Below are positions 1 through 64,000 of a stretch of 64,000 bases of DNA, one piece after another (the stretch's first letter is position 1; each line of letters starts with the position of its first letter). Both the position numbers and the translations under genes were made by a program. Below the pieces are notes generated by a model. That model was not told where the DNA came from and did no database searches. It saw only the letters and a list, made by a program, of their open reading frames with translations. The DNA comes from Spiractinospora alimapuensis. Its GTDB lineage: Bacteria > Actinomycetota > Actinomycetes > Streptosporangiales > Streptosporangiaceae. The stretch covers positions 4,860,010-4,924,009 of the forward strand of contig NZ_CP072467.1 in the NCBI RefSeq assembly GCF_018437505.1, in the 5' to 3' direction.

Positions 1-288
1 CGCGATGTACGGCTCTGTGGAAGGAATCGCCGAGGTGCTGCTCGTTCCTCGACGGAAGTCGGACAGCTCGACGACAAGCCCGTCGTCGTATTCGAAGCTG
101 CCCGTGATGTCGACGGTCTCACCATCCCCTACCTCCGGCGGGTCGTCGAGGTCGAGTTCGAGGTCGTCCGGGTCGATCTCGGGTGGTGCGGGCGGCGAGG
201 GCTCAGGGGTAGACGCGAAGACACAGCCTGAGAGGCCGAGCGTGGTCGCGGCCAGGAGGGCGGAGGCGTGCAGGACAGGCTTACGCAT
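1..288 (-). CDS. Lipoprotein, N-terminal part (cut by window edge)
   Basis: The minus strand opens with ATG at 288, 8 nt after a GGAG ribosome-binding site, and stays open to the window edge, giving 96 residues of a longer protein. The start MRKPVLHASALLAATTLGLSGC is a classic lipoprotein signal: Arg-Lys, a short hydrophobic core and the lipobox LSGC, so Cys22 would be lipidated and the protein held on the outer face of the membrane. After it comes a Pro/Glu/Asp-rich linker (about residues 27-52) and the beginning of a folded region (DITGSFEYDDGLVVELSDF). No family is recognised from this fragment. Signal and frame are seen directly; the function is unknown. Confidence 0.75.
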   Translation of the reverse strand, partial: MRKPVLHASALLAATTLGLSGCVFASTPEPSPPAPPEIDPDDLELDLDDPPEVGDGETVDITGSFEYDDGLVVELSDFRRGTSSTSAIPSTEPYIA

Positions 289-1047
289 GGGGATCTCCAA
301 GAATGTGGGTTCGTGGCGGGTTACCGGTGACAGTGAGGAGCGGAACGTTGGTGCGGACCTGGCGGGCGTGGACTCACGCCCGACGCGCTGGTCCGGCACC
401 GTCGGATTCGGCCTCGCGTTCCGCTCGAGGAACCTGTCGCCGTGGTTGGGTCCGGCTCGGATGCCAGCTCCCCAATCGCAATCGTGCTCTGATCGCTACC
501 TCCGCCCAGCCTTCTGTCTCTCTCGTTCGTGCCGCGTCACTTGGTTGATCCTCGCGAGGTCGCCGCGTTCCCGCCGGCCGCACTCGCCCGAGTGCGGCAT
601 CGCTCCGCCCTTGGCCGAGGGAGAGCTCATGCTCGGTGTTACCGCCGTGAACGTTGACAGCCCCTACGACGCGGACCCCCACGGCCGGGTTCTATGCGTC
701 GCGAGGCGGAGACGGCGCGCGATCCCCGCCCCACTCGCGGTCTGAGGGCTGCGCCGCGGCGGAACGAAATCCCCTTCTACCTGGGGAAAACACGGCCCTC
801 TGTCCCTGTTGAACGGTGGCGCGCCCTGCGTTGGGCGTTGTCGGAGGCTTGTGTCAATCACATGGGACAAGCTGGGAAAACAGTATTAGTCAGGAGTTCG
901 TGTCATGTGTTTGGTTACATCGGGGTCACGTTTGGCGGCCCGCGGGTCCGCCGGGCGGCTCCCCTGTGTCGAGGGGGTGGCCCGCCAATGGCGTGACGGG
1001 TATCGTATGTACGTACTAATTCCGTGTGGCGTGCTGGGGTTGTGATT
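289..1047. other. Gene-poor intergenic region
   Basis: About 760 bases separate the divergent lipoprotein and VOC genes. Open frames exist on both strands but have Arg/Ser/Pro-rich shadow composition, no ribosome-binding sites and no recognisable domain. No tRNA or stable terminator was seen. The only notable element is the dyad just before the VOC gene, listed separately. Confidence 0.5.
1006..1019. promoter_or_regulatory. Imperfect dyad around GTACGTAC, candidate operator
   Basis: The 14 bases TATGTACGTACTAA are an imperfect inverted repeat centred on ACGT (5 of 7 arm positions complementary) in a locally AT-rich stretch about 30 bp before the VOC start. TetR and MarR family repressors bind dyads of this kind. 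No such regulator gene is adjacent, so the assignment is inference only. Confidence 0.3.
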
Positions 1048-1413
1048 ATGGGTTCGAATCGGCATCACGCGATTGACTACGTCGAGATCACCGTGCGCGA
1101 TGTGGAGGAAGCCAAGCGGTTCTATGGCGAGGCGTTCGGCTGGACGTTCAACGACTACGGGCCCAGTTACGCGGGCATCCGCGATCCCGGTGGCGAGGAC
1201 GGGGCCGAGGTCGGCGGCCTGAGTTCCTTCGGCGAGACCCGCACGGGAGGCCCCTTCGTGCTCCTGTTCTCCACCGACCTGGACCAGTCGGTGCGGGCCG
1301 TCCGTGCTGCCGGCGGGGAGATCGTTCAGGGACCCTATGAGTTCCCGGGCGGTCGTCGTTTCCACTTCACCGATCCGAGTGGCAACGAGCTTGGAGTCTT
1401 CGCCGAGTCCTGA
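1048..1413 (+). CDS. VOC (glyoxalase/bleomycin-resistance fold) protein
   Basis: A 121-residue protein of the vicinal oxygen chelate superfamily. It begins MGSNRHHAIDYVEITVRD, with an early His in the first beta strand and the usual ARRFY-like helix (EEAKRFYGEAFGW). The second half has the paired pattern RAAGGEIVQGPYEFPGGRRFHFTDPSGNELG, where the final Glu-Leu-Gly is a typical metal-ligand strand. Members are lyases, dioxygenases or binding proteins; the substrate cannot be told here. The ATG at 1048 was chosen because it lies 8 nt after GGGG; a GTG at 1024 is an in-frame alternative. It stands alone between a divergent lipoprotein gene and a convergent hydrolase gene. Confidence 0.8.
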   Translation: MGSNRHHAIDYVEITVRDVEEAKRFYGEAFGWTFNDYGPSYAGIRDPGGEDGAEVGGLSSFGETRTGGPFVLLFSTDLDQSVRAVRAAGGEIVQGPYEFPGGRRFHFTDPSGNELGVFAES

Positions 1414-1435
1414 TCCCGGTGGACGCGACCAGGGG

Positions 1436-3367
1436 TCACCAGGGAGTCCACACCAGGTTGAAATGGTGGGCCACCAACAACACGACCACGAGGGCCGCGG
1501 CGATCAGCGAGTAGTGCAGCCGGGCCGTGACTCCCCACCAACGGCGGGTCCACGAGAACACCGCGGCCACGACGACCCCCGCGACCAGGGGCGAGACCAC
1601 CGCTAACGGTGTCCCGGCGATCCGCGCCTCACCGGTGAAGGCCATCAAGCCCATGTCGGGGCTGAGCAGCAGCACCACCAACGTCACCAGCGCCGCGCCG
1701 GTCGCCACGCCGGTCGCCACGGCGAGACGGCGCGCGTCGCGTGCCCCCCGCGACACCCGTGGTCTCGTCCGCCCCCGCAGCCGCCGCGTCAGAGACGCGA
1801 TCGGCCAGGCGAGCATGCTGAGCAGCAGTGCCACCGACAGGGCGGCCGCGGTCAGATACGGGAACGGTGTCTGCCACCAGTCGGCGCGCACGTAGGGGTG
1901 CATGGGCACCTGGTCGCAGACGAAGCCCACGACATCGCCGTCGTCCTCGATGAACCCGGCCCACTCCTGGCCGTCCGCCGAGTGGAACAGACCGTCGCCC
2001 ACCGGATACCAGAGTTGTTCCTCCATGGCTGAGGAGCAGGACATGCGTAGCGCCCCCTCCTCCACCCGGGCCGGACGGTAGGACCCGAGGATCGCCATGA
2101 GCGTGCTGGTCTCGGAGAAGCTGACCCGACCCGCGTGGTAGCCGCCGTCGTAGCGGGCGAGCTCCTCCTGCGACATCGGGACCCGTTCCGTCGCGTCCGG
2201 GCCGCGCTCGACGTCGGCGAACTCCACGAGAAACTCGTCCACGAACCTGGTCCACGCCGCGTCGCCCAGCCCCTCGGTGGAGTCGCTGTTCACCGCGACG
2301 AAGACGCCGAGGTTCCGTTCGGGGACCAGCGCGTACTCGGCATTGGCCCCCATCAGGTTGCCGAACGCGCCCACCACACGTGGATCGCTGGTGTACCGGT
2401 CGTAGGTTCCGTACCCCATCGCGGCGACGTCGGGATGCGTCTCCGCCTGCCGGTCGAGCATCGTGACGGTCTCGGGGGCGAGCGCCTGCTCTCCGTCGAC
2501 TCGTCCTTCGTCCAAGAGCGCTCGCATGAAACGCGCCATGTCCGGCCCCGTTGAGTAGGCGAAGCCTCCTGGTGACTCGTTCGCGGTCATCGGTGGTCCC
2601 TCGAACAGGTCTCCCGCGGGAGTGATCATGTAGTTGGTGGTGACGGCCTGGCCGCTGGGGAGATCCTCCTGTCGGACCTGGAACGACGTGCTGTCCATCC
2701 CCAACGGTGTGAAGACGGCGTCGTCCACGTACTCCGGGAACGGTTGGCCGCTGACCTCCTCGATCAGGTATCCCACCAGGGTGTAGCCGAAGTTGGAGTA
2801 GGCGTCGTAGCGCCCTGGGGGATACACACGTTCCGGCATCGCCCGGGGCACGTACTCACGCAACGGGAGCGCGTCGTCGGGGTCCTCGGCGACGGATCCC
2901 TCTCGGTGCTCCTCGAAGCCGGCGGTGTGGGTGAGCAGGTGGTGCAGCGTCACAGGTTGGCCGGGGTAGGTGTCCGGGACGTGCGCGGGCTCGGGAAGGT
3001 AGGTGTTGACGTCGGTGTGCGGGTCGATCGCGCCGTCGGCGACGAGCTGTAGCGCCGCGGCCGCGGTGAACGACTTTCCGACCGAGCCCGTGTGAAACGC
3101 GGTCTCCTCCGCGTCCACCGGGGTGTCGCTGTCGAGCGCGGGGTCACCGTATCCGGTGGCGAGGACCGGCTCCCCGTGCTGGACCACCGAAACGGTCGCC
3201 CCTGGAATGCCCTGCTCTGCCATCAGTTCCGGCAACCGAGCGTCGATGAAGGCGCGTACCTCCTCTGGGTCCACTCGCTCCGCCTGTGGCTCAGCGTGCG
3301 CGGGCGTCGTGAACGTCGCGCAGACGAGTACCACGACGGCACCCGTGGTCACCCATCGTCTCGCCAT
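1436..3367 (-). CDS. Serine hydrolase (beta-lactamase/PBP class C fold) with C-terminal membrane domain
   Basis: This 643-residue protein has a signal peptide (MARRWVTTGAVVVLV...AHAEP), then a class C beta-lactamase-like domain over about residues 35-370. The SxxK motif is SVGK in HTGSVGKSFTAAAAL and the YxN motif is YSN in YDAYSNFGYTLVGYL. Family members act as esterases, D-amino acid peptidases or carboxypeptidases outside the cell rather than true lactamases. Four hydrophobic helices close the protein (around FPYLTAAALSVALLLSMLAW, TGVATGAALVTLVVLLL, PLAVVSPLVAGVVVAAVF and SLIAAALVVVLLVAHHF), anchoring it. ATG 3367 has GGAG 6 nt upstream; a GTG at 3379 is the alternative. Substrate unknown. 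Confidence 0.85.
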   Translation of the reverse strand: MARRWVTTGAVVVLVCATFTTPAHAEPQAERVDPEEVRAFIDARLPELMAEQGIPGATVSVVQHGEPVLATGYGDPALDSDTPVDAEETAFHTGSVGKSFTAAAALQLVADGAIDPHTDVNTYLPEPAHVPDTYPGQPVTLHHLLTHTAGFEEHREGSVAEDPDDALPLREYVPRAMPERVYPPGRYDAYSNFGYTLVGYLIEEVSGQPFPEYVDDAVFTPLGMDSTSFQVRQEDLPSGQAVTTNYMITPAGDLFEGPPMTANESPGGFAYSTGPDMARFMRALLDEGRVDGEQALAPETVTMLDRQAETHPDVAAMGYGTYDRYTSDPRVVGAFGNLMGANAEYALVPERNLGVFVAVNSDSTEGLGDAAWTRFVDEFLVEFADVERGPDATERVPMSQEELARYDGGYHAGRVSFSETSTLMAILGSYRPARVEEGALRMSCSSAMEEQLWYPVGDGLFHSADGQEWAGFIEDDGDVVGFVCDQVPMHPYVRADWWQTPFPYLTAAALSVALLLSMLAWPIASLTRRLRGRTRPRVSRGARDARRLAVATGVATGAALVTLVVLLLSPDMGLMAFTGEARIAGTPLAVVSPLVAGVVVAAVFSWTRRWWGVTARLHYSLIAAALVVVLLVAHHFNLVWTPW

Positions 3368-3433
3368 GGGACGCTCCACACGTCGGAATCCCGCGGTTGG
3401 TCCAACGGTAGGACGCGCGCGACGACGACACAG

Positions 3434-4273
3434 TCAGGCTGACCCGACTCCGCGATGTGGTGTGGGCACTACGGGCCGCGCCCCGTAGGTGGTCACGGGT
3501 TTGCGCACCCGAACGCAGCGGAACTCGTGGAACCAGGAGCTGAAGCCGGGATCCAGCATCAGGTCGTGGAATCGACGCAGCTCACACTGGCGATGACCCA
3601 GCCTCAGCAGTCGGTCGTGGATCCGAATCACGTGGTCGCGCAGCAGGACGCATGCGGACTCACCACCCCGCACGACCTGATCGTAGGACGCCGCGTGCAC
3701 CTCCTGCATCCCGGCGGCGTCCAAGTGCCGCTCGACAGTCCCGATCCACTGGCGGTCGCCGGCTCCGGTCTCGTTCACCCGTCCGTGCACGTCGTTCAGG
3801 ACGGCGGCGAAGAGGTCCGTGTCGGAGGCACCGTGGCTCGACGCCGCCGGGCTGGCCCTGGAGGCGATCGGGCCGTGAAAGTCACCGACCACGAGCCATC
3901 CACCCGGTCTGAGCGCGTCGAGGATCTGGTGGAGGACGTCACGGCGGCGGGCGAGGTGGGGGACGACGAGACGGGCGTGGATGACGTCGAACGGTCCTCT
4001 GGGTGGGGGCTCTGTCGCGATGTCGTGTGACACCACCTCGATCCCGTGAGGGGGTGTCCTCCGGCCGGGCCCGGCGAGCGCGGCGACGACTCGTCCGCCT
4101 GGGGTGACGCGCCCGGCAAGCCACTGGGCGACGGCGCCTCCTTCCGGTCCGAGCTGCAGACAGTGGTGCCCCGGTCCCACCCCGGTCGCCGCCAACATCG
4201 CCGTGGAGTACCCGTCGAGTAGCTCCGGCACGTAGGCGCCCGGCGCCTCTCCCATAGTGCCGCCGTCACCCAT
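3434..4273 (-). CDS. Class I SAM-dependent methyltransferase
   Basis: This 279-residue protein carries a Rossmann-type SAM site: GPGHHCLQLGPEGGAVAQWL is motif I, followed by GGRVVAAL and FDVIHARLVVPHLARR (motif II, with the usual DVIHAR). LRPGGWLVVGDF matches post-motif III. These features are typical of small-molecule methyltransferases of the UbiE/tetracenomycin type; the acceptor cannot be predicted. The ATG at 4273 follows a GGGGGGA ribosome-binding site. The gene is divergent from the DNA ligase gene. Confidence 0.75.
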   Translation of the reverse strand: MGDGGTMGEAPGAYVPELLDGYSTAMLAATGVGPGHHCLQLGPEGGAVAQWLAGRVTPGGRVVAALAGPGRRTPPHGIEVVSHDIATEPPPRGPFDVIHARLVVPHLARRRDVLHQILDALRPGGWLVVGDFHGPIASRASPAASSHGASDTDLFAAVLNDVHGRVNETGAGDRQWIGTVERHLDAAGMQEVHAASYDQVVRGGESACVLLRDHVIRIHDRLLRLGHRQCELRRFHDLMLDPGFSSWFHEFRCVRVRKPVTTYGARPVVPTPHRGVGSA

Positions 4274-4447
4274 CGTCCCCCCGGTTCGCGTGGCGTCGCT
4301 CTCTCAGCGCTTCCCCACGAGTAACACGTGACGGGTGCGGTGTTCGGTCAATCGCGGACCGTGTTTTCGAAAAGACCGTGGCAACCGAGCCGCGAGGGGG
4401 CGGCGACGGTCGGCGTGCCCGGGCGCGTCGCCGGGCACAGTGGGGGT

Positions 4448-5410
4448 GTGAGGCCAATGTTGGCGCGACAGGTGGACGAGTTCATGGTGGGGGAGTCACT
4501 CGTCTACGAACCCAAGTGGGACGGATACCGGGCCATCGCCCACACCGGCCCGGTGCGGATCGAGTCGCGTGCCGAGCGCCGTCTCGACGCGAAGTGGCCG
4601 GAGATCGCGGGTGCCCTGTCCCGCCAGATCCCTCCGGACACCATTCTGGACGGTGAGATCGTGCGCTGGTCCGAGGAGGGCCGCCTGGACTTCGAGGCAC
4701 TCCAGCGCCGCAACCGCGCGGGTACCAGCGCCGCCCGGCGCATGGCCGACGCCGAACCCTGCCACTACGTCGTGTTCGACCTGCTGGAGATCGAGGGAGC
4801 CGACATCGCGCGGCGTTCGCTGCGCTACCGCCGCCAGGAACTCGAGGACCTCATACGGTTCGTCGAACAGCCCTCACCGTTGTCCCTGGGCTGGCAGACC
4901 GACGACCCGGAGACCGCCCGTCGTTGGTACGAGGAGATGCCCGCGGTCGGCGTGGAAGGACTCGTCGTGAAGGACCTGCGCCGTGCCTACCGTCCCGGCG
5001 CCCGCGGCTGGTGGAAGTACAAGTACCGTGCCACGACCGAGGCGATCGTCGGTGGCGTCATCGGGCACGCCGGCAGTCCCCAGGCCCTGATCCTTGGCCG
5101 CCGCCACCCCAAACTCGGCGACCTGCGCATCGTCGGCCGTACCCAGGACCTCACCCCCGATCAGGAGGTGGAACTTGGTGACCTCCTGCACAAGGCCGGA
5201 AACGACCACCCCTGGCCCGCCGCCCTCCCCACGACCTGGGGCACTGAGTCCCGCCACGGCTTCTCCCGCGTCGAGCCCGAGGTCGTCGTGGAGGTCGAGC
5301 CCGACGCGGCCACCTCCAACGGCAAGTGGCGCCACCTCGTCCCCCTCATCCGCGTTCGCGGTGACCTGAGTCCCGACGAGGTGCCACACGGGCTTGAGAT
5401 CGAGGAGTGA
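4448..5410 (+). CDS. ATP-dependent DNA ligase, LigC-like
   Basis: A 320-residue ligase with the adenylation motif KWDG (Lys23 would carry AMP), a downstream DGEI motif (DTILDGEIVRW), FDLLEIEGADI, GVEGLVVKDL and WWKYKYR (motif V), then an OB-fold part ending in WRHLVPLIRVRGDL. The length and lack of polymerase or nuclease domains match actinobacterial LigC rather than LigD. LigC enzymes back up nonhomologous end joining and base-excision repair. The Ku gene lies 1.2 kb away, supporting a link to end joining. The GTG start is placed just before PMLARQ, the usual beginning of this family; no good ribosome-binding site is visible, so the start is uncertain. Confidence 0.85.
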   Translation: MRPMLARQVDEFMVGESLVYEPKWDGYRAIAHTGPVRIESRAERRLDAKWPEIAGALSRQIPPDTILDGEIVRWSEEGRLDFEALQRRNRAGTSAARRMADAEPCHYVVFDLLEIEGADIARRSLRYRRQELEDLIRFVEQPSPLSLGWQTDDPETARRWYEEMPAVGVEGLVVKDLRRAYRPGARGWWKYKYRATTEAIVGGVIGHAGSPQALILGRRHPKLGDLRIVGRTQDLTPDQEVELGDLLHKAGNDHPWPAALPTTWGTESRHGFSRVEPEVVVEVEPDAATSNGKWRHLVPLIRVRGDLSPDEVPHGLEIEE

Positions 5411-5423
5411 CCGCCCGTCGGCC

Positions 5424-6020
5424 TCACCCGTTGGCGAGGGTGCCGCGATGGCGGGCCGCGAGCGCGAGTACGTCGTCCACGGACCACTGGTCGTTGGCGT
5501 AGGTCCCGTACTTGGCTGCGAGGACCCGCCCCTCGGGGGCGACCAGGAAGTCGGCGGGGAACCCGAAGAGGTCCGGCCTGTCGTTGTGGGCGCCGCGCGT
5601 GTGTCGTTCACGGTTCGCGGCGGCCCAGGCCGCGGGCTTGAGCGGCGCGGTCCAGCTCCGTGGGTCGAGTACGGAGCGGGCACCGCGCGTCACCCCGAAC
5701 TCGTCGTAGAGCGAGCGCTCCGGGTCAGCGACCGCGACGAACGGAAGCGCGCCCTGGTGCGGGAGCATGGCCTCGACGGAGGAGTGGAAGACGACGATCT
5801 CGGTGACGTCCGCGGCGGCGATCTCCCGTTCCCGGCGGACGAACGTGCCAAGATGCACGTTACAGATGGGGCAGGACGCGAACCGCCGGAGCTGGAGGTG
5901 CGTCAGGGCGTGCGGGTCAGGCAGGGTGACGGTCTCGCCCCGGATCGAGGTCAGCTCCCGGTCCGGGAGATGGTCACCAGGGCGGATTCGGGGGGCGCGG
6001 TGTTCGCGTTTCTCGGTCAT
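5424..6020 (-). CDS. Peroxiredoxin-like AhpC/TSA family protein
   Basis: A 198-residue thioredoxin-fold protein. The core begins RPGDHLPDRELTSIRGETVTL and continues to the active-site region RRFASCPICNVHL, where CPIC is the redox pair, followed by EIVVFHSSVEAMLPH and FVAVADPERSLYDEFGV. This pattern fits the AhpC/TSA-related PRX-like proteins that reduce peroxides or protein disulfides in the cytoplasm. The ATG has GGGAGG just upstream. It is divergent from a MarR-type gene across 67 bp holding a short dyad, so control by that regulator is likely (inference). The stop lies 14 bp from the convergent ligase stop. Confidence 0.75.
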   Translation of the reverse strand: MTEKREHRAPRIRPGDHLPDRELTSIRGETVTLPDPHALTHLQLRRFASCPICNVHLGTFVRREREIAAADVTEIVVFHSSVEAMLPHQGALPFVAVADPERSLYDEFGVTRGARSVLDPRSWTAPLKPAAWAAANRERHTRGAHNDRPDLFGFPADFLVAPEGRVLAAKYGTYANDQWSVDDVLALAARHRGTLANG

Positions 6021-6069
6021 GGCGGCCTCCCGCTCAGGATCACGCTCAACTGAACCTCGAAACGAGATT

Positions 6070-6084
6070 ATATGAAAACCATAT
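6070..6084. promoter_or_regulatory. ATATG-N5-CATAT dyad, candidate MarR operator
   Basis: The sequence ATATGAAAACCATAT is a 5+5 inverted repeat in an AT-rich island between the divergent peroxiredoxin-like and marR genes. It ends 3 nt before the regulator's ATG, which suits autorepression and control of the neighbour. TTATAT at 6068-6073 could be a -10 element. Confidence 0.45.
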
Positions 6085-6087
6085 GTT

Positions 6088-6594
6088 ATGAACAGTGAAT
6101 CTTCTGGGGGAGCCAAGCGGCGGCGACGGGTGACCGCAGAGCTGAAGCGGTCGCTGCGGGAGATGGGCAACCAGCTGTCCCTGCTCAACCGGCACGTGGG
6201 AGCTAGGGTCCGGCTCAAGGACGTCGACCTGGACTGTCTGGAACTCATCAATCGCCACGACGGCATCACACCGAGCGTCCTGGCCCGCCACACCGGACTC
6301 CACCCCGCGACGGTCACCGGAGTTCTCGACCGACTGGAATCCGGCGGGTGGGTCACTCGGGAACGCGCCGTCACACCCACGGACCGACGCGCGGTGACCG
6401 TGCGTGCCCTACGGGAACGCAACTCCGAGCTGGCTCGGCTCTACTCCGGGATGAGCGCCGCGATGGATGACCTCTGCGCCGACTACACCGAGGCCGAACT
6501 CGAACTGATCGCCGGGTTCATCCACCAGGTCACCCACGCGGGCGAACACGCGGCCGACGACATCGCCAGCGACGAACGCCGCGACGCGCAGTGA
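6088..6594 (+). CDS. MarR family transcriptional regulator
   Basis: A 168-residue winged-helix protein. The centre shows the MarR DNA-binding pattern: LINRHDGITPSVLARHTGLHPATVTGVLDRLESGGWVTRERAVTPTDRRAVTVR, where the recognition helix is HPATVTGVLDRLE and TDRRAVTV is the wing. The N-terminus is basic (GAKRRRRVTAELKRS). No Shine-Dalgarno sequence precedes the ATG, and a -10-like TTATAT lies about 15 nt upstream, so the mRNA may be leaderless. The divergent peroxiredoxin-like gene is the likeliest target. Family membership is clear; the ligand is unknown. Confidence 0.85.
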   Translation: MNSESSGGAKRRRRVTAELKRSLREMGNQLSLLNRHVGARVRLKDVDLDCLELINRHDGITPSVLARHTGLHPATVTGVLDRLESGGWVTRERAVTPTDRRAVTVRALRERNSELARLYSGMSAAMDDLCADYTEAELELIAGFIHQVTHAGEHAADDIASDERRDAQ

Positions 6595-6640
6595 CGAGCG
6601 GCGCGCCCCTGCCGCGCGGCGTCACCCCCGGCTGGTCGAC

Positions 6641-7612
6641 CTACGACGCCCGTCGCGCCTGGGCTACGGCGTCGGCCAGCTCCTCTCGGGTCATCTTGGT
6701 GCGGCCGGAGATTCCGAGGTCCGCGGCCGTCGAGAGAAGTTCCTTCTTCGTCGGTGGTGAACCGCCGGACTCCTTTGAGGCACGGGGTTCGGGGGCGCGG
6801 CTGGAGGACGTGGAGCGCTTACGTCCGGTGTCCTTGCGTTCGCGCAGGCTCTCGCGCAGGGCCTCGGTCAGCTCCACGACCTTGCCCTTGCGGGCCGGCC
6901 GCTCCGGTTCGTAGGAGACGGTCTGGCCCTTGGCCTTGGCGGCGATCAACTCCTCCAGGCGTGCCTCATAGGTGTCGTGGTACTCCGCGGGTTGCCAATC
7001 CGTCGCCATCGCCTCGATGAGCTGCTCGGCGAGGTTGAGCTCGGCGCTGGCCGGGGCTTCCTGGCGGGACGGCGGAGCCATCACGTCGTCGGGCGCCCGC
7101 ACCTCGTCAGGCCACCACAGCGTGGACGCCGACAACACACCCTGCTGCGGGCCCACCAGCACCAGGTGTTCGCGGTCGCGCATGATGAACGTCGCCAGGC
7201 CGAGCCGTCCCGTCGACTCCAACGCGTCGTACAGCAGGCGGTACGGCTTCGCCGTCGCCTTGTCCGGCTCCATGTAGTAGGTGGAGGAGTACCACAGCGG
7301 GTCCACGGACCCACTCGGCACGAACCCGTTGATCTCCATCGTCTTGGAGCGCCCGGGCTTGATGTCGTCCAACTCCTCCGGCTGCAGGATCACGTACTCC
7401 TCGTCCGGCCCCACCGAGGCCCCGCGCACGATGTCCTCACTGGCGACCGCCTTACCGGTACGTTCGTTCACCCGGCGATAGCGGATCCTGTCCGAGGTGC
7501 CACGCTCGAACTGGTGCATCGTCGGCCCGTGTCGCTCCCGCGCCGAGTACAGCTTCACGCTCAGGGCCACCATGCCGAACGTCAGGGTTCCGGTCCACAC
7601 TGGATTGGCCAC
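6641..7612 (-). CDS. ku: Prokaryotic Ku protein (NHEJ)
   Basis: A 323-residue Ku homologue beginning at GTG (VANPVWTGTLTFGMVALSV), which follows a GAGGGGGTG ribosome-binding site. The Ku beta-barrel core spans about residues 3-250, with the familiar stretches RIRYRRVNERTGKAV, DEEYVILQPEELD and YMEPDKATAKPYRLLYDAL. Ku dimers ring DNA ends and recruit the end-joining ligase. A basic linker (about 240-275) leads into a C-terminal SAP/HeH-like segment (TKKELLSTAADLGISGRTK), as in other actinomycete Ku proteins, likely adding DNA binding. The LigC-like ligase gene is 1.2 kb away; no LigD polymerase is present in the window. Confidence 0.93.
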   Translation of the reverse strand: MANPVWTGTLTFGMVALSVKLYSARERHGPTMHQFERGTSDRIRYRRVNERTGKAVASEDIVRGASVGPDEEYVILQPEELDDIKPGRSKTMEINGFVPSGSVDPLWYSSTYYMEPDKATAKPYRLLYDALESTGRLGLATFIMRDREHLVLVGPQQGVLSASTLWWPDEVRAPDDVMAPPSRQEAPASAELNLAEQLIEAMATDWQPAEYHDTYEARLEELIAAKAKGQTVSYEPERPARKGKVVELTEALRESLRERKDTGRKRSTSSSRAPEPRASKESGGSPPTKKELLSTAADLGISGRTKMTREELADAVAQARRAS

Positions 7613-7742
7613 GCCACACACCCCCTCATCCCATGGTGAGCCTGAGCTGGCAAAACCCGGGCTTGCTCGGGTAAAGGACGGATATCCGTCCCATGGCTGG
7701 GTAGCGCCAACGGTGCACACGCCAACCGATGCGGAGGCGCCG

Positions 7743-8042
7743 ATGAGTGTGAAACGCGGACGCGAGGGCCTACGGCAGATCCTCGACACCGTGGAGTTCC
7801 CGGTGGACCAGCCCACCATGGTCGTCCTCGCCCAGGAAGCCGGCGCCGACGAGGAGCTCCTGAGCGCCCTGCAGGCCATCCCGCGCGCGGTCTACAACGA
7901 GCCCAACGAGATCCTGCGCTCGGTGCCTGTCCAGGACCGTCCCCACTCCCACACCGAGTCCGCCCGCACCAGGGAGCGCCACGAGCAGGCGCGGGAGCCC
8001 AGCGCGATCGAGGAGGAACTCGGTCAGAACCCCGAGGCGTAG
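7743..8042 (+). CDS. DUF2795 protein
   Basis: A 99-residue protein starting at ATG after GGAGGC. It contains the short DUF2795 pattern (GREGLRQILDTVEFPVDQPTMVVLAQEAGADEELLSALQAIP), a small helical domain common in actinobacteria whose function is not established. The C-terminal half is charged and probably disordered (HTESARTRERHEQAREPSAIEEELGQ). It is divergent from ku, across 130 bp that may hold both promoters. A strong hairpin lies 157 bp beyond its stop. Confidence 0.7.
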   Translation: MSVKRGREGLRQILDTVEFPVDQPTMVVLAQEAGADEELLSALQAIPRAVYNEPNEILRSVPVQDRPHSHTESARTRERHEQAREPSAIEEELGQNPEA

Positions 8043-8198
8043 ATGACCGCTCGAGGTCGTGGGTGTGCGGGGCCCGCTAAGCCAGGTGAATGTGCCCACC
8101 CACCTGATGGGGGTGGAGAAATCCTGACGGGGGACAGGGCGGGGAGCCTGGGCGCAGCCGTCACCGGTGTGGCGAGGGCCCCGGGGTGTGCCGTGTGC

Positions 8199-8242
8199 TC
8201 GTGCTGTGTGGGGCGGTGCGAACGCAGCCCCACACAGCACGA
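8199..8242. terminator. 16-bp hairpin, likely bidirectional terminator
   Basis: TCGTGCTGTGTGGGGC pairs perfectly with GCCCCACACAGCACGA across a 12-nt loop. It lies between the convergent DUF2795 and Sel1-protein genes, 5 bp from the latter's stop. There is no T-tract, as is usual for actinomycete hairpin terminators. Confidence 0.7.
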
Positions 8243-8246
8243 ACCA

Positions 8247-9695
8247 CTACTGCGGCGGCGCCCCCGCCTGCGCTTTGTTCAGCCAGTACGCGCTTTCCTG
8301 CGTCTCACCGCGAGCCTCCAGCAGGCGCCCCAGGTTCTGCATGCCGCGCCGGTGGCCCTTCTCCGCGGCCGAGCGGTACCAGTACTCCGCCTCCTGGGCG
8401 TTGCCCCGCTTGGACAACAGGTGGCCGAGGTTGTTCATCGCTCCCGGATGTCCGGCCTCACCCGCGCGGCGGTACCACGGCTCGGCCTCCTCCAACCGGC
8501 CCTCGCCGTGCAGCAGCACACCCAGGTTGTGGCGGGCGTCAGTGTGGCCCTGCTCGGCGGCGGAACGCCACCAGTCGCTGGCCTCGCTCGTGTTGCCCCG
8601 CTCGTGCATGATCGCGCCGAGGTTGTACATCGCGTCCACATGGCCCTGCTCCGCGGCCGTGCGGTACTGCGGCTCCGCCTCGGAAACCCGACCCTGCTGG
8701 TGTAGCTGGAATGCCGCGGTGAACATCGCGTCGACACCACTGGGGACCTGCGGCTGGGGGCCGGTGCCCGCGACGGCCGGAGTCGGGGGCTGGCCCGGCA
8801 CGCCGGTGGCGGGAACCGCGGTCTGCGGTCCCGTCCCCCCGACGGGCGGCTGCGAACCGGTGCCCGGCGCGGTCGGCTGCGGACCCGTCCCACCGACCAT
8901 CGGCTGGGGGCCCGTCCCGCCACTCGCGGCGTATGGTCCGACACCACCCGGCTCGCCGAGGATCGGCTGCGGCGCGGTGCCACTGACAGGTGGTTGCGGC
9001 CCAGTGCCTCCGAACGGCGGCTGTGTCCCCGTCCCACCCATCGGTGGCTGCGGAGCACCGCCCCCCGGCGGCGGCATCCCCGGGCCGGCCGGCGGCGGCT
9101 GCTGCCCGGGCGGAGGATAGGCGGGCCCAGGCGCCCCGTACGGAGCCGGGCCGCCCTGTTCCGGTCCCCCGGGGACGGGTGGGACGCCGAACTCACCCGA
9201 GGCGGGAGGCCCGGTCGGGGGAGGCGGCGGGAAGCCGTCGGCCGACACTCCGTTCGGCGGGTAGGCGGCCTGCGGTCCCGTCCCCTGCGGGGCCATTGGA
9301 GCCTGTGGGCCGGTTCCCGGAGCGTTGGGAGGGGGAGTTCCCATGGGTGCGTAGGCGGGGTTGGGCCCGCTGGGCTGGCCTGGGTAGGGCTGCTGCGGCC
9401 CAGTGCCTGGCACGGGGTATCCCGGAGGCGCCCCCGGCGCACTCGCCTGGGGGCCCGTCCAACCCTGCGGAGGGTGGGAGTATTGTCCGGTATCACCGGA
9501 GGACGCCCCCTCCGGCACGTCGTCATCGCCGTTGCCGAACCGGGACGTCAGCCACACCACTCCCCACAGAGCGAGGACCGCGACACCCCCGATCCCCACG
9601 GCCCACTCCCAGCCGAACAGGCTCCCGAAGAAAACCGCGAGCGCACCGACTATGAGCGTGCCCCCGCTCGCCAACAAGATCCGGTACACGTTCAT
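8247..9695 (-). CDS. Membrane-tethered Sel1-repeat protein with Pro/Gly/Thr-rich linker
   Basis: A 482-residue protein in three parts. Two closely spaced membrane helices form the N-terminus (MNVYRILLASGGTLIVGALA and WAVGIGGVAVLALWGVVWL). A linker of about 260 residues is built from Pro/Gly/Gln and recurring GTGPQ-like units. The last 150 residues are four or so Sel1-type TPR repeats of the form DAMYNLGAIMHERGNTSEASDWW and GAMNNLGHLLSKRGNAQEAEYWY. Sel1 repeats are protein-interaction scaffolds. The linker probably holds the repeats away from the membrane on the cytoplasmic side (inference). ATG 9695 has GGGAG upstream; an upstream in-frame ATG exists but would bury the signal-like helix. Client proteins are unknown. 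Confidence 0.75.
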   Translation of the reverse strand: MNVYRILLASGGTLIVGALAVFFGSLFGWEWAVGIGGVAVLALWGVVWLTSRFGNGDDDVPEGASSGDTGQYSHPPQGWTGPQASAPGAPPGYPVPGTGPQQPYPGQPSGPNPAYAPMGTPPPNAPGTGPQAPMAPQGTGPQAAYPPNGVSADGFPPPPPTGPPASGEFGVPPVPGGPEQGGPAPYGAPGPAYPPPGQQPPPAGPGMPPPGGGAPQPPMGGTGTQPPFGGTGPQPPVSGTAPQPILGEPGGVGPYAASGGTGPQPMVGGTGPQPTAPGTGSQPPVGGTGPQTAVPATGVPGQPPTPAVAGTGPQPQVPSGVDAMFTAAFQLHQQGRVSEAEPQYRTAAEQGHVDAMYNLGAIMHERGNTSEASDWWRSAAEQGHTDARHNLGVLLHGEGRLEEAEPWYRRAGEAGHPGAMNNLGHLLSKRGNAQEAEYWYRSAAEKGHRRGMQNLGRLLEARGETQESAYWLNKAQAGAPPQ

Positions 9696-9785
9696 GGACC
9701 CATTCTCCCGTGTTGATCCCTGGCGCGTCGAGTGGGAGTCCATGTTGCGCGCGATCGCCTACGGCTGAGGCGATCCAGGCGCGCC

Positions 9786-10469
9786 TCAGTAGCTCGCGGC
9801 GGAATCGTCGCTGGTGACGATGGTGACGCCGGCGCTCGTTCCCAACAGCGACGCCCCCGCTGTGAGCAGTGCGTGAGCCTGTTCACGGGTAGTGATCGCC
9901 CCCGAAGCCTTGACCTGCACATTCCCAGGCGCACGTTCGGCCAGGTAGCCGATACTGGCCGCGTTGGCGGTCTCCACCCCGCCACCGCTGGCGTTCTTCA
10001 GGTACGCCGCGCCGGCCTCCACCGCGAGGTCAACCGCCGTGTCGCGCTGTTCCGGGGTGAGCAGCGGGAGCTCCAGCATCACCTTGATCGGGACCATAGT
10101 GGCCTTCACCACTCCGGCGATGTCGTCCCGGAACTCCTCGTACATCCCGCTGCGCAGCCAACCAACCTGCACTCCGATGTCGATCTGCCGTGCGCCGCGC
10201 CGCACCAGTTCGGCGGCCTCGGCCGCCTTGCCGGCGGACGTCATCACGCCCACGGTCGGGAAGTCCAACGCCGATGCCACGACGACCCCCGTGCCCGCGA
10301 GCTCGGCGGCCGCCGTCTCCACCCACGAGCCGGGGACCATGGCGGCGTTGAACCCGTACTCCACACACTGTGCGCAGTGGTCGAGGATTTCCTGGCGGGT
10401 GGTGCCCGCGGCGATCAGCGTGTGTTGGATACGGCCGGCCAGCTCGTGGTCGATGGGGTCGTGCGTCAC
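9786..10469 (-). CDS. deoC: Deoxyribose-phosphate aldolase
   Basis: A 227-residue class I aldolase that cleaves 2-deoxyribose 5-phosphate to glyceraldehyde 3-phosphate and acetaldehyde in deoxynucleoside catabolism. The Schiff-base lysine is in VQVKASGAIT, and the second family lysine region is GAAYLKNASGGGV. TIM-barrel strands such as IDIGVQVGWLRSG and IKVMLELPLL are visible. The GTG start overlaps the stop of the upstream PfkB kinase gene in a GTGA junction, so the two are translationally coupled. Together they would process ribose or deoxyribose units. Confidence 0.9.
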   Translation of the reverse strand: MTHDPIDHELAGRIQHTLIAAGTTRQEILDHCAQCVEYGFNAAMVPGSWVETAAAELAGTGVVVASALDFPTVGVMTSAGKAAEAAELVRRGARQIDIGVQVGWLRSGMYEEFRDDIAGVVKATMVPIKVMLELPLLTPEQRDTAVDLAVEAGAAYLKNASGGGVETANAASIGYLAERAPGNVQVKASGAITTREQAHALLTAGASLLGTSAGVTIVTSDDSAASY

Positions 10470-11383
10470 GCCACGTCTCCGTTCAACAGGGCCTCGATCT
10501 CGTGCTTTCGGGGCAGTGAGGGGATCACCTCGTGGACCCCGACGGACCAGGCTCCGGCCGCGCACCCGTTGCGCGCGGCGGCGTGCATGGGCTCCCCCGA
10601 CGCCAGGGACGTCGCGAGGGCCGCGGTGAAGGCGTCGCCAGCGCCGGTGGTGTCCACGACACGACGGGGTGGCACCGGCGGTGAGGGGTACAGCGAGTCC
10701 CCGTCGTCCACGATCGCCCCAGCGCTGCCGAGCGTGAGCGCGATGGCGCACCCCGCCTGGGACCGCAGCCGGGTGAGGATCCGCTCCGGTGGCAGGGTGT
10801 CGGAGCAGCCACCGATCAGTGTGCGCGCCTCGCCGTGGTTGGGCGTCACCACGTCCACCCAGCGCCATGCCTCGCTGGGAACGGACCGGGCCGGCGCGGG
10901 GTTGAGCACGGTGGTCGTGCCGGCGTCGCAGGCGATCCGCAGCGCGGCGATCGCCGTCGGCAGTGGGATCTCCAGGGAGACCACGACGACGTCCGCGTCG
11001 GCGAGTACGTCGGCGAAGTCCCGAACGTGCTCGGGGGTGAGCTGTTCCAGGGCACCCGGCGCGAGCGCGATGCGGTTCTCGCCGGCGCCGTCCACCATGA
11101 TGAAGCCGATCATCGTGGGTTCGCTGAGAGTGACGACGTGGTCGTGCCCGACGCCCTCCTCCTCCCACAGCGCCCGCGCCTGCTCACCGTGCGCGTCGGG
11201 GCCCACCGCGGTCAGGAGCTGCACTTCCGCGCCCAACCGGGCGGCCCCGATGGCGTGGTTCGACCCCTTGCCACCGGGGCCCTGGCTGAACGAACCCCCG
11301 CTGACGGTCTCTCCGACCCTCGGAAGACGAGGGACGTTCATCGTCATCCCGACTCCGTAACTGCCGACAACCGCGACTCTCAC
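10466..11383 (-). CDS. PfkB-family carbohydrate kinase, ribokinase-like
   Basis: A 305-residue sugar kinase. The N-terminus VAVVGSYGVGMTMNVPRLPRVGETV leads to the substrate signature GGSFSQGPGGKGSNHAIGAARLGA (the PfkB GGKGxNxA motif). The C-terminal signature is VDTTGAGDAFTAALATSLA with catalytic Asp in GAGD. The pattern is closest to ribokinase, which phosphorylates D-ribose. The downstream overlapping deoC supports a pentose role, although deoxyribose or another sugar is possible. GTG 11383 is preferred because it opens directly on the first Rossmann strand; a start five codons upstream is possible. Confidence 0.85.
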   Translation of the reverse strand: MRVAVVGSYGVGMTMNVPRLPRVGETVSGGSFSQGPGGKGSNHAIGAARLGAEVQLLTAVGPDAHGEQARALWEEEGVGHDHVVTLSEPTMIGFIMVDGAGENRIALAPGALEQLTPEHVRDFADVLADADVVVVSLEIPLPTAIAALRIACDAGTTTVLNPAPARSVPSEAWRWVDVVTPNHGEARTLIGGCSDTLPPERILTRLRSQAGCAIALTLGSAGAIVDDGDSLYPSPPVPPRRVVDTTGAGDAFTAALATSLASGEPMHAAARNGCAAGAWSVGVHEVIPSLPRKHEIEALLNGDVA

Positions 11384-11398
11384 CGCGCAGCCCTCCAA

Positions 11399-11778
11399 GA
11401 AGTCAGCATGGACATACCGGGCAACCTAACACCTCCCAGGAGTAGTGTTCGGCGAAGCCGGAGATTTAGCTCCCGTAAATGCCCAATGGCACCAAATAGG
11501 CCAGGCCGGATTTCGCTGTCCGCGAATAAGTTGTCACGGTCGTCCGATTGGTCGATGCCTAAAGGCGTTTATGCGCAAAGCGCACACCTGTGGATGGCGG
11601 CATGATGTCGGAATACCGCAGATCGGTTTATCGGCTTTGGAGCCCCGCACACGGGCGGATTCGGCATAATCCCGGACGTATCGGCTGCGTCGGGTGAGGC
11701 GATGCGAGACCGCGCACCCGTGTCCCGTGGGATCGCGGAACCGGCACGCCCACTCCGACCGCGCCGACGGCTCCCTGG
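11399..11778. other. Intergenic region, no gene seen
   Basis: About 380 bases between the PfkB start and the fkbM stop. The stretch is less GC-rich than its surroundings around 11430-11560. No coding frame, hairpin or RNA gene could be supported. Confidence 0.4.
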
Positions 11779-12771
11779 TTACGCGGAGTGGTCGGGAACG
11801 GCGGAGGCGCGGAAGAGGACACAGTCGAACTCGAGGATCCGGCCGGTCTCGATTTCCCTGGTCACGGGGAACATGCCGGTGATCTCGAAACCCGCGGCCT
11901 CGAAGGTCGACACCGCCTCGTGCATACGCGGCATGTCGGCGTAGATCTGCAGGAGGGCGACCTCGGACTGCATCCCGACGAATTCCTTGATCCTTTCGCC
12001 CGCTCCCTCGAACACGTGCAGGTCATAGCCTTGCGTGTCCATCTTGAGGTAGGGCCGTGGATTCTCGATCCCCTCGGTGACCTCGTCCAGCATTCCGTCC
12101 AGGCGCCGGACCGGGACGTCCTCCATCGAGATCTCCCGGAACCGCTTGTACCGGTTAGAGCCGTACTCGCTCGGACCGAGCAAGGAGCTCATGGAGCCGT
12201 GGACCACGTGCATGGGTGTGGTCTCCTCGGTGTCGCCCAGCGCGCACTGGTAGACCCACCAGTTCGGGTCCTTCTTGGCCCGCTTGCGCAGCTTCTCCAC
12301 GTTGTGCGGGACGGGTTCGAACGACACGATGCGACCCGTGTAGCCGGTCGCGCGCAGCCGGCGGGCGAACTGTCCGACGTGCGCCCCCACGTCGACGACG
12401 CAGTTGACCTCGTAGAAGTCCAACATGGCGCCGATGTGCTCGCTGCCGAAGTAGTCGGCGGCCGTCTTCTGCACGCGGTGTGTCCGTTCGCGGGCGGCGA
12501 CGGGGTCGACGAGGAGGTGCGCGCCGGGGGAGAGCTCGACCGCCTTGCATCGGCCGCCCTTGACACCTTCCGCCGCGATGGCGGCGGCGTGCGCGGGCGA
12601 GCGCGCGGACACGCGTGAGGTTCCGCGCCGGATCACCCACAGCCCGTCGGCGACCGACGAGGCGCGGTCCTTGTCATGCCGACTGATCATGGCGGACCCG
12701 CTGCCGAGCGGGGTCACGTTCAGGCCGAGGGCGGGAAGCAGACGCAACAGATTCTTACGGAAAGTAGTCAT
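11779..12771 (-). CDS. FkbM family methyltransferase
   Basis: A 330-residue SAM-dependent O-methyltransferase. The SAM motif is NCVVDVGAHVGQFARRLR, followed by GRIVSFEPVPHNVEKLRK (acidic loop, Glu in SFEP) and the FkbM signature YLKMDTQGYDLHVFEGA near residue 240. Family members methylate hydroxyl groups of polyketides, glycans or lipids. The first 100 residues are not part of the fold and include SRHDKDRASSVADGLW; their role is unknown. There is no biosynthetic cluster around it, so the acceptor cannot be proposed. It is divergent from the catabolic cluster. Confidence 0.8.
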   Translation of the reverse strand: MTTFRKNLLRLLPALGLNVTPLGSGSAMISRHDKDRASSVADGLWVIRRGTSRVSARSPAHAAAIAAEGVKGGRCKAVELSPGAHLLVDPVAARERTHRVQKTAADYFGSEHIGAMLDFYEVNCVVDVGAHVGQFARRLRATGYTGRIVSFEPVPHNVEKLRKRAKKDPNWWVYQCALGDTEETTPMHVVHGSMSSLLGPSEYGSNRYKRFREISMEDVPVRRLDGMLDEVTEGIENPRPYLKMDTQGYDLHVFEGAGERIKEFVGMQSEVALLQIYADMPRMHEAVSTFEAAGFEITGMFPVTREIETGRILEFDCVLFRASAVPDHSA

Positions 12772-13042
12772 GCGATCACGATGCCACAGACGCCGAGGAA
12801 TCGCCGCCGCTTACCAGAAAGGACGGCCCCGACGGGCGACAAAGTCAAGAACACCGACAGCATCGGCCCTTTGTCGCGGTCTTCCCGCCCCGACCCCTGG
12901 TCGCCCACCATCAAGACCTGGAACATTCCACTGTGCGGAACGAGCTTCCGCGCCCAGCGATTGAACGGCGAAACATTCCGGCAATACGCTGCGAGGACGA
13001 TCACACAGGAACGTGAACTGCGGCGCGATTTTGGAGGAATTG

Positions 13043-14530
13043 GTGACGGTCGGAGTCGTTGGTGCAGGGGCCATGGGTTCGGGAATCGCTCGCCTGGCCG
13101 CTGGTTCCGGACGGGACGTCGTCCTCTACGACGCGCGGGACGGAGCCGCCCAGCAGGCGGTGGCGAAGATCGGCGCGAGCCTGGCCCGTCAGGTCGAGAA
13201 GAACAAGACGACCCAGGACGCGGCCGACGCGCTTCTCGCCCGGATCACCGTCGCGCCCTCACTTGAGTCCTTCGCCCCGTGCGACCTGGTGATCGAGGCC
13301 GTCATCGAGGACCCCGCCGTCAAGCAGACGGTGTTCGGTGAGCTCGAGGGAATCGTCGGCGCGGACTGCGTGCTGGCCACCAACACCTCCTCACTGTCCA
13401 TCGGCTCCGTGTTCCGCACCCTCGCGACGGCCGAACGCTCCATCGGACTGCACTTCTTCAACCCCGCGCACGTCATGAAGCTGGTGGAGATCATCCCCGG
13501 CCCGCGCACCAACGACGCCACCCGCGAACGCGCCCGCGCCTTCGTGGAGGGCCTCAACCGCACCGGCATCGAGGTCACCGACACCCCCGGCTTCCTCGTC
13601 AACCTCGCCGGCCGGGCCTACACCACCGAGGCCCTGCTGATCGCCCAGGAAGGCACGGCCACGGTCGACCAGATCGACCGCGTCATGACCCAGCTCGGCT
13701 TCCCGCTGGGCCCGTTCCAGCTCATGGACCTCACCGGCGTCGACGTCAACTACCCGGTGACCCAGAACATCTTCGAGCACAACTTCGGCGACCCCATGCT
13801 GCGCTCCAGTTGGGTGCACCGCTACATGTACGAGACCGGGCAGCTCGGCCAGAAGACCGGCCGCGGTTTCCACACCTACGACAACGGCAAGGCCGTCCCC
13901 CCAGAGCACGCCCCCGAACCGGTCGGCACCGCGCCCGCGCGGGTCATCCTCGCCCCGGGTGAGAGCGACGGGGTCGCGGAGTTCTGCGCGGCGTTCGACA
14001 TCGCCCACACCACGACCGACGACGGAACCTCCCCCATCCTCGTCGCCCCGTTCGGCGAGGACTGCACCGAGGTCGCCACGCGACTCGGTGCCGACCCCAC
14101 GCGCGTCCTCGCCGTCGACCTCGCCTTCGACTGGCGCGCCCGCGTCACGCTCATGGCACCTCCCGGAGCCGACGCCGACACGGTGTACGGCCTCGCGACC
14201 CAGATCCGCGCCACCACGCCCGTGGAGGTGATCCGCGACGGTGCCGGTTTCGTCGCCCAGCGGATCATCGCCGCGGTCGTGAACCTGGGCTGTGAGATCG
14301 CTCAGCGCGGCATCGCCACCCCCACCGACATCGATCTGGGAGTGGAGCTGGGGTTGCGCTACCCCGCGGGGCCGCTCGCCCTCGCCGAGAAGTACGGGCC
14401 CACCACCATCGACCGAATTCTGGACGCCCTGCACCGCGTCCTCCGTGACGACCGGTACCGCACCAGTCAGTGGCTGCGCCGCCGAGCACGGAGCGGACAG
14501 AGCATCCACCAGCCCGACTTCCAGCGCTGA
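13043..14530 (+). CDS. 3-Hydroxyacyl-CoA dehydrogenase, long two-part form
   Basis: A 495-residue NAD-dependent enzyme oxidising 3-hydroxyacyl-CoA to 3-oxoacyl-CoA. The dinucleotide motif GAGAMGSG is at residues 7-14. IGLHFFNPAHVMKLVEI contains the catalytic His, and TPGFLVNLAGRAYTTEALLI begins the first C-terminal helical domain. A second copy follows from about residue 405 (GAGFVAQRIIAAVVNLGCEI), so the length and layout match PaaH/PaaC-type enzymes of phenylacetate-like degradation rather than the short 290-residue form. GTG 13043 lies 5 nt after GGAGG. It begins a run of same-strand genes for CoA-ester catabolism. Confidence 0.88.
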   Translation: MTVGVVGAGAMGSGIARLAAGSGRDVVLYDARDGAAQQAVAKIGASLARQVEKNKTTQDAADALLARITVAPSLESFAPCDLVIEAVIEDPAVKQTVFGELEGIVGADCVLATNTSSLSIGSVFRTLATAERSIGLHFFNPAHVMKLVEIIPGPRTNDATRERARAFVEGLNRTGIEVTDTPGFLVNLAGRAYTTEALLIAQEGTATVDQIDRVMTQLGFPLGPFQLMDLTGVDVNYPVTQNIFEHNFGDPMLRSSWVHRYMYETGQLGQKTGRGFHTYDNGKAVPPEHAPEPVGTAPARVILAPGESDGVAEFCAAFDIAHTTTDDGTSPILVAPFGEDCTEVATRLGADPTRVLAVDLAFDWRARVTLMAPPGADADTVYGLATQIRATTPVEVIRDGAGFVAQRIIAAVVNLGCEIAQRGIATPTDIDLGVELGLRYPAGPLALAEKYGPTTIDRILDALHRVLRDDRYRTSQWLRRRARSGQSIHQPDFQR

Positions 14531-14551
14531 GCCACGCAAAGGAGCCGCCAC

Positions 14552-15370
14552 ATGAGCCGATACGACAAGTACGAACACCTCCTCATCGAGTTCGTCGAGG
14601 ACCGCATCCTCCAGGTGACGATGCACAGCCCCGGCCGACTGAACGCCGCGCACGCCGGAATGCACCGGGAACTCGCCAACATCTGGATGGACGTCGACGA
14701 GGACCCCGACGTGGACGTCGCGATCCTCACCGGATCCAACGGAGTCTTCTCCGCCGGCGGTGACCTCGACCTGGTGAAGGAGATGTCCGAGGACTTCCAC
14801 GTGCTCACCCGCGTGTGGAAGGAAGCTCGGGACCTCGTCTACAACGTCATCAACTGCTCCAAACCGGTCGTCTCGGCGATGGAGGGTCCCGCCGTGGGCG
14901 CGGGCCTCGCTGCCGGCCTCCTGGCCGACGTGTCCATCGCCGCCAAGGACGCCAAGATCATCGACGGGCACACCCGACTGGGCGTCGCCGCGGGAGACCA
15001 CGCCGCCATCGTGTGGCCGCTGCTGTGCGGTATGGCGAAGGCCAAGTACCACCTGCTGCTGTGCGAGAAGGTCACCGGTGAGGAGGCGGAACGCATGGGG
15101 CTGGTGAGCCTCACCGTCGACGCCGACGAGGTCCAGGACAAGGCACGCTCCGTCGCCCGCAAACTGCGTGACGGCTCGCCCACCGCGATCCGTTGGACCA
15201 AGTACGCCCTGAACAACTGGCTGCGCATGGCCGGGCCGACCTTCGACACCTCGTTGGCGTTGGAGTTCCTCGGCTTCACCGGCCCCGACATCCACGAAGG
15301 ACGTCAGGCCGTCGTCGAGAAGCGCCGCCCCCAGTTCCGTCAGGACGACCAGAAGCCGGAGCAGGCATGA
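14552..15370 (+). CDS. Enoyl-CoA hydratase/isomerase family protein (atypical active site)
   Basis: A 272-residue crotonase-fold protein. The oxyanion-hole strands are present ([10 protein letters not shown] and [23 protein letters not shown]). Where mitochondrial enoyl-CoA hydratase has its two catalytic glutamates, this protein appears to have His (in DGHTRLG) and Tyr (in [10 protein letters not shown]), with an Asp-His pair in AAGDHAAI. A hydratase reaction is therefore uncertain; other crotonase chemistries such as isomerisation, ring cleavage or hydrolysis are possible. The gene sits 21 bp after the dehydrogenase and its stop overlaps the next gene's ATG in ATGA, so the three are probably co-translated. 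Confidence 0.82.
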
Positions 15371-16161
15371 CCGCGACCGACACCGACACCGAGGCGCAGG
15401 TTCTCGTCGAGCACACGGGAGACGGGACGGCGATCGTCCGGATCAACCGTCCCGAAGCTCGCAATGCCCTGAGCATGTCCCTGCGTCACGAACTCGCCGA
15501 CGCCTTCCACGCGCTGGCCGGCGACGACACGGTGAAGGCAGTGGTTCTCACCGGATCCGACCGCGACTTCGCGGCCGGGGCCGACATCCGCAGCATGATG
15601 GGTGTCGGAGCCGTCGAGATGTACCAGCGGCACACCGAACGTCTGTGGGCCGCGATCGGAGACTTCCCCCGCCCAGTGATCGCCGCGATCCGTGGCAACG
15701 CCCTGGGTGGAGGACTGGAACTCGCGATGAACGCCGACATCATCATCGCGGGGGAATCGGCGAACCTCGGACAACCCGAGGTTCGGTTGGGCATCATGCC
15801 CGGCGCCGGCGGAACACAGCGCCTTATCCGCGCCGTCGGCAAGTTTCAGGCAATGCGCCTCTGTCTCACCGGTGAGACCATCACCGCGGCCGAGGCACTC
15901 ACCTGGGGACTGGTCTCATCCGTGGTCCCCGACGACGAAGTACTGACCGAGGCCACGCGGATGGCGAAGAAGATCGCCCACCTGCCCACGGTCGCGGTCG
16001 AACACATCAAGGAAGCCCTGCTGCTCGGTGAGGACGCTCCCCTCAGCACGGCGCTCGCCCTGGAACGGAAGTCCCTCCAGGTGTTGTTCTCCTCGGAGGA
16101 CAAGGAAGAGGGAATGGCGGCATTTGTGGAACGCCGTCGCCCCGAATTCCACGGTCGATAG
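15367..16161 (+). CDS. Enoyl-CoA hydratase, PaaF-like
   Basis: A 264-residue crotonase. It shows [10 protein letters not shown] and [23 protein letters not shown] for CoA binding and the oxyanion hole, and [24 protein letters not shown], which keeps the first catalytic Glu (QPEV). The position of the second Glu of rat hydratase is Arg here (QAMRLCLTG), a change also compatible with other acyl-CoA substrates. The start overlaps the preceding stop by 4 nt. Within the cluster it would hydrate the enoyl-CoA that the 3-hydroxyacyl-CoA dehydrogenase then oxidises (inference). Confidence 0.88.
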
Positions 16162-16275
16162 CGGCGGGCTCGCGCCATCGGCGCGGGCACCAAGGCAATC
16201 TCCGTTCCTTCACCATTCGGAGCCACGTCAACCAGCGACGACAGTTCAGCCGGTCGGCTCCTGACTATTTCGTCC

Positions 16276-16297
16276 TCTCGCGGTAATTCCCGCGAGA
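16276..16297. terminator. 8-bp hairpin between crotonase and transporter genes
   Basis: TCTCGCGG and CCGCGAGA pair across the loop TAATTC, in the 192-bp gap before the AtoE-like gene. It could end the upstream transcript or be a regulator site; no T-tract follows. Confidence 0.4.
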
Positions 16298-16353
16298 CGG
16301 AGAGCCCGTCGTGCCTTCTTGGCCGAGCTGGGCGTGGTTACACAGGAGATGTC

Positions 16354-17736
16354 ATGCCTAAAGTGAATTCGAAGAAGAGAGCTTCGGTCTCCGAGTCGGT
16401 GGCGAACTGGTATAGCCGCTATTTCCCCGACTCCCTGATTTTCGCGCTGGTGCTCACCATCGCGTCCATGGTCCTCGCCCTGATCTTCACCGACTCCGGG
16501 CCCGGCCAGGTGATGGACTCGTGGTTCAACGGCTTCCCGACCATGTTCGAGTTCGCCTTCCAGCTCACGTTCACCTACGCGGCGGCGTTGGTGCTGGTCG
16601 ACACCTCATTCGTGCAGCGGGGAGTGCGTCGAGTGGCGCTCCTGGTCAGAACCCCGATGGCCGCCTACCTGATCACAGGCGTCGTCGGAGCACTGACCTC
16701 CTTCGTGGGCTGGTATCTCGGCCCGATCGTGACCGCGATCTTCGCGCGCGCCGTCGCCAAGGAGATGAAGGGCGTCGACTACCGCCTCATCTCGGCGATC
16801 GCCTACTCGTCCTTCGTGGTGTCACTGACCGGGATCTCCGGCACCATCCCGCTGTTCGTGGCCACCGAGGGCGAACTCACCGACATGATCGGCGGGATCA
16901 TCTCGCTGGACCAGACCACCTTCTCGGTGATGAACCTGGTCTCATGCGGCCTCATCATCCTCGTCACCGCGCTCGTGTTCTTCTTCGTGGCCCGCAACAA
17001 GCGCGAGGTCGTGTCCTACGCGGACCTCGCCCTGCCCGACGCCTCCGACGCCGAGAAGACCGCGACGGCGGAGGAGGAGAACACCGGCCCGCGTACCTTC
17101 GCGGAGAAGGTCAACGGGTTCCGTCCGATCATCCTGGCCGTGGGACTGCTGGGCCTTGGCTACCTGATCTACCTGTTCGTCACCCAGGGTCTGGCCGCGC
17201 TCAACCTGAACACCGTCGCCTTCATCGCGCTCATCTTGGGGTTGCTGGTGCAGAAGGACGCGGTGTCCTTCGCTCGCTCCTTCGCCAAGAACCTGACGGT
17301 GACCGGCTCCATCGTGCTGCAGTTCCCGCTCTACGGAGGGATCGCGGTGCTGTTCGTGGAGACCGGGCTCGCCGCGGTGTTCACCGACGCGCTGGTGTCC
17401 ATCGCCAACGAGTACACCTTCCTGCCCATCACGTTCATCGCGACCGGGCTGCTCAACCTGTTCATGCCCTCGGCCGGATCCCAGTTCGTCGTCACCGCGC
17501 CCTTCATCCTGCCCGCGGGCGCGGAGCTCAACGTCGACACGGTGAAGACCATCATGGCGATCACCTACGGCGACATCTGGACCAACCTGATCCAGCCGTT
17601 TTGGGCGCTGCTCTACTATCCGATCCTCGCCGCCGGCACCCGACTCCGGGTCCGTGACTTCATGGGCTACTGCCTGCCCATCCTGATCGTGGTCGGGATC
17701 ATCTGGATGGCGGCGCTCATGTTCCTGCCCATCTGA
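16354..17736 (+). CDS. Short-chain fatty acid transporter, AtoE family
   Basis: A 460-residue polytopic membrane protein with about ten to twelve hydrophobic helices. The opening RASVSESVANWYSRYFPDSL and the segments FNGFPTMFEFAFQLTFTYA and LNLFMPSAGSQFVVTAPFI are hallmarks of the AtoE/TIGR00366 family, which takes up short-chain fatty acids in E. coli. ACACAGGAG precedes the ATG. It lies between the beta-oxidation enzymes and a CoA ligase, so it probably imports the acid that the ligase activates. The actual substrate may not be a simple fatty acid. Confidence 0.85.
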   Translation: MPKVNSKKRASVSESVANWYSRYFPDSLIFALVLTIASMVLALIFTDSGPGQVMDSWFNGFPTMFEFAFQLTFTYAAALVLVDTSFVQRGVRRVALLVRTPMAAYLITGVVGALTSFVGWYLGPIVTAIFARAVAKEMKGVDYRLISAIAYSSFVVSLTGISGTIPLFVATEGELTDMIGGIISLDQTTFSVMNLVSCGLIILVTALVFFFVARNKREVVSYADLALPDASDAEKTATAEEENTGPRTFAEKVNGFRPIILAVGLLGLGYLIYLFVTQGLAALNLNTVAFIALILGLLVQKDAVSFARSFAKNLTVTGSIVLQFPLYGGIAVLFVETGLAAVFTDALVSIANEYTFLPITFIATGLLNLFMPSAGSQFVVTAPFILPAGAELNVDTVKTIMAITYGDIWTNLIQPFWALLYYPILAAGTRLRVRDFMGYCLPILIVVGIIWMAALMFLPI

Positions 17737-17741
17737 CGGCC

Positions 17742-17774
17742 CACGGTCGGCCTCCTCCTTGGAGGCCGACCGTG
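17742..17774. terminator. 14-bp perfect hairpin after the transporter gene
   Basis: CACGGTCGGCCTCC pairs with GGAGGCCGACCGTG over a 5-nt loop, immediately after the transporter stop. It probably separates transcription of the transporter from the PaaK-like ligase, so the cluster is likely more than one transcript. Confidence 0.7.
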
Positions 17775-17816
17775 AGCTGCCATAACCTGCATTGACCCGC
17801 GCGCTGAGGAGCCGAG

Positions 17817-19229
17817 ATGAGGGACCACGTCAAACCGCCGTACTACTACCAGAGCATGGACTGGGAGAAGCTCGTCACCGAGTACGAGCCCCCGTACGAG
17901 TTCATGACCGGTACCCGGTTGTGGGACCGTGACCGCATCGTCGCCACCCAGAACCAGCGCCTCGTCGACGCGCTCCAGCGCGCGGCCACGGTGCCCTTCT
18001 ACCAGAAGCTGTGGGCACAGCATGGTTTCTCGCCCGCGGACGTGCGCACCATCGACGATCTGCACCTCGTGCCGCAGTACACCATCGACGACATCCGCGA
18101 CAGCATCGAACGCCAGCCTCCGTTCGGTGACTACCAGAGCCACCACTTCGCCGACGCCGCCACCACGCCGCTGCGCTTCTACACCAGCGGCGGCACCACC
18201 GGCATGCCCCGCCCCACCATCTACACCCAGTGGGACCGCGAGGTCGGCGCCATCCTGAGCGCCCGCACCTTCTACATGCAGGGCATCCGCCCCGGCGACG
18301 CGGTGATCAACGCCTGGGCCTACTCCACCCACAACGCGGCCTGGATCATGGATCACGCGCTGTGGCACTGGCTCGGCGCCATCCCGATCACCACCGGCAC
18401 CGGAAACGTCACCCCCACCGAGAAGCAGGTGGAGATGGCGAAGCTGTACGGCGCCGCCGCGATCACCGCCACCTCCGACTACCTCCTGCACATCGCCGAC
18501 ACCGCGAAGCGGATGGGGATCGACCCCCGCACCGACCTCGACCTCAAGACCCTGCTGTCCTTCGGCGACACCAAGGCCGTCGAGGACGTCTACGGAGTTC
18601 CCGCCTACGACTCCTACGCCTTCCACGAGGTCCAGTACGTCTCCGCGGAGTGCGAGGCCAAACAGGGCCTGCACATCTTCGAAGACGCCTTCGTGGTGGA
18701 GGTCGTGGACTTCGAGACCGGAAAGCCGCTACCGCCCGGCCACCGCGGCAACGTGGTCATCACCTGCCTGTACAAGACCGGGACGCACCAGCTCCGGTAC
18801 AACATCCAGGACATCTCCGCCACCTACGAGATCGAGCAGTGCGCCTGCGGCAGTTGGCACCGCCGGATGGACTACTTCCGGGGCCGCAGCGACACGATGG
18901 TCAAACTGCGTGGCGTCAACGTGTGGCCAGAGGCCTGCGGAAAGATCATCCAGGACCACGACGGCATCAGCGGCGAGTACTTCTGCTACGTGGAGTCCGT
19001 GCTGGGGCGGGGTGGCCGGACCCGCGAGGAGATGACCATGATGGTCGAGGCCCAGACCACGGCCGCCGACAGCCCCGGACTCAAGGAGAGTCTGGAGAAG
19101 CTGCTCAAGCAGAAGATCGGCGTACAGATCAACGTCGATCTCGTGGACCGCGACGCACTTCGCCCCCTCACCGGCCACGGTGACCGCGCCAAGCTCAAGC
19201 GCTTCGAGGACAGGCGGGAGGCTCGCTGA
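17817..19229 (+). CDS. Phenylacetate-CoA ligase-like adenylate-forming enzyme
   Basis: A 470-residue member of the PaaK branch of the AMP-binding superfamily, which makes aryl-CoA from an aromatic acid, ATP and CoA. The P-loop motif is FYTSGGTTGMPRPTIYT near residue 125. PGHRGNVVITCLYKTGTHQLRYNIQD contains the adenylate-binding region. The C-terminal hinge FRGRSDTMVKLRGVNVWPEA carries the conserved Arg-Gly-Arg-Ser-Asp and the RGVNVWP signature of the PaaK C-terminal domain. No paaABCDE oxygenase or ring-opening gene is in the window, so phenylacetate itself is not established. It overlaps the next gene by one base (TGATG). Confidence 0.85.
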   Translation: MRDHVKPPYYYQSMDWEKLVTEYEPPYEFMTGTRLWDRDRIVATQNQRLVDALQRAATVPFYQKLWAQHGFSPADVRTIDDLHLVPQYTIDDIRDSIERQPPFGDYQSHHFADAATTPLRFYTSGGTTGMPRPTIYTQWDREVGAILSARTFYMQGIRPGDAVINAWAYSTHNAAWIMDHALWHWLGAIPITTGTGNVTPTEKQVEMAKLYGAAAITATSDYLLHIADTAKRMGIDPRTDLDLKTLLSFGDTKAVEDVYGVPAYDSYAFHEVQYVSAECEAKQGLHIFEDAFVVEVVDFETGKPLPPGHRGNVVITCLYKTGTHQLRYNIQDISATYEIEQCACGSWHRRMDYFRGRSDTMVKLRGVNVWPEACGKIIQDHDGISGEYFCYVESVLGRGGRTREEMTMMVEAQTTAADSPGLKESLEKLLKQKIGVQINVDLVDRDALRPLTGHGDRAKLKRFEDRREAR

Positions 19230-20257
19230 TGTGGGCCATGGTGCAGCGGGAACACGGCGCGGACGGACTGCGGTGGACCGAGGTCGCCGCCCCCGTCCCC
19301 GCCGCAGGTGAGGTCGTCGTCGACGTCTCTCACTGCGGACTCAACCACCTCGACCTGTGGCTCAAGCAGGGAGGCACGGGGGACACCCTCTCCCTCCCAC
19401 GGATTCCGGGCGCCGACGTGACAGGACGGGTCGCGCGCGTCGGGGCGGACGTCACCACCGTCCGCGTCGGCGACCCGGTGGTCCTCTACCCCGGTTCGAG
19501 TTGTGGCGCGTGCGCCGAGTGCGCTGAGGGCGTGGAGTCCGCGTGCCCCCGTTTCCAGGTGATGGGCTACCAGTTCGACGGCGGCTACGCCCAACAGGTG
19601 CTCACCGACCATCGCAACGCCGTCGTACTCCCCGACGGCGCCGACCGGCGCTGGGCCGGTGTCCCCGTCTCCTACGTCACGGCGTGGAACGCGCTGGTGA
19701 CCAAGTCCGGACTGACCGAGCGGGACACCGTCGTCATCTGGGGGGCGACCGGTGGGCTCGGCAACGCGGCACTGCGGATCGCCGAAGGCGTCGGCGCGCA
19801 CGCCATCGCCATCGTCGGCTCCGAGAACAAGGCCGCGTGGCTGCGTGACCACGGGTTCGACGGCACCACCATCGTGCGCTCGGACCGGGTGGCCAAGGAC
19901 GTCCGGGCCGCGTGCCCGGGCCGCGGTGCGTCCGTCGTGCTCGACCACGTGGGCGCGTCCACGTGGATGTCCAGCATGAAGATGCTCGCGCCACGGGGCC
20001 GGCTCGCGTTCTGCGGCGTGACCTCCGGATACGAGGCCGTCACCGACCTGCGGCACGTCTTCGGCAAGCAACTGTCGATCCACGGGTCATGGATGGGGAA
20101 CCGGCACGACCTCGCCGAGGTCGTCGCCTTCCTCCGCGACCGGCCGCAGGCGCTCCCGGTCATCGATCGCGAGTTCCCACTCGTGGAGGCCGCGGCGGCC
20201 CAGGCGCACATGGAGAGCGGAGACCACCTCGCCAAGAACCTCCTCACGATCGTCTAA
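19229..20257 (+). CDS. Zinc-binding MDR alcohol dehydrogenase-like oxidoreductase
   Basis: A 342-residue medium-chain dehydrogenase. A GroES-like domain (CGLNHLDLWLKQGG; GADVTGRVARVG) holds the four-cysteine structural zinc lobe CGACAECAEGVESAC near residues 93-107. The Rossmann part has the quinone-reductase-like motif WGATGGLGNAALRIAEGVGAHAI. It would oxidise an alcohol or reduce an enone or aldehyde with NAD(P)H. Its start overlaps the ligase stop in TGATG, so the two are co-translated and probably act on the same substrate family. Confidence 0.85.
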   Translation: MWAMVQREHGADGLRWTEVAAPVPAAGEVVVDVSHCGLNHLDLWLKQGGTGDTLSLPRIPGADVTGRVARVGADVTTVRVGDPVVLYPGSSCGACAECAEGVESACPRFQVMGYQFDGGYAQQVLTDHRNAVVLPDGADRRWAGVPVSYVTAWNALVTKSGLTERDTVVIWGATGGLGNAALRIAEGVGAHAIAIVGSENKAAWLRDHGFDGTTIVRSDRVAKDVRAACPGRGASVVLDHVGASTWMSSMKMLAPRGRLAFCGVTSGYEAVTDLRHVFGKQLSIHGSWMGNRHDLAEVVAFLRDRPQALPVIDREFPLVEAAAAQAHMESGDHLAKNLLTIV

Positions 20258-20309
20258 CGGGAACACCCGCAGGTCAGAGCGGGTGCGTACGGTTGGTAAC
20301 ATCCGCCAC

Positions 20310-21047
20310 ATGAGCCAACCGAACCGCCCGGTGACCGCCCTCGCTCGAGGCCTGCGGATCCTGGAGACCCTGTCGCGCGCCGAAGGCCCGATGGGGAACG
20401 GTCAACTGGCCCGGTCCACCGGCTTGGCACCCTCCACCGTGTCCCGACTGACCGACAGCCTGGTGCAGCTCGGCTACCTGCGGATCAACCCGACCTCCGG
20501 CGCCTACTTCCTCACTCCGAAGAACCTCCGCTTGGGCTACCCGGTGCTCGCCAACATGTCTATCGTGGGCAAGGGTCAGCGGGTCCTCGACGACCTCAGC
20601 GCGGAGACCGGCGTGACGGCCGCGTTGGCGGTGCGCGACGAGGTACACGTCGCCTTCGTCGCCACCGCCCGCGGCCGTGGCGTCCGCGCCGTCCGCCTCG
20701 CCGTCGGCGGCCGACTCCCCGTCGCGGTCTCCGCCGCTGGGCTCGCCCTCATGGCCCAGTGCGCCGAACCGCACCGCAGCCGGGTCCTCCGCCAGATCCG
20801 CTCCGACCTCATCGACCGAGGAGCCGACGTCACCCAGTTCGACGACCGCCTCGCCCGCGCCGAGCAGGAACACGTCGTCACCACCCAAGGAGCCTGGCAG
20901 GACGACATCGAGGGCCTCGCCGTCTCCCTCCAGAACAACGGAGACCTCTACGCCCTCACCCTCGTCATGAAGAAAGGCCACCTCGACCCCAACCGAGAAA
21001 CCCTCACCCAAGCCCTGACCACCGCCGCGGACACCCTCAGCGACTGA
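20310..21047 (+). CDS. IclR family transcriptional regulator
   Basis: A 245-residue regulator with the IclR layout. The N-terminal winged helix (about residues 5-65) reads VTALARGLRILETLSRAEGPMGNGQLARSTGLAPSTVSRLTDSLVQLGYL. The effector domain contains LDDLSAETGVTAALAVRDEVHVAFVATA and ISAAGLALMA-like stretches. IclR proteins commonly control catabolic operons and sense a pathway intermediate. Its position 52 bp after the oxidoreductase gene makes the upstream cluster the likely target (inference). It converges on the cas operon with 99 bp between stops. Confidence 0.88.
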   Translation: MSQPNRPVTALARGLRILETLSRAEGPMGNGQLARSTGLAPSTVSRLTDSLVQLGYLRINPTSGAYFLTPKNLRLGYPVLANMSIVGKGQRVLDDLSAETGVTAALAVRDEVHVAFVATARGRGVRAVRLAVGGRLPVAVSAAGLALMAQCAEPHRSRVLRQIRSDLIDRGADVTQFDDRLARAEQEHVVTTQGAWQDDIEGLAVSLQNNGDLYALTLVMKKGHLDPNRETLTQALTTAADTLSD

Positions 21048-21146
21048 GGTGGACGAACCTCCGCCTCGGGTTTCGCGTCTGTTCCAGCGTGTCGCGGGAC
21101 CGAAGGGGAGGAGACGGCCACACCACCGTAGAAGGGAAGGCGGGAG

Positions 21147-21845
21147 CTAGTCCTGAGTGGGAGGCAGTGGATACAGACTGAGCAGCCCGCACCCGTAGGC
21201 CTTGGCGGAGCTGATGCCGTCCCGGACCGCTTCGGTGAGGGCCTCGGCGTCGGTGACGACGAGTTGGCCGTCGAAGCGGACCGCGCTGACGGTGATCTTG
21301 TTGACCTTGCCGGAGTCCTCGGATTTGCGTCCCCGCGCCGGTGGGCAGGGGGACGGCGCGACGTTGGGTTCGCCGTGGGCTCCCGCCGGGATGACGAAGC
21401 CGTGCCGCTCGCCACGGCGGATGATCCAGGCGATCTGGTCGTCCGGATTCCGCAGCGAGATCTTTCGTCCTCGCTTCAGACTCCCGTTCGCGTCGCGTTC
21501 CCCCGGGAGACTGTGCAGCGGAACCGCGACCAGGCGGAACGCGAACCGTCGTCCCGGTGCGATGGCGTCCAGCACCGCGTCCATCCCACGAACCTCGGCG
21601 GGAGCGGAGAGATACCCCTGAGGCAACTCGTCCCACGCGGGTTTGCTCAGGCTCTGAACCAACACGGTGTAGCCCGACCCCGCGGGCTCCATCCGCCACA
21701 ACACCCCGTGTTCCTTCCGGGCCGGTGACCCCGACGGCAGCTCGGGAAACGCCGACTGCACCGTCCGATGCATGTGCTGAACATCGACGAAGTCCCGCCG
21801 AAACTCCGCCGACGCCACGTTCAGCGACAACCGACTAAGGAACAC
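21147..21845 (-). CDS. cas6e: Cas6e, type I-E crRNA endoribonuclease
   Basis: A 232-residue Cas6e (CasE/Cse3). It opens VFLSRLSLNVASAEFRRDFVDVQHMHRTV; the His-Met-His-Arg segment corresponds to the N-terminal active-site region of the family. VLWRMEP follows, and the C-terminus is the glycine-rich SSAKAYGCGLLSLYPL loop typical of Cas6e. It cuts pre-crRNA at the base of the repeat hairpin and stays bound to the crRNA. The GTG at 21845 follows TTGGAGGGG and lies inside the end of cas5e (11-bp overlap). This is the last gene of the operon; cas1 and cas2, which usually follow, are absent and an IclR gene faces it instead. Confidence 0.9.
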   Translation of the reverse strand: MFLSRLSLNVASAEFRRDFVDVQHMHRTVQSAFPELPSGSPARKEHGVLWRMEPAGSGYTVLVQSLSKPAWDELPQGYLSAPAEVRGMDAVLDAIAPGRRFAFRLVAVPLHSLPGERDANGSLKRGRKISLRNPDDQIAWIIRRGERHGFVIPAGAHGEPNVAPSPCPPARGRKSEDSGKVNKITVSAVRFDGQLVVTDAEALTEAVRDGISSAKAYGCGLLSLYPLPPTQD

Positions 21846-22569
21846 GGGTCCACCCCTCCAACGCTGCCAGGTCAACGTGCTCGGTCCGCACGGCCCGAGA
21901 CGTGAACTCGCGAGCACCATGCGCGAATGATGTGGGGACGTCGTTACGGAGTTCGGCATAGGCGTCACCCAGGTCGGTCTCGACAACGGCGCGGAGCGGG
22001 GCCGCAGTCTTCTCCCGTTGGGCGCGCATGTGCTCATCCCGCTCCAACCACGGGTGCCGGTGCAGGACGCTCTCCAACGTGTCATCGAAGAGGCCAGTGA
22101 ACTGTCGTTCTCCGCCCACCGCGTGGTTTCGTTCGATCAGGGGCCGCCCCGGGACGAATGCCTTGCGGCCGAAGTACAACGGCCAGTGCGGACGTTCGAT
22201 CGCCGCCATGAGCTCACGGAGCTTCGCCCGCTCACCGTGCAGCAGCACCAAGAAGAGCGCGTCGGCCAGGTAGAAGCGGTGACTCACCACCGTCCGGTGC
22301 GCCTTGCCGAAAGTGTTCGGCACATCCTGGGTGGTGTGAAAATCGAACTCGAGTAGACCTTCCCGGTCGACGCGCACCGCCATCCGGAGACCCGTCAGCT
22401 CCGGGAGCCTGGTCGGGTCGTCGCGGGGGATTCCCATCGCGGCAGCCAGCAGGCCCACGATCCCGGACTTGGTGGGCTCGCTCTCGGTGTCCCGACGGAT
22501 AAATCGGGACCGCACCCCCCACGACTGCATGGGCGCGTCGATCCGCAGCGCCAGTGTTGCCTCAGCCAT
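21835..22569 (-). CDS. cas5e: Cas5e, type I-E Cascade subunit
   Basis: A 244-residue CasD/Cas5e, which caps the 5' handle of the crRNA in Cascade. The start LALRIDAPMQSWGVRSRFIRRDTESEPTKSGIVGLLAAAMG carries the family signature (APMQSWG and PTKSGIVGLLAAALG). FHTTQDVPNTFGKAHRTVVSHRFYLADALFLV follows. It overlaps cas7e upstream by 8 bp and cas6e downstream by 11 bp, as expected for an intact Cascade operon. Confidence 0.93.
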   Translation of the reverse strand: MAEATLALRIDAPMQSWGVRSRFIRRDTESEPTKSGIVGLLAAAMGIPRDDPTRLPELTGLRMAVRVDREGLLEFDFHTTQDVPNTFGKAHRTVVSHRFYLADALFLVLLHGERAKLRELMAAIERPHWPLYFGRKAFVPGRPLIERNHAVGGERQFTGLFDDTLESVLHRHPWLERDEHMRAQREKTAAPLRAVVETDLGDAYAELRNDVPTSFAHGAREFTSRAVRTEHVDLAALEGWTRVP

Positions 22570-23782
22570 AGTGGGAAAACGCCGCTGTGCTCACACGGGA
22601 CACGAACTCCGACACCGACCGCACCCGCTCGTCGTCCGGCAGGTCAAGCGACGCGGCGCTCCCCACGGCGGCCCCGGTCACGGAGACGATCTCACCGTCG
22701 TCGTAGAAGCCGCGCAGCTCCCGGAACTGCTCCAGCATTCGCGTACCGGATTCGTTCATGAAGTCGGTTCCTGCGACAGGCTTGAGGAAGGCGTTCGCCA
22801 GGTTCCACGAGCCCTGTTCCCGCACCACACCCAGCAGTACCTCGGGCTGAGTTCGGGCCGCCATGGAGTTCTGCTTCCCACTGGGGACAGCGCGGATGAA
22901 CGCACGCAGCCACGCGTCGACGGCTTGGCGTTCCAGCTCGGGGTCGGACTCGCCCGCACCGGCGAGGTTCTTCGCCAACTGCGTGGTGTCCAGATTGGCG
23001 TAGCGGTAGTAGCACGCCGCGTTGAAGTCGACCGTGCCGATCATGTCCGCACCGGGGGAGTCGTCGGGCTTCAGGTCGTCCACCGCGGTGAAGTAGTCGA
23101 ACTCCGTCACCACCGCGTGCGTGGAGATCGCGTGGGCAACCTGGGAGGCGGCGTCCACATTGAAGTCGGTGTTGTTGGCGACCATTCGGCCGAACAACGC
23201 GATGTCGACGGCACGGTCCGCACTGAGGATCTCGGCGGCGCGGGCCTGGATCTCCTTCTTCGGCGCGACCTGGCGCTTGTCGAGGTTCTCGACCGCCTTG
23301 TCGTGCTTCTTCTTCTCCTCGCCCTTCTTCGGTTTCTCGGCCTCGAGCTTCGCTCGTTCCGTCGCTATGGCAGTCAGTTCCTTCTGGTGTTCGCGGCAGA
23401 AGTCGGCGAGCAACGCGGCGGCGGTGGGCCGGATGAAGAAGAGGTACTGGGTGAAGTTCCGGTGGTCCACCTTGAAACCGAGTTGGAGTAGAGCCTCGCG
23501 CGCCAGGGCCACCGAGTCGTCGCTCGGCTCGTCCTCACCAGCGGGATCCAGTCCGTCGATCGCGCGGGCCGCGTGCTCCACGAGCCGCTTGGTGCGGACG
23601 GCGGAGTTCTCCCGCTCGATCCCCAGTGAGGGGAGCTCCAGGCGGGCGGAGCGCTTCAGGCACTGGCTCGACACCCGCCCGCGTTGCGCGCCACCGAAGG
23701 TGACACTCTTCGGCTGACCTACCTCGTCCCGGTTGAGGTTGCTCGCTGGGAACGATTGCAGTAGGTGAAGTTCGACAATCAT
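22562..23782 (-). CDS. cas7e: Cas7e, type I-E Cascade backbone subunit
   Basis: A 406-residue CasC/Cse4. The beginning IVELHLLQSFPASNLNRDEVGQPKSVTFGGAQRGRVSSQCLKRSAR is diagnostic (LNRDD-like and RxSSQCLKR). Six copies line the crRNA in Cascade. A charged Lys/Glu segment around residues 140-175 (EKPKKGEEKKKHDKAVENLDKR) makes it somewhat longer than E. coli Cas7e (363 residues) and looks like a surface coiled-coil insertion. It overlaps cse2 by 4 bp and cas5e by 8 bp. Confidence 0.95.
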   Translation of the reverse strand: MIVELHLLQSFPASNLNRDEVGQPKSVTFGGAQRGRVSSQCLKRSARLELPSLGIERENSAVRTKRLVEHAARAIDGLDPAGEDEPSDDSVALAREALLQLGFKVDHRNFTQYLFFIRPTAAALLADFCREHQKELTAIATERAKLEAEKPKKGEEKKKHDKAVENLDKRQVAPKKEIQARAAEILSADRAVDIALFGRMVANNTDFNVDAASQVAHAISTHAVVTEFDYFTAVDDLKPDDSPGADMIGTVDFNAACYYRYANLDTTQLAKNLAGAGESDPELERQAVDAWLRAFIRAVPSGKQNSMAARTQPEVLLGVVREQGSWNLANAFLKPVAGTDFMNESGTRMLEQFRELRGFYDDGEIVSVTGAAVGSAASLDLPDDERVRSVSEFVSRVSTAAFSHYG

Positions 23783-24381
23783 TGGTCCGTGCCCTCTTCC
23801 GGTGACTGCGGCTTGGTCTTTCCGTATTGGTGACTGCGGCGCTTGTAGTCTCGCGCCCAGGTGAGGTGGACGCGATGCTCCTCAGTGCTGCCTGATTTCG
23901 CGGTATGCAGCGCGACGAGATCCTCGGCCAGTGAGCGAACACTGATCGATATGCCCTTGGAGGAGAGCTGTTTCATCACCGAGGGCAGACGAGAAGCCAC
24001 CTGGTCGTAATTGGAGGCGGTTAGCTGGCGGACCCGCGCTTCGGCCGCAGGATGGTCCCCTAACCGAGCAAGGGCACTCCCCAGGGTGAGGCGCCACTCG
24101 CCGCCCTGGGGTTCCGCCGGGTTGAGCGCGAAGAGTCCACACGTCAGCAGCCACGGACGGTCCCGCTCCGCGTCTGACTCAAACTTGACGCCAGCGTCGA
24201 TGAGAACGTCGTACACGTCGGGTATGTAGTGATGATCTGTGAGGCTGCGGCGCATCCGCGCGAGCCATCCCCGCGCGGGCCCTGCGACGGCCTGAACGTT
24301 GGAGTCGAGATCTCGGCCGACCCGGTAAAGAATGGAGGCGAGACGTCTGGCGGGACTATCGTCTGCGGGCTGGGAACTCAC
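23779..24381 (-). CDS. cse2: Cse2 (Cas11e), type I-E Cascade small subunit
   Basis: A 200-residue helical protein, present in two copies in Cascade, where it supports the displaced DNA strand. The family pattern is visible in ARGWLARMRRSLTDHHYIPDVYDVL, RPWLLTCGLFALNPAEPQGG and VRQLTASNYDQVASRLPSVMKQLSSKG. The GTG start overlaps the cas8e stop (GTGA) and the 3' end overlaps cas7e, so translation is coupled on both sides. Confidence 0.9.
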   Translation of the reverse strand: MSSQPADDSPARRLASILYRVGRDLDSNVQAVAGPARGWLARMRRSLTDHHYIPDVYDVLIDAGVKFESDAERDRPWLLTCGLFALNPAEPQGGEWRLTLGSALARLGDHPAAEARVRQLTASNYDQVASRLPSVMKQLSSKGISISVRSLAEDLVALHTAKSGSTEEHRVHLTWARDYKRRSHQYGKTKPQSPEEGTDQ

Positions 24382-25994
24382 GAGTAGTCCTCGATTTCCT
24401 TCTCGTACTTTTCCAGGAGACTGCTCATCCGACTGCGAAAAGTGTTCTCGGTATCGGCCAGCGCCATGATCTGTCGGCCCGATCCGCTCGGGTTGTTCCA
24501 CACCCAGCGTTCGCCCGCGGTCAGCGCTGAGGAGCGAACCGTCTCTCCCCACTTCAAGAACAGGGGCCTAACCTCAGGCGGAAGCTCTTCTGAGTGGGTG
24601 TCCTCGGCCGGTACCAGACGGCCGAGCTCATGCAACAGTCGGCGAAACGGGGCGGGAAGAGCGGGCCAGTACCAAATCCCAAGCAGTGGACTGGGAGCAT
24701 CAGCGCTCAGCCCGCGTGTGTACCTCGTTTCCAAATCCCGCAGTTCTTTCCCCGCGTTGTTGGCGAGCTTGACCGCCGCACCGAGGAGAACCTCGAGGCT
24801 CCTCGCCGGCCCCCTGACCCGGAGCAGAGACACGGGCGCGGGGAGTGTCTCTTCGAACCAGGCCTCGACCGCCCCGCCGTTGGAGTCGAGCTGCTGACCG
24901 AAGACCCGCAGCGTGAAGGTGCGTTCATGGTCGTCAGTGAGGCGCTCCGCGGCTTCGTCGATCGTGGCGGGTCGCTGTCGGGTCGCCGTTCCGCTGAGGA
25001 GGAACTCCACCGCGTGAGGCCAGATACCGCGCAGCTCCTCAACCTGCACCGGTTGCCATCGGTCGGGGCGTTGGTCGTCGTTGCGGCTTGTCTTCGTGGG
25101 CGTGCTGCGGAAGGCGCCCATCTTCTCGTCGGCGCGGAGGTCACCCCTGTGCCGGGTGCCCGGCAGGATGGCGGCCTTCCGCACCATCGGTTTTCCGTCA
25201 CGTTCCGTCACCAGGAGTCGGATCCTGCGTGCTGGCCAGGTGAGGAGCTCGGTCCATCCGAGAGGTGCGCGGCCAGGATTCTCCGGCTCCGGAGTGGGAG
25301 GTGACTGTTCCCAGATCGGGCGGTCATCCTCGCGCGTCCCACCGGGAAGTCTCGCCCCCGGGGCGTAGTCGACCAAGTTCAGCAGCAGGGTCTCCTTGAG
25401 GTCCTTGCCCTGCAGTACCGCCACACCGAACTGGTTACAGGGCCCACGCCGGGATGTCTTGTCCTTCGTGTAGGGAGTCTTCAGTCCTCCGGTGTCGAAG
25501 GCTTGGACCGTGACCAGCCAGCGTGCTGCTTGATCAGCCGGAATCTCCACGGATGCCGAAGAGATGGTGTGGTCGAAGAGAGTTGCGTTTCCTCCGGTTG
25601 CCTTGCCCAGGATGAGTTGGGCTGGTGAGCCGAGTTTCTCGTCGGGTATGGCGGGACACTGCATGAAGGGGTGATCCGTCCCCGACAGCCAGAACCTCTG
25701 GGCCCACCGGGTGGCGTATGTTTCGATCCTGGTGAAGGTATCGCCGGCCGCGGGGAAGGAGGGTGCATCCCAGAGTTCCCGCCATTGCGCCTCCGACTTT
25801 GGTCCGTCCAGGGCGCGATGCGCGAACGCGATCAGCAGTCGGTGCAGCGCCGCGGTGACGACGGGTGCCTCGGCCTGGATCCAACGCAGATCATCCGCGC
25901 GTCGAATCACATCGACGAGCCCAAGGTGGATTGTCGTTCCACCTTTTGTTACGCAGGGGATCCACGAGTCGTAGAGCAGGGAAAAGTGACGCAC
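24378..25994 (-). CDS. cas8e: Cas8e (Cse1), type I-E Cascade large subunit
   Basis: A 538-residue CasA/Cse1 that recognises the PAM and recruits Cas3. The N-terminus FSLLYDSWIPCVTKGG is the standard opening of the family (FNLLxxxWIPV). FWLSGTDHPFMQCPAIPDEKLGSPAQLILGKATGGNATLFDH includes the conserved HPFxQ motif and the Gly-rich L1-type loop, and GLKTPYTKDKTSRRGPCNQFG follows. The C-terminal four-helix bundle is present. The GTG at 25994 has GGAGA 8 nt before it. A 142-bp gap separates it from cas3, so a second promoter may drive Cascade. Confidence 0.93.
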   Translation of the reverse strand: MRHFSLLYDSWIPCVTKGGTTIHLGLVDVIRRADDLRWIQAEAPVVTAALHRLLIAFAHRALDGPKSEAQWRELWDAPSFPAAGDTFTRIETYATRWAQRFWLSGTDHPFMQCPAIPDEKLGSPAQLILGKATGGNATLFDHTISSASVEIPADQAARWLVTVQAFDTGGLKTPYTKDKTSRRGPCNQFGVAVLQGKDLKETLLLNLVDYAPGARLPGGTREDDRPIWEQSPPTPEPENPGRAPLGWTELLTWPARRIRLLVTERDGKPMVRKAAILPGTRHRGDLRADEKMGAFRSTPTKTSRNDDQRPDRWQPVQVEELRGIWPHAVEFLLSGTATRQRPATIDEAAERLTDDHERTFTLRVFGQQLDSNGGAVEAWFEETLPAPVSLLRVRGPARSLEVLLGAAVKLANNAGKELRDLETRYTRGLSADAPSPLLGIWYWPALPAPFRRLLHELGRLVPAEDTHSEELPPEVRPLFLKWGETVRSSALTAGERWVWNNPSGSGRQIMALADTENTFRSRMSSLLEKYEKEIEDYS

Positions 25995-26136
25995 GCAGTC
26001 TCCAGTCCAACCGCGACGAGATGAACCGTCACGATAGCGACGAGCACCGCAAGATCACCACCAAAACAGAAAAGTCGCTTTGCGGAGTGATGCCTTTACG
26101 CTCTGTGTTTTGCGTGTCTTGGATTGATCCAGCGCG
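25995..26136 (-). promoter_or_regulatory. Cascade operon upstream region
   Basis: This 142-bp gap between cas3 and cas8e is clearly less GC-rich than the genes around it, with A/T runs near 26060-26120. It is the only sizeable gap in the cas block and probably holds the Cascade promoter. No convincing -35/-10 pair could be picked. Confidence 0.4.
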
Positions 26137-28593
26137 TCATTCAGTTCCCTCCTGGCGGGAATTCCTCCCGTCAGGTTTCCGGGTGCGATTCACCGGGCCT
26201 GCGTGTTCGGTGAGCCGGCTGAGGTGTTGGTCCTGGGCCAGCAATGGGATCGTCGCGATGGTGCTGAGATAGTCCTCATGATCGGTGCGGTGCATGTAGG
26301 TGAGCAGGTCTCTTTCCCACTGCTTCCTGTTGCTGGCGGCGAGGGTCCACAACTCACTGTCGCCGTAGACCATCCGCAGCAGGGCCGGAGCTTCCTCGGG
26401 GAGGTTCAGGCGGGACCGGTCGCGGAGCGCCACACGGGTGAGGCGGAGCAACAAGGCTGGATAGACGTTCGCGATCCCATCCGGGAATCCTCGCTCGTCG
26501 TCGTGAGGGTCGGTGCCGCGCTTGCTGACGCGGTCCTTGTCCAGGAGTAGGAGCGTCTGCTGCCTCGTGGCCCCGGGCCGATACGGACGTGCGTGGCGGT
26601 GCAGCCGACCGATGCGCTGGATCAAGAGATCGATCATTGTCGGATCGGAGGCGAGGATGTCCGCATCCAGGTCAACCCCGCTTTCGAGCAGGCTGGTTCC
26701 TATGGCGACCGCGTGGCGGGTGGTCGGTGAGTTCTTTCCGAGAAGTTCGCTGATCCGGGCTTCGCTCTCCGCTCGGTCCTCCCGGTCGGAGTGCACGGAC
26801 ACAATCTCCGGGGGCGACGCGAAGACTTCGTCCGCGACACGTCGGAAGACCTCATGGGCGCGATCCACGCGCCTCTTCGTGTTGAGAAGCACGAGGGCGC
26901 ACCCGTCGTTGGAGATGTGCGCGAAGATCTCCCGCGCGAGCTTCTCGAAATCGTCTGAGTGGTGCACGAGTTCGACATCGTGTTGCGGAGCCTCGAGGGA
27001 CTCCAAGGGCCACGCCGTCGCGTCCTCGTCCGCGCTCGCCCACGTGATCTGCCACCCTGACTCGACGTTGGTGGTGGTTTCGACGGGGCCTTCCTCCAAT
27101 CGAGCCCCCGCCTGCCAATGCGTGATCAGCGCGTCGCGTCGTGCTTTGCTCAAGGACGCGGACATGACCACCACCGGGGTGCCGATGCTTCCGCACCACC
27201 ACATCAGCTTGTCCATGTGGCTCGCCACGTAGGTATCGCACGCGTGCGCCTCGTCGATGACCAGAACCTTGTTGCTCATGGCCGCGATGCGCAGGTGCAC
27301 CCACTTGGCGTTGATCACGGTCATCTGCGCTCGGTCGTGAGTGCCGACCACGAGGGGGGAGAGGATCGCGTCGTCCGGCTTGGACCGGCGCTGAGCATTC
27401 CGCTCTTGGTTGGGGTCTCGCGCCACGTCCTCCGCGGTGTCCTGGGGGTTCAGTTCGATGCCGGAGTCCTTGGCCAGACGGGGCATATCCTCCATCGCCC
27501 CGCTGAACGCCGGGAGACCTCGCAGGTCGAACTCTGCGTCAGCGAGAACCGCGTTGAGGTCGTGAAGCTGTGTCCGGCTCAGGGCCCGTGTGGGGAGAGC
27601 CAGCATGAATCCCGTAAGTCCGAGGGAGTCCACGAGCATCGCCGACGCCAGGAGGCCGGCGCGGCTCTTGCCCTCGCCAGTGGGGGCCTCGATCACCATG
27701 ATTCCTGGCTGGGTGTTGTCGTCGAGGACTTCCTCGACCAGTGTGTGCAGCCGACGGGGCGGCTCGCCGTTGAACAGGCCTCGATACCGGGGAGGGGTCC
27801 TGTGTTCCCAGGGGTGCCAGTTCAGCCGGCGTAGCGTGTCCCGAGCCTTGTGACGGACTTCGTCCCGATAGGCCGCCGTTCCTTTCTCCATGTGGGCGTG
27901 GCGCGGAATCCTGTTGGTGTAGTGGTCGGAGGCCAACCGGTCGCACATCACCGTCAGACCGGCGATGCCGATGGCGCCTCGCAGCCCGATGTGCACATGC
28001 GACCAGTCCTGGTCGAAGTCGAGCTCCCAGAGCGCCGCGAGCTCTCGAACGAAGCGTTGCCTGGCCGAGCACCACTCCTTCTTCCCGAGCCGCTTGGGTG
28101 CCATCTGGCTGATGCCATCCCAGTTCGGGAAGTATCCGTGGTGACCGGCGAGGGCGCCGGTGAGGAATCGTCGTGTCGGCCGTGGCGCGTTCTTCCGCTT
28201 CAGTTCCCAGTCCAGGTGCGAAGCCGTCAGGAGCGAGTGGGGTGCGAACGCGGCGACCGCGCGTCCCTCGAACGCACTGATGGCCTTCTGCGCGTTCTCG
28301 TCGAAGTACTCCGCGGTTACGTCGGTTCGGACGGACTGGAAGTAGGGCGAGAACTTGCCCAGGTCGTGTAGCCCGCACCAGAACGCGACCCACCGCTGCC
28401 ACTTCCCCCCGAGAGGGGTGAAAGCTTCTTCCAGCTCCTCTCGCAGGCGGGGGCCGAGCATCAGATCGACCAGTTCCTCCGCGAACGCCGCTGCGTCGAT
28501 CGCATGGCAGATCAGTAGGTGGACTTTCGGGGTCTTCGCTTTACCCGCCTTCCCCCACGGGGCGCAGATGTCGATGGGGGTGGTGTCGGCCAT
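26137..28593 (-). CDS. cas3: Cas3, HD nuclease-helicase
   Basis: An 818-residue Cas3 with an N-terminal HD nuclease (about residues 15-260; HLLICHAIDAAAF, then CGLHDLGKFSPYFQ carrying the His-Asp pair, and later LAGHHGYFPNWDG). A superfamily 2 helicase follows. Walker A is IEAPTGEGKSRAGLLASAM, motif II is VLVIDEAHACDTYV (DEAH), motif III is VVMSASLSKARR, and motif VI lies near LIQRIGRLHRH. Cas3 is recruited by Cascade and degrades target DNA. The ATG at 28593 follows a GGAGGG site. All catalytic motifs look intact, so interference should be functional. Confidence 0.95.
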   Translation of the reverse strand: MADTTPIDICAPWGKAGKAKTPKVHLLICHAIDAAAFAEELVDLMLGPRLREELEEAFTPLGGKWQRWVAFWCGLHDLGKFSPYFQSVRTDVTAEYFDENAQKAISAFEGRAVAAFAPHSLLTASHLDWELKRKNAPRPTRRFLTGALAGHHGYFPNWDGISQMAPKRLGKKEWCSARQRFVRELAALWELDFDQDWSHVHIGLRGAIGIAGLTVMCDRLASDHYTNRIPRHAHMEKGTAAYRDEVRHKARDTLRRLNWHPWEHRTPPRYRGLFNGEPPRRLHTLVEEVLDDNTQPGIMVIEAPTGEGKSRAGLLASAMLVDSLGLTGFMLALPTRALSRTQLHDLNAVLADAEFDLRGLPAFSGAMEDMPRLAKDSGIELNPQDTAEDVARDPNQERNAQRRSKPDDAILSPLVVGTHDRAQMTVINAKWVHLRIAAMSNKVLVIDEAHACDTYVASHMDKLMWWCGSIGTPVVVMSASLSKARRDALITHWQAGARLEEGPVETTTNVESGWQITWASADEDATAWPLESLEAPQHDVELVHHSDDFEKLAREIFAHISNDGCALVLLNTKRRVDRAHEVFRRVADEVFASPPEIVSVHSDREDRAESEARISELLGKNSPTTRHAVAIGTSLLESGVDLDADILASDPTMIDLLIQRIGRLHRHARPYRPGATRQQTLLLLDKDRVSKRGTDPHDDERGFPDGIANVYPALLLRLTRVALRDRSRLNLPEEAPALLRMVYGDSELWTLAASNRKQWERDLLTYMHRTDHEDYLSTIATIPLLAQDQHLSRLTEHAGPVNRTRKPDGRNSRQEGTE

Positions 28594-28787
28594 GGTCCCT
28601 CCAGGGGTGGAGACGGCAGCGGCACAGGCAACGGTGGCAAGTCGAAACACCCGCATCGCCTGTGTTGTGGGGAATGTAACTCATGTCACGGACGAATCAC
28701 CGGAAAGATGGGATGTCTTCGAAGATCGCGGATGTTGGGCCAAGGGAATCAAGCCCCCTTGCGTTGTCTCTCAGAGCGGAGTCCTTC

Positions 28788-30044
28788 GTGCAGCCCGCCA
28801 GCGCGCCCACTGTTGATGCTTCTGGACGGTACCCCCGCAAATTCGTCGCACTGCTGGTCTTCGTCCTCGGTGTTCTCGCCGCGACGGGGCCGTTGGCCAC
28901 TGACCTCTACCTGCCAGCCCTCCCCGAGATCGCCGCGGATCTGGGTACGACCGAGGCGCGGATCCAGCTCACCCTGACGTCGATGATGGTGGGGTTGGCA
29001 CTGGGGCAGTTGGTGATCGGCCCGATGAGTGACACCTGGGGGCGCCGCACGCCGCTGGTGATCGGGATCATCGGGTTCGCGGTGACTTCGTTCGCGGTGG
29101 TGTTCGCGCCGTCGGTGGACGCGTTCATCGTCCTGCGCTTCCTGCAGGGCGTGGCCGGTGCGGCGGGTGCGGTGATCTCGCGTGCCGTGGTGCGCGACCT
29201 GTTCGAAGGGGAGGAAGTCGCCCGGTTCATGTCCCGGCTGATGCTGATCGTCGGGCTCGCGCCGATGATCGGGCCGGTGCTCGGTGGGCAGATCCTGCTG
29301 TTCGGCTCCTGGCGTTTGATGTTCACGGTGCTGGGAGTGGCGGCCGTGATCAGCCTGGTCCTCGTCTACTTCTGGCTGCCCGAAAGCCTCCCCGCGGAGA
29401 AGCGGGCTCCGCAGCGGCCGGCGGTGCTGGCGCGCACGTTCCTGGGGCTCCTCACCGACCGCCGGTTCATCGTGCCGACCCTCGCGATCGGCTTCATCTT
29501 CGGCACGATGTTCACCTACATCTCGTCGTTCTCCTTCGTGGCGCAGTCGGAGTTCAACGCCTCGCCGCAGACCTACAGCCTCATCTTCGGCTTCAACACC
29601 CTGGGCATGATCGCCGGAACGCAGATCAACGCCGCGCTGATCGGCCGCGTCAGCATGGGGATCCGCCTCATGGTCGGCCTGTTCATCATGGTCGTGAGCG
29701 TGTTGGGCATGGGGCTGCTGGCCGCGACGGGCACGGCGACCCTGACAGCGCTCACCGTCCTACTGCTGTTGACCCTGTTCGGTGCGGGGTTCTCGATCCC
29801 CAACGCCATGACCATCGCGGTCGCGAGCCAGCCGGTTCAGGTGGCGGGGACGGCGTCCGCGCTCATCGGTTCGATCCAGTTCGCCTTCGGAGGTGCCATC
29901 GGGGCTCTCGGCGGTGTCGTGTCCGGTGGAGGGGACGCCACCCTCGGGAGCATGACCGCGGTCATGGGTGTCAGCGCCCTGGTCGCGTTGGGTCTGGGGT
30001 TCCTCCGGCCGAACGAGACGCAGTTGCGGTTCGCCAAGCCGTGA
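28788..30044 (+). CDS. MFS drug-resistance transporter, Bcr/CflA family
   Basis: A 12-helix major facilitator of about 418 residues. TM1 (FVALLVFVLGVLAATGPLATDLYLPALPEI) carries the TDLYLPALP motif of Bcr/CflA drug:H+ antiporters. The loop 2-3 motif is GPMSDTWGRRTPLVIG, and TM5 has the antiporter motif GPVLGG. It probably exports a hydrophobic compound. GTG 28788 has GCGGAG upstream and places TM1 near residue 15; longer starts at ATG 28683 or 28713 would add an unusual hydrophilic tail of 25-35 residues. It is divergent from cas3. Confidence 0.88.
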   Translation: MQPASAPTVDASGRYPRKFVALLVFVLGVLAATGPLATDLYLPALPEIAADLGTTEARIQLTLTSMMVGLALGQLVIGPMSDTWGRRTPLVIGIIGFAVTSFAVVFAPSVDAFIVLRFLQGVAGAAGAVISRAVVRDLFEGEEVARFMSRLMLIVGLAPMIGPVLGGQILLFGSWRLMFTVLGVAAVISLVLVYFWLPESLPAEKRAPQRPAVLARTFLGLLTDRRFIVPTLAIGFIFGTMFTYISSFSFVAQSEFNASPQTYSLIFGFNTLGMIAGTQINAALIGRVSMGIRLMVGLFIMVVSVLGMGLLAATGTATLTALTVLLLLTLFGAGFSIPNAMTIAVASQPVQVAGTASALIGSIQFAFGGAIGALGGVVSGGGDATLGSMTAVMGVSALVALGLGFLRPNETQLRFAKP

Positions 30045-30054
30045 GGGTGGCGGG

Positions 30055-30633
30055 CTAGCTGTCCGCCACGTAGGGGTCGTCGACCGGAACCGCGGGGAGG
30101 CCGTCCAGGCTCACCGCGTTCTGGTCGCGCCACTTCTTGGGGAAGTACTCGGGGTCGCGCCGCCCCTGGTGCCGGTCCAGTACGTCGCGGTCCTCCTTGA
30201 ACTCCATCAACGGGACCGAGTACCCGCAGGAGTCGGAGATACGGTGCAGGTCGGCGACGACGATCGATCGCTGTCCCAGCGTCCGCTCCTTCGGGAACAC
30301 GGCGCGCAATCGGGCGAACTCCGGATCGTCGGTGAAGACGGCCCGCCCGGTGCCGTGGAGCCGCACGATGTTGGGCGGACCGTCGAACGCGCAGAACATG
30401 AAGACGATGCGTCCGTTCTCCCGCAGGTGCGCGATGGTCTCCGCGCCCGAACCGGAGTAGTCGAGGTAGGCCACCTGCCTCGGCCCAGTGATGGCAAACG
30501 TGCCGGCCATGCCCTTGGGGGAGACGTTGATGTGTCCGGCCTCGTCGAGCGGCGCCGTGCCCACGAAGAAGACGGGCTGCGCCTCGATGAATTCGCGGAG
30601 TCTGCCGGTGAGTGCTTCGAATAGCTTTGCCAC
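30055..30633 (-). CDS. Pyridoxamine 5'-phosphate oxidase-fold (PPOX) protein
   Basis: A 192-residue split-barrel flavin-binding protein. It begins VAKLFEALTGRLREFIEAQPVFFVGTAPLDEAGHINVSPKG. HINVSPKG and YLDYSGSGAETIAHLRENGRIVFMFCAF are typical of the PPOX-like general stress family that binds FMN or F420. VRLHGTGRAVFTDD follows. The true oxidase's PLP-binding residues are not evident, so a different redox role is likely. GTG 30633 was chosen at the domain boundary; the same frame stays open much further upstream only as a shadow of the corA gene. Convergent with the MFS gene, 10 bp between stops. Confidence 0.8.
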   Translation of the reverse strand: MAKLFEALTGRLREFIEAQPVFFVGTAPLDEAGHINVSPKGMAGTFAITGPRQVAYLDYSGSGAETIAHLRENGRIVFMFCAFDGPPNIVRLHGTGRAVFTDDPEFARLRAVFPKERTLGQRSIVVADLHRISDSCGYSVPLMEFKEDRDVLDRHQGRRDPEYFPKKWRDQNAVSLDGLPAVPVDDPYVADS

Positions 30634-30713
30634 AACCGCCGTCTCCCCGCGCCATTGAGCCCCCAAACCGGGGCAAGCTGGGGCGTGCGTCACTGGAGTC
30701 GGAACGTGGGGGG

Positions 30714-31001
30714 TTAGTCGTCGATCGCGCTGCGCGCACGTCGCCACCACTCGGCGGCCTCCTCGGTGTGGCCACGGGCGCTCATCAGGATGGACAGCCC
30801 CTCCATGGACTCGCGGCTGCCCGCCTCGGCGCCGCGTCGGTACCACCACTCGGCCTGGTCGGGGTCGCTGTCGGCGTAGAGGGCGCCCAGCCACGTCAGC
30901 GCCGTGATGTCGCCGGACCGAGCGGCGGCGATGAGACGCGCCTCGGTGTCGTCCGTGGCGCGGCCCAGGAGATCGGTGATGATTCGGACGAGGCCCACCA
31001 T
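30714..31001 (-). CDS. Small Sel1-repeat protein
   Basis: A 95-residue protein with two Sel1-type repeats after a short leading helix (MVGLVRIITDLLGRATDDTEARLIAAARSG). The repeats read DITALTWLGALYADSDPDQAEWWYRRGAEAG and SRESMEGLSILMSARGHTEEAAEWWRRARS. It resembles the repeat modules of the kinase-Sel1 fusion 1 kb away and of the longer Sel1 proteins in this window, so it may be a detached or reduced member of the same set. The ATG start is divergent from the CorA-like gene. Confidence 0.6.
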   Translation of the reverse strand: MVGLVRIITDLLGRATDDTEARLIAAARSGDITALTWLGALYADSDPDQAEWWYRRGAEAGSRESMEGLSILMSARGHTEEAAEWWRRARSAIDD

Positions 31002-31050
31002 GTCGCAAGCATAGGCCGCCAGGGTCGCGGGCAATAGCCCCTGTACCAGC

Positions 31051-32049
31051 GTGTCCGCCCACCCGGTGCGAGTCAGGGGTGCCAGGCTGCGCATCAGCCG
31101 TTCGTTCGTGGGAGGGACTCTGAAGTACTGGCAGTGTTCGCGGCAGGGTGTCGTCGAGGTCGCCGACGCGGACGCCCCGCGCCCCGACGGGACCTGGCTG
31201 TGGGTGCAGGCCGACCACCCCACCGCGGAGGAGCTCCACGCGATCGCTGACCGGCTCGGGCTCCACCCCGGTGCGGTCAACGAAGGAGTACAGCCCCACG
31301 CCCGCACCATCCAGCAGATCCACGGCGACCAGGTCCTCCTCGCGATGAAGACCGTCCGCTACACGTCCGGACCGTCCGTGAGCACGTCCCGCGTCGTCCT
31401 CATCGTCGGAGGGTCCGTCCTCCTGAGCGCGTGCTTCGACGACCAGGACCCCGTCACGCCCGCCATAAATCGGCTCGTGGGAGACGACGAGCCGCGGGAA
31501 CACGGCGTCTGGGACGGCGTGTACTCCGTGGTGCACGAGGTGGTGGACGGGTACACGAGCACGTCCGACGCCGTGGCCGCGGACATCGTCAGAATCGAGC
31601 AGGAGGTGTTCTCTGGCCGACGGGTCATGGTGCTGGAACCCATCTACGGATTGATGCGGGAGGTGCTGGAGTTCCGTGACGCCGTCGACCCGATGGTGTC
31701 CATCGTGACCGACATGGCGACCCGTCAGGCGACCAGCCGCCGATTCCGCGACGCTCAGCACAAGGTCAAGCAGACTCGGCAGTCGGTGGCCTCAAGCGAA
31801 CAGCTTCTGACCCTGATCCTCGACGTCCATTCCGGACAGATCAACCTGTGGCAGAACCAGGACATGCGCCAGATCTCGGCGTGGGCCGCCCTGATCGCCA
31901 TCCCCACCGTCATCACCGGCGTCTACGGCATGAACTTCCACTGGATGCCGGAGCTGCGGTGGTCGTGGGGTTACCCCGGGGTGATGGTGCTGATGGTCGT
32001 CGTCTGTGTCGTGCTGTTCCTGAACTTCCGCCGGCGCGGTTGGTTGTGA
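31051..32049 (+). CDS. CorA-family divalent cation channel
   Basis: A 332-residue CorA-like protein. The soluble N-terminal funnel (TWLWVQADHPTAEELHAIADRLGLHPGAVNEGVQPHARTIQQIHGDQVLLAMKTVRY) leads into long helices (about 200-280) and two C-terminal membrane helices. The pore signature YGMNF is present between AWAALIAIPTVITGVYGMNF and the last helix VMVLMVVVCVVLFLNF, and a basic tail (RRRGWL) ends the protein. CorA forms pentameric Mg2+/Co2+ channels. GTG 31051 is tentative; in-frame GTG codons at 31069 and 31108 are alternatives. Confidence 0.88.
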   Translation: MSAHPVRVRGARLRISRSFVGGTLKYWQCSRQGVVEVADADAPRPDGTWLWVQADHPTAEELHAIADRLGLHPGAVNEGVQPHARTIQQIHGDQVLLAMKTVRYTSGPSVSTSRVVLIVGGSVLLSACFDDQDPVTPAINRLVGDDEPREHGVWDGVYSVVHEVVDGYTSTSDAVAADIVRIEQEVFSGRRVMVLEPIYGLMREVLEFRDAVDPMVSIVTDMATRQATSRRFRDAQHKVKQTRQSVASSEQLLTLILDVHSGQINLWQNQDMRQISAWAALIAIPTVITGVYGMNFHWMPELRWSWGYPGVMVLMVVVCVVLFLNFRRRGWL

Positions 32050-32087
32050 GGGGTTCGGTCGGGGCTAGTACACCAGGCGTCTCAGGA

Positions 32088-34656
32088 CTATCCGCGCAGG
32101 ATCAGGAACGTAACGAGGCAGGTGATAAACGCCCCGAGGATGAGAGCCCAGTCTCCGTAGTCCTTGTCCCGCGTCACGAGACCGCCCACCACGCCGATTC
32201 CCATCCCCACCACATTGACCAGGAAGTAGCCCGTTGAGAGGACCTGACGGAATCCCTCTCCGGTGAACAGACCCGGGAAGTCGGGGGAAGGGAGCGAGGA
32301 AACGTGCCCACTCGCCCATCCCCAGAGTCCTAGCGCCGCCCACCCGATCGGGATCTGCAGGACTGGCACGAGGCCAAGCAGCATGACGAAGACCATCGCA
32401 AAGAAGAACAACCCCACCTTTCCTTCGTCGTCATCATCAGCGGGTTCCTTGCTGTCCCTTCGTGATGTTTCCGAGGAGGCTGCGCTGAATGCCGAGGGGG
32501 GAGGCGGCGGAGGGCCTGGGGGCGGCGGATCCCGTCGTGCGTCGGTCAGCTCCCGCAACCGATCCGCCGCGTCCGGGTCACCGCCGTCACGCGCCCGGGT
32601 CAGCCAGTGACGGGCATCGGCGTCACGCCCCTGGTCGGCCAGCAGGATGCCCAGGTTGTACATACCGACGGTGTCGCCGTTGTCGGCCGCTTTCCGGTAG
32701 TGCTCCTCGGCTTCTCTGAGCCGTCCCTGATTGTGCAGTGCGTTCCCGAGGGTGTTGTGCGCGTTCGGCTCGACCTCCACCGCCTTGCGCAGCCAGTGCT
32801 CCGCCTCGCTGTCGCGTCCCGCCTTGACGAGGAACATGCCGTACCCAAAGCCCGCCCCGACGTTGCCCGCGTCGATCGCCTGCCGATAGGTGCGTTCGGC
32901 TTCCGGCAGTCGGCCCAGTTCGACGAGCGTGTTGGCGAGGTTGTTGCGGCCGGCCAAATGCCCGTGGTCAGCCGCGTGGCGGAACCAGTGTTCGGCCTCG
33001 CTGTAGCGTTCGGCGTCGAACAGGAGATTGCCATAGCTGATGGCGTCCGCGGAGCTCCCGCCCTCGATCGCCCTGCGGTACCACTCCTCGGCCGTCCCCG
33101 GGTCGCCCTGGTGATCGACCAACAGGTCGGCGTAGTGGCCCATCGCGGCCGGGTCCCCGGCTTCGGCGAGTTCACGATAGAGGTCCATCGCCTGGCTGAC
33201 ACCGCCGTTTCGAAGCGTCAGATTGGCCAGGTTCCGTTTGCCGTCCACATCGCCCGCGTTGGCAGACCGGCGATACCAGACCTCCGCCTCCGCCTCGTTC
33301 CCCCGCGCGCTCAACAGAACGCCGAGGTTCACCATCGCGTCGACGTCGCCCCCCGCCGTGGCCTTCCGGTACCACTCCTCGGCTGTGCCCACGTTGTCGT
33401 TGTGCTCGGCCAGGACGCCGAGTTGGAATCCGGCGTTGGATTCCCCGAGGTCGAACGCTGTGCGCAGCCACGTCTCCGCCGCGCCTACTTGGTCGAGGTC
33501 CGCGTGGAGGGACCCGAGCCGCAACGCCGCCTGCGGGTGGCCCGTGCGTGCGGCCTTCTCGTACTCGAGCATCGCGGCGGCCGAGTTGTCCGCTCGTTCA
33601 AGGTCCTGCCCGCGCGCGAACGCCAGCTCAGCGTCCGAGTCGTCGGCCGCGTCGTGGTTGTCTGGGGGGCCACTTCCGGCGGAGCGAGGCCGTTCTCCCC
33701 GTGGGGGAGTGGGGGGAGGAGTGTTGGTGGCGGCGAACCCGGGGTACTGTCGCGTCGGCGGGTCGGGGGGCGTGACCTCGGTGGCATCGTCGCTCACGAG
33801 CTTCGTCTGTGCCGTGACCATGGCGGTGAGCGGTTCCGGCAGCCACGCCTTCTGGGACGGGATCTGGCTGGCCATCCGCAGGAGCTCCGGAAGTCCCGGC
33901 CGCCGCACCGGATCCTTCGCCAAGCAGCGGTCGAGAAGCTCGCGTAACCCGTCGGGGACGTCAGCGAGGTCTGGGTCCCCGTCACACACCCGGCGCATCT
34001 GTGTCAGGGGGTGACCGGTCCCGAACACCGGCCGGCCTTGGGCGGCGAACCCGAGGAGGGCGCCGAGCGCGAACACGTCGCTCGCCGGAGTGAGTTCCCG
34101 GTGTTCCACTTGCTCCGGCGACCAGAAGCCCGGCGTCCCGATCGCCATTCCGGTTTTGGTGAGCTTGGTTCCGTCGGCGAGGTGGGCGATCCCGAAGTCA
34201 AGGACGCGCGGTCCGTCCTTGGCGAGAAGCACGTTTCCCGGTTTCAGGTCCCGATGGACCAATCCGCTGCGGTGGATGTCGCGCAGCGCTTCACTCAGCC
34301 CCGCCCCCAGTGTTCGTACAGTGCCCTCGGGGAGCGGCCCGTGCTCCGAAACCGCCTGGTCCAACGTGGGTCCGGGAATGTAGACCGTGGCCAACCACGG
34401 GGTCGCGGCCCGGATCCGCATCCACCACCGGAGCCGTGAACGCCCCACTGACCTGCCGCACCGCGTCGATCTCCCGTGAGAACCGATCCCGGAACTCCGA
34501 GTCGGCGGCCAGCTCCCGGTGAATCACCTTCACCGCCACCAGCCGGTTGCTCAGCGACTGGCCCAGGTACACCAACCCCATCCCACCAGCCCCGAGCCGC
34601 CCCAACAGCCGGTAGTCGCCGATCTCCGGTGGGTCACTGTCATCCAACGGCTGCAT
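32088..34656 (-). pseudogene. Ser/Thr protein kinase-Sel1 fusion with membrane tail, apparent frameshift
   Basis: Two frames together encode one kinase. The first (from ATG 34656) has the N-lobe: GRLGAGGMGLVYLG glycine loop, VAVKVI lysine and REIDAVRQVSGAFTAPVVDAD. The second resumes at AATPWLATVYIPGPTL and carries HRDLKPGN, DFG and GTPGFWSPEQ. The switch falls near 34405-34420, where the coding strand reads GATCCGGGCCGCG; one extra G would restore the frame. After the kinase come about ten Sel1 repeats (roughly 300 residues) and four hydrophobic helices at the C-terminus. Either the gene is broken or the sequence has an error in this GC run. The kinase would be membrane-anchored with an interaction scaffold. 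Confidence 0.75.
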
Positions 34657-34760
34657 GCGCACGAACTCCGAGGGCGAGGGGTGATCGATGCCCACTATTC
34701 AACATGAGCCGCCACGACCCCGTCGAATCCCCACCCTTCCCGGATGAGTCTTCCCCGTCT

Positions 34761-34910
34761 CGCCCATCCCCGCGTGCGCGGGGCTTTCACAACGACGGAC
34801 GTGACAGTGCGCGAATCAGACGGTCCATCCCCGTGTGCGCGGGGTTTTCCGAACCCAAAGACCGGTCGCCAGATCACCAACCGGTCCATCCCCGTGTGCG
34901 CGGGGTTTTC
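34761..34910 (-). CRISPR. CRISPR array 1 (type I-E, 3 repeats, 2 spacers)
   Basis: Three 28-nt repeats start at 34761, 34822 and 34883, a 61-bp period with 33-nt spacers. The plus-strand repeat begins GGTCCATCCCCGTGTGCGCG and ends GGGTTTTC. The left-most copy is degenerate (CGCCCATCC... and CTTTC). Compared with the E. coli type I-E repeat, the array reads on the minus strand, so the degenerate copy is the trailer end and the leader lies to the right. The hairpin has only 5 clean base pairs because the arms are shifted relative to array 2. It is flanked by two Ser/Thr kinase genes. Confidence 0.9.
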
Positions 34911-35075
34911 AGGGCGTGACCTGGGGTTTTTCGGTGTCGTTATCGTTTCGCGATGGTTGGGGTGCGATCCAGCGTCTCATGATGCCCCCACAGAAGGGAA
35001 AGTGGACGATTGTCGTCCACTTTTTGTGTCGATGTGCGTGCTCGACCGTGGAATCGCGGACAAGGTACGTCCTCG
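34911..35075 (-). promoter_or_regulatory. Leader of CRISPR array 1
   Basis: This stretch is homologous to the right flank of array 2. Identical blocks such as CGGTGTCGTTATCGTT (34932), AGCGTCTCATGA (34971) and GGAATCGCGGACA (35050) occur at the same distance from the last repeat within 1 nt. Position on the repeat-1 side and conservation mark it as the leader, which would contain the array promoter and integration signals. Confidence 0.8.
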
Positions 35076-35084
35076 AATCACCAC

Positions 35085-37376
35085 TCACTCCGTTCGGGTG
35101 GAGTGTCTGGGGTCGGCGATGGGGCCGGCGACCTGGGGGTCTTCGGGGATGAAGACGATGGACCACGTGGACATGTCAATGTCGTAGCGGTCGTAGGGGT
35201 CGGCGGCGGCTTCGTTGACTGTGGTGGGGTTGCAGTATTGGGGCACCGTGGCGTCGCGCCCGCCGGCTTCCAGCATGGGGGCGACCTGTTCGCAGGACAT
35301 GTCGTCGAAGAAGGCGCGCTGGATGCCGGTTCCCGACCATCCCTCCACGAACTCGCCACCGCCAGAGACGAACTCCTCGGCGACCGTCATCGCGCGGTCG
35401 CAGTCGACGTCCCAGGCGTCGGCGTGGACGGTGAACGCGGATCCGTCCGGAGTGTTCACGGTGCCGCAGCCTGGTGTGTAGACGAGCAGGGTGTGCATGG
35501 CCGACTGGACGTTGTATTCCACCTCCGGCTCCGCCACCTCCACTGGTGCGTCGAGTTCGGTGAAGGTGACCGTGGCCTCCCAACCGCTCGTGGTGTAGGC
35601 CATCTGGACCGGGTTTCCCGCGTCGTCGATCCAGACCTCTCCGGTGGCGTCGAGCTCTCCCACGGTCTCACCGAGGCCGCGCGGTGCGAGGAAGCTGCCG
35701 GAGTAGCGGGTGGTCGTCGTGTCGCCGAGGGTCTCGTCGCCCTCGTCGGTGAGATCGTCGGCCGTCGCCAGTCGGCGCAGTGGTTCGACGATGGAGTCAA
35801 CGGAGTAGGAGTCCTCCGTGAAGCGGTCCGTGGTGGCGAACCAACTGGCCGGGTCCCGCATGGATGTGCCGTAGGCGTGGATCTCCCCGTCGACGTTGGC
35901 CACGATTTCGTTGCGCTGGTCTGGGACGTCCACGGCTTCGCCGTCGATCTCGCTGAGTTCCGCCATGAAGATCGGGACGGGATCCGTGGCGTACCGAACG
36001 TCGAAGCCTGTGGCGGTCGCCTGGAGCACCTCCTCCACCGCTGTTCCGCTGGCCACGGAGTACTCGTCGGCGCGTTCGGCGGTGAACTGGCGGGTGAACT
36101 CGGCGGCGAAGCCCTCCCCGTCGGCGAGAACCTGGGCCGCCTGCTCGACGATCTCCTGGCGTTGGCTCGCGGCCTGGGCGTCGACGGCGTAGTATCCGCC
36201 GGTCCCCACCGCGGCCACGGCCAAGGTCCCCCCGGCCGCGATCGCGACGGTCTTGGTCGTGAACAGGCCCGCGGCCGTTCCGGTGGTGGCTGTGGTCATG
36301 CTGGCCGCCGATACAGTGCCGCCGGCCCCGGCCGAGGCCGTCCCCGCGACGGCGCTCCCGCCGGCCGCGGTGGACGCGGACGTCGCCACCGCCGCGGCCC
36401 CCACGAGTCCCACGCCACCCGCCAAGGCGACCCACGCGCGCGGGTCGTGGCCGGCGGCGTCGAACCCCCGCCAGACGTTGCCGAGGAGCGCGGCCAGACG
36501 GATCCGCGCCTCGGATGGATGGGCCGCCGCCGTCTCGGGGGTGCCCGAGGCGAGTGCGAGGCTCTCGCGGAAGCACTCCAGCGCCAGCGGGCGGTCCGCG
36601 GCCACGGGGGAGAGCGCCCGTTCCAGCAGTTCAGCGAGGTCGGGCGGGACGCCGAGGAGGTCCGGGGTGCCGTTGCGGGTGCGGTCAAGCACCGCGCCGG
36701 TGTCCCCCACCCCGAAGGGAGGTCGCCCCGTCGCCGCGAAGGCCACGAGCCCGCCCCACGCGAACACGTCCGCCGCGGTGGTGTCGTCCCCGCCGGCGAT
36801 CCGCTCCGGGGACATGTAGCCGGGCGTGCCGTACACGCCCTCCTCCGGGCTCCGGTCCTGTGCTCGGCGGGCGATTCCGAAGTCCAGGACCCGGGGGCCG
36901 TCGGGGGAGAGGACCACGTTTCCGGGTTTGATGTCCCGGTGCAGCACGCTGGCGATGTGCAGCGTGTGCAGCGCCTCGGCGGTACCGGCCGCGAAGGCGA
37001 GCAACGCGTTGCCGGTGAGTGGGCCGTGCCGGCGAACGTGCCCGGTGAGGGTGAGCCCGGGCACGAACTCCGTCGCCAGCCACGGCTGTTCGGCCTCGGC
37101 GTCCGCTCCCAGGAACCGGGGGGCACACACGACGCTCAGGTCCCGCATCACCGCGACCTCGCGGGCGAAGGTGTCCCTGTAGGCCGGGAGCCCGGCGAGT
37201 TCCGGCTTGATGACCTTCACCGCCACACAGGTGTCGTCGACATCCAGCGCCGCGTAGACCGTCCCCATCCCGCCGGCACCGAGCCGGCCGATCACCCGGT
37301 AGGGGCCGAGCTGGCGCGGGTCATCGGCGTGGGGCGCTGTCAGTTCCGGGGGTGCGGAGGGATGGGGAGAGGACAT
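35085..37376 (-). CDS. Membrane Ser/Thr protein kinase with extracytoplasmic domain
   Basis: A 763-residue PknB-like kinase. The kinase domain spans about residues 25-280: GRLGAGGMGTVYAA, VAVKVIKPEL (catalytic Lys), LHRDIKPGNVVL, DFGIARR and GTPGYMSPERIAG. A juxtamembrane Ala/Gly/Thr-rich part leads to a single membrane helix around residue 390 (TVAIAAGGTLAVAAVGTGGYYAV). The remaining 370 residues would be outside the cell and include VDVPDQRNEIVANVDGEIHAYG and a Cys-containing end (TPGCGTVNTP; DVDCDRAM; MSCEQVAP). The outside part matches no sensor domain recognised here. Its stop lies 10 bp from the array 1 leader. Confidence 0.88.
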   Translation of the reverse strand: MSSPHPSAPPELTAPHADDPRQLGPYRVIGRLGAGGMGTVYAALDVDDTCVAVKVIKPELAGLPAYRDTFAREVAVMRDLSVVCAPRFLGADAEAEQPWLATEFVPGLTLTGHVRRHGPLTGNALLAFAAGTAEALHTLHIASVLHRDIKPGNVVLSPDGPRVLDFGIARRAQDRSPEEGVYGTPGYMSPERIAGGDDTTAADVFAWGGLVAFAATGRPPFGVGDTGAVLDRTRNGTPDLLGVPPDLAELLERALSPVAADRPLALECFRESLALASGTPETAAAHPSEARIRLAALLGNVWRGFDAAGHDPRAWVALAGGVGLVGAAAVATSASTAAGGSAVAGTASAGAGGTVSAASMTTATTGTAAGLFTTKTVAIAAGGTLAVAAVGTGGYYAVDAQAASQRQEIVEQAAQVLADGEGFAAEFTRQFTAERADEYSVASGTAVEEVLQATATGFDVRYATDPVPIFMAELSEIDGEAVDVPDQRNEIVANVDGEIHAYGTSMRDPASWFATTDRFTEDSYSVDSIVEPLRRLATADDLTDEGDETLGDTTTTRYSGSFLAPRGLGETVGELDATGEVWIDDAGNPVQMAYTTSGWEATVTFTELDAPVEVAEPEVEYNVQSAMHTLLVYTPGCGTVNTPDGSAFTVHADAWDVDCDRAMTVAEEFVSGGGEFVEGWSGTGIQRAFFDDMSCEQVAPMLEAGGRDATVPQYCNPTTVNEAAADPYDRYDIDMSTWSIVFIPEDPQVAGPIADPRHSTRTE

Positions 37377-37514
37377 GCACAGGAGTGTCGCATCCCACGG
37401 GGTGTTCTCGTAGCTCAGGGTCGACCGGCGATCACATATCCGGCAAAAGGTGCGGGATTCCCCTCGTCGAGCACCGACGATGGTCGGAGAGTCAACGGCC
37501 CGTGCACCAACGAC

Positions 37515-38270
37515 TCACGTGAGAGTGAGGTAGTGGTACCGGCCCACCTCGGTGAAGCCCAACCGCTCGTAGACGCGTTGCGCGACCTCGTTGTCGGGGA
37601 CCACCTGGAGCCACAGGTGGCGCACCCCCCGCCGCTGAGCGGCCCGTGCCAGGGCGCCGATCACCGCCCCGGCGTCCCCGTTCCCACGCGCCTCGGGACG
37701 GACTCCGAGGCAGGCGAGGCCACCCCAGTCCTCCACCAAGGCCAGCCGCCCCACCGCGCGCACCGATCCACCTCCGGCCGTTCCGGGAATCTGGCCGAAC
37801 AGGGCCGGGCCACGGGTGAGAACCTGGCGAGCGGTGTCCCAGTACCGCTCACGGGGTTCCGGCCGGTCGACGTCCCACCAGGCGTCCAACCACGCCTCAC
37901 TCGGGCTGTCCCGCACCTCCACCGGGGAACGGGCGGGGCGCAGCCGCTCCAGTACGGTCGACAACTCGGCCGCGAGATTGAGCGTTGGGGTCCGCGCCTC
38001 GTAGCCACGCTTCTCCAGCCGCGCCTCCAGGTCCGAGGGGCGGACCGCGTCGGAGATGTGGAACGTCGGTGCGAGCCCTCGGGCCGCGTACAGCTCCTGC
38101 ACCTGATCGATCGCCGCGTCGACGTCGGCCGGCTCGTGCAGAGCGAGAACGGAGTTCGCGCGCTTGGTGAACCCGTCGGCCGTGCGCACCAACCACCCGT
38201 CAACGTCAATATTGGTCAACCCGGGCCACGCCCGGTCGCTCAGGAGGTCCAACCGTTCCGCATCGATCAT
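37515..38270 (-). CDS. GNAT family N-acetyltransferase
   Basis: A 251-residue protein whose C-terminal part is a GNAT fold: ARGNGDAGAVIGALARAAQRRGVRHLWLQVVPDNEVAQRVYERLGFTEVGRYHYLTL, with the Q/RxxGxG/A-type acetyl-CoA loop (RPEARGNGDAG) and the usual NxxAxxxYxxxGF helix. The N-terminal half (LDLLSDRAWPGLTNIDVDGWLVRTADGFTKRANSVL) is a degenerate second GNAT-like half, as in two-domain acetyltransferases. The acceptor is unknown. ATG 38270 is the first in-frame start before this conserved opening; the frame is open further upstream without support. Confidence 0.8.
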   Translation of the reverse strand: MIDAERLDLLSDRAWPGLTNIDVDGWLVRTADGFTKRANSVLALHEPADVDAAIDQVQELYAARGLAPTFHISDAVRPSDLEARLEKRGYEARTPTLNLAAELSTVLERLRPARSPVEVRDSPSEAWLDAWWDVDRPEPRERYWDTARQVLTRGPALFGQIPGTAGGGSVRAVGRLALVEDWGGLACLGVRPEARGNGDAGAVIGALARAAQRRGVRHLWLQVVPDNEVAQRVYERLGFTEVGRYHYLTLT

Positions 38271-39117
38271 GCCCCGACGGTACGGGAACCCAGCTCCCCT
38301 CGGCCCGGAGGGGCGTGGCCGATGGGTCGACGACCGCGGATAGGAGCCCCGGCGAGGACCGCGACCTCCCGCCGGTCTATCCCCGGCGTCTCCCCCGGAC
38401 GCTGCCTCGCCGTTCCGCCGGCGCGTTGAGGGTCGAAGGACGCGCCCTCGCCGCGCGATCTCTCGCATCCCCACTGGGACAGGACCGACCGGCGGGCGTG
38501 CCTTGTCCACGGGCCCAAGGGGGTGCCGACGCCCCGCACCCCTTCCAAGCCCCGTCCCGCTGGCGGTCCCTCCGTGCTGGGACGGGACGGTGTTCGTGCT
38601 GAGTGGGTATGGCGTCGCCGCCTGGCACGAGGTGCGGGCCACACCCTGTCGGGCCGGGCGTCGCCAAGCGTTGAGCGCGAACCCCTACCGCTGACACGGG
38701 GACCAGCGCGGCCTGGACTCCACGACTGCATCGACCACTCCCAGTCCGTTCCTTGCGGTCTGGATGGACGCTGTCCTGGGGCAACGCCGACAACCCCGAC
38801 CTCTGGGCGTGGTTGGGGCATGGGCGCTCGGCGCCTGTGGTTGTTCGGTCGGCCGATCGAACACTCGTGGCCCCACGAAGCCCGGAGTGAGGGCGCGGGC
38901 CTGTCGCCCCGTCCCGTCCCTCACCCCCGCTCGTCGCGGTCGCGTGGTTGTCGTGCCGAAACCGGAGCTTCCAGCGGGTCGCGCCAACCCCCGGGCAAGA
39001 GTCGGCTCCGGGGGCGCGGCCCACCCGTGCGAACGAGCGGCTATCCCACTCCACGAAAACGGACGAGGCCGCGTCCGCCCCCTCCGCGGGCGCCGAGGTC
39101 ATCCTCGGGCCCGCACC
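38271..39117. other. Gene-poor stretch of about 850 bp
   Basis: No gene could be supported between the GNAT start and the molybdoenzyme stop. Frames longer than 180 codons exist on both strands but are Arg/Pro/Gly-rich, lack ribosome-binding sites and contain no recognisable domain. The stretch may be a decayed gene or a long untranslated region. Confidence 0.45.
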
Positions 39118-41481
39118 TCACCCCTGTTCGTCGCGGGGACGGGTGGCCGTCGCGCTCGGGGTGATCTCGACGATCAGGTGTTTGGTCAGGGGCTGCTCGC
39201 TCTGTGGGCTGTAGTCGCCGAGGGCGCACAGCGCGTTGAGTTCCGGCATGTACCCCGTCGCGCAGCCCTGCGGGATGTCGTAGGCGATCGCCCGGTATCC
39301 GTACACGGTGCGGCGGCTGCCGTCCTTGGCGATGCTGGTGACGTCGATGAGGTCGAAGGAGACGAGGCCACGGTCGGCCATGTCCTTCTGGTGCATGTAG
39401 ATCGCGGTGCGCAGGTTGCTGAGCCCGCGGTAGCGGTCGGTGTCGGAGTAGATGGTGGTGTTCCATTGGTCGTGGGACCGCACGGTGCTGAGGGTGAGGC
39501 GCCCTTCGCCTGGGTCGGTGTCGGGTAGTGGTGCGAGGGAGAACTCGGCCCGTCCGGACGGAGTCTCGAACACGCGCTCCCTGGCCGGCTGGGCGATTCG
39601 GAAGCCCAAGGGGTGCCGCACACGTCGGTTGAAGTCCTCGAACCCGCGCAGCACCGAGCCCATGGTGTCGCGGACGGCGTCGTAGTTCTCGCCGTAGTCC
39701 GTCCAGGGTTGTGAACTGTTGGGCAGGGTGGCCATCGCCAACCCGCTGATGATGGCCTCCTCCGACCGGAGGTGTTTGGAGATCGGGTCCCGCATGCCGT
39801 AGGACAGGTGCACCATGCTCATCGAGTCCTCCACGGTGGTGCCCTGGGTGCCCGCCGCGGTGATGTCGCGTTCGCTGCGGGCTATGCAGGGGAGGATGAG
39901 GGCCTTCTTGCCGTGGACGAGGTGGCTGCGGTTGAGTTTGGTGCTCACCTGCACTGTCAGGTCGCAGTTGCGCAGTGCCTCGAAGGTGCGTGGCGTGTCC
40001 GGTCCGGCCAACACGAAGTTGCCGCCCATCCCCACGAAGACCTTCACGTCGCCGCGCAGCATGGCCTCGATCGACTGCACCGTGCCGAGTCCCCGCTCCC
40101 GTGGCGGCTCGAAACCACACACGTCGCGGAGCCGGTCCAGGAACTCCTCACCCGGGTGGTGGGTGACGCCGCAGGTACGGTTCCCCTGCACGTTGCTGTG
40201 CCCCCGGATCGGGCAGGGCCCCGCCCCCTCCCGGCCGATGTTGCCCCGCAGCAGCAGGAGGTTCACGATCTCCCGCACCGTGTCCACACCGTGCTCCTGT
40301 TGGGTGATTCCCAGGCACCACGCGACGATGGTGCGTCGCGACCGCATGTAGATGTCCGCCAGGTGCCGCATCTCCCCCTGGGACACTCCCGACACGCGCT
40401 CCAGGTCCCGCCACTCCGTCTCGGCGCACAGCCGACGGTAGGCCTCGAAGTCGTGGGTGTGGTGGGCGATGAACTCGTGGTCGACGGCCCGCGGATTGGC
40501 CTCCGTCGCCTCCAGGACGGCCTTGGCGACACCTCGCAACACTGCCAGGTCCCCGCCCACCAGTGGCTGCACGTTCAGGTCACCGGTGGAGGTGGCGTGG
40601 AACGTCCCCATGGACACGAACTCGTGCGGCACGATCGTCTTCTCCGAGGCGAGCTCCACCAGCGGGTTGATATGCACGATGGAGGCGCCGCGGCGGTGGG
40701 CGTTGGCGAGACTCGTCAGCATGCGCGGCGCGTTGGACGCCGCGTTCACACCGACGATGAACAGGGCCTCGGCCTCGTCCCAGTCCTCGAGCATCACCGT
40801 GCCCTTGTTGGTGCCCAACGAGTCGGTCAGCGCTCGACCGCTGGCCTCGTGGCACATGTTGGAGCAGTCCGGCATGTTGTTGGTACCGAACTCCCGCACC
40901 CACAGGTTGTACAGGAACGAGCCCTCGTTGCTGAGCCGGCCCGAGGTGTAGAACGTGGCCTGGTCCGGCGAGTCCAGCGCCCGCAGCTCCGCGCCGACCA
41001 TCTCGAAGGCGCTCTCCCACGAGATCGGCACGTAGTGGTCGGTCTCGGGGTCGTAGGAGAGGGGCCCCGCGATCCGGCCGGCCGCCTCCAGCGCGTGGTC
41101 ACTCCACTCCGACAGTTCCCGCACGCTGTGCCGGGCGAAGAACTCCTTGCCGACCGTCTTACGGGTCATCTCCCAGGTGACATGCTTGATCCCGTTCTCA
41201 CAGATGTCCAGGTGCAGGCCATGACGGTCGTCGGGCCACGCGCAGCCGGGGCAGTCGAAGCCGCCGTTCTCCTGATTCATCGTTACGGTGGCCCGCACCC
41301 CGTTCACGGGTTCGCCGCTCTTGGCGATCACCCGCGCCACGGACTTCGCCGCCCCCCACCCCGCGCTGGGGTGGTTGTAGGGCCGCCAGTCGGGTGTCCC
41401 GCCGCCAGGCCCCCGCCCCGGCGCGGGGGAGTGCGGTGTCCCCACACTGAAGTTGTCCTGAGGTGCGTCGCCGTCAGTCAT
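39118..41481 (-). CDS. FdhF/YdeP family molybdopterin oxidoreductase
   Basis: A 787-residue molybdenum enzyme of the formate dehydrogenase alpha-like family (YdeP type). Typical segments are QENGGFDCPGCAWPDD near the N-terminus, RKTVGKEFFARHSVRELSEWSD, TFYTSGRLSNEGSFLYNLWVREFGTNNMPDCSNMCHEASG and AEALFIVGVNAASNAPRMLT. The C-terminal MoCo-binding domain includes RLTLSTVRSHDQWNTTIYSDTDRYRG. Such proteins carry bis-MGD; the physiological substrate of YdeP-like members is not settled. No FdhD, iron-sulfur or cytochrome partner gene is adjacent. ATG 41481 has GGGAGC upstream. Confidence 0.88.
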   Translation of the reverse strand: MTDGDAPQDNFSVGTPHSPAPGRGPGGGTPDWRPYNHPSAGWGAAKSVARVIAKSGEPVNGVRATVTMNQENGGFDCPGCAWPDDRHGLHLDICENGIKHVTWEMTRKTVGKEFFARHSVRELSEWSDHALEAAGRIAGPLSYDPETDHYVPISWESAFEMVGAELRALDSPDQATFYTSGRLSNEGSFLYNLWVREFGTNNMPDCSNMCHEASGRALTDSLGTNKGTVMLEDWDEAEALFIVGVNAASNAPRMLTSLANAHRRGASIVHINPLVELASEKTIVPHEFVSMGTFHATSTGDLNVQPLVGGDLAVLRGVAKAVLEATEANPRAVDHEFIAHHTHDFEAYRRLCAETEWRDLERVSGVSQGEMRHLADIYMRSRRTIVAWCLGITQQEHGVDTVREIVNLLLLRGNIGREGAGPCPIRGHSNVQGNRTCGVTHHPGEEFLDRLRDVCGFEPPRERGLGTVQSIEAMLRGDVKVFVGMGGNFVLAGPDTPRTFEALRNCDLTVQVSTKLNRSHLVHGKKALILPCIARSERDITAAGTQGTTVEDSMSMVHLSYGMRDPISKHLRSEEAIISGLAMATLPNSSQPWTDYGENYDAVRDTMGSVLRGFEDFNRRVRHPLGFRIAQPARERVFETPSGRAEFSLAPLPDTDPGEGRLTLSTVRSHDQWNTTIYSDTDRYRGLSNLRTAIYMHQKDMADRGLVSFDLIDVTSIAKDGSRRTVYGYRAIAYDIPQGCATGYMPELNALCALGDYSPQSEQPLTKHLIVEITPSATATRPRDEQG

Positions 41482-41562
41482 TCGGTGCTCCCGGTCGTGG
41501 GTTGCGGACATTGCCGCCGCCAAGAGGTCACTGCTTCGGCGGCGCGGCAGCGTGGATGTCGC

Positions 41563-42333
41563 TCAGGGTTGGGGACCTTCGGCCAGCATCGCCACCTCAC
41601 CGGCGCTCCAGCCGCCGTCCACGGCCAGCTCGGCTCCGGTGACGTAGGAGGCGCCGTCCGACAGCAGGAAGACGTTGGCGGCCGCGACCTCCTCCGGCTT
41701 GCCGACCCGTCCCTCCGGCGCCAGCGGGTACTCGTGGTCCGCGGCGATCGCGCCCGCCTCGTGTGTCATCGGTGTGGCGATCATGCCGGGATGTACCGAG
41801 TTCACGCGGATCCGGTACAGGGCGAACTCCTCGGCCGCGATCTTGGTGAGGCCGCGTACGCCCCACTTGGACGCCCCGTAGCCCGACGTCAGGGGAACCC
41901 CGATCAGGCCGGCCGCCGAGGACAGGTTGACGATCGACCCACCCCCGACGGTGCCCATCGGGCCGAGCATCGCCTTGAGCCCGAGAAACACGCCCACGAG
42001 GTTGATCCGGACCACGCGTTCGAAGTCCTCCAGGGGTGTGTCCTGGATGAGGGTCCCCGAGCTCACTCCGGCGTTGTTCACCAACCCGTCGATGCGCCCC
42101 AATGTGGTCTCGGCATGATGGACCACCGCCTGCCAGTCGTCCTCCCGCGTCACGTCGTGGACGTGGAACTCCACGGCGCCGCCCAGACGCTCGGCGGTGG
42201 CCTGCCCCTCGTCCACCAGCACGTCAGTGATGAGGACCCGCGCCCCGGCCTCGACACACTGCCGCGCCGTGGCCTCCCCGATCCCGCGCGCGCCACCGGT
42301 GACGACGATGACCTTCCCGCCGAGATCCCGCAT
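41563..42333 (-). CDS. Short-chain dehydrogenase/reductase
   Basis: A 256-residue classical SDR. The NAD motif TGGARGIGEATARQ is at residues 12-25, DVLVDEGQATAE suggests NAD(H) preference through Asp at the end of strand 2, and NNAGVSSGTL follows. The catalytic Ser is in IVNLSSAAGLIG and the YxxxK pair in SGYGASKWGVRGLTKI. SVHPGMIATPMT and VTGAELAVDGGWSAG complete the family pattern. It resembles bacterial 3-alpha/20-beta-hydroxysteroid dehydrogenases, though the substrate is only a guess. The ATG at 42333 follows AGGGGG; an ATG eight codons upstream sits directly on its own GGAG and is less likely. Confidence 0.88.
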   Translation of the reverse strand: MRDLGGKVIVVTGGARGIGEATARQCVEAGARVLITDVLVDEGQATAERLGGAVEFHVHDVTREDDWQAVVHHAETTLGRIDGLVNNAGVSSGTLIQDTPLEDFERVVRINLVGVFLGLKAMLGPMGTVGGGSIVNLSSAAGLIGVPLTSGYGASKWGVRGLTKIAAEEFALYRIRVNSVHPGMIATPMTHEAGAIAADHEYPLAPEGRVGKPEEVAAANVFLLSDGASYVTGAELAVDGGWSAGEVAMLAEGPQP

Positions 42334-42526
42334 GCTGCCCCCTGGAGGTCGACTCATCTCCGGAACCTCGCCGGGGTCGACAGGGCGTAGTACCAAGCCG
42401 CGGTTCGGACTCGGGAAAATCTCCGCACAGGGCACAACCGAGGCCGAGTGCCGGGGTTCACGCACACCCCGGCCACCCGCCGACCACGAACCCGTCAATG
42501 GGCGGTCAGCGGGAGCGAAACGCTGG

Positions 42527-44527
42527 TTACCAGGGGCGAATCCGGCTGAAGAGCCGCTCCCATCGGGCCGCGTAGCTGTAGCGGAGCTGGATCGCGTTCG
42601 CCAGGCTCGTGGCGCGGTCCACGACCGGCTTGGCCATGTGCTTTCGCCCGGCCTTCCGGTAGACGCGGCCCATGCTGTAGAGGGTCTCGACCAGTACCCG
42701 CGGATCCTGCGCGCGTTCGGCGATGCTGACGGCGTGCTCGACTCCCCGCACCGCCTCCTCGTTTCGGTGCAGGGACACCGCCACCACAGCCCACGTGGAC
42801 AGGGCCAGGGCCTGCAGGCCGACGTGTTGGAGTTCCTGGGCGAGCTCGGTCGCCTGGCGGGCGAGCTGCTCACCGTTACTCGTCTGCCCGCTCTGGGCTG
42901 CGGCGATCGCGCGCACGAACAGGCTCTCGGCGATCACACGGCGGGAGCCGAGCTGGTTCGCGATGATCAGGGCCTCTTCGGCGAGGTTCGACGCCGTCGC
43001 GGAGCGCATGATGATCAGCAGGGCGATGGCGCGTTCCCGCAGTGCCTCACACCGCAACAGTGGCGCGGCGCTACGGGAAGCCCACTCCAGGCCGTCCTTG
43101 AGGTAGCGGTCGGCCGTGATCGGGTCCGCTCCGTGCAGGATGGACAGCCGCCCCCGTCCCACACTGCATCGTGCGATGACCAGGCTCACGTCGCCCTGTC
43201 GCGCGATGGACTCCGCGTGCTGGAAAGCGACATCGGAGTCGGAGTATCGACCGCGTCCGAGCAGCGTGGTGGCCCGGCAAAGCTGGAGCCGGGCGGCGTA
43301 GGCGGTGGGCGGCGGCCCCTGTTCCGCCATGGCCCTGTCCGCGGCCATGAGCTTGGCGTCGACCTCCGCGAAGCGCTCCAGCTCCGAGAGGGCCTCGGCC
43401 TGCCCGAGCAGGGCCTCCGCCCGAACCGCGTGGTCGGTCGGACCTGCCGCCTTCTCGGCCGCGATCCACCGGTCCAGCGCGGCGACCGGATCGTACAACG
43501 CGGCCAACAGGTCGGTCGCCGGCAACACCGGGCCTCGCGCCACGGGTGGGGGAGTATCGCCGGGAACAGCGGACGCGAAGCCGCCCGGCGGCACGGAGTG
43601 CCTCGCTCCTGGCTGCGGTGCGTGCGACGCGGCCGGGGGAGGAGAGGGCATGTCCGCCTGCGGAGGCGGGGAGGCCGCGGGCGCGGTGGGCTGGGCAGCG
43701 GCCTTCGCGGCCACGGCGGCGGTGCCCGTCGCGGGGGGCGGCGCGCCTCCCAGCAGGAAGTCCAGGACGTCCCGCGAACTCGGCCGGTCGTCGGGCCGTT
43801 TCTCCAGGCACGACCGGACGATCGGCAGGAGCAGCTCGGGAACCCCGTCCAGCACCGGTTCCCCGGTGGCGACGCGGGCGATCCGCGCCATGTTGCTCTC
43901 GCCCGGAAACGCCTGGCTCCCGGTCGCGGCGAACACCATGACGACGCCCCACGCGAACACGTCGGCGGCGGAGGTCAGCCGGTCCCCCTCCAGTTGCTCC
44001 GGCGCCATGTACCCGGCGGTCCCGACCATCGTCGCCGAGGTGACGGCGGTTCCCTCGACCGCTCGCGCGACCCCGAAGTCAATGACGCGCGGCCCCTCCG
44101 GCGCGAGCATGATGTTGTCCGGCTTCAGGTCACGGTGCACCACCCCAGCCGCGTGGATCGCGCACAGCGCGGTGGCGGTCTGCACGGCGAGCCGCTGCAG
44201 GTCACTCCCCGACCGGGGCCCGTTCTCCGCGACCGCCTGCTGCAAGGTGGGCCCACTCACGAACTCCGTGGCGATCCACGGCCGCTCCGCCCCCGGGTCG
44301 GCATCCAGGATCTCCGCCACACAGAACCCCTGCACCTGCCGCGCCGCGGTCAACTCCCGCGCGAACAGGTCCCGCACCTTGTCGTCGTCGGCCAGATGCG
44401 GATGCAACAGCTTGACGGCCGCCTGCCGCCCATTCTCGTCGCGCCCCAGGTAGACGCTACCGAACCCGCCGCTGCCGAGCTTGTCCAACAACTCGAACCC
44501 GCCGACGCTGTCCGGCTTGTCCGCCAT
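42527..44527 (-). CDS. Ser/Thr protein kinase with C-terminal TPR-like helical domain
   Basis: A 666-residue protein. The kinase domain (about 10-260) has DKLGSGGFGSVYLG, AAVKLLHPHL, VHRDLKPDNIML, DFGVARA and GTAGYMAPEQLEG, so it should be active. A Pro/Ala-rich linker (about 270-350) follows. The last 300 residues are alpha-helical with TPR-like spacing (DHAVRAEALLGQAEALSELERFAEVDAKLMAAD; LARQATELAQELQHVGLQALALSTWAVVAVSLHRNEEAVRGVEHAV). No membrane helix is seen, so it is probably cytoplasmic. GGGGAGGA precedes ATG 44527. CRISPR array 2 begins 240 bp upstream of its start. Confidence 0.88.
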   Translation of the reverse strand: MADKPDSVGGFELLDKLGSGGFGSVYLGRDENGRQAAVKLLHPHLADDDKVRDLFARELTAARQVQGFCVAEILDADPGAERPWIATEFVSGPTLQQAVAENGPRSGSDLQRLAVQTATALCAIHAAGVVHRDLKPDNIMLAPEGPRVIDFGVARAVEGTAVTSATMVGTAGYMAPEQLEGDRLTSAADVFAWGVVMVFAATGSQAFPGESNMARIARVATGEPVLDGVPELLLPIVRSCLEKRPDDRPSSRDVLDFLLGGAPPPATGTAAVAAKAAAQPTAPAASPPPQADMPSPPPAASHAPQPGARHSVPPGGFASAVPGDTPPPVARGPVLPATDLLAALYDPVAALDRWIAAEKAAGPTDHAVRAEALLGQAEALSELERFAEVDAKLMAADRAMAEQGPPPTAYAARLQLCRATTLLGRGRYSDSDVAFQHAESIARQGDVSLVIARCSVGRGRLSILHGADPITADRYLKDGLEWASRSAAPLLRCEALRERAIALLIIMRSATASNLAEEALIIANQLGSRRVIAESLFVRAIAAAQSGQTSNGEQLARQATELAQELQHVGLQALALSTWAVVAVSLHRNEEAVRGVEHAVSIAERAQDPRVLVETLYSMGRVYRKAGRKHMAKPVVDRATSLANAIQLRYSYAARWERLFSRIRPW

Positions 44528-44767
44528 AACCGTCCTCCCCGAAGGCATGCCGCGAATGACACCCCAACCCTAGATCCTCCAGCGACGACCACCGGCCCCC
44601 AAGCCGCCGAGAGAACGTCCTCCTAGCCGCCGGGAGCGGGATGCCCCTAGTAACGGCGTGTCTACGGTCTTCGGCATCCGCCAAGTACGCCTCAGCGGCG
44701 GCAACAGCCGGCCGAATCCCCACGCAGCAGAGTGCCCCAAGCCGGACACACAGCGAGGCCTCGAGGC

Positions 44768-46385
44768 GGCCCATCCCCGCGTCTGCGGGGCTCACCGAAC
44801 TCCGCTACGTGGTGGCGGAAGTGTGATCCGGTCCATCCCCGCGGGTGCGGGGCTCACACGTTCGCGGGGATCGACCGCGCCACATCCCGCAGGTCCATCC
44901 CCGCGTGTGCGGGGCTCACGGCGGGCGGCGTCCAAGGCGACCACCCACCTGCAGGTCCATCCCCGCGTGTGCGGGGCTCACGGCACCAACACACACAAGC
45001 CCCGGCAGAACCTGGTCCATGCCCGCGTGTGCGGGGCTCACGAGTTGACGCTGCTCGACACCAACCAGGTCCCCCGGTCCATCCCCGCGTGTGCGGGGCT
45101 CACGGTGAACACGATCCCGGATGGGTCGTGCGAACCCGGTCCATCCCCGCGTGTGCGGGGCTCACCATCACGTGACACGGTGTCGGTGCCCGTCGCCCGG
45201 TCCATCCCCGCGTGTGCGGGGCTCACTGAATATCAACCGCCTCGTCGACCGTGCGTGACGGTCCATCCCCGCGTGTGCGGGGCTCACAATTCGATCTCGT
45301 CGTATACAGGCATGGGGTCCGGTCCATCCCCGCGTGTGCGGGGCTCACCCCGACACGACCCGCATCCAGGAGAGCATCGTCGGTCCATCCCCGCGTGTGC
45401 GGGGCTCACCCGGCGCGAGGGGGAAGGAGTCAGGCGCGCGTCCGGTCCATCCCCGCGTGTGCGGGGCTCACCCGCCTGAACCTCGAACGAGACGACGTGG
45501 CGACGGTCCATCCCCGCGTGTGCGGGGCTCACCGCGATCATCTCCTCGATGTAGTCGATCGTCAGCGGTCCATCCCCGCGTGTGCGGGGCTCACCAGCGT
45601 CGGCGCCCCCGTGGTGTTAGTGGTGACGGTCCATCCCCGCGTGTGCGGGGCTCACCCGCCCCCACACAGCAGGGCCCCACGCCGGTCCGGTCCATCCCCG
45701 CGTGTGCGGGGCTCACCTGTCTGTCCCGGCCCCGGGAGACGTCCATTCGGTCCATCCCCGCGTGTGCGGGGCTCACCGTTCCCGGAGGACACACCACTGG
45801 CCCGGACCGGTCCATCCCCGCGTGTGCGGGGCTCACGGCGGAGAACCCCAGGATCTCCGCCACCCACGGCGGTCCATCCCCGCGTGTGCGGGGCTCACAC
45901 ATCAACCGCACACAGCACTGTCAACTCCACCGGTCCATCCCCGCGTGTGCGGGGCTCACACGATCTCCGGGGAGATGCCCCGGGCCGAGACCGGTCCATC
46001 CCGCGTGTGCGGGGCTCACTGTACACCCGCGATTCGATGTGGGGAGGCTTCCGGTCCATCCCCGCGTGTGCGGGGCTCACCTTAGAGCCCCCGTGTCCGA
46101 TTTCTCCTGGTTCGGTCCATCCCCGCGTGTGCGGGGCTCACCGGCAGAGACTGCGGGAGTTGGGGACCCGGTTCGGTCCATCCCCGCGTGTGCGGGGCTC
46201 ACACCACGTTCATGGGACTCCTCCCGGAGTCACTGGTCCATCCCCGCGTGTGCGGGGCTCACACCGCCACCACACGCCCAACCAGGACACGAACCGGTCC
46301 ATCCCCGCGTGTGCGGGGCTCACTGCGCGGGGTAGGGCATGGGATAGCGCGTGGGCCGGTCCATCCCCGCGTGTGCGGGGCTCAC
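44768..46385 (-). CRISPR. CRISPR array 2 (type I-E, 27 repeats, 26 spacers)
   Basis: The consensus 28-nt repeat on the plus strand starts GGTCCATCCCCGCGTGTGCG and ends GGGCTCAC; periods are 60-62 bp with spacers of 32-34 nt. On the minus strand CCCCGC and GCGGGG pair around a 4-nt loop, the Cas6e substrate form. The first two copies (44768 and 44830) and the fifth (45014) have substitutions, and the copy at 45993 lacks one C. Degenerate copies at the left and the conserved flank at the right show that the array is read on the minus strand from a leader at the right. No spacer matched another part of this window on inspection. Confidence 0.97.
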
Positions 46386-46560
46386 CAGCGCGCGACCTGG
46401 GGTTCCTCGGTGTCGTTATCGTTCCGCGACGTTCGAGGTGGGATTCAGCGTCTCATGACACCCAAAATGAGGGGGAAGTGGACCATTGTTGTCCGCTTTG
46501 CTTGCCGGTTTGCTTGCTCGATTGGGGAATCGCGGACAGGGCGTGTCCGCGATGGCCGTG
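46386..46560 (-). promoter_or_regulatory. Leader of CRISPR array 2
   Basis: Collinear with the array 1 leader: CGGTGTCGTTATCGTT at 46408, AGCGTCTCATGA at 46447 and GGAATCGCGGACA at 46526 stand 23, 62 and 141 nt from the last repeat, against 22, 61 and 140 nt in array 1. It should contain the pre-crRNA promoter and the adaptation signals. Confidence 0.8.
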
Positions 46561-46590
46561 GAGTGTGGGGCGCCACGGGCGGACATCCAC

Positions 46591-46680
46591 CGCTCGTCTC
46601 CACATGCGCGGGGCTTATCGGACGCGACCGGGGCTTCTTTGGCGCCGGTGCAGCTTCGCGATGTCGGGGTCAGGGTTCTT
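46591..46680 (-). repeat. Decayed CRISPR repeat plus partial leader
   Basis: Beyond the array 2 leader, a repeat-like stretch at about 46591-46618 (ending GCGCGGGGCTTATC) is followed by CGCGACCGGGGCTTCTTTGG and a region that aligns to the start of the array 2 leader. By hand about 37 of 55 positions match, and most differences are transitions. It looks like the remnant of a further repeat-leader unit. Alignment was by eye only. Confidence 0.5.
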
Positions 46681-46718
46681 GTTTGATCGTGGCCTCGAAG
46701 ACAGGGGAGAGAGCCGCC

Positions 46719-47738
46719 TCACCGTCCTTGGTCCCGCAGGTGGGCCTGCAGCTCCTCGTGGACTTCGGGGTCGTCGGGGGTGTCCGCGAGGCGTTCCCAG
46801 AGGGTGGCTTCGGATTCCTCTCCGGTGGAGGCGAGGCCCTTGGCGAGTAGGCGCATGGCGCCGGTGTGGCCCTGGGTGGCGGCGCCGCGGAGGAGGTATT
46901 CGGGGAGGCCGGCGCCCTGTTGGGCTCGGAGGACGGCCAGGTCGTACATGGCGTCGGCGTGGCCGCGCTCGGCGGCGGTTTGGAGGAGCTTCTCGGCGTC
47001 GGACTCCTCGCCCTGGCGGCGGAACAGTAGGCCGGCCTCGTAGAGCGGGGTGGGGTCGTCAGGGGCGTCCGCGGCGCGTTCCCACAGGGCGGCTTCGGCC
47101 TGGTCCTGTTCGCCGCCGTGGTCGCGGAGCACGGTCGCCAACAGACGGACCGAAGGCGGATTCCCGGTGTACGCGGCGGCGCGGAGCCAGCGTTGCGCCT
47201 CGGACATGTCCCCTCGGCGGCCGCTCAGCATGCTGAGGTTGTGCATGGCCTTGGCGTCTCCCGCGCGGGCGCCCCTTCCGAGCCAGCGGGCGGCGTCGTC
47301 AAGGTCGTCCTGGCGCAGACGCAGCGTGCCGAGCAGGCTCATCGCCCGGGTGTTGCCGCCGGTGGCGGCCGGGGTGTAGGCCTCCACCGCGTCGTCGAGG
47401 CGGTCGTTGTCCTCGAGCAGGATGCCCAGGTTGCAGGCCGCGTCCAGGTCGCCGTCGTCGACGGCGGCTCGATACCACTCCTCGGCGCCGGCGACGTCCC
47501 CCTGTTGCGCCAGCAGGTACCCCAAGTTGAACCGCGCCCCGGCGTTGCCGGTCCGCGCCGCCGCGTGCAGCCATTCGGCGGCCTCGTCGGTGCGTCCCTG
47601 TTCGGCCAGGTAGGCGCCCAGGTTGTTCATCGCGCGCGCGTCGCCGTCACTCGCCGCGGCGCGGAGCTCGGCCTCGAGGTCGACGCTCGCCCCCGGCTCG
47701 GCATCGTCAGGCTGAGACCGATCGGCGGAGGTGGGCAT
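46719..47738 (-). CDS. Sel1/TPR repeat protein
   Basis: A 339-residue soluble protein made almost wholly of Sel1-like repeats of 34-37 residues: DARAMNNLGAYLAEQGRTDEAAEWLHAAARTGN, AGARFNLGYLLAQQGDVAGAEEWYRAAVDDGD, LDAACNLGILLEDNDRLDDAVEAY and further copies. Nine or so repeats form a superhelical scaffold. The N-terminus (MPTSADRSQPDDAEPGAS) is short and disordered, with no signal or membrane helix. The repeats closely resemble those of the kinase-Sel1 fusion in this window. It ends just beside the array 2 leader relic. Partners are unknown. Confidence 0.8.
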   Translation of the reverse strand: MPTSADRSQPDDAEPGASVDLEAELRAAASDGDARAMNNLGAYLAEQGRTDEAAEWLHAAARTGNAGARFNLGYLLAQQGDVAGAEEWYRAAVDDGDLDAACNLGILLEDNDRLDDAVEAYTPAATGGNTRAMSLLGTLRLRQDDLDDAARWLGRGARAGDAKAMHNLSMLSGRRGDMSEAQRWLRAAAYTGNPPSVRLLATVLRDHGGEQDQAEAALWERAADAPDDPTPLYEAGLLFRRQGEESDAEKLLQTAAERGHADAMYDLAVLRAQQGAGLPEYLLRGAATQGHTGAMRLLAKGLASTGEESEATLWERLADTPDDPEVHEELQAHLRDQGR

Positions 47739-47927
47739 GGGCAGCGGCCTTTCACTGGGAGGGGGTGGCAACGAGGGGATGTTCCCTATGATGGACGCCG
47801 CTTGGGAGTGAGCGGTTCCGCGCGAACCGTACACCCCGTGGGGAACGCGGCGTGACACGCGGTCACCCGTGCGGCCCGGCCGCGGCTCTCAGAGCAGGGA
47901 AGAACCGTCCCGATCAGGAGGACAACG

Positions 47928-48293
47928 GTGGCCCGCAGCGATTGGCTCAACCTGTTCAGCATCGAGCACGCCCACCCCCTCGACCCGCCGGAGGCGGTGG
48001 GAACGCTGCGCATCCTCGTCGAGGAGTCACAGGGCAGCGGCTGGTTCCCGGTCCTCATGCCGCAGGCGTACACCGACTGGGTCGAGGCCTCCTCGGCGAT
48101 GCTGGAGCTCGCCCGCACCTACCTCCCGTCGAACCTGTCGTCCCCCACGGAGCGCCTGGTGTTACGCCAGGACGAGAACACGTGTGTCGTCATCCTGCGT
48201 GGGTTCGGGCGTGACCACCACGCCAGGATCACCATCTGCGAGCGGTTGGAGGCCCCACCTCCCGTGCCGCCCGCCGACGACAACCCCTACTGA
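47928..48293 (+). CDS. Conserved-looking small protein of unknown function
   Basis: A 121-residue protein starting at GTG with AGGAGG well placed upstream. It reads MARSDWLNLFSIEHAHPLDPPEAVGTLRILVEESQGSGWFPVLMPQAYTDWVEASS and ends with a Pro-rich tail (RLEAPPPVPPADDNPY). There is no signal peptide, membrane helix or recognised motif. It is divergent from the Sel1 gene and convergent with a GNAT gene. The ribosome-binding site and unbiased composition support it as real; its role is unknown. Confidence 0.65.
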   Translation: MARSDWLNLFSIEHAHPLDPPEAVGTLRILVEESQGSGWFPVLMPQAYTDWVEASSAMLELARTYLPSNLSSPTERLVLRQDENTCVVILRGFGRDHHARITICERLEAPPPVPPADDNPY

Positions 48294-48300
48294 GCACCCA

Positions 48301-48615
48301 TCACTCCGCGCTGGTGCTGGGCTCCTTCCGGTAGAGCAGGTCGACGTAGTCCGGGTGGAGTTGGATCCAGCCCTTGTAGAACGGACAGACAGGCAGCACC
48401 GCCAGCCCGCGCCGGCGCACATCGTCGAGCGAGTCCCGGACGAGCTGGCTGGCGACCCCCAGCCCCTCGTACTCGGGTTCCACCTCGGTGTGGGTGAACG
48501 TGATCAGGCCGCTGGTCAGGATGTAGTCGGCGAACGCGACCACCCGTCCGTTGGCCTCCTCGTCGCGGGCTTCGTAGCGATTGTTCCCTGGAACGTCGGC
48601 CACGTTCAGCTCCAC
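48301..48615 (-). CDS. Small GNAT acetyltransferase (YjdJ/NATD1-like)
   Basis: A 104-residue single-domain GNAT of the YjdJ type. It has NNRYEARDEEANGRVVAFADYILTSGLITFTHTEVEPEYEGLGVASQLV, with the acetyl-CoA loop EYEGLGVASQLV, and ends LAVLPVCPFYKGWIQLHPDYVDLL, a signature of this subfamily (CPFVKxxIxxHPEY). The acceptor is unknown for most members. The GTG start has AGGAGG 8 nt upstream and lies 5 bp after the stop of the DUF5996 gene, forming an operon. Confidence 0.85.
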   Translation of the reverse strand: MELNVADVPGNNRYEARDEEANGRVVAFADYILTSGLITFTHTEVEPEYEGLGVASQLVRDSLDDVRRRGLAVLPVCPFYKGWIQLHPDYVDLLYRKEPSTSAE

Positions 48616-48620
48616 GCGGC

Positions 48621-49574
48621 TCACCTCCTGCTCGGGACTGCGAATGGGTCGGTCACTCCGTACGGGCACGCCAACGCCGCCTGGTTCCACCCCAGAAGGT
48701 TGGCGCCCGCCGTATAGGCGGCTTGGTAGAAGTCCAGGACCGCGGCCCGCGGATTGGCCGCCTCGCGGGCCGTGTTGTAGGGGAGAACCGCCAGGTGTCC
48801 GTGGCCGCTGGCCATCCACCGGGCGCCGGGCGGCAGCGGAGCGTTCGTGAGACCTTCCGGTTCCGGCGCCGTGTAGGAGTAGAAGGTGGGCTCGGGGATG
48901 GTGTCGTCGCCGAACCAGAATCCGAAGCTCACCACGTCGCGGGAGTAGGCCTCCCGGATCACCGATCCGGCGTCGCGTGGCTGGCTGATGTGCATGTCGT
49001 GGAATCTCGTCATCGCGATATCGAACGTGTGCCAGAAGTGGTGCACCGGACTGACCTTGCCGGAGTAGTCCGCCGCGAACCGTTCCAGCACCATCGCGAC
49101 CTGGCTCAGGACCCGCCAGTACCGGTTGGCGTGTTGCGGGACGTAGGTGTGGTGCTCGTTGTCCTGCTCGAAGGGGCGGTCGGCGTCGGGTAGATCGAAG
49201 GGGTAGGGGTGGTTGATGGACGGTTTCACCCCGAGCCCGCCGAGGAGGTCCATCACCTCGCTGTAGAACGTGCCGACGGTGTGTCCGGTGAGCGGGAACG
49301 AGCCCTCCGCTCCCTCCAGGGTGTTGGCGACGACTCTGTGCCGCACGAAGTCGAAGTCGACGGTGAAGATCGGATTGCCGTCCTCCAGCCCCATGGGACG
49401 GGTCGTGATGCCCTGCCCGGTGAGGTGGTAGGGGACGTGCCACCAGTGGTTGCGGCGCACGCTGTGCTCCAACCGGACCTTGCCGATGATCTGGAGAAAT
49501 CGGTGCAGCGTCTGCTTGGTTCCCTCCCATTCCTCCAGCGGGATCGGGGGAAACAGTTCGGTCCGTGGCTCCAT
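48621..49574 (-). CDS. DUF5996 family protein
   Basis: A 317-residue protein starting MEPRTELFPPIPLEEWEGTKQTLHRFLQIIGKVRL. The Trp-His-rich opening RNHWWHVPYHLTGQGITTRPM and the segment FTVDFDFVRHRVVANT are characteristic of DUF5996. Further His/Asp-rich stretches (SPVHHFWHTFDIAMTRFHDM; FWFGDDTIPEPTFYSYTAPEPEGL) suggest an enzyme or metal binder, but no activity is known. It is co-transcribed with the small GNAT gene (5-bp gap). Confidence 0.8.
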   Translation of the reverse strand: MEPRTELFPPIPLEEWEGTKQTLHRFLQIIGKVRLEHSVRRNHWWHVPYHLTGQGITTRPMGLEDGNPIFTVDFDFVRHRVVANTLEGAEGSFPLTGHTVGTFYSEVMDLLGGLGVKPSINHPYPFDLPDADRPFEQDNEHHTYVPQHANRYWRVLSQVAMVLERFAADYSGKVSPVHHFWHTFDIAMTRFHDMHISQPRDAGSVIREAYSRDVVSFGFWFGDDTIPEPTFYSYTAPEPEGLTNAPLPPGARWMASGHGHLAVLPYNTAREAANPRAAVLDFYQAAYTAGANLLGWNQAALACPYGVTDPFAVPSRR

Positions 49575-49757
49575 GCCGGGAAGTGTTCCCGGGGACTTTG
49601 GCTTCCACCTCAGCGTTTGTCCCCTCCATGCGGCGTCTTTCCCGATCCTTTGCCCGCACCCGCCCAGCGGTGAACACTGGACGGGCCGCGCCGCCACCTC
49701 GGTCGGCGGCGGGGACGAAACGGGTACACCGACGTCATTGGTACGGAGGGGCACGTC

Positions 49758-50390
49758 GTGGACATCCACCATCCGATCTTCGCCCGGGTCTACCGCCGGG
49801 TTCGACGCGGCATGGACCAGAGCGGTGTCGCCGAGCAGCGCCACCGGCTCCTGGCGGGGCTGACGGGCGACGTCGTGGAGGTCGGGGCCGGGGACGGCGG
49901 GAACTTCGCGCACTATCCGCCATCCGTGAGGCACGTCCTCGCGACTGAGCCCGAACCTCACCTCCGCCACAGCGCGCACGCCGCGGCCACGACGGCGCCG
50001 GTCCCGGTCACCGTGGTGGCGGGTCGAGGGGAGGAGATCCCCGCCGACACTGGTCACTACGACGCTGTCGTCTTCACTCTGGTCCTGTGCAGCGTCGCCG
50101 ACCAGGCCGCGGTGCTGCGTGAGACGGCGCGGGTCCTCAAACCCGGCGGCCAGATCAGGTTCCTCGAGCACGTCGTCGGCGGGGGCCCAGCGATGCGACG
50201 AACGCAGCGCGTGCTGGACGCCACCGTCTGGCCTCGCCTGGCCGGAGGCTGTCATCTGGGCCGTGACACCCTGACCGCGATCCAGGAGGCCGGATTCACC
50301 ATCGACGACCTCGACCGCTTTCTGCTGCCCGAGCGTGCGACGCCCGCCTCCTATCACATCCGGGGGATCGGACACCGGGCCTCCGACTGA
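49758..50390 (+). CDS. Class I SAM-dependent methyltransferase
   Basis: A 210-residue methyltransferase of the UbiE-like small class. The SAM motif is GDVVEVGAGDGGNFAHYPP, then VLATEPEPHLR (acidic loop), YDAVVFTLVLCSVADQAAVLRETARVLKPGGQIRFLEHV. The run LVLCSV followed by RVLKPGG and LEHV is typical of the TMT1/METTL7-like thiol or lipid methyltransferase family. GGAGGGG precedes the GTG start. The next gene begins 46 bp downstream on the same strand. Confidence 0.85.
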   Translation: MDIHHPIFARVYRRVRRGMDQSGVAEQRHRLLAGLTGDVVEVGAGDGGNFAHYPPSVRHVLATEPEPHLRHSAHAAATTAPVPVTVVAGRGEEIPADTGHYDAVVFTLVLCSVADQAAVLRETARVLKPGGQIRFLEHVVGGGPAMRRTQRVLDATVWPRLAGGCHLGRDTLTAIQEAGFTIDDLDRFLLPERATPASYHIRGIGHRASD

Positions 50391-50436
50391 CCCCCCATGC
50401 GCGTCCCCCGGGCGACCCCGCGACTATCGTCGGGGC

Positions 50437-52428
50437 ATGCCCGATCCCGCGTCCGCACAGCGACACAACTCCGTCCCGGGTTCGGTGCACGGCACACTCC
50501 TGCAGGTCGGCGACGTGCACGGCAGCATCCACCTCCATGACGCCGGCACGCCCCCCAAGGAGGAACCGGACGTGTGCCTGGACGCCCCGCGACTGACGAC
50601 CCCCATCCACGGCCGACACGCACTCCTGGAGGCCCTGGACCAGGCGTTGACCCACCCTGACGGGCGTCCGCGGATCCTTACGGGGCCCGGCGGCATCGGG
50701 AAGTCCACCGTCGCGGCCGCCTTGGCCGAGAAGGCGCGGAACCGTGGGGTTCTCGTGTTCTGGATCCGCCCCGGCTCGGTCGCCGAGTCGATGCTCGAGA
50801 TGGCCGTGGAGCTGGGAGGAGACCCCGCGCAGGCCGCGCGCCTGGCCGGAACGCCCCGCCGTGCGGCGAGGTGGGTCTGGCGGACGCTGGCGAGTTCCCC
50901 CGAGCCGTGGCTCCTCGTCTTCGACAACGTCGACCAACCCGCCGAACTCGATCCCGAGAACGCCCCCGCCGCCGGACTCGGCTGGCTACGCGGCGCCGAC
51001 CGTGGGCTCGTCGTGGTCACCACGCGCGTCGCCGACCCCGTTGTGTGGACCCACGCGGCGACCCACTCCGTGGCCGAACTCGACCCAGCCGATGCCGCCG
51101 CCGCTCTCGCCGACCACGCCGGTCTGCCGGACTCGCCAGGAGCCGCCGAGCTCGCGCAGCGCCTCGGGGGGTTCCCGCTCGCACTGTCCCTGGCCGGACG
51201 GGCTGTCGCCACCCATCACTCCCTGTTCGCCGACTTCGACGCGTTCCACGCCTACCTCGGCGACGTCGCCGCGCGCCTCGACACGCTGGCACAGAACGCC
51301 GACCCCCGCCAACGCAGCATGGCCAGCACGTGGACCGTGTCCACCGATCTCCTCGCGAGTACCCCCCACGCCGCGCCCCTGTTCGACCTCCTGGCCCTAC
51401 TCGGAGCGAACGGGACCGAGGTTCCCGTGCGGCGCCTCGTGGTCGACGAACTGCGGGGAGGCCCGGTCGACCTCGCCGACACCCTGGACGAGACCACGGT
51501 CGCGCGGGCGATCAACGCCCTGACCGTGCAAGGCCTCATCACGATCGAACGACCGCGATCGGCCCCGGTCATCCAGATGCATCCGTTGATCGCCGAGATC
51601 GCGCGGTCCCGACTGGGGGAGCGCGCCGAGGAGACGGCGTCGCTGGCGGACCGACTGCTACGGACACAACGGGACCGGGACCTCGTCTTCGAACACGCGG
51701 GTCACACGACCGTCGCCCAGGTCCGTGCCGCGACACTCGGGGAGGACCACTCCGACACCCTGGCATCGGAACTGGCTCGATCCCGGGCCATGATGCTACG
51801 CCGACGGCCTGGCATGGTGGACGACGCCGCGGCGCTCGCTCGCCGGGCCGCCACCACCCTGGGTCCCGAGCATCCGGTCGCGCTTCAGGCGCTGCACCAC
51901 CACGGCGACGCACTGGCCGCGGCGGACGAGCTCGCCCACGCCGCGGACATCTACACCCAGGAGTGGGAGCTGCGACGCCGTCTCCACGGCCCGGACAGCG
52001 ACGGTGCCCTGGGCGCGCGGCACCAACTCGCCATGGTCGCCCTGAAACGCGGCGACCTGGACACCGCGAAGACCGGCTTCTCGTCACTCGTGGCGGCCAA
52101 AGAGGCCACTGACGGCCCCCTCGACACCACAGTGCTGTTCGCTCGAGTCAACCTCGGCTGCATCGCGATGGGGCGGGGAGACCACGACGACGCTGAGGCG
52201 TGCTTCCAGGAGGTCCTCGCGCGCTGGTGCGAACGCGAGGGCCCCGACCACCCGGACGCGACGGACGCGCGCTATCACCTGGGCTGGCTGGCCTGGGAAC
52301 GGGGAGACACCAAGGCGGCGGAACGCTGGCTCATCCAGGTCACCCAGGAATGGGAGAGCTCGGTCGGCCCTGACGACCCACGTACCGAACTCGCCCGGGG
52401 GTTCCTCGCCACGATCCGAGGTGAGTAG
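50437..52428 (+). CDS. STAND NTPase with C-terminal TPR domain
   Basis: A 663-residue NB-ARC-like protein. The N-terminus has a short Gly/Val motif, SVHGTLLQVGDVHGSIHLH (residues 16-34), seen ahead of many actinomycete STAND NTPases. The NTPase follows with Walker A GPGGIGKST (about 83-91), Walker B PWLLVFDNVD (about 155), the ARC sensor region LVVVTTRVADP and the winged-helix GLPL-like GGFPLALSLAGRA. The last 220 residues are TPR repeats (GALGARHQLAMVALKRGDLDTAK; ARYHLGWLAWERGDTKAAERWL). STAND proteins are signal switches in regulation, cell death or phage defence; no effector domain is fused here. Confidence 0.85.
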   Translation: MPDPASAQRHNSVPGSVHGTLLQVGDVHGSIHLHDAGTPPKEEPDVCLDAPRLTTPIHGRHALLEALDQALTHPDGRPRILTGPGGIGKSTVAAALAEKARNRGVLVFWIRPGSVAESMLEMAVELGGDPAQAARLAGTPRRAARWVWRTLASSPEPWLLVFDNVDQPAELDPENAPAAGLGWLRGADRGLVVVTTRVADPVVWTHAATHSVAELDPADAAAALADHAGLPDSPGAAELAQRLGGFPLALSLAGRAVATHHSLFADFDAFHAYLGDVAARLDTLAQNADPRQRSMASTWTVSTDLLASTPHAAPLFDLLALLGANGTEVPVRRLVVDELRGGPVDLADTLDETTVARAINALTVQGLITIERPRSAPVIQMHPLIAEIARSRLGERAEETASLADRLLRTQRDRDLVFEHAGHTTVAQVRAATLGEDHSDTLASELARSRAMMLRRRPGMVDDAAALARRAATTLGPEHPVALQALHHHGDALAAADELAHAADIYTQEWELRRRLHGPDSDGALGARHQLAMVALKRGDLDTAKTGFSSLVAAKEATDGPLDTTVLFARVNLGCIAMGRGDHDDAEACFQEVLARWCEREGPDHPDATDARYHLGWLAWERGDTKAAERWLIQVTQEWESSVGPDDPRTELARGFLATIRGE

Positions 52429-52598
52429 GAGCAGACCTCATCGGGGGGTTGGTGATTTCGGTCGGGGGTGACGACAGCCACGCCACGACGCACGGCAGGG
52501 AGCCCCGCCCCTCCCCGCAGGCGCGGCGCGGGCACGTCGGGCGATCCGCGGCCACGCGTGGCGCGGCACCGTCGACCGGACGCGTCGCGTGGCTCGCT

Positions 52599-52817
52599 TC
52601 AGGCCCGTGACTCGCCCACCGGGCGCGCACTCCACGCGGCCGTTCTCAGGCCGTGCAGGAATCCCACCCACGAGGCGGCGTCGAAGGTGAGACACGCGCC
52701 GGCGCGGTTCTGGGAATCCCGGACGAGGACGCGTCCCGCGTGGCTCGCGCACTCCACGCAGTTGCCGTCCGACATACGGCTGTAGGTGGACGTCGTGAAA
52801 CTCAGGGACGTGTCAAT
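52599..52817 (-). CDS. DUF397 protein, unclear start
   Basis: The minus strand encodes a DUF397 domain: FTTSTYSRMSDGNCVECASH, then GRVLVRDSQNRAGACLTFDAASWVGFLHGLR. It matches the family pattern (W/TxSSYS..NCVEVA...VRDSK....LTF....W..FL). The frame has no ATG, GTG or TTG upstream of the domain; it opens at ATT 52817 (IDTSLSF) after an in-frame TGA. Either ATT or CTG (52805) starts translation, or the start has been lost; an internal ATG at 52775 would remove part of the domain. DUF397 genes usually neighbour an XRE-type regulator, which is absent here, so this may be a stranded copy. Confidence 0.6.
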   Translation of the reverse strand: MDTSLSFTTSTYSRMSDGNCVECASHAGRVLVRDSQNRAGACLTFDAASWVGFLHGLRTAAWSARPVGESRA

Positions 52818-52823
52818 CGGTGA

Positions 52824-53345
52824 TCACCGTGTTCCGGTCGCGAGCGTACGGTAGCGGCCCTGGTAGCGGACGAGCGGAGCGGAACGTTCGCCGCGAGGTC
52901 CGGAGACCTCCACCAGCTCGGTGACGTCCGCCAGGTAGACGACATGGTCGCCGGCCAACGTCCGTTCCCGAACGCGACAGTCCAGGGCGGCGAGCGCGGT
53001 GTCCAGGACCAGCGCCCCCGAGACGGGTGCGCGGTGGTGGGGCTCGTTGGCGAGCAGCAGCCGGGCGCTGGGGCGTCCCTCCGCGGAGAACCGGCCCGCG
53101 ACGGCCCGGTGTTCCCAGCCCAGCAGGCTGACGGCGAACACACCCTGTCGATCCACGGTCTCGGTCAGGTAGCTGTCCTCGGTGAGGCTGACCATGACGA
53201 TGGCCGGGTCGACCGAGATCGACGCGAACGCACTCACGGTGCTGCCCACGTCGTCCCGGCCGTCGGCCACCGTCACGACGGTCACCCCGGCGGCGAACAC
53301 GCTCATCGTCTCGGTGAACTCGCTCGCCGAGAACTCAGACGGCAC
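52824..53345 (-). CDS. Flavin reductase-like domain protein
   Basis: A 173-residue split-barrel flavoprotein. It begins VPSEFSASEFTETMSVFAAGVTVVTV, followed by GSTVSAFASISVDPAIVMVSL, the FMN-binding core (STVSAFxSxSxDPPxV), and FAVSLLGWEHRAVAGRFS. This is the HpaC/ActVB-type flavin reductase family, which supplies reduced flavin to a monooxygenase; no partner oxygenase is adjacent. The GTG start overlaps the SppA stop by one base (TAGTG), with GGGAG upstream, so it is co-translated with sppA. Confidence 0.87.
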   Translation of the reverse strand: MPSEFSASEFTETMSVFAAGVTVVTVADGRDDVGSTVSAFASISVDPAIVMVSLTEDSYLTETVDRQGVFAVSLLGWEHRAVAGRFSAEGRPSARLLLANEPHHRAPVSGALVLDTALAALDCRVRERTLAGDHVVYLADVTELVEVSGPRGERSAPLVRYQGRYRTLATGTR

Positions 53346-55072
53346 TAGCGGATCTCCCACGTCCCCGGCATCGTCAACGGTCCGGCCGCCGGCAGGCCCA
53401 GCCGCGCCGACACCGACGCCAACGCCCCCCAGGAGTCGAGCCGGAGCCGGGACGCCGACACGGCCGCGTGCCGGTCCTCACTGGACTCCGCGGGCAGGAA
53501 CCTCTCCAGCGCCCCAAGCCGGGGGAAGTGCTGCAGCGGCGCCCGGTCGGACAGGCCCGCGCGGGACCGGGCCAGTTTGGCCGCGGTCTCCACGCCGCCG
53601 AGCTCGTCGACGAGGCCGCGCTCCCGCGCGTCCCGCCCGGTCCACACCCGCCCCCGGGCGACCTCGTGCACGTCCTCCACCGTCATCCCACGTGCGTCGG
53701 AGACCTTGGCGGTGAAGTCGGCGTAGATGTGGTCAAGCAGGGCGTTCACACGCTCCCACTCCGACTCGCTGAACGGCTGGTTGGTGGCGAACATCCGCGC
53801 GTGCTCCCCGGCCTGCACCGAGTCGACGTTGACGCCCACCTTGCCCAGCAGTTCGGTGATGACGGGCTTCGCCATGTACACACCGATCGACCCGGTCAGG
53901 GTCCCCGGCTGGGACACGATGGCCTCGGCACCGAGAGCGACGAAGTAGCCGCCGGACGCCGCGACGTCCCCCATGGACACCACGACCGGGATCCCGGACT
54001 CCCGAGTGAGCGCCACCTCCCGCCAGATGGTATCGGAGGCGGAGTAGGAGCCACCGGGACTGTCCACCCGGAACACGACCGCCCGCAGGTGGGGGTCCTG
54101 GCGTGCGGCGCGGAACGCGGCCGCGACCGTCTCGGCACCCATGGTGCTGCCTCCGGGGCCACGACGGCTGCGACCCGCCATGATCGGACCGTTGCCGCTG
54201 ATCACGGCCACGTAGTCGGAGCGGCGCACCGTTGGCACGCGGCCGGCGAGCGTCGCCACCCGGTTGTAGCGGCTGACGTACTGCAGGTGCGGGTCGCCGG
54301 TGCCGTCGGAGCTCGGAACGCGAAACCGGCTCAGGAAGTCGGAGTAGACCTCGTCGCGGTAGGCCTGCCGGTCGATGAGGGAGTGCTGCTCGGCTTCGCC
54401 CGCCATGTAGGGGCCGCCGTCGACCAGGGTGCGCACCGTCTCCGGGGTGAGATCCCGCCCCTCGGCGATTCCGTCGACCAGTTGCTCGCTGACCGAGTCG
54501 ACGATCCGACCGGCCGCCTCCTTCTCCGGCTCGGTGTAGCCGCTCTTGGTGAAGGTGTTGATGGCGGACTTGTACTCGTGCCGGGCCCCGGCCTCGTACT
54601 CGACCCCGGCCTTTTCCAGCGCGTCCTTCAGGAACGTGTTGGTGACGGTGACGCCGGTGAGCCCGACGGTGCCCGAGGGCTGCAGCGCGATCTCGTCGAA
54701 CGCGCACGCCAGGTAGTAGGGCACGCTGCCCGGGCCGAAGTCACCGAAGCTCTCGGACCAGGCCAGGGTGGGCTTGCCCGCCGCGCGGAAGACGGCCACC
54801 GCCGCGCGGAGTTCCTGCACGCGGGCGAGCGAGATCGGCCGGCCGCCGACCTTCGCGATCAGCGCCTTGACCCGTGGGTCGGCGGCGCCGCGCCGGATCC
54901 CGTCCACGATCTCGGGTAGGCGGGGACGGCGCATGGCGAGGATCTGGCCGAGCGGGTCGGACGGAGGTTCGTCGACGAGCCCCTCGGTGAGGTCGAGCTC
55001 CAACACCAACGGCGCGGTGCGTCGTTGTCGGAGTTTGGACACGGACTCCAGTAGCTGCGCGAGATCGACCAT
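53345..55072 (-). CDS. sppA: Signal peptide peptidase SppA, double-domain (67K-like)
   Basis: A 575-residue S49 protease with two tandem domains. The N-terminal half contributes the general-base Lys in EYKSAINTFTKSGYTEPE. The C-terminal half carries the nucleophile Ser in VVVSMGDVAASGGYFVALGA, preceded by FRVDSPGGSYSASD. This split arrangement is that of the long E. coli-type SppA, which degrades cleaved signal peptides. Unlike the E. coli enzyme, no clear N-terminal membrane helix is present (it begins MVDLAQLLESVSKLRQRRTAP), so it may be cytoplasmic or peripheral. The flavin reductase gene follows with a 1-base overlap. Confidence 0.9.
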   Translation of the reverse strand: MVDLAQLLESVSKLRQRRTAPLVLELDLTEGLVDEPPSDPLGQILAMRRPRLPEIVDGIRRGAADPRVKALIAKVGGRPISLARVQELRAAVAVFRAAGKPTLAWSESFGDFGPGSVPYYLACAFDEIALQPSGTVGLTGVTVTNTFLKDALEKAGVEYEAGARHEYKSAINTFTKSGYTEPEKEAAGRIVDSVSEQLVDGIAEGRDLTPETVRTLVDGGPYMAGEAEQHSLIDRQAYRDEVYSDFLSRFRVPSSDGTGDPHLQYVSRYNRVATLAGRVPTVRRSDYVAVISGNGPIMAGRSRRGPGGSTMGAETVAAAFRAARQDPHLRAVVFRVDSPGGSYSASDTIWREVALTRESGIPVVVSMGDVAASGGYFVALGAEAIVSQPGTLTGSIGVYMAKPVITELLGKVGVNVDSVQAGEHARMFATNQPFSESEWERVNALLDHIYADFTAKVSDARGMTVEDVHEVARGRVWTGRDARERGLVDELGGVETAAKLARSRAGLSDRAPLQHFPRLGALERFLPAESSEDRHAAVSASRLRLDSWGALASVSARLGLPAAGPLTMPGTWEIR

Positions 55073-55208
55073 GGGGTAAGGCTAGTCGGTGCCGGCGGAG
55101 CGGGCGAGCGGGCGAGGGAACGTGGGCGCGCCCGGTCACGGTACATTGTCCGCGCCGAGCGTCGTCCCCCTGACGGCGGTCCTTAGGGTCAACGAACTGG
55201 GAGGTGGG

Positions 55209-55847
55209 ATGCGGTTCAGCGCCGGTCTGAGCGCCGCGGTGTTGGTCGCTGTCACTGGGTGTGGGGCGGGCGAGTCCGCCGACACCTCGCAGCCCGCGCC
55301 CGAGCCGGACACGACCTACAGCGGGATCGTCCCTCCGGTCGACACCAATCCGCTGGAGGAGTCGGACGGGGCCGCCATCGACGGAGTCCAGGTGCGAGTG
55401 CCGGACGACTGGGAGGTGGGTGAGTCCGACGGCTCCCTGTGCGCCCAGCCCCCCGAACACACCGAGTGTGCCTACGGCGCGTTGTTGGTGATCCCCGAGG
55501 CGTCGGACCGGATGCCCGGCGGGTGGCCCGCGGACGACTTCACCGACGCCGACGGATGGGCCCCGGGAGGGGAGGACGGATGCCGCAGTGAGGACGCGGC
55601 GGGAGGAAGCGTCGACAGCGGTGACGCCGATTTGACGGTGCAGGGCTTCACCGACCACGCTGACGGCCGAACTTCCCACCACTCGGTGTGGAGCGTGGAC
55701 TGTGACAATGGTGAGAGTTTTGAGGTCCGGCTGTGGTTCCTGCCACAGAGTGACGTCGCCGCCTACGTGTGGTCCGTCGACCCCGGACACGACCAGGCCT
55801 ATGACGCCATCGCGCAGTCGATGGACGTGAGCGAGTACGCGGGGTGA
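55209..55847 (+). CDS. Putative lipoprotein
   Basis: A 212-residue protein with a short lipoprotein signal MRFSAGLSAAVLVAVTGC, whose lipobox is VTGC, followed by an acidic linker (AGESADTSQPAPEPDTTYSG). The folded part has several Cys (SLCAQPPEHTECAYG, GGEDGCRSED, WSVDCDNGE) that could form disulfides outside the cell. No family is recognised. GGGAGGTGGG precedes the ATG. The next gene begins 4 bp after its stop, which suggests an operon with the YbaK-like gene. Confidence 0.8.
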   Translation: MRFSAGLSAAVLVAVTGCGAGESADTSQPAPEPDTTYSGIVPPVDTNPLEESDGAAIDGVQVRVPDDWEVGESDGSLCAQPPEHTECAYGALLVIPEASDRMPGGWPADDFTDADGWAPGGEDGCRSEDAAGGSVDSGDADLTVQGFTDHADGRTSHHSVWSVDCDNGESFEVRLWFLPQSDVAAYVWSVDPGHDQAYDAIAQSMDVSEYAG

Positions 55848-55851
55848 GGAC

Positions 55852-56454
55852 GTGAGTGGGGACCAGACGGCCGGTTCCGGCGACGGGACCCGCAAGGAGT
55901 GGGGACTGCTGACCTTCCCCGCCCTGGAACGTCCCGACCTGCTCGCACGGCCGGTCCTGGCCGCCCTGCGCGAGTGGAAGGCTCCAACGCCGCTGTCGGA
56001 GGTACGGGTCGCCGAGATCGATCCCCAGCTGGCCGACACCGCGGAGTGCTGCGCCGCCTACGACATCCCGATGGGCGTCTCGGCCAACTGTGTCGTCATC
56101 GCTGGACGCCGAGCGGGCGTCACGTCGTTTGTGGCGTGTAATGTTTTGGCCACCACCCGTGCGGACGTCAACGGATTGGTCCGTCGGTGGATGGGGACTC
56201 GTAAGGCGTCGTTCGCGCGCCAGGACGATGTTGTCGCGGCGACGGGGATGGAGTACGGCGGGATCACGTCGATCGGTCGGCCACCGGAATGGCCGACACT
56301 GGTCGATGCCGAGATTCCGCACCTGTCGCGGGTCGTCATCGGCAGTGGAATGCGCGGCTCGAAGCTCGTGTTGCCGGGGTGGACCCTGGGTGAGCTTCCG
56401 GGAGCGACGACGCTTGAGGGATTGGGTAAACCGGTCCCCACCAGCGAGTCTTAA
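55852..56454 (+). CDS. YbaK/EbsC-type aminoacyl-tRNA deacylase
   Basis: A 200-residue YbaK/ProX-type editing-domain protein that hydrolyses misacylated tRNA in trans. The conserved parts are CVVIAGRRAGVTSFVACNVLATTRADVNGLVRRWMGTRKASFARQDDVVAATGMEYGGITSIGRPPEWPTLVD, where the Lys of TRKASF and the GGIT/GLP-like loop line the pocket, and VIGSGMRGSKLVLPG. Which aminoacyl group is cleared cannot be told. GTG 55852 follows a GGGGTGAGGA site that overlaps the preceding gene's end. Confidence 0.85.
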   Translation: MSGDQTAGSGDGTRKEWGLLTFPALERPDLLARPVLAALREWKAPTPLSEVRVAEIDPQLADTAECCAAYDIPMGVSANCVVIAGRRAGVTSFVACNVLATTRADVNGLVRRWMGTRKASFARQDDVVAATGMEYGGITSIGRPPEWPTLVDAEIPHLSRVVIGSGMRGSKLVLPGWTLGELPGATTLEGLGKPVPTSES

Positions 56455-56689
56455 GCAGCAGCAGGACCTCGACGGAACCGGCACAGAGCAAACTCCGTCA
56501 TACTCGTGTGAGAGACATCCCCGAGCTACCGTGCCGATCCGGGTGCCGAACACGTTGGGCACTTCCGGAGGTAGTGGGGACGGACTAATCTGACGAAAAA
56601 AACGGCATGGTGTATCGACGGTTCTGGGCGATCGTCGACACGCGCTATGCCGATACGCGCTCAGGCGTGCGTGAGGGGAAGAGTAGAGC

Positions 56690-58658
56690 GTGGCTATGAC
56701 AGCCGGACCTCCCGAAGACCACGGCTTGCCCGAGACCGTCGGTCCCTACCGGATCCGTCGGCGGATCGGCCAGGGAGGGATGGGCGTTGTCTACCAGGGG
56801 CTGGACGAGAACGACGAACTCGTCGCCATCAAGGTGTTGCGCCCCGAGGTAGCCGGGGACGACATCGCGCGGGCACGGCTCGCGCGCGAGGTCGAGACCA
56901 TGCGGCGGGTGCACAGCCGCAACGTCGCCGAGGTGCTCGCGGCCGACACCAACGCCCGCCGCCCCTGGGTCGTCACCGAGTACATCCCCGGGCCGACACT
57001 CGACGACACGGTCACCAACCACGGTCCGCTGCGGGGACGCGCGTTGACCCGCCTGGTGTCCGGCCTCGCCCAGGCCCTCAGCGACATCCACGACGCCGAG
57101 ATCATCCACCGGGACCTCAAGCCCGGCAACGTGATCATCTCCAACGGTGAACCGATCGTCATCGACTTCGGTATCGCCCACGCGGTGGACAGCGCCAAGC
57201 TCACCCAGACCGGGACCTTCGTCGGCACGCCCAGCTACCTGTCGCCTGAGGTCATCGAGGGGTCGGACCTGAGCTCGGCGACCGACATCCACGCCTGGGG
57301 CGCCACCGTGGCATTCGCCGCCACAGGGAACGCCCCCTACGGCGCGGGCGCCTTCGAGGTCATCTTCTTCCGCATCCTGAACAGCGAGATCGACCTGTCG
57401 GGCATGCCCGACGAGTTGCAGCCGCTCGTACAGCGGGCGGTGTCGCGTGACCTCAGCCAGCGGCCCTCCGCGCGTCAACTCCTGGACTACACCGCCCGTC
57501 TCAACCTCGACCTACCGCTGCCCCCCGAGGCGCGGGGCGTGGCCGGCTTCACCGGCTCGCACACGGTGCACGGGGGTGCCCCCGGGGCCCCGCAGACCCC
57601 TGACGGCGCAGGAGCCGCGGGAGGCCTCGGCGCGGCCGGCGCCGCCGGAGCTGCCGGAGCTGCCGGGGCTGCCGGGGCGGCCGCCGCTGGAGCCGCCGGA
57701 GCGGCTGGGGCCGCCGCGGCGGGCGCCACGAGCGCGTGGGGCGGAGCCCCGGACGCGGCCGGCCGCCTCCGCCGGAGGACTCGCGCCCACCGGTGGAGCG
57801 GGCGAGACCCGCCAGGGCGAGGTCGCCCCACAGACCCGCATGGAACCCCAGGTTCCCGACGCCGACTCCGCGCCCGCGACCCAGGAACCCCCGCGCGACC
57901 CGGCGGCCGGGCCCCAGACGGCCTACTTCAACTCCACACTGCGCCCCGAGGCCTTCGAGGACCTGTTGCCCCCGGTGGAGGCACGTCAGCGCCCACAGCC
58001 GGCGCGGCGGGACGACGCCACCTCGCTCCAGGGCGAGTCCTACGACGACTCCGGCCAACCACAGCCCTACTTCGACCCCGACTTCGACAAGCGGGGACCG
58101 CGGCGGCTCCCGTCGCTCATCTTCATCCCGGTGCTGTTCATCCTGGTCGGGCTCGCGCAGATGCTCCCCTCGGTGGGGCTCATCCTCGGCCTGCTCGCCG
58201 TCTCCGTGCTTGGCTCGATGGACGTGGTGCGCAGTGACCACGCGCGGCGGCTGATGGAGCGGGGACCGCGCAGCAGCGACAACCTGGTCGTCGCGCTGAG
58301 TTTCCCGATGGCGTTCCTGCGCGTGGGCGGCAAGGCGTTGCTCTACGGCGCGGCCTATCTCCTCGGCGGGATTCTCGTCGGGATGATCATCGGGCTGTTG
58401 ACCGACACGTTCAACCCCACATACGTGGGCGCCTACGCGGTGAGCATCGTCGTGCTGCTCAGCTTCGTCGGCCCCAACGCGGCCGGAGCGCGGCGGCAGG
58501 CGAACTCGTTGCTGGAGAACATCGGCATCAGCAACTTCTACGTCTACATCGGCCTCATCGTCGGTGTGTGCCTGCTCGCCTTCGGCGCCGTGGGCATCGG
58601 GATCACGGTGGCGCCGGACTGGCGGCCCATCCCCGACCCCGGTGGCTGGTTCGGCTGA
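56690..58658 (+). CDS. Membrane Ser/Thr protein kinase, Ala/Gly linker, apparent frameshift
   Basis: The kinase domain (about residues 20-275) is intact: RRIGQGGMGVVYQG, VAIKVLRPEV, IHRDLKPGNVII, DFGIAHA and GTPSYLSPEVIEG. It leads into a linker with a low-complexity Ala/Gly stretch (57610-57730). After WGGAPDAAG the sensible reading moves to another frame near 57755-57765, where the strand reads GCGGCCGGCCGCC. The continuation (ASAGGLAPTGGAGETRQGEVAPQ, then AYFNSTLRPEAFEDLLPPVEA) ends in several membrane helices (PSLIFIPVLFILVGLAQM; LLYGAAYLLGGILVGMIIGL; YAVSIVVLLSFVGP; YIGLIVGVCLLAFGAVGIGI). A one-base change separates the halves, so the gene is broken or the sequence has an error. GTG 56690 may be preceded by AGGGGAAG. 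Confidence 0.8.
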
Positions 58659-58740
58659 CCCACTCCTCGCTCCCTCCTGGGGAAGCACCGCCGTGCTCGA
58701 GGGCGGCGGCCTCCCGTTGGCGGGGCGGGGCACCCACCCT

Positions 58741-58758
58741 TGCTACTGGCGAGTAGCA
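58741..58758. promoter_or_regulatory. Perfect dyad TGCTACT-GGCG-AGTAGCA upstream of etfB
   Basis: Two 7-bp arms (TGCTACT and AGTAGCA) flank GGCG, 110 bp before the etfB start. The TACTsGCsAGTA core resembles TetR-type operator sites upstream of fatty-acid and acyl-CoA genes in actinobacteria. The binding protein is not in the window; the assignment is inference. Confidence 0.5.
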
Positions 58759-58868
58759 TCTGCGTAGTGTGGCGTGGACCTCCTTTAGGGAGCCCCCGCG
58801 CCTCTCGCGGGAGGCCTGTCTGTAAGCCTTAGGTCGAGACGAACCATCTCAGGGAGGATGGCCTGGCC

Positions 58869-59654
58869 ATGAATATCGTCGTATTGGTCAAGCAGGTGCC
58901 GGATACGGAGAACGAGCGCACGCTCCGCGGCGACGACTTCACGTTGGATCGGGCCGGTTCCCAGGGCGTCCTGAACGAACTCTGTGAGTACGCCATCGAA
59001 GAGGCCATGCTCCAGAAGGAGAAGCACGGGGGAGAGGTCACCGTGCTGACCATGGGCCCCGAGCAGGCCACGGAGACCATCCGCAAGGCCCTGTCCATGG
59101 GCGCGGACAAGGCGATCCACCTCAGTGACGAGGGGCTGCACGGCTCGGACGCGCTGCAGAGCGCCTACGCCCTCGCCAAGGTGCTCGAGGGCCTGGAGTA
59201 CGACGTCGTCATCATGGGCTCGGAGTCGACCGACGCCCGCACCGGCGTCCTCGGCGCCGCGCTCGCCGAGTACCTCGGGGTCGCTCAGCTCACCCAGGCG
59301 TCCAAGGTCGAGATCGACTCCGACGCGCGCAAGGCCACGGTGCGCCGTGTCACCGACGACGGTTACGCCGTGGTCGAGGCACAGTTGCCGGCCGTGGTTT
59401 CCGTGGTGGAGAAGATCAACGAGCCCCGGTATCCGTCCTTCAAGCTCATCATGCAGGCCAAGAAGAAGCCGGTGGAGACACTCGACCTCGCGGCCGCCAA
59501 GATCGACCCCGCGGAGGTCGGCCTCGCCGCCGCCGCGACCGCGGTGGCCGACGCCCAGCCGGCTCCCGCCCGTGGCGTGGGGACGGTCGTCGACGACGAG
59601 GGCAGCGGCGGCGCGAAGATCGCCGAGTTCCTCGCCTCCAAGAAGTTCCTCTGA
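58869..59654 (+). CDS. etfB: Electron transfer flavoprotein beta subunit
   Basis: A 261-residue EtfB. It opens [19 protein letters not shown], a hallmark of the family, with the AMP-binding region [31 protein letters not shown] and the recognition segment [27 protein letters not shown]. With EtfA it accepts electrons from acyl-CoA dehydrogenases and passes them to an ETF:quinone oxidoreductase. GGAGG lies upstream of the ATG. etfA follows after 29 bp in the same direction. Confidence 0.95.
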
Positions 59655-59683
59655 GCGTCGCCGACAGGAAGGATCGCGAAACA

Positions 59684-60631
59684 ATGGCTGAAGTCCTCGT
59701 CCTCGTCGACCACGCCGACGGAGAGGTCAAGAAGGTAACCCTGGAGCTGCTCACCGCGGCGCGGCGCGTCGGGACGCCCGCCGCCGTCTGGGTGGGGCCC
59801 GGGGTCGACGGCGCGTTGGAAACCCTCGCGGCCAACGGCGCCGAGCGGGTGTACGTGGCCGACGCCCCGGAGTTCGTCGACCACGTGGTGGTCCCCAGCG
59901 TCGAACTGTTGACGCAGCTCGTCACCGAGAAGGAACCGGCCGCGGTTCTCGTCTCGGCGACGGCGGAGAACAAGGAGATCGCGGCCCGCGCCGCGATCCG
60001 CACCGGCTCCGGGATCCTCACCGACGTCGTGGACCTGAACGCCGACCTCGTCGCGGAACACTCCATCTTCGGCGGGTCCACCGTCTCCCACGCCCGCGTC
60101 ACCAAGGGCACGCCGTTCGTCGCCCTGCGCCCCAACGCCATTTCTGCCGAGCCCACCGCTGCCGCGGGGGAACGCGAGGACGTGACCGTGGAGCTCTCGG
60201 ACGCCGCCACCGCGGTGCGTGTGGTTGAGCGGGTCGTGCAACAGCAAGGTGAGCGCCCCGATCTCTCCGAGGCGGGCATCGTGGTCAGTGGTGGCCGTGG
60301 CGTCGGCTCCGAGGACTTCTCCGTCGTCGAGGAACTCGCCGACGCCCTCGGTGCCGCGGTGGGAGCGTCCCGCGCCGCCACCGACGCCGGCTGGTACCCC
60401 CACCAGTTCCAGGTCGGGCAGACGGGCAAGACCGTGAGCCCCAACCTGTACATAGCCCTGGGCATCTCCGGCGCGATCCAACACCGCGCCGGGATGCAGA
60501 CGTCGAAGAACATCGTCGCCGTCAACAAGGACCCCCAGGCGCCGATCTTCGAGCTCGCCGACTACGGCGTCGTGGGTGACCTCCACAAGGTCGCCCCCCA
60601 GCTCACCGAGGAGATCAAGAAGCGCAAGTGA
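59684..60631 (+). CDS. etfA: Electron transfer flavoprotein alpha subunit
   Basis: A 315-residue EtfA. The C-terminal FAD domain is clear: [73 protein letters not shown], with the usual SxxxVDxGW-like and [23 protein letters not shown] signatures. It ends [27 protein letters not shown]. It forms the FAD-bearing heterodimer with EtfB. A 15-bp hairpin follows its stop and closes the operon. Confidence 0.95.
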
Positions 60632-60642
60632 CGTCCGCGTCA

Positions 60643-60676
60643 AGCGGGGCCCACGGCGTGTGCCGTGGGCCCCGCT
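60643..60676 (+). terminator. 15-bp perfect hairpin after etfA
   Basis: AGCGGGGCCCACGGC pairs with GCCGTGGGCCCCGCT over a GTGT loop, 12 bp after the etfA stop. This is a strong factor-independent-like hairpin without a T-tract. Confidence 0.8.
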
Positions 60677-60813
60677 CGTCACTCCCGGAGGACCGGAGGT
60701 GTCCGGGAGCCAGCGGCCGTCGTCCAGGGTTACCGCGGCACTGTTCCGGTGGGGCCTCCTCGGTGGGGTTGCCTCGGAGGGAGAGCGATTCCGGCGGATA
60801 GACTGAGGCCGCC

Positions 60814-61977
60814 ATGGCGTACCTGGATCACGCCGCCACGACCCCCATGCGGAGCGAAGTCGTCGCGGCCATGACGGAGCAGTTCGAGCGACTCGGCAAC
60901 CCTTCCGCCCTCCATGGCGCGGGCCGTCAGGCGCGTCGGACCGTCGAAGAGGCTCGGGAGGCCCTCGCGGAGGCGCTGGGGGCCGATCCGAACGAGGTCA
61001 TCTTCACCGCGGGTGGCACGGAGGCCGACAATCTCGCCGTCAAGGGGATCTACTGGGCGCGAAACGCCGCCGATCCCGCCCTGCGCCGTGTCCTCATCAG
61101 CTCCGTCGAGCACCACGCGGTGCTCGACACGGCGCGGTGGCTCGCCTCCCACCAGGGGGCGGTGTGCGAGGAACTGCCCGTCGACGCCCAGGGGCGGGTC
61201 ACCCCCGACGTCCTACGGGCCGCCATCGAGCGCGCGCCGGAGGACGTCGCACTCGTGTCCGTCATGTGGGCGAACAACGAGGTCGGCACGGTCCAGCCCA
61301 TCACGGAGCTGGCCGCCGTCGCCGAGGCCCACGGCATCCCCTTCCACAGTGACGCCGTGCAGGCGATAGGCCAACTACCGGTCCGGTTCGACGAGACGTC
61401 CGCCACGGCGCTCAGCATCTCGGGACACAAAACCGGCGGACCGATGGGCATCGGCGCCCTGCTGCTCCGACGGGGCGTGGACACCGTCCCCGTCCTCCAC
61501 GGCGGCGGCCAGGAACGCGACATCCGCTCCGGAACGCTGCCCACTCCGCTGATCAGCGGGTTCGCGCACGCCGTCCAGCTCGCCACCCGGGAGCGGGAGG
61601 AACACGCCGCGCGGCTCACCGCGCTGCGCGAGAAGCTCGTCCAATCGGTCCTGGAGGCCGTCCCCGACGCGGTTCTCAACGGCGATCCGGTGGATCGCCT
61701 GCCGGGCAACGCGCACTTCTCGTTCCCCGAGTGCGAGGGGGATGCCCTGTTGATGCTGCTGGACGCCAACGGAGTCCAGTGCTCCACCGGCTCCGCCTGC
61801 GCGGCGGGAGTCGCCCAAGCCAGCCACGTGCTTCTCGCCATGGGCGCCCCCACCGAAATCGCCCGCTGCTCGCTGCGCTTCTCCCTGGGCCGCGACTCCA
61901 CCCCCACCGACGTCGATGCCCTCGCCGCAGTGCTTCCCTCCGCCGTCAGCCGCGCCCGCCGCGCGCGGAGACGATAG
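60814..61977 (+). CDS. Cysteine desulfurase (NifS/IscS family)
   Basis: A 387-residue PLP enzyme that moves sulfur from cysteine to a persulfide for Fe-S clusters or tRNA thiolation. It begins [35 protein letters not shown] follows, and the PLP Lys is in [19 protein letters not shown]. The catalytic Cys loop is [26 protein letters not shown], of the group I (IscS/NifS) type. In many actinomycetes this gene precedes mnmA next to etfBA; here the following gene is missing and a CRISPR array lies 270 bp downstream. Confidence 0.92.
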
Positions 61978-62149
61978 CGATCGGAGGGGCCGCACTGAGG
62001 CTGACGCATCGAGGACACACCCTGTCCTCGAACCCTCCCAAGAGAGGCAGCAGACCAGCCCCCACGAGAACCCAGCCGCGCCCCACCCAAAAGCACAAGG
62101 GGGAGGCCCCCATGGCTCCGGCCAGGGCTTTTGTGGCACCGTGTTCCAC

Positions 62150-62246
62150 GCGCGACGTCCGCCTAAGCGAAATGCCGGTTATGTCCAAGTTTCGAGAAGT
62201 GATGAATTCCGGTGCTTGTCGCTGGTAAATTCGCTGGCCATGTAGT
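62150..62246 (+). promoter_or_regulatory. Likely leader of CRISPR array 3
   Basis: The stretch just left of array 3 is AT-richer than its surroundings (AAATGCCGGTTATG, GATGAATTCCGG, GGTAAATTCGC). It sits on the side of the perfect repeats, opposite the degenerate terminal copy. It shares no obvious similarity with the leaders of arrays 1 and 2. Confidence 0.55.
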
Positions 62247-62580
62247 GTCCGGTCCCCGCACGCGGGGATGGTCCCGCGCGGCGCATCGACTCATACCGCC
62301 CCGCGTAGTCCGGTCCCCGCACGCGGGGATGGTCCCGACACCGACAAGCCACGCACGCTCGACACGCAGTCCGGTCCCCGCGCGCGGGGATGGTCCCCCA
62401 GCATGTCGCGGTAGTAGCGGCCGATCCTCGTCCGGTCCCCGCGCGCGGGGATGGTCCCATCGCCGGCATGCTCGACAGCGCCCCCTAATGGTCCGGTCCC
62501 CGCGCGCGGGGATGGTCCCGCCTCGGTGTGGGCCGAGGGCGATGTGCTCGCGTGCGTTCCCCGCGCGGGGGCATCCACCT
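62247..62580 (+). CRISPR. CRISPR array 3 (type I-E-like, 5 repeats plus degenerate end)
   Basis: Five 29-nt repeats start at 62247, 62308, 62369, 62430 and 62491 with an exact 61-bp period and 32-nt spacers. The repeat begins GTCCGGTCCCCGC, then A or G, then CGCGGGGATGG, and ends TCCC. The first two copies have A and the next three G at the variable site. A sixth, poorly matching copy (62552-62580, GTGCGTTCCCCGCGCGGGGG) marks the trailer. By comparison with the E. coli type I-E repeat, this array reads on the plus strand. Repeat and leader differ from arrays 1 and 2. Confidence 0.93.
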
Positions 62581-62850
62581 GGAAAGCCTCGGCCTCCGCC
62601 TGGGCGGTCCGGCTTTTCTGGCGCGCGTGGGGGTGCGCGCGGGCCGCTCCTCGGGGCGTCGTGTCGATTGTCATCTGGGATCTCGACCGTGTTGGGGGGT
62701 GGATCCTGCTAGGAAAGACAGGCAGGATCTCTCATTCGATGTGACATGGCCAGCCGCCGGTGTGGGGCATCGGGCTTCTGCGGTCGGGTGCGTTTTCGCC
62801 ATCGGCTGGCTGTGGAGTGACGCCGTCTACGGAACGAGGTTCAGGGACAC

Positions 62851-63786
62851 ATGGGTTCTCGCGTAGTTGCGCTGGGGCACTATCAGCCGGCCCGGGTGCT
62901 CACCAATGATGATCTGGCGCGGATGGTCGAGACCAGCGACGAGTGGATTCGTAGCCGCGTCGGCGTGCGGACCCGGCACATCGCGGACGAGAACGAGTCG
63001 GTCGCCGACATGGCCGCGACGGCGGCGGGGAAGGCGTTGACCGGGGCTGGGCTGAGCGGGACCGACATCGACATGGTGGTGGTCGCGACGTGTACCGCGT
63101 GGGACCGGTCGCCCAACACGGCGGCTCGGGTGGCGCAGCGTCTCGGGGTCCCCGCGCCGGCCGCGATGGACGTCAACACGGCGTGCTCCGGGTTCCCGCA
63201 CGCGTTGGCCGTCGCCGACCAGTCGATCTCGGCCGGGAACGCCACCCGGGCGTTGGTGATCGGGGTGGAGAAGCTGACGGACTTCGCCGACTGGACGGAC
63301 CGCAGCACGTGTGTCCTCGTCGGCGACGGCGCCGGGGCGGCTGTCGTGGAGGCTTCAGACGAGCCGGGGGTCAGCCCCGTCGTGTGGGGGTCGGTGCCAG
63401 AGATGGGGCGCGCCGTGGTCATCGAACCTCCGTCCAACGTGCTCACGCAGGAGGGGCAGGCGGTGTTCCGCTGGGCCACCACCACACTGCCCGAGATCGC
63501 CCTCAAGGCCTGTGAGAAGGCCGGTGTCACCCCCGAGGAGCTGGGCGGCGTCGTGCTCCACCAGGCGAACCTGCGGATCATCGAGCCGATCGCGCGGAAG
63601 ATCGGGGCGGTCAACGCGGTGGTCGCTCGGGACGTCCAGGAGTCCGGCAACACCTCGGCCGCGAGCATCCCGCTCGCGTTCTCCAAACTCGTGGAACGGG
63701 GCGAGATAGAGAAGGGCGCGCCGGTGTTGTTGTTCGGCTTCGGCGGCGGACTGTCCTATGCCGGTCAGGTGGTTCGCTGCCCCTGA
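62851..63786 (+). CDS. fabH: 3-Oxoacyl-ACP synthase III (FabH family)
   Basis: A 311-residue thiolase-fold enzyme that condenses an acyl-CoA primer with malonyl-ACP. It opens GSRVVALGHYQPARVLTNDDLARMVETSDEWIRSRVGVRTRHIA. The catalytic triad is present: Cys in DVNTACSGFPHAL, His in VVLHQANLRI and Asn in QESGNTSAASIPLAF. FGFGGGLSYAGQVVRCP ends the protein. No other fab genes are adjacent, so it could serve primary fatty-acid starts or a secondary pathway. The start is ATG 62851 with a weak CAGGGAC site. Confidence 0.92.
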   Translation: MGSRVVALGHYQPARVLTNDDLARMVETSDEWIRSRVGVRTRHIADENESVADMAATAAGKALTGAGLSGTDIDMVVVATCTAWDRSPNTAARVAQRLGVPAPAAMDVNTACSGFPHALAVADQSISAGNATRALVIGVEKLTDFADWTDRSTCVLVGDGAGAAVVEASDEPGVSPVVWGSVPEMGRAVVIEPPSNVLTQEGQAVFRWATTTLPEIALKACEKAGVTPEELGGVVLHQANLRIIEPIARKIGAVNAVVARDVQESGNTSAASIPLAFSKLVERGEIEKGAPVLLFGFGGGLSYAGQVVRCP

Positions 63787-63841
63787 CCCAGCGCGGCAGG
63801 CCCGGCACCCACGCCCGTTCCTCCCTCCGTGTCCTCGAGCG

Positions 63842-64000
63842 CTAGCGGCCGAGGTTGCGCAGGAAGGGGCGGGCGAACTGGTTGATGGCTTCCCAATTGG
63901 GGTCGGTGAAGCTGCTGAGGGTCGCCCGCCCCTCCGGCCACTCGCTGAGGAGGTTCTCCAACGCGGGGAGGAGCTCGGCGTCAGGGTCGAGGTACAGGTG
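63842..64000 (-). CDS. C-terminal end of an unidentified protein (cut by window edge)
   Basis: The minus strand is open from the window end to TAG at 63842-63844, giving the last 52 residues of a protein: HLYLDPDAELLPALENLL, then SEWPEGRATLSSFTDPNWEA and INQFARPFLRNLGR. The composition is normal for a coding frame. No family can be assigned from this fragment. It converges with fabH. Confidence 0.6.
   Translation of the reverse strand, partial: HLYLDPDAELLPALENLLSEWPEGRATLSSFTDPNWEAINQFARPFLRNLGR

Follow-up and report, generated by a model that had tools for sequence, protein, structure and literature searches.

To our knowledge, little is understood, beyond a few proteobacteria and cyanobacteria, about the regulation of CRISPR arrays as distinct from that of cas genes. 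In Mycobacterium smegmatis, the WYL activator SiwR senses single-stranded DNA, responds to genotoxic stress and binds an imperfect 19-bp palindrome in a promoter of DinB-family genes, and the authors of that work state that no WYL factor has been described as regulating phage defence in Actinobacteria (PMC10693628). In Synechocystis, the WYL protein Sll7009 regulates a I-D CRISPR locus negatively (PMC10212523). BrxR and CapW are WYL regulators of BREX and CBASS (PMC9122601, PMC9122588), BrxR repressing BREX and binding inverted repeats upstream of its own gene (PMC9122601).

Here we describe CRISPR leaders of Spiractinospora alimapuensis that carry putative binding sites of a WYL regulator. 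The window, that is, the whole stretch of DNA analysed (64,000 nucleotides), corresponds to G000:C1:4860010-4924009 of a 5.86-Mb single-contig genome. As with SiwR, the candidate regulator is an actinobacterial HTH-WYL protein, the putative site in the target promoter is an imperfect palindrome of about 19 bp, and genes for DinB/mycothiol-S-transferase (MST) and glyoxalase-type proteins are found among neighbours or targets; here, however, sites of this kind lie in CRISPR leaders. Sll7009 is likewise an HTH-WYL regulator tied to CRISPR RNA, on whose accumulation it acts (the tie being a candidate one here), but it is part of its own cas locus, of subtype I-D, and its operator is not defined in the text of PMC10212523, whereas our case involves eight dispersed arrays of subtype I-E, a defined pair of dyads and a regulator unlinked to cas genes. 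BrxR and CapW share with it the link of WYL proteins to defence genes, yet the BrxR box (11-bp arms, 5-bp gap) is situated within defence islands and not in CRISPR leaders. We consider it probable that the leader shared by these arrays joins a core for integration and/or transcription to a distal half that serves as an operator pair for a SiwR-like HTH-WYL regulator. The relevant features of the window are:

21147-28656, minus strand: type I-E interference operon (cas3, cas8e, cse2, cas7, cas5, cas6), without cas1/cas2
34761-34910, minus strand: CRISPR array 1 (A1), 3 repeats and 2 spacers, read leftward, outermost repeat decayed
34911-35079, minus strand: leader family I, copy A1 (124.5 bits)
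34918-34953, minus strand: A1 proximal core, GACCTGG...CGTTATCGTTTCGCGA, conserved across genera
35000-35022, no strand: A1 distal dyad IR1 (AAGTGGAC-N7-GTCCACTT)
35054-35076, no strand: A1 distal dyad IR2 (TCGCGGAC-N7-GTCCTCGA), of putative WYL-operator type, 54 bp from IR1
44768-46385, minus strand: CRISPR array 2 (A2), 27 repeats and 26 spacers, read leftward
46386-46556, minus strand: leader family I, copy A2 (121.7 bits)
46394-46429, minus strand: A2 proximal core
46476-46498, no strand: A2 distal dyad IR1
46530-46552, no strand: A2 distal dyad IR2, sharing 22 of 23 bases with the site that precedes the WYL regulator gene at G000:C1:3325814
46597-46710 (about), minus strand: decayed repeat and partial leader I, a relic right of A2 (31.6 bits)
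62009-62031, no strand: IR2-type dyad preceding array 3 by 216 bp, next to a short stretch resembling leader I
62245-62519, plus strand: array 3, read rightward, its repeat and its leader (family II) both distinct from those of A1 and A2

Three serine/threonine protein kinase genes (32088-34448, 35085-37376 and 42527-44548) directly adjoin arrays 1 and 2.

Pairwise alignment of the A1 flank (34911-35078) with the A2 flank (46386/7-46553) revealed about 165 bp of gap-free similarity at 76% identity, with a 1-nt offset at the junction as the sole departure from a gapless alignment. The local score of 147 lay far above the maximum of 29 reached in 2000 dinucleotide shuffles and the maximum of 30 for other parts of the window, and the likeness extended along the whole flank, ending just beyond the third of three shared blocks, at about +167. 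The initial annotation had called the two flanks collinear on the strength of these blocks, and its claim holds in full, including their order, their distances from the last repeat (22/61/140 and 23/62/141 nt) and the offset. Its leftward reading of both arrays agrees with the position of the leader on the right and with the state of the repeats, which are intact near the leader and decayed at the far end in several arrays.

The common ancestry proposed for the two arrays is upheld by leader homology, but they are not a pair, as six further copies of the leader lie elsewhere in the chromosome:

5312274: leader I locus B
3695607: leader I locus C
5333816: leader I locus D
4697972: leader I locus E
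322764, other strand: leader I locus F
1780316: leader I locus G, a relic

Leader family I thus adjoins eight I-E arrays at constant spacing, scattered over the 5.86-Mb chromosome. The arrays share repeats of ~29 nt, spacers of about 32-34 nt and a period of ~61, range from a few to 29 repeats, and are presumably transcribed from the leader into the array. An alignment of their leaders spans 173 columns, is free of internal gaps and shows 55-76% pairwise identity. A1 and A2 form the closest pair (76%), but since each is about as far from B (~72%), some 0.4 Mb away, local duplication across 10 kb is not specially indicated; nor does any spacer recur between any of the eight arrays, and there is thus no sign of recent duplication.

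Judged by its sequence, this element is a type I-E CRISPR leader that eight dispersed arrays have in common and that consists of two modules, a proximal core and distal dyads. Invariant positions are concentrated in the core (columns 1-45, 21/45) and in the dyads IR1 (columns 91-113, 10/23) and IR2 (columns 145-167, 12/23), with 3/45 between core and IR1 and 0/31 between IR1 and IR2. This distribution bears on the simplest alternative, namely that the blocks are remnants of a plain common leader whose distal half has no special function. Homology of the copies over their whole length would fit such a reading; identity, however, has fallen to 55-76% while conservation persists in just these modules, which makes it quite improbable. 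The full leader was found in no other genome of the taxonomic family by blastn and pattern search (up to 3 mismatches), nor in the species collection, and Rfam contained no match for it. A scan for sigma-70-type promoters of pre-crRNA returned no match in the leader, although actinobacterial promoters may escape such a scan.

The proximal core, by contrast with the full leader, recurs in other genera. It occupies the 45 bp next to the repeat, reads GACCTGG..TTCTTT....CGTTAYCGTTYCGCGA and corresponds to block 1. A profile search of 338 genomes of the family placed it beside I-E-type arrays with different repeats in G344, G276, G257 (twice) and G299, several weaker matches (E about 0.001-0.007) being ordinary coding DNA; a pattern scan recovered it in Actinomadura geliboluensis, A. 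hibisca, A. sp. NBRC 104412 and A. parmotrematis. Foreign copies always lie directly after the last repeat, and this position makes the core a likely integration and/or transcription core. The I-E leaders of A. geliboluensis, A. hibisca and A. parmotrematis share with ours the sequence GACCTG-G-YT-T-T-N5-YGTTA-..-TT-G-GA at equal distance from the first repeat; unlike ours, they have different repeats and lack distal dyads, and in at least some a cas3-like gene follows directly. Such a gene directly follows the leader at the core-bearing foreign loci L118, L172 and L175, and the Actinomadura cas3 beside the core is 40% identical to that of the second I-E operon of S. alimapuensis (described below) versus 27% to that of the window operon.

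These comparisons divide the initial proposal that the blocks are integration or promoter motifs, to be sought beside I-E arrays in related genomes. It stands for block 1, whose core is common to other genera. Block 2 (AGCGTCTCATGA) is unconserved, being retained only in A1, A2 and partly in a third array, and block 3 makes up the left half of IR2, the outer 23-bp dyad, which points to a transcription regulator rather than to the integrase. No such dyads were detected in the foreign leaders bearing the core, so that the link between leader and WYL regulator is known from one genome only.

The distal module lies 90-167 bp from the repeat and contains two (N)GGAC-N7-GTCC(N) dyads. From the left end of one dyad to that of the other the distance is exactly 54 bp in 8/8 leaders, which places IR1 and IR2 on about the same helical face. 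Core and geometry are alike in the two dyads and the outer bases differ; owing to this difference, IR1 may be a weaker site or one bound by another paralogue. Half-sites vary independently across leaders (for example GCGGAC...GTCCTC), a pattern more in keeping with a protein dimer that binds DNA than with a hairpin in RNA. An RNA-structure reading of the dyads was rejected, as the arms show no covariation.

A related possibility is that the dyads act as transcription terminators or insulators, halting read-through into the array. On the plus strand, IR1 of A1 can indeed form a hairpin of 11 bp with T residues after it; this T-run, however, belongs to the strand that leads away from the array, pairing is broken in IR1 of D, E and F and in IR2 of A1, F and G, and neither dyad was called by a terminator scan. 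We regard this explanation as very improbable.

A blast search of the own genome returned a 24-bp match at 3325771, just upstream of an HTH-WYL regulator gene (G000:C1:3325814-3326761) that is unlinked to cas genes. This site, TCGAGGACacgccctGTCCGCGA at -43, agrees in 22/23 bases with IR2 of A2, which in the pre-crRNA sense reads TCGCGGACacgccctGTCCGCGA. IR2 thus matches the regulator's apparent operator in sequence, IR1 in core and spacing only. The homology, spacing, dyads, identity to the regulator-gene site and distribution are all properties of the DNA itself.

Phylogenetic footprinting of this site covered 29 WYL homologues with usable upstream DNA, the own gene included. A dyad of N7 geometry occurs at -50..-10 in 17/29 of them, against 77/2798 control windows, and a matrix built from the leaders alone found a site with p<1e-4 per site in 19/29. 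A stringent pattern (WCGMGGAC-N7-GTCCKCGW, with the reversed pattern as control) occurs once per genome in the relatives G092 and G006, 20 bp upstream of the WYL orthologue (reversed control 0), and was absent from four other genomes examined. The dyad upstream of the WYL gene is therefore, to all appearance, the regulator's autoregulatory operator.

Within the own genome, the dyad is absent from the other WYL genes, the paralogue L137 having a different one with GGCC arms (GCGGCC-N7-GGCCGC). In 3/3 homologues in which the recognition helix reads RND instead of RRD, the operator arms are of GGAA type instead of GGAC, and this R/N difference is a possible specificity code for the WYL subfamily. 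The homologues L158, L160 and L170 carry helix N instead of R, with GGAA-type instead of GGAC/GGCC operators. The WYL domain of the own regulator can be aligned with those of PafBC, the R..FR stretch included, and its solved-structure matches comprise only PafBC-type proteins, CapW and BrxR.

The stringent pattern yielded 12 sites in the own genome (control 0), with 7/12 at CRISPR loci, 1/12 at the WYL gene and 3/12 before stress-type genes; the remaining site, 2487440, falls at a gene's end. The CRISPR-locus sites are those of leaders A1, A2, B and C, relic G, the site upstream of array 3, and 4990947, a leader I relic beside a family II array. The stress-type genes encode an MST/DinB protein, a glyoxalase-type protein and an ABC transporter, and a near-match precedes a gene for an AlkZ-like DNA glycosylase. 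The window itself holds three strong dyad sites, all adjoining arrays, and no dyad was found at cas operons.

The distal dyads might instead be docking sites of the integration complex, with Cas1-Cas2 or a bending factor contacting a folded leader. The I-E leaders of E. coli have an upstream anchoring site, which offers a parallel. Conserved inverted repeats contacted by Cas2 are present in I-F leaders (PMC12259127), and the fixed spacing from dyad to repeat in 8/8 arrays is consistent with such a role. Against docking, the IR2 dyad also stands free of arrays before the WYL gene and the three stress-type genes, occurs in two relatives at just one place in the genome, before the WYL gene, and is missing from foreign leaders with the same core; we consider docking unlikely.

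Taken together, the precedents of SiwR, Sll7009 and BrxR and the WYL-domain alignment make a WYL regulator tuning family I pre-crRNA the best reading. In this model, the 45-bp core by the first repeat would most likely be the site of Cas1-Cas2 and a DNA-bending factor and/or the pre-crRNA start, and a WYL dimer is predicted to bind the leader dyads, raising or lowering pre-crRNA transcription. The eight arrays, at least one family II array and the detoxification gene set would then answer one signal, for which related WYL proteins suggest single-stranded DNA from DNA damage as a candidate. What we infer from these patterns is protein binding, the sign of its effect, the signal, and what the core does.

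The pattern suggests that phage memory is switched together with DNA-damage and detoxification genes. Because the same putative operator appears in the leaders of eight or more dispersed I-E arrays and before detoxification genes, the expression of immune memory would, if this is true, be part of the DNA-damage regulon. In our judgement the case is evenly poised as to whether a chromosomal WYL regulator unlinked to cas loci controls CRISPR memory through array leaders, with array expression inside the DNA-damage regulon and the cas genes outside it. The result supplies a located regulator gene, a defined 23-bp leader site and a short list of genes that may be co-regulated, which make the idea testable with one protein and one deletion. 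A leader core common to several genera can now also be separated from a lineage-specific regulatory add-on.

The I-E cas genes of the genome include cas1e and cas2e. Cas1e and Cas2e are encoded in a second I-E operon, 10-20 kb to the left of the window and distantly related to the window operon (Cas7 35% identical). Leader family II, of about 70 bp, occurs at roughly 20 places in the own genome, so that, counting relics, nearly 30 I-E arrays fall under the two leader families there. At G000:C1:4990300-4991300 (L095), a family II array has a distal-half leader I relic at its other end, forming a hybrid locus, and a weaker IR2-type dyad at G000:C1:5018818-5018840 (L105) precedes a family II leader by ~80 bp, which recalls the arrangement at array 3. 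The region G000:C1:1386000-1405900 (L045) holds another CRISPR system, equipped with a Cas1 of its own and with repeats of 72-73-bp period (GTTGCGATCCTCAGCCGC...). No protospacers for array 2 were found in phages. Saccharomonospora phage PIS 136 (JX006077.1, 15679-15886; L176) carries a four-repeat I-E-like array (GGTTCATCCCCGCGTGTGCGGGGCGGAT, period about 61) whose repeats are similar to those of array 2.
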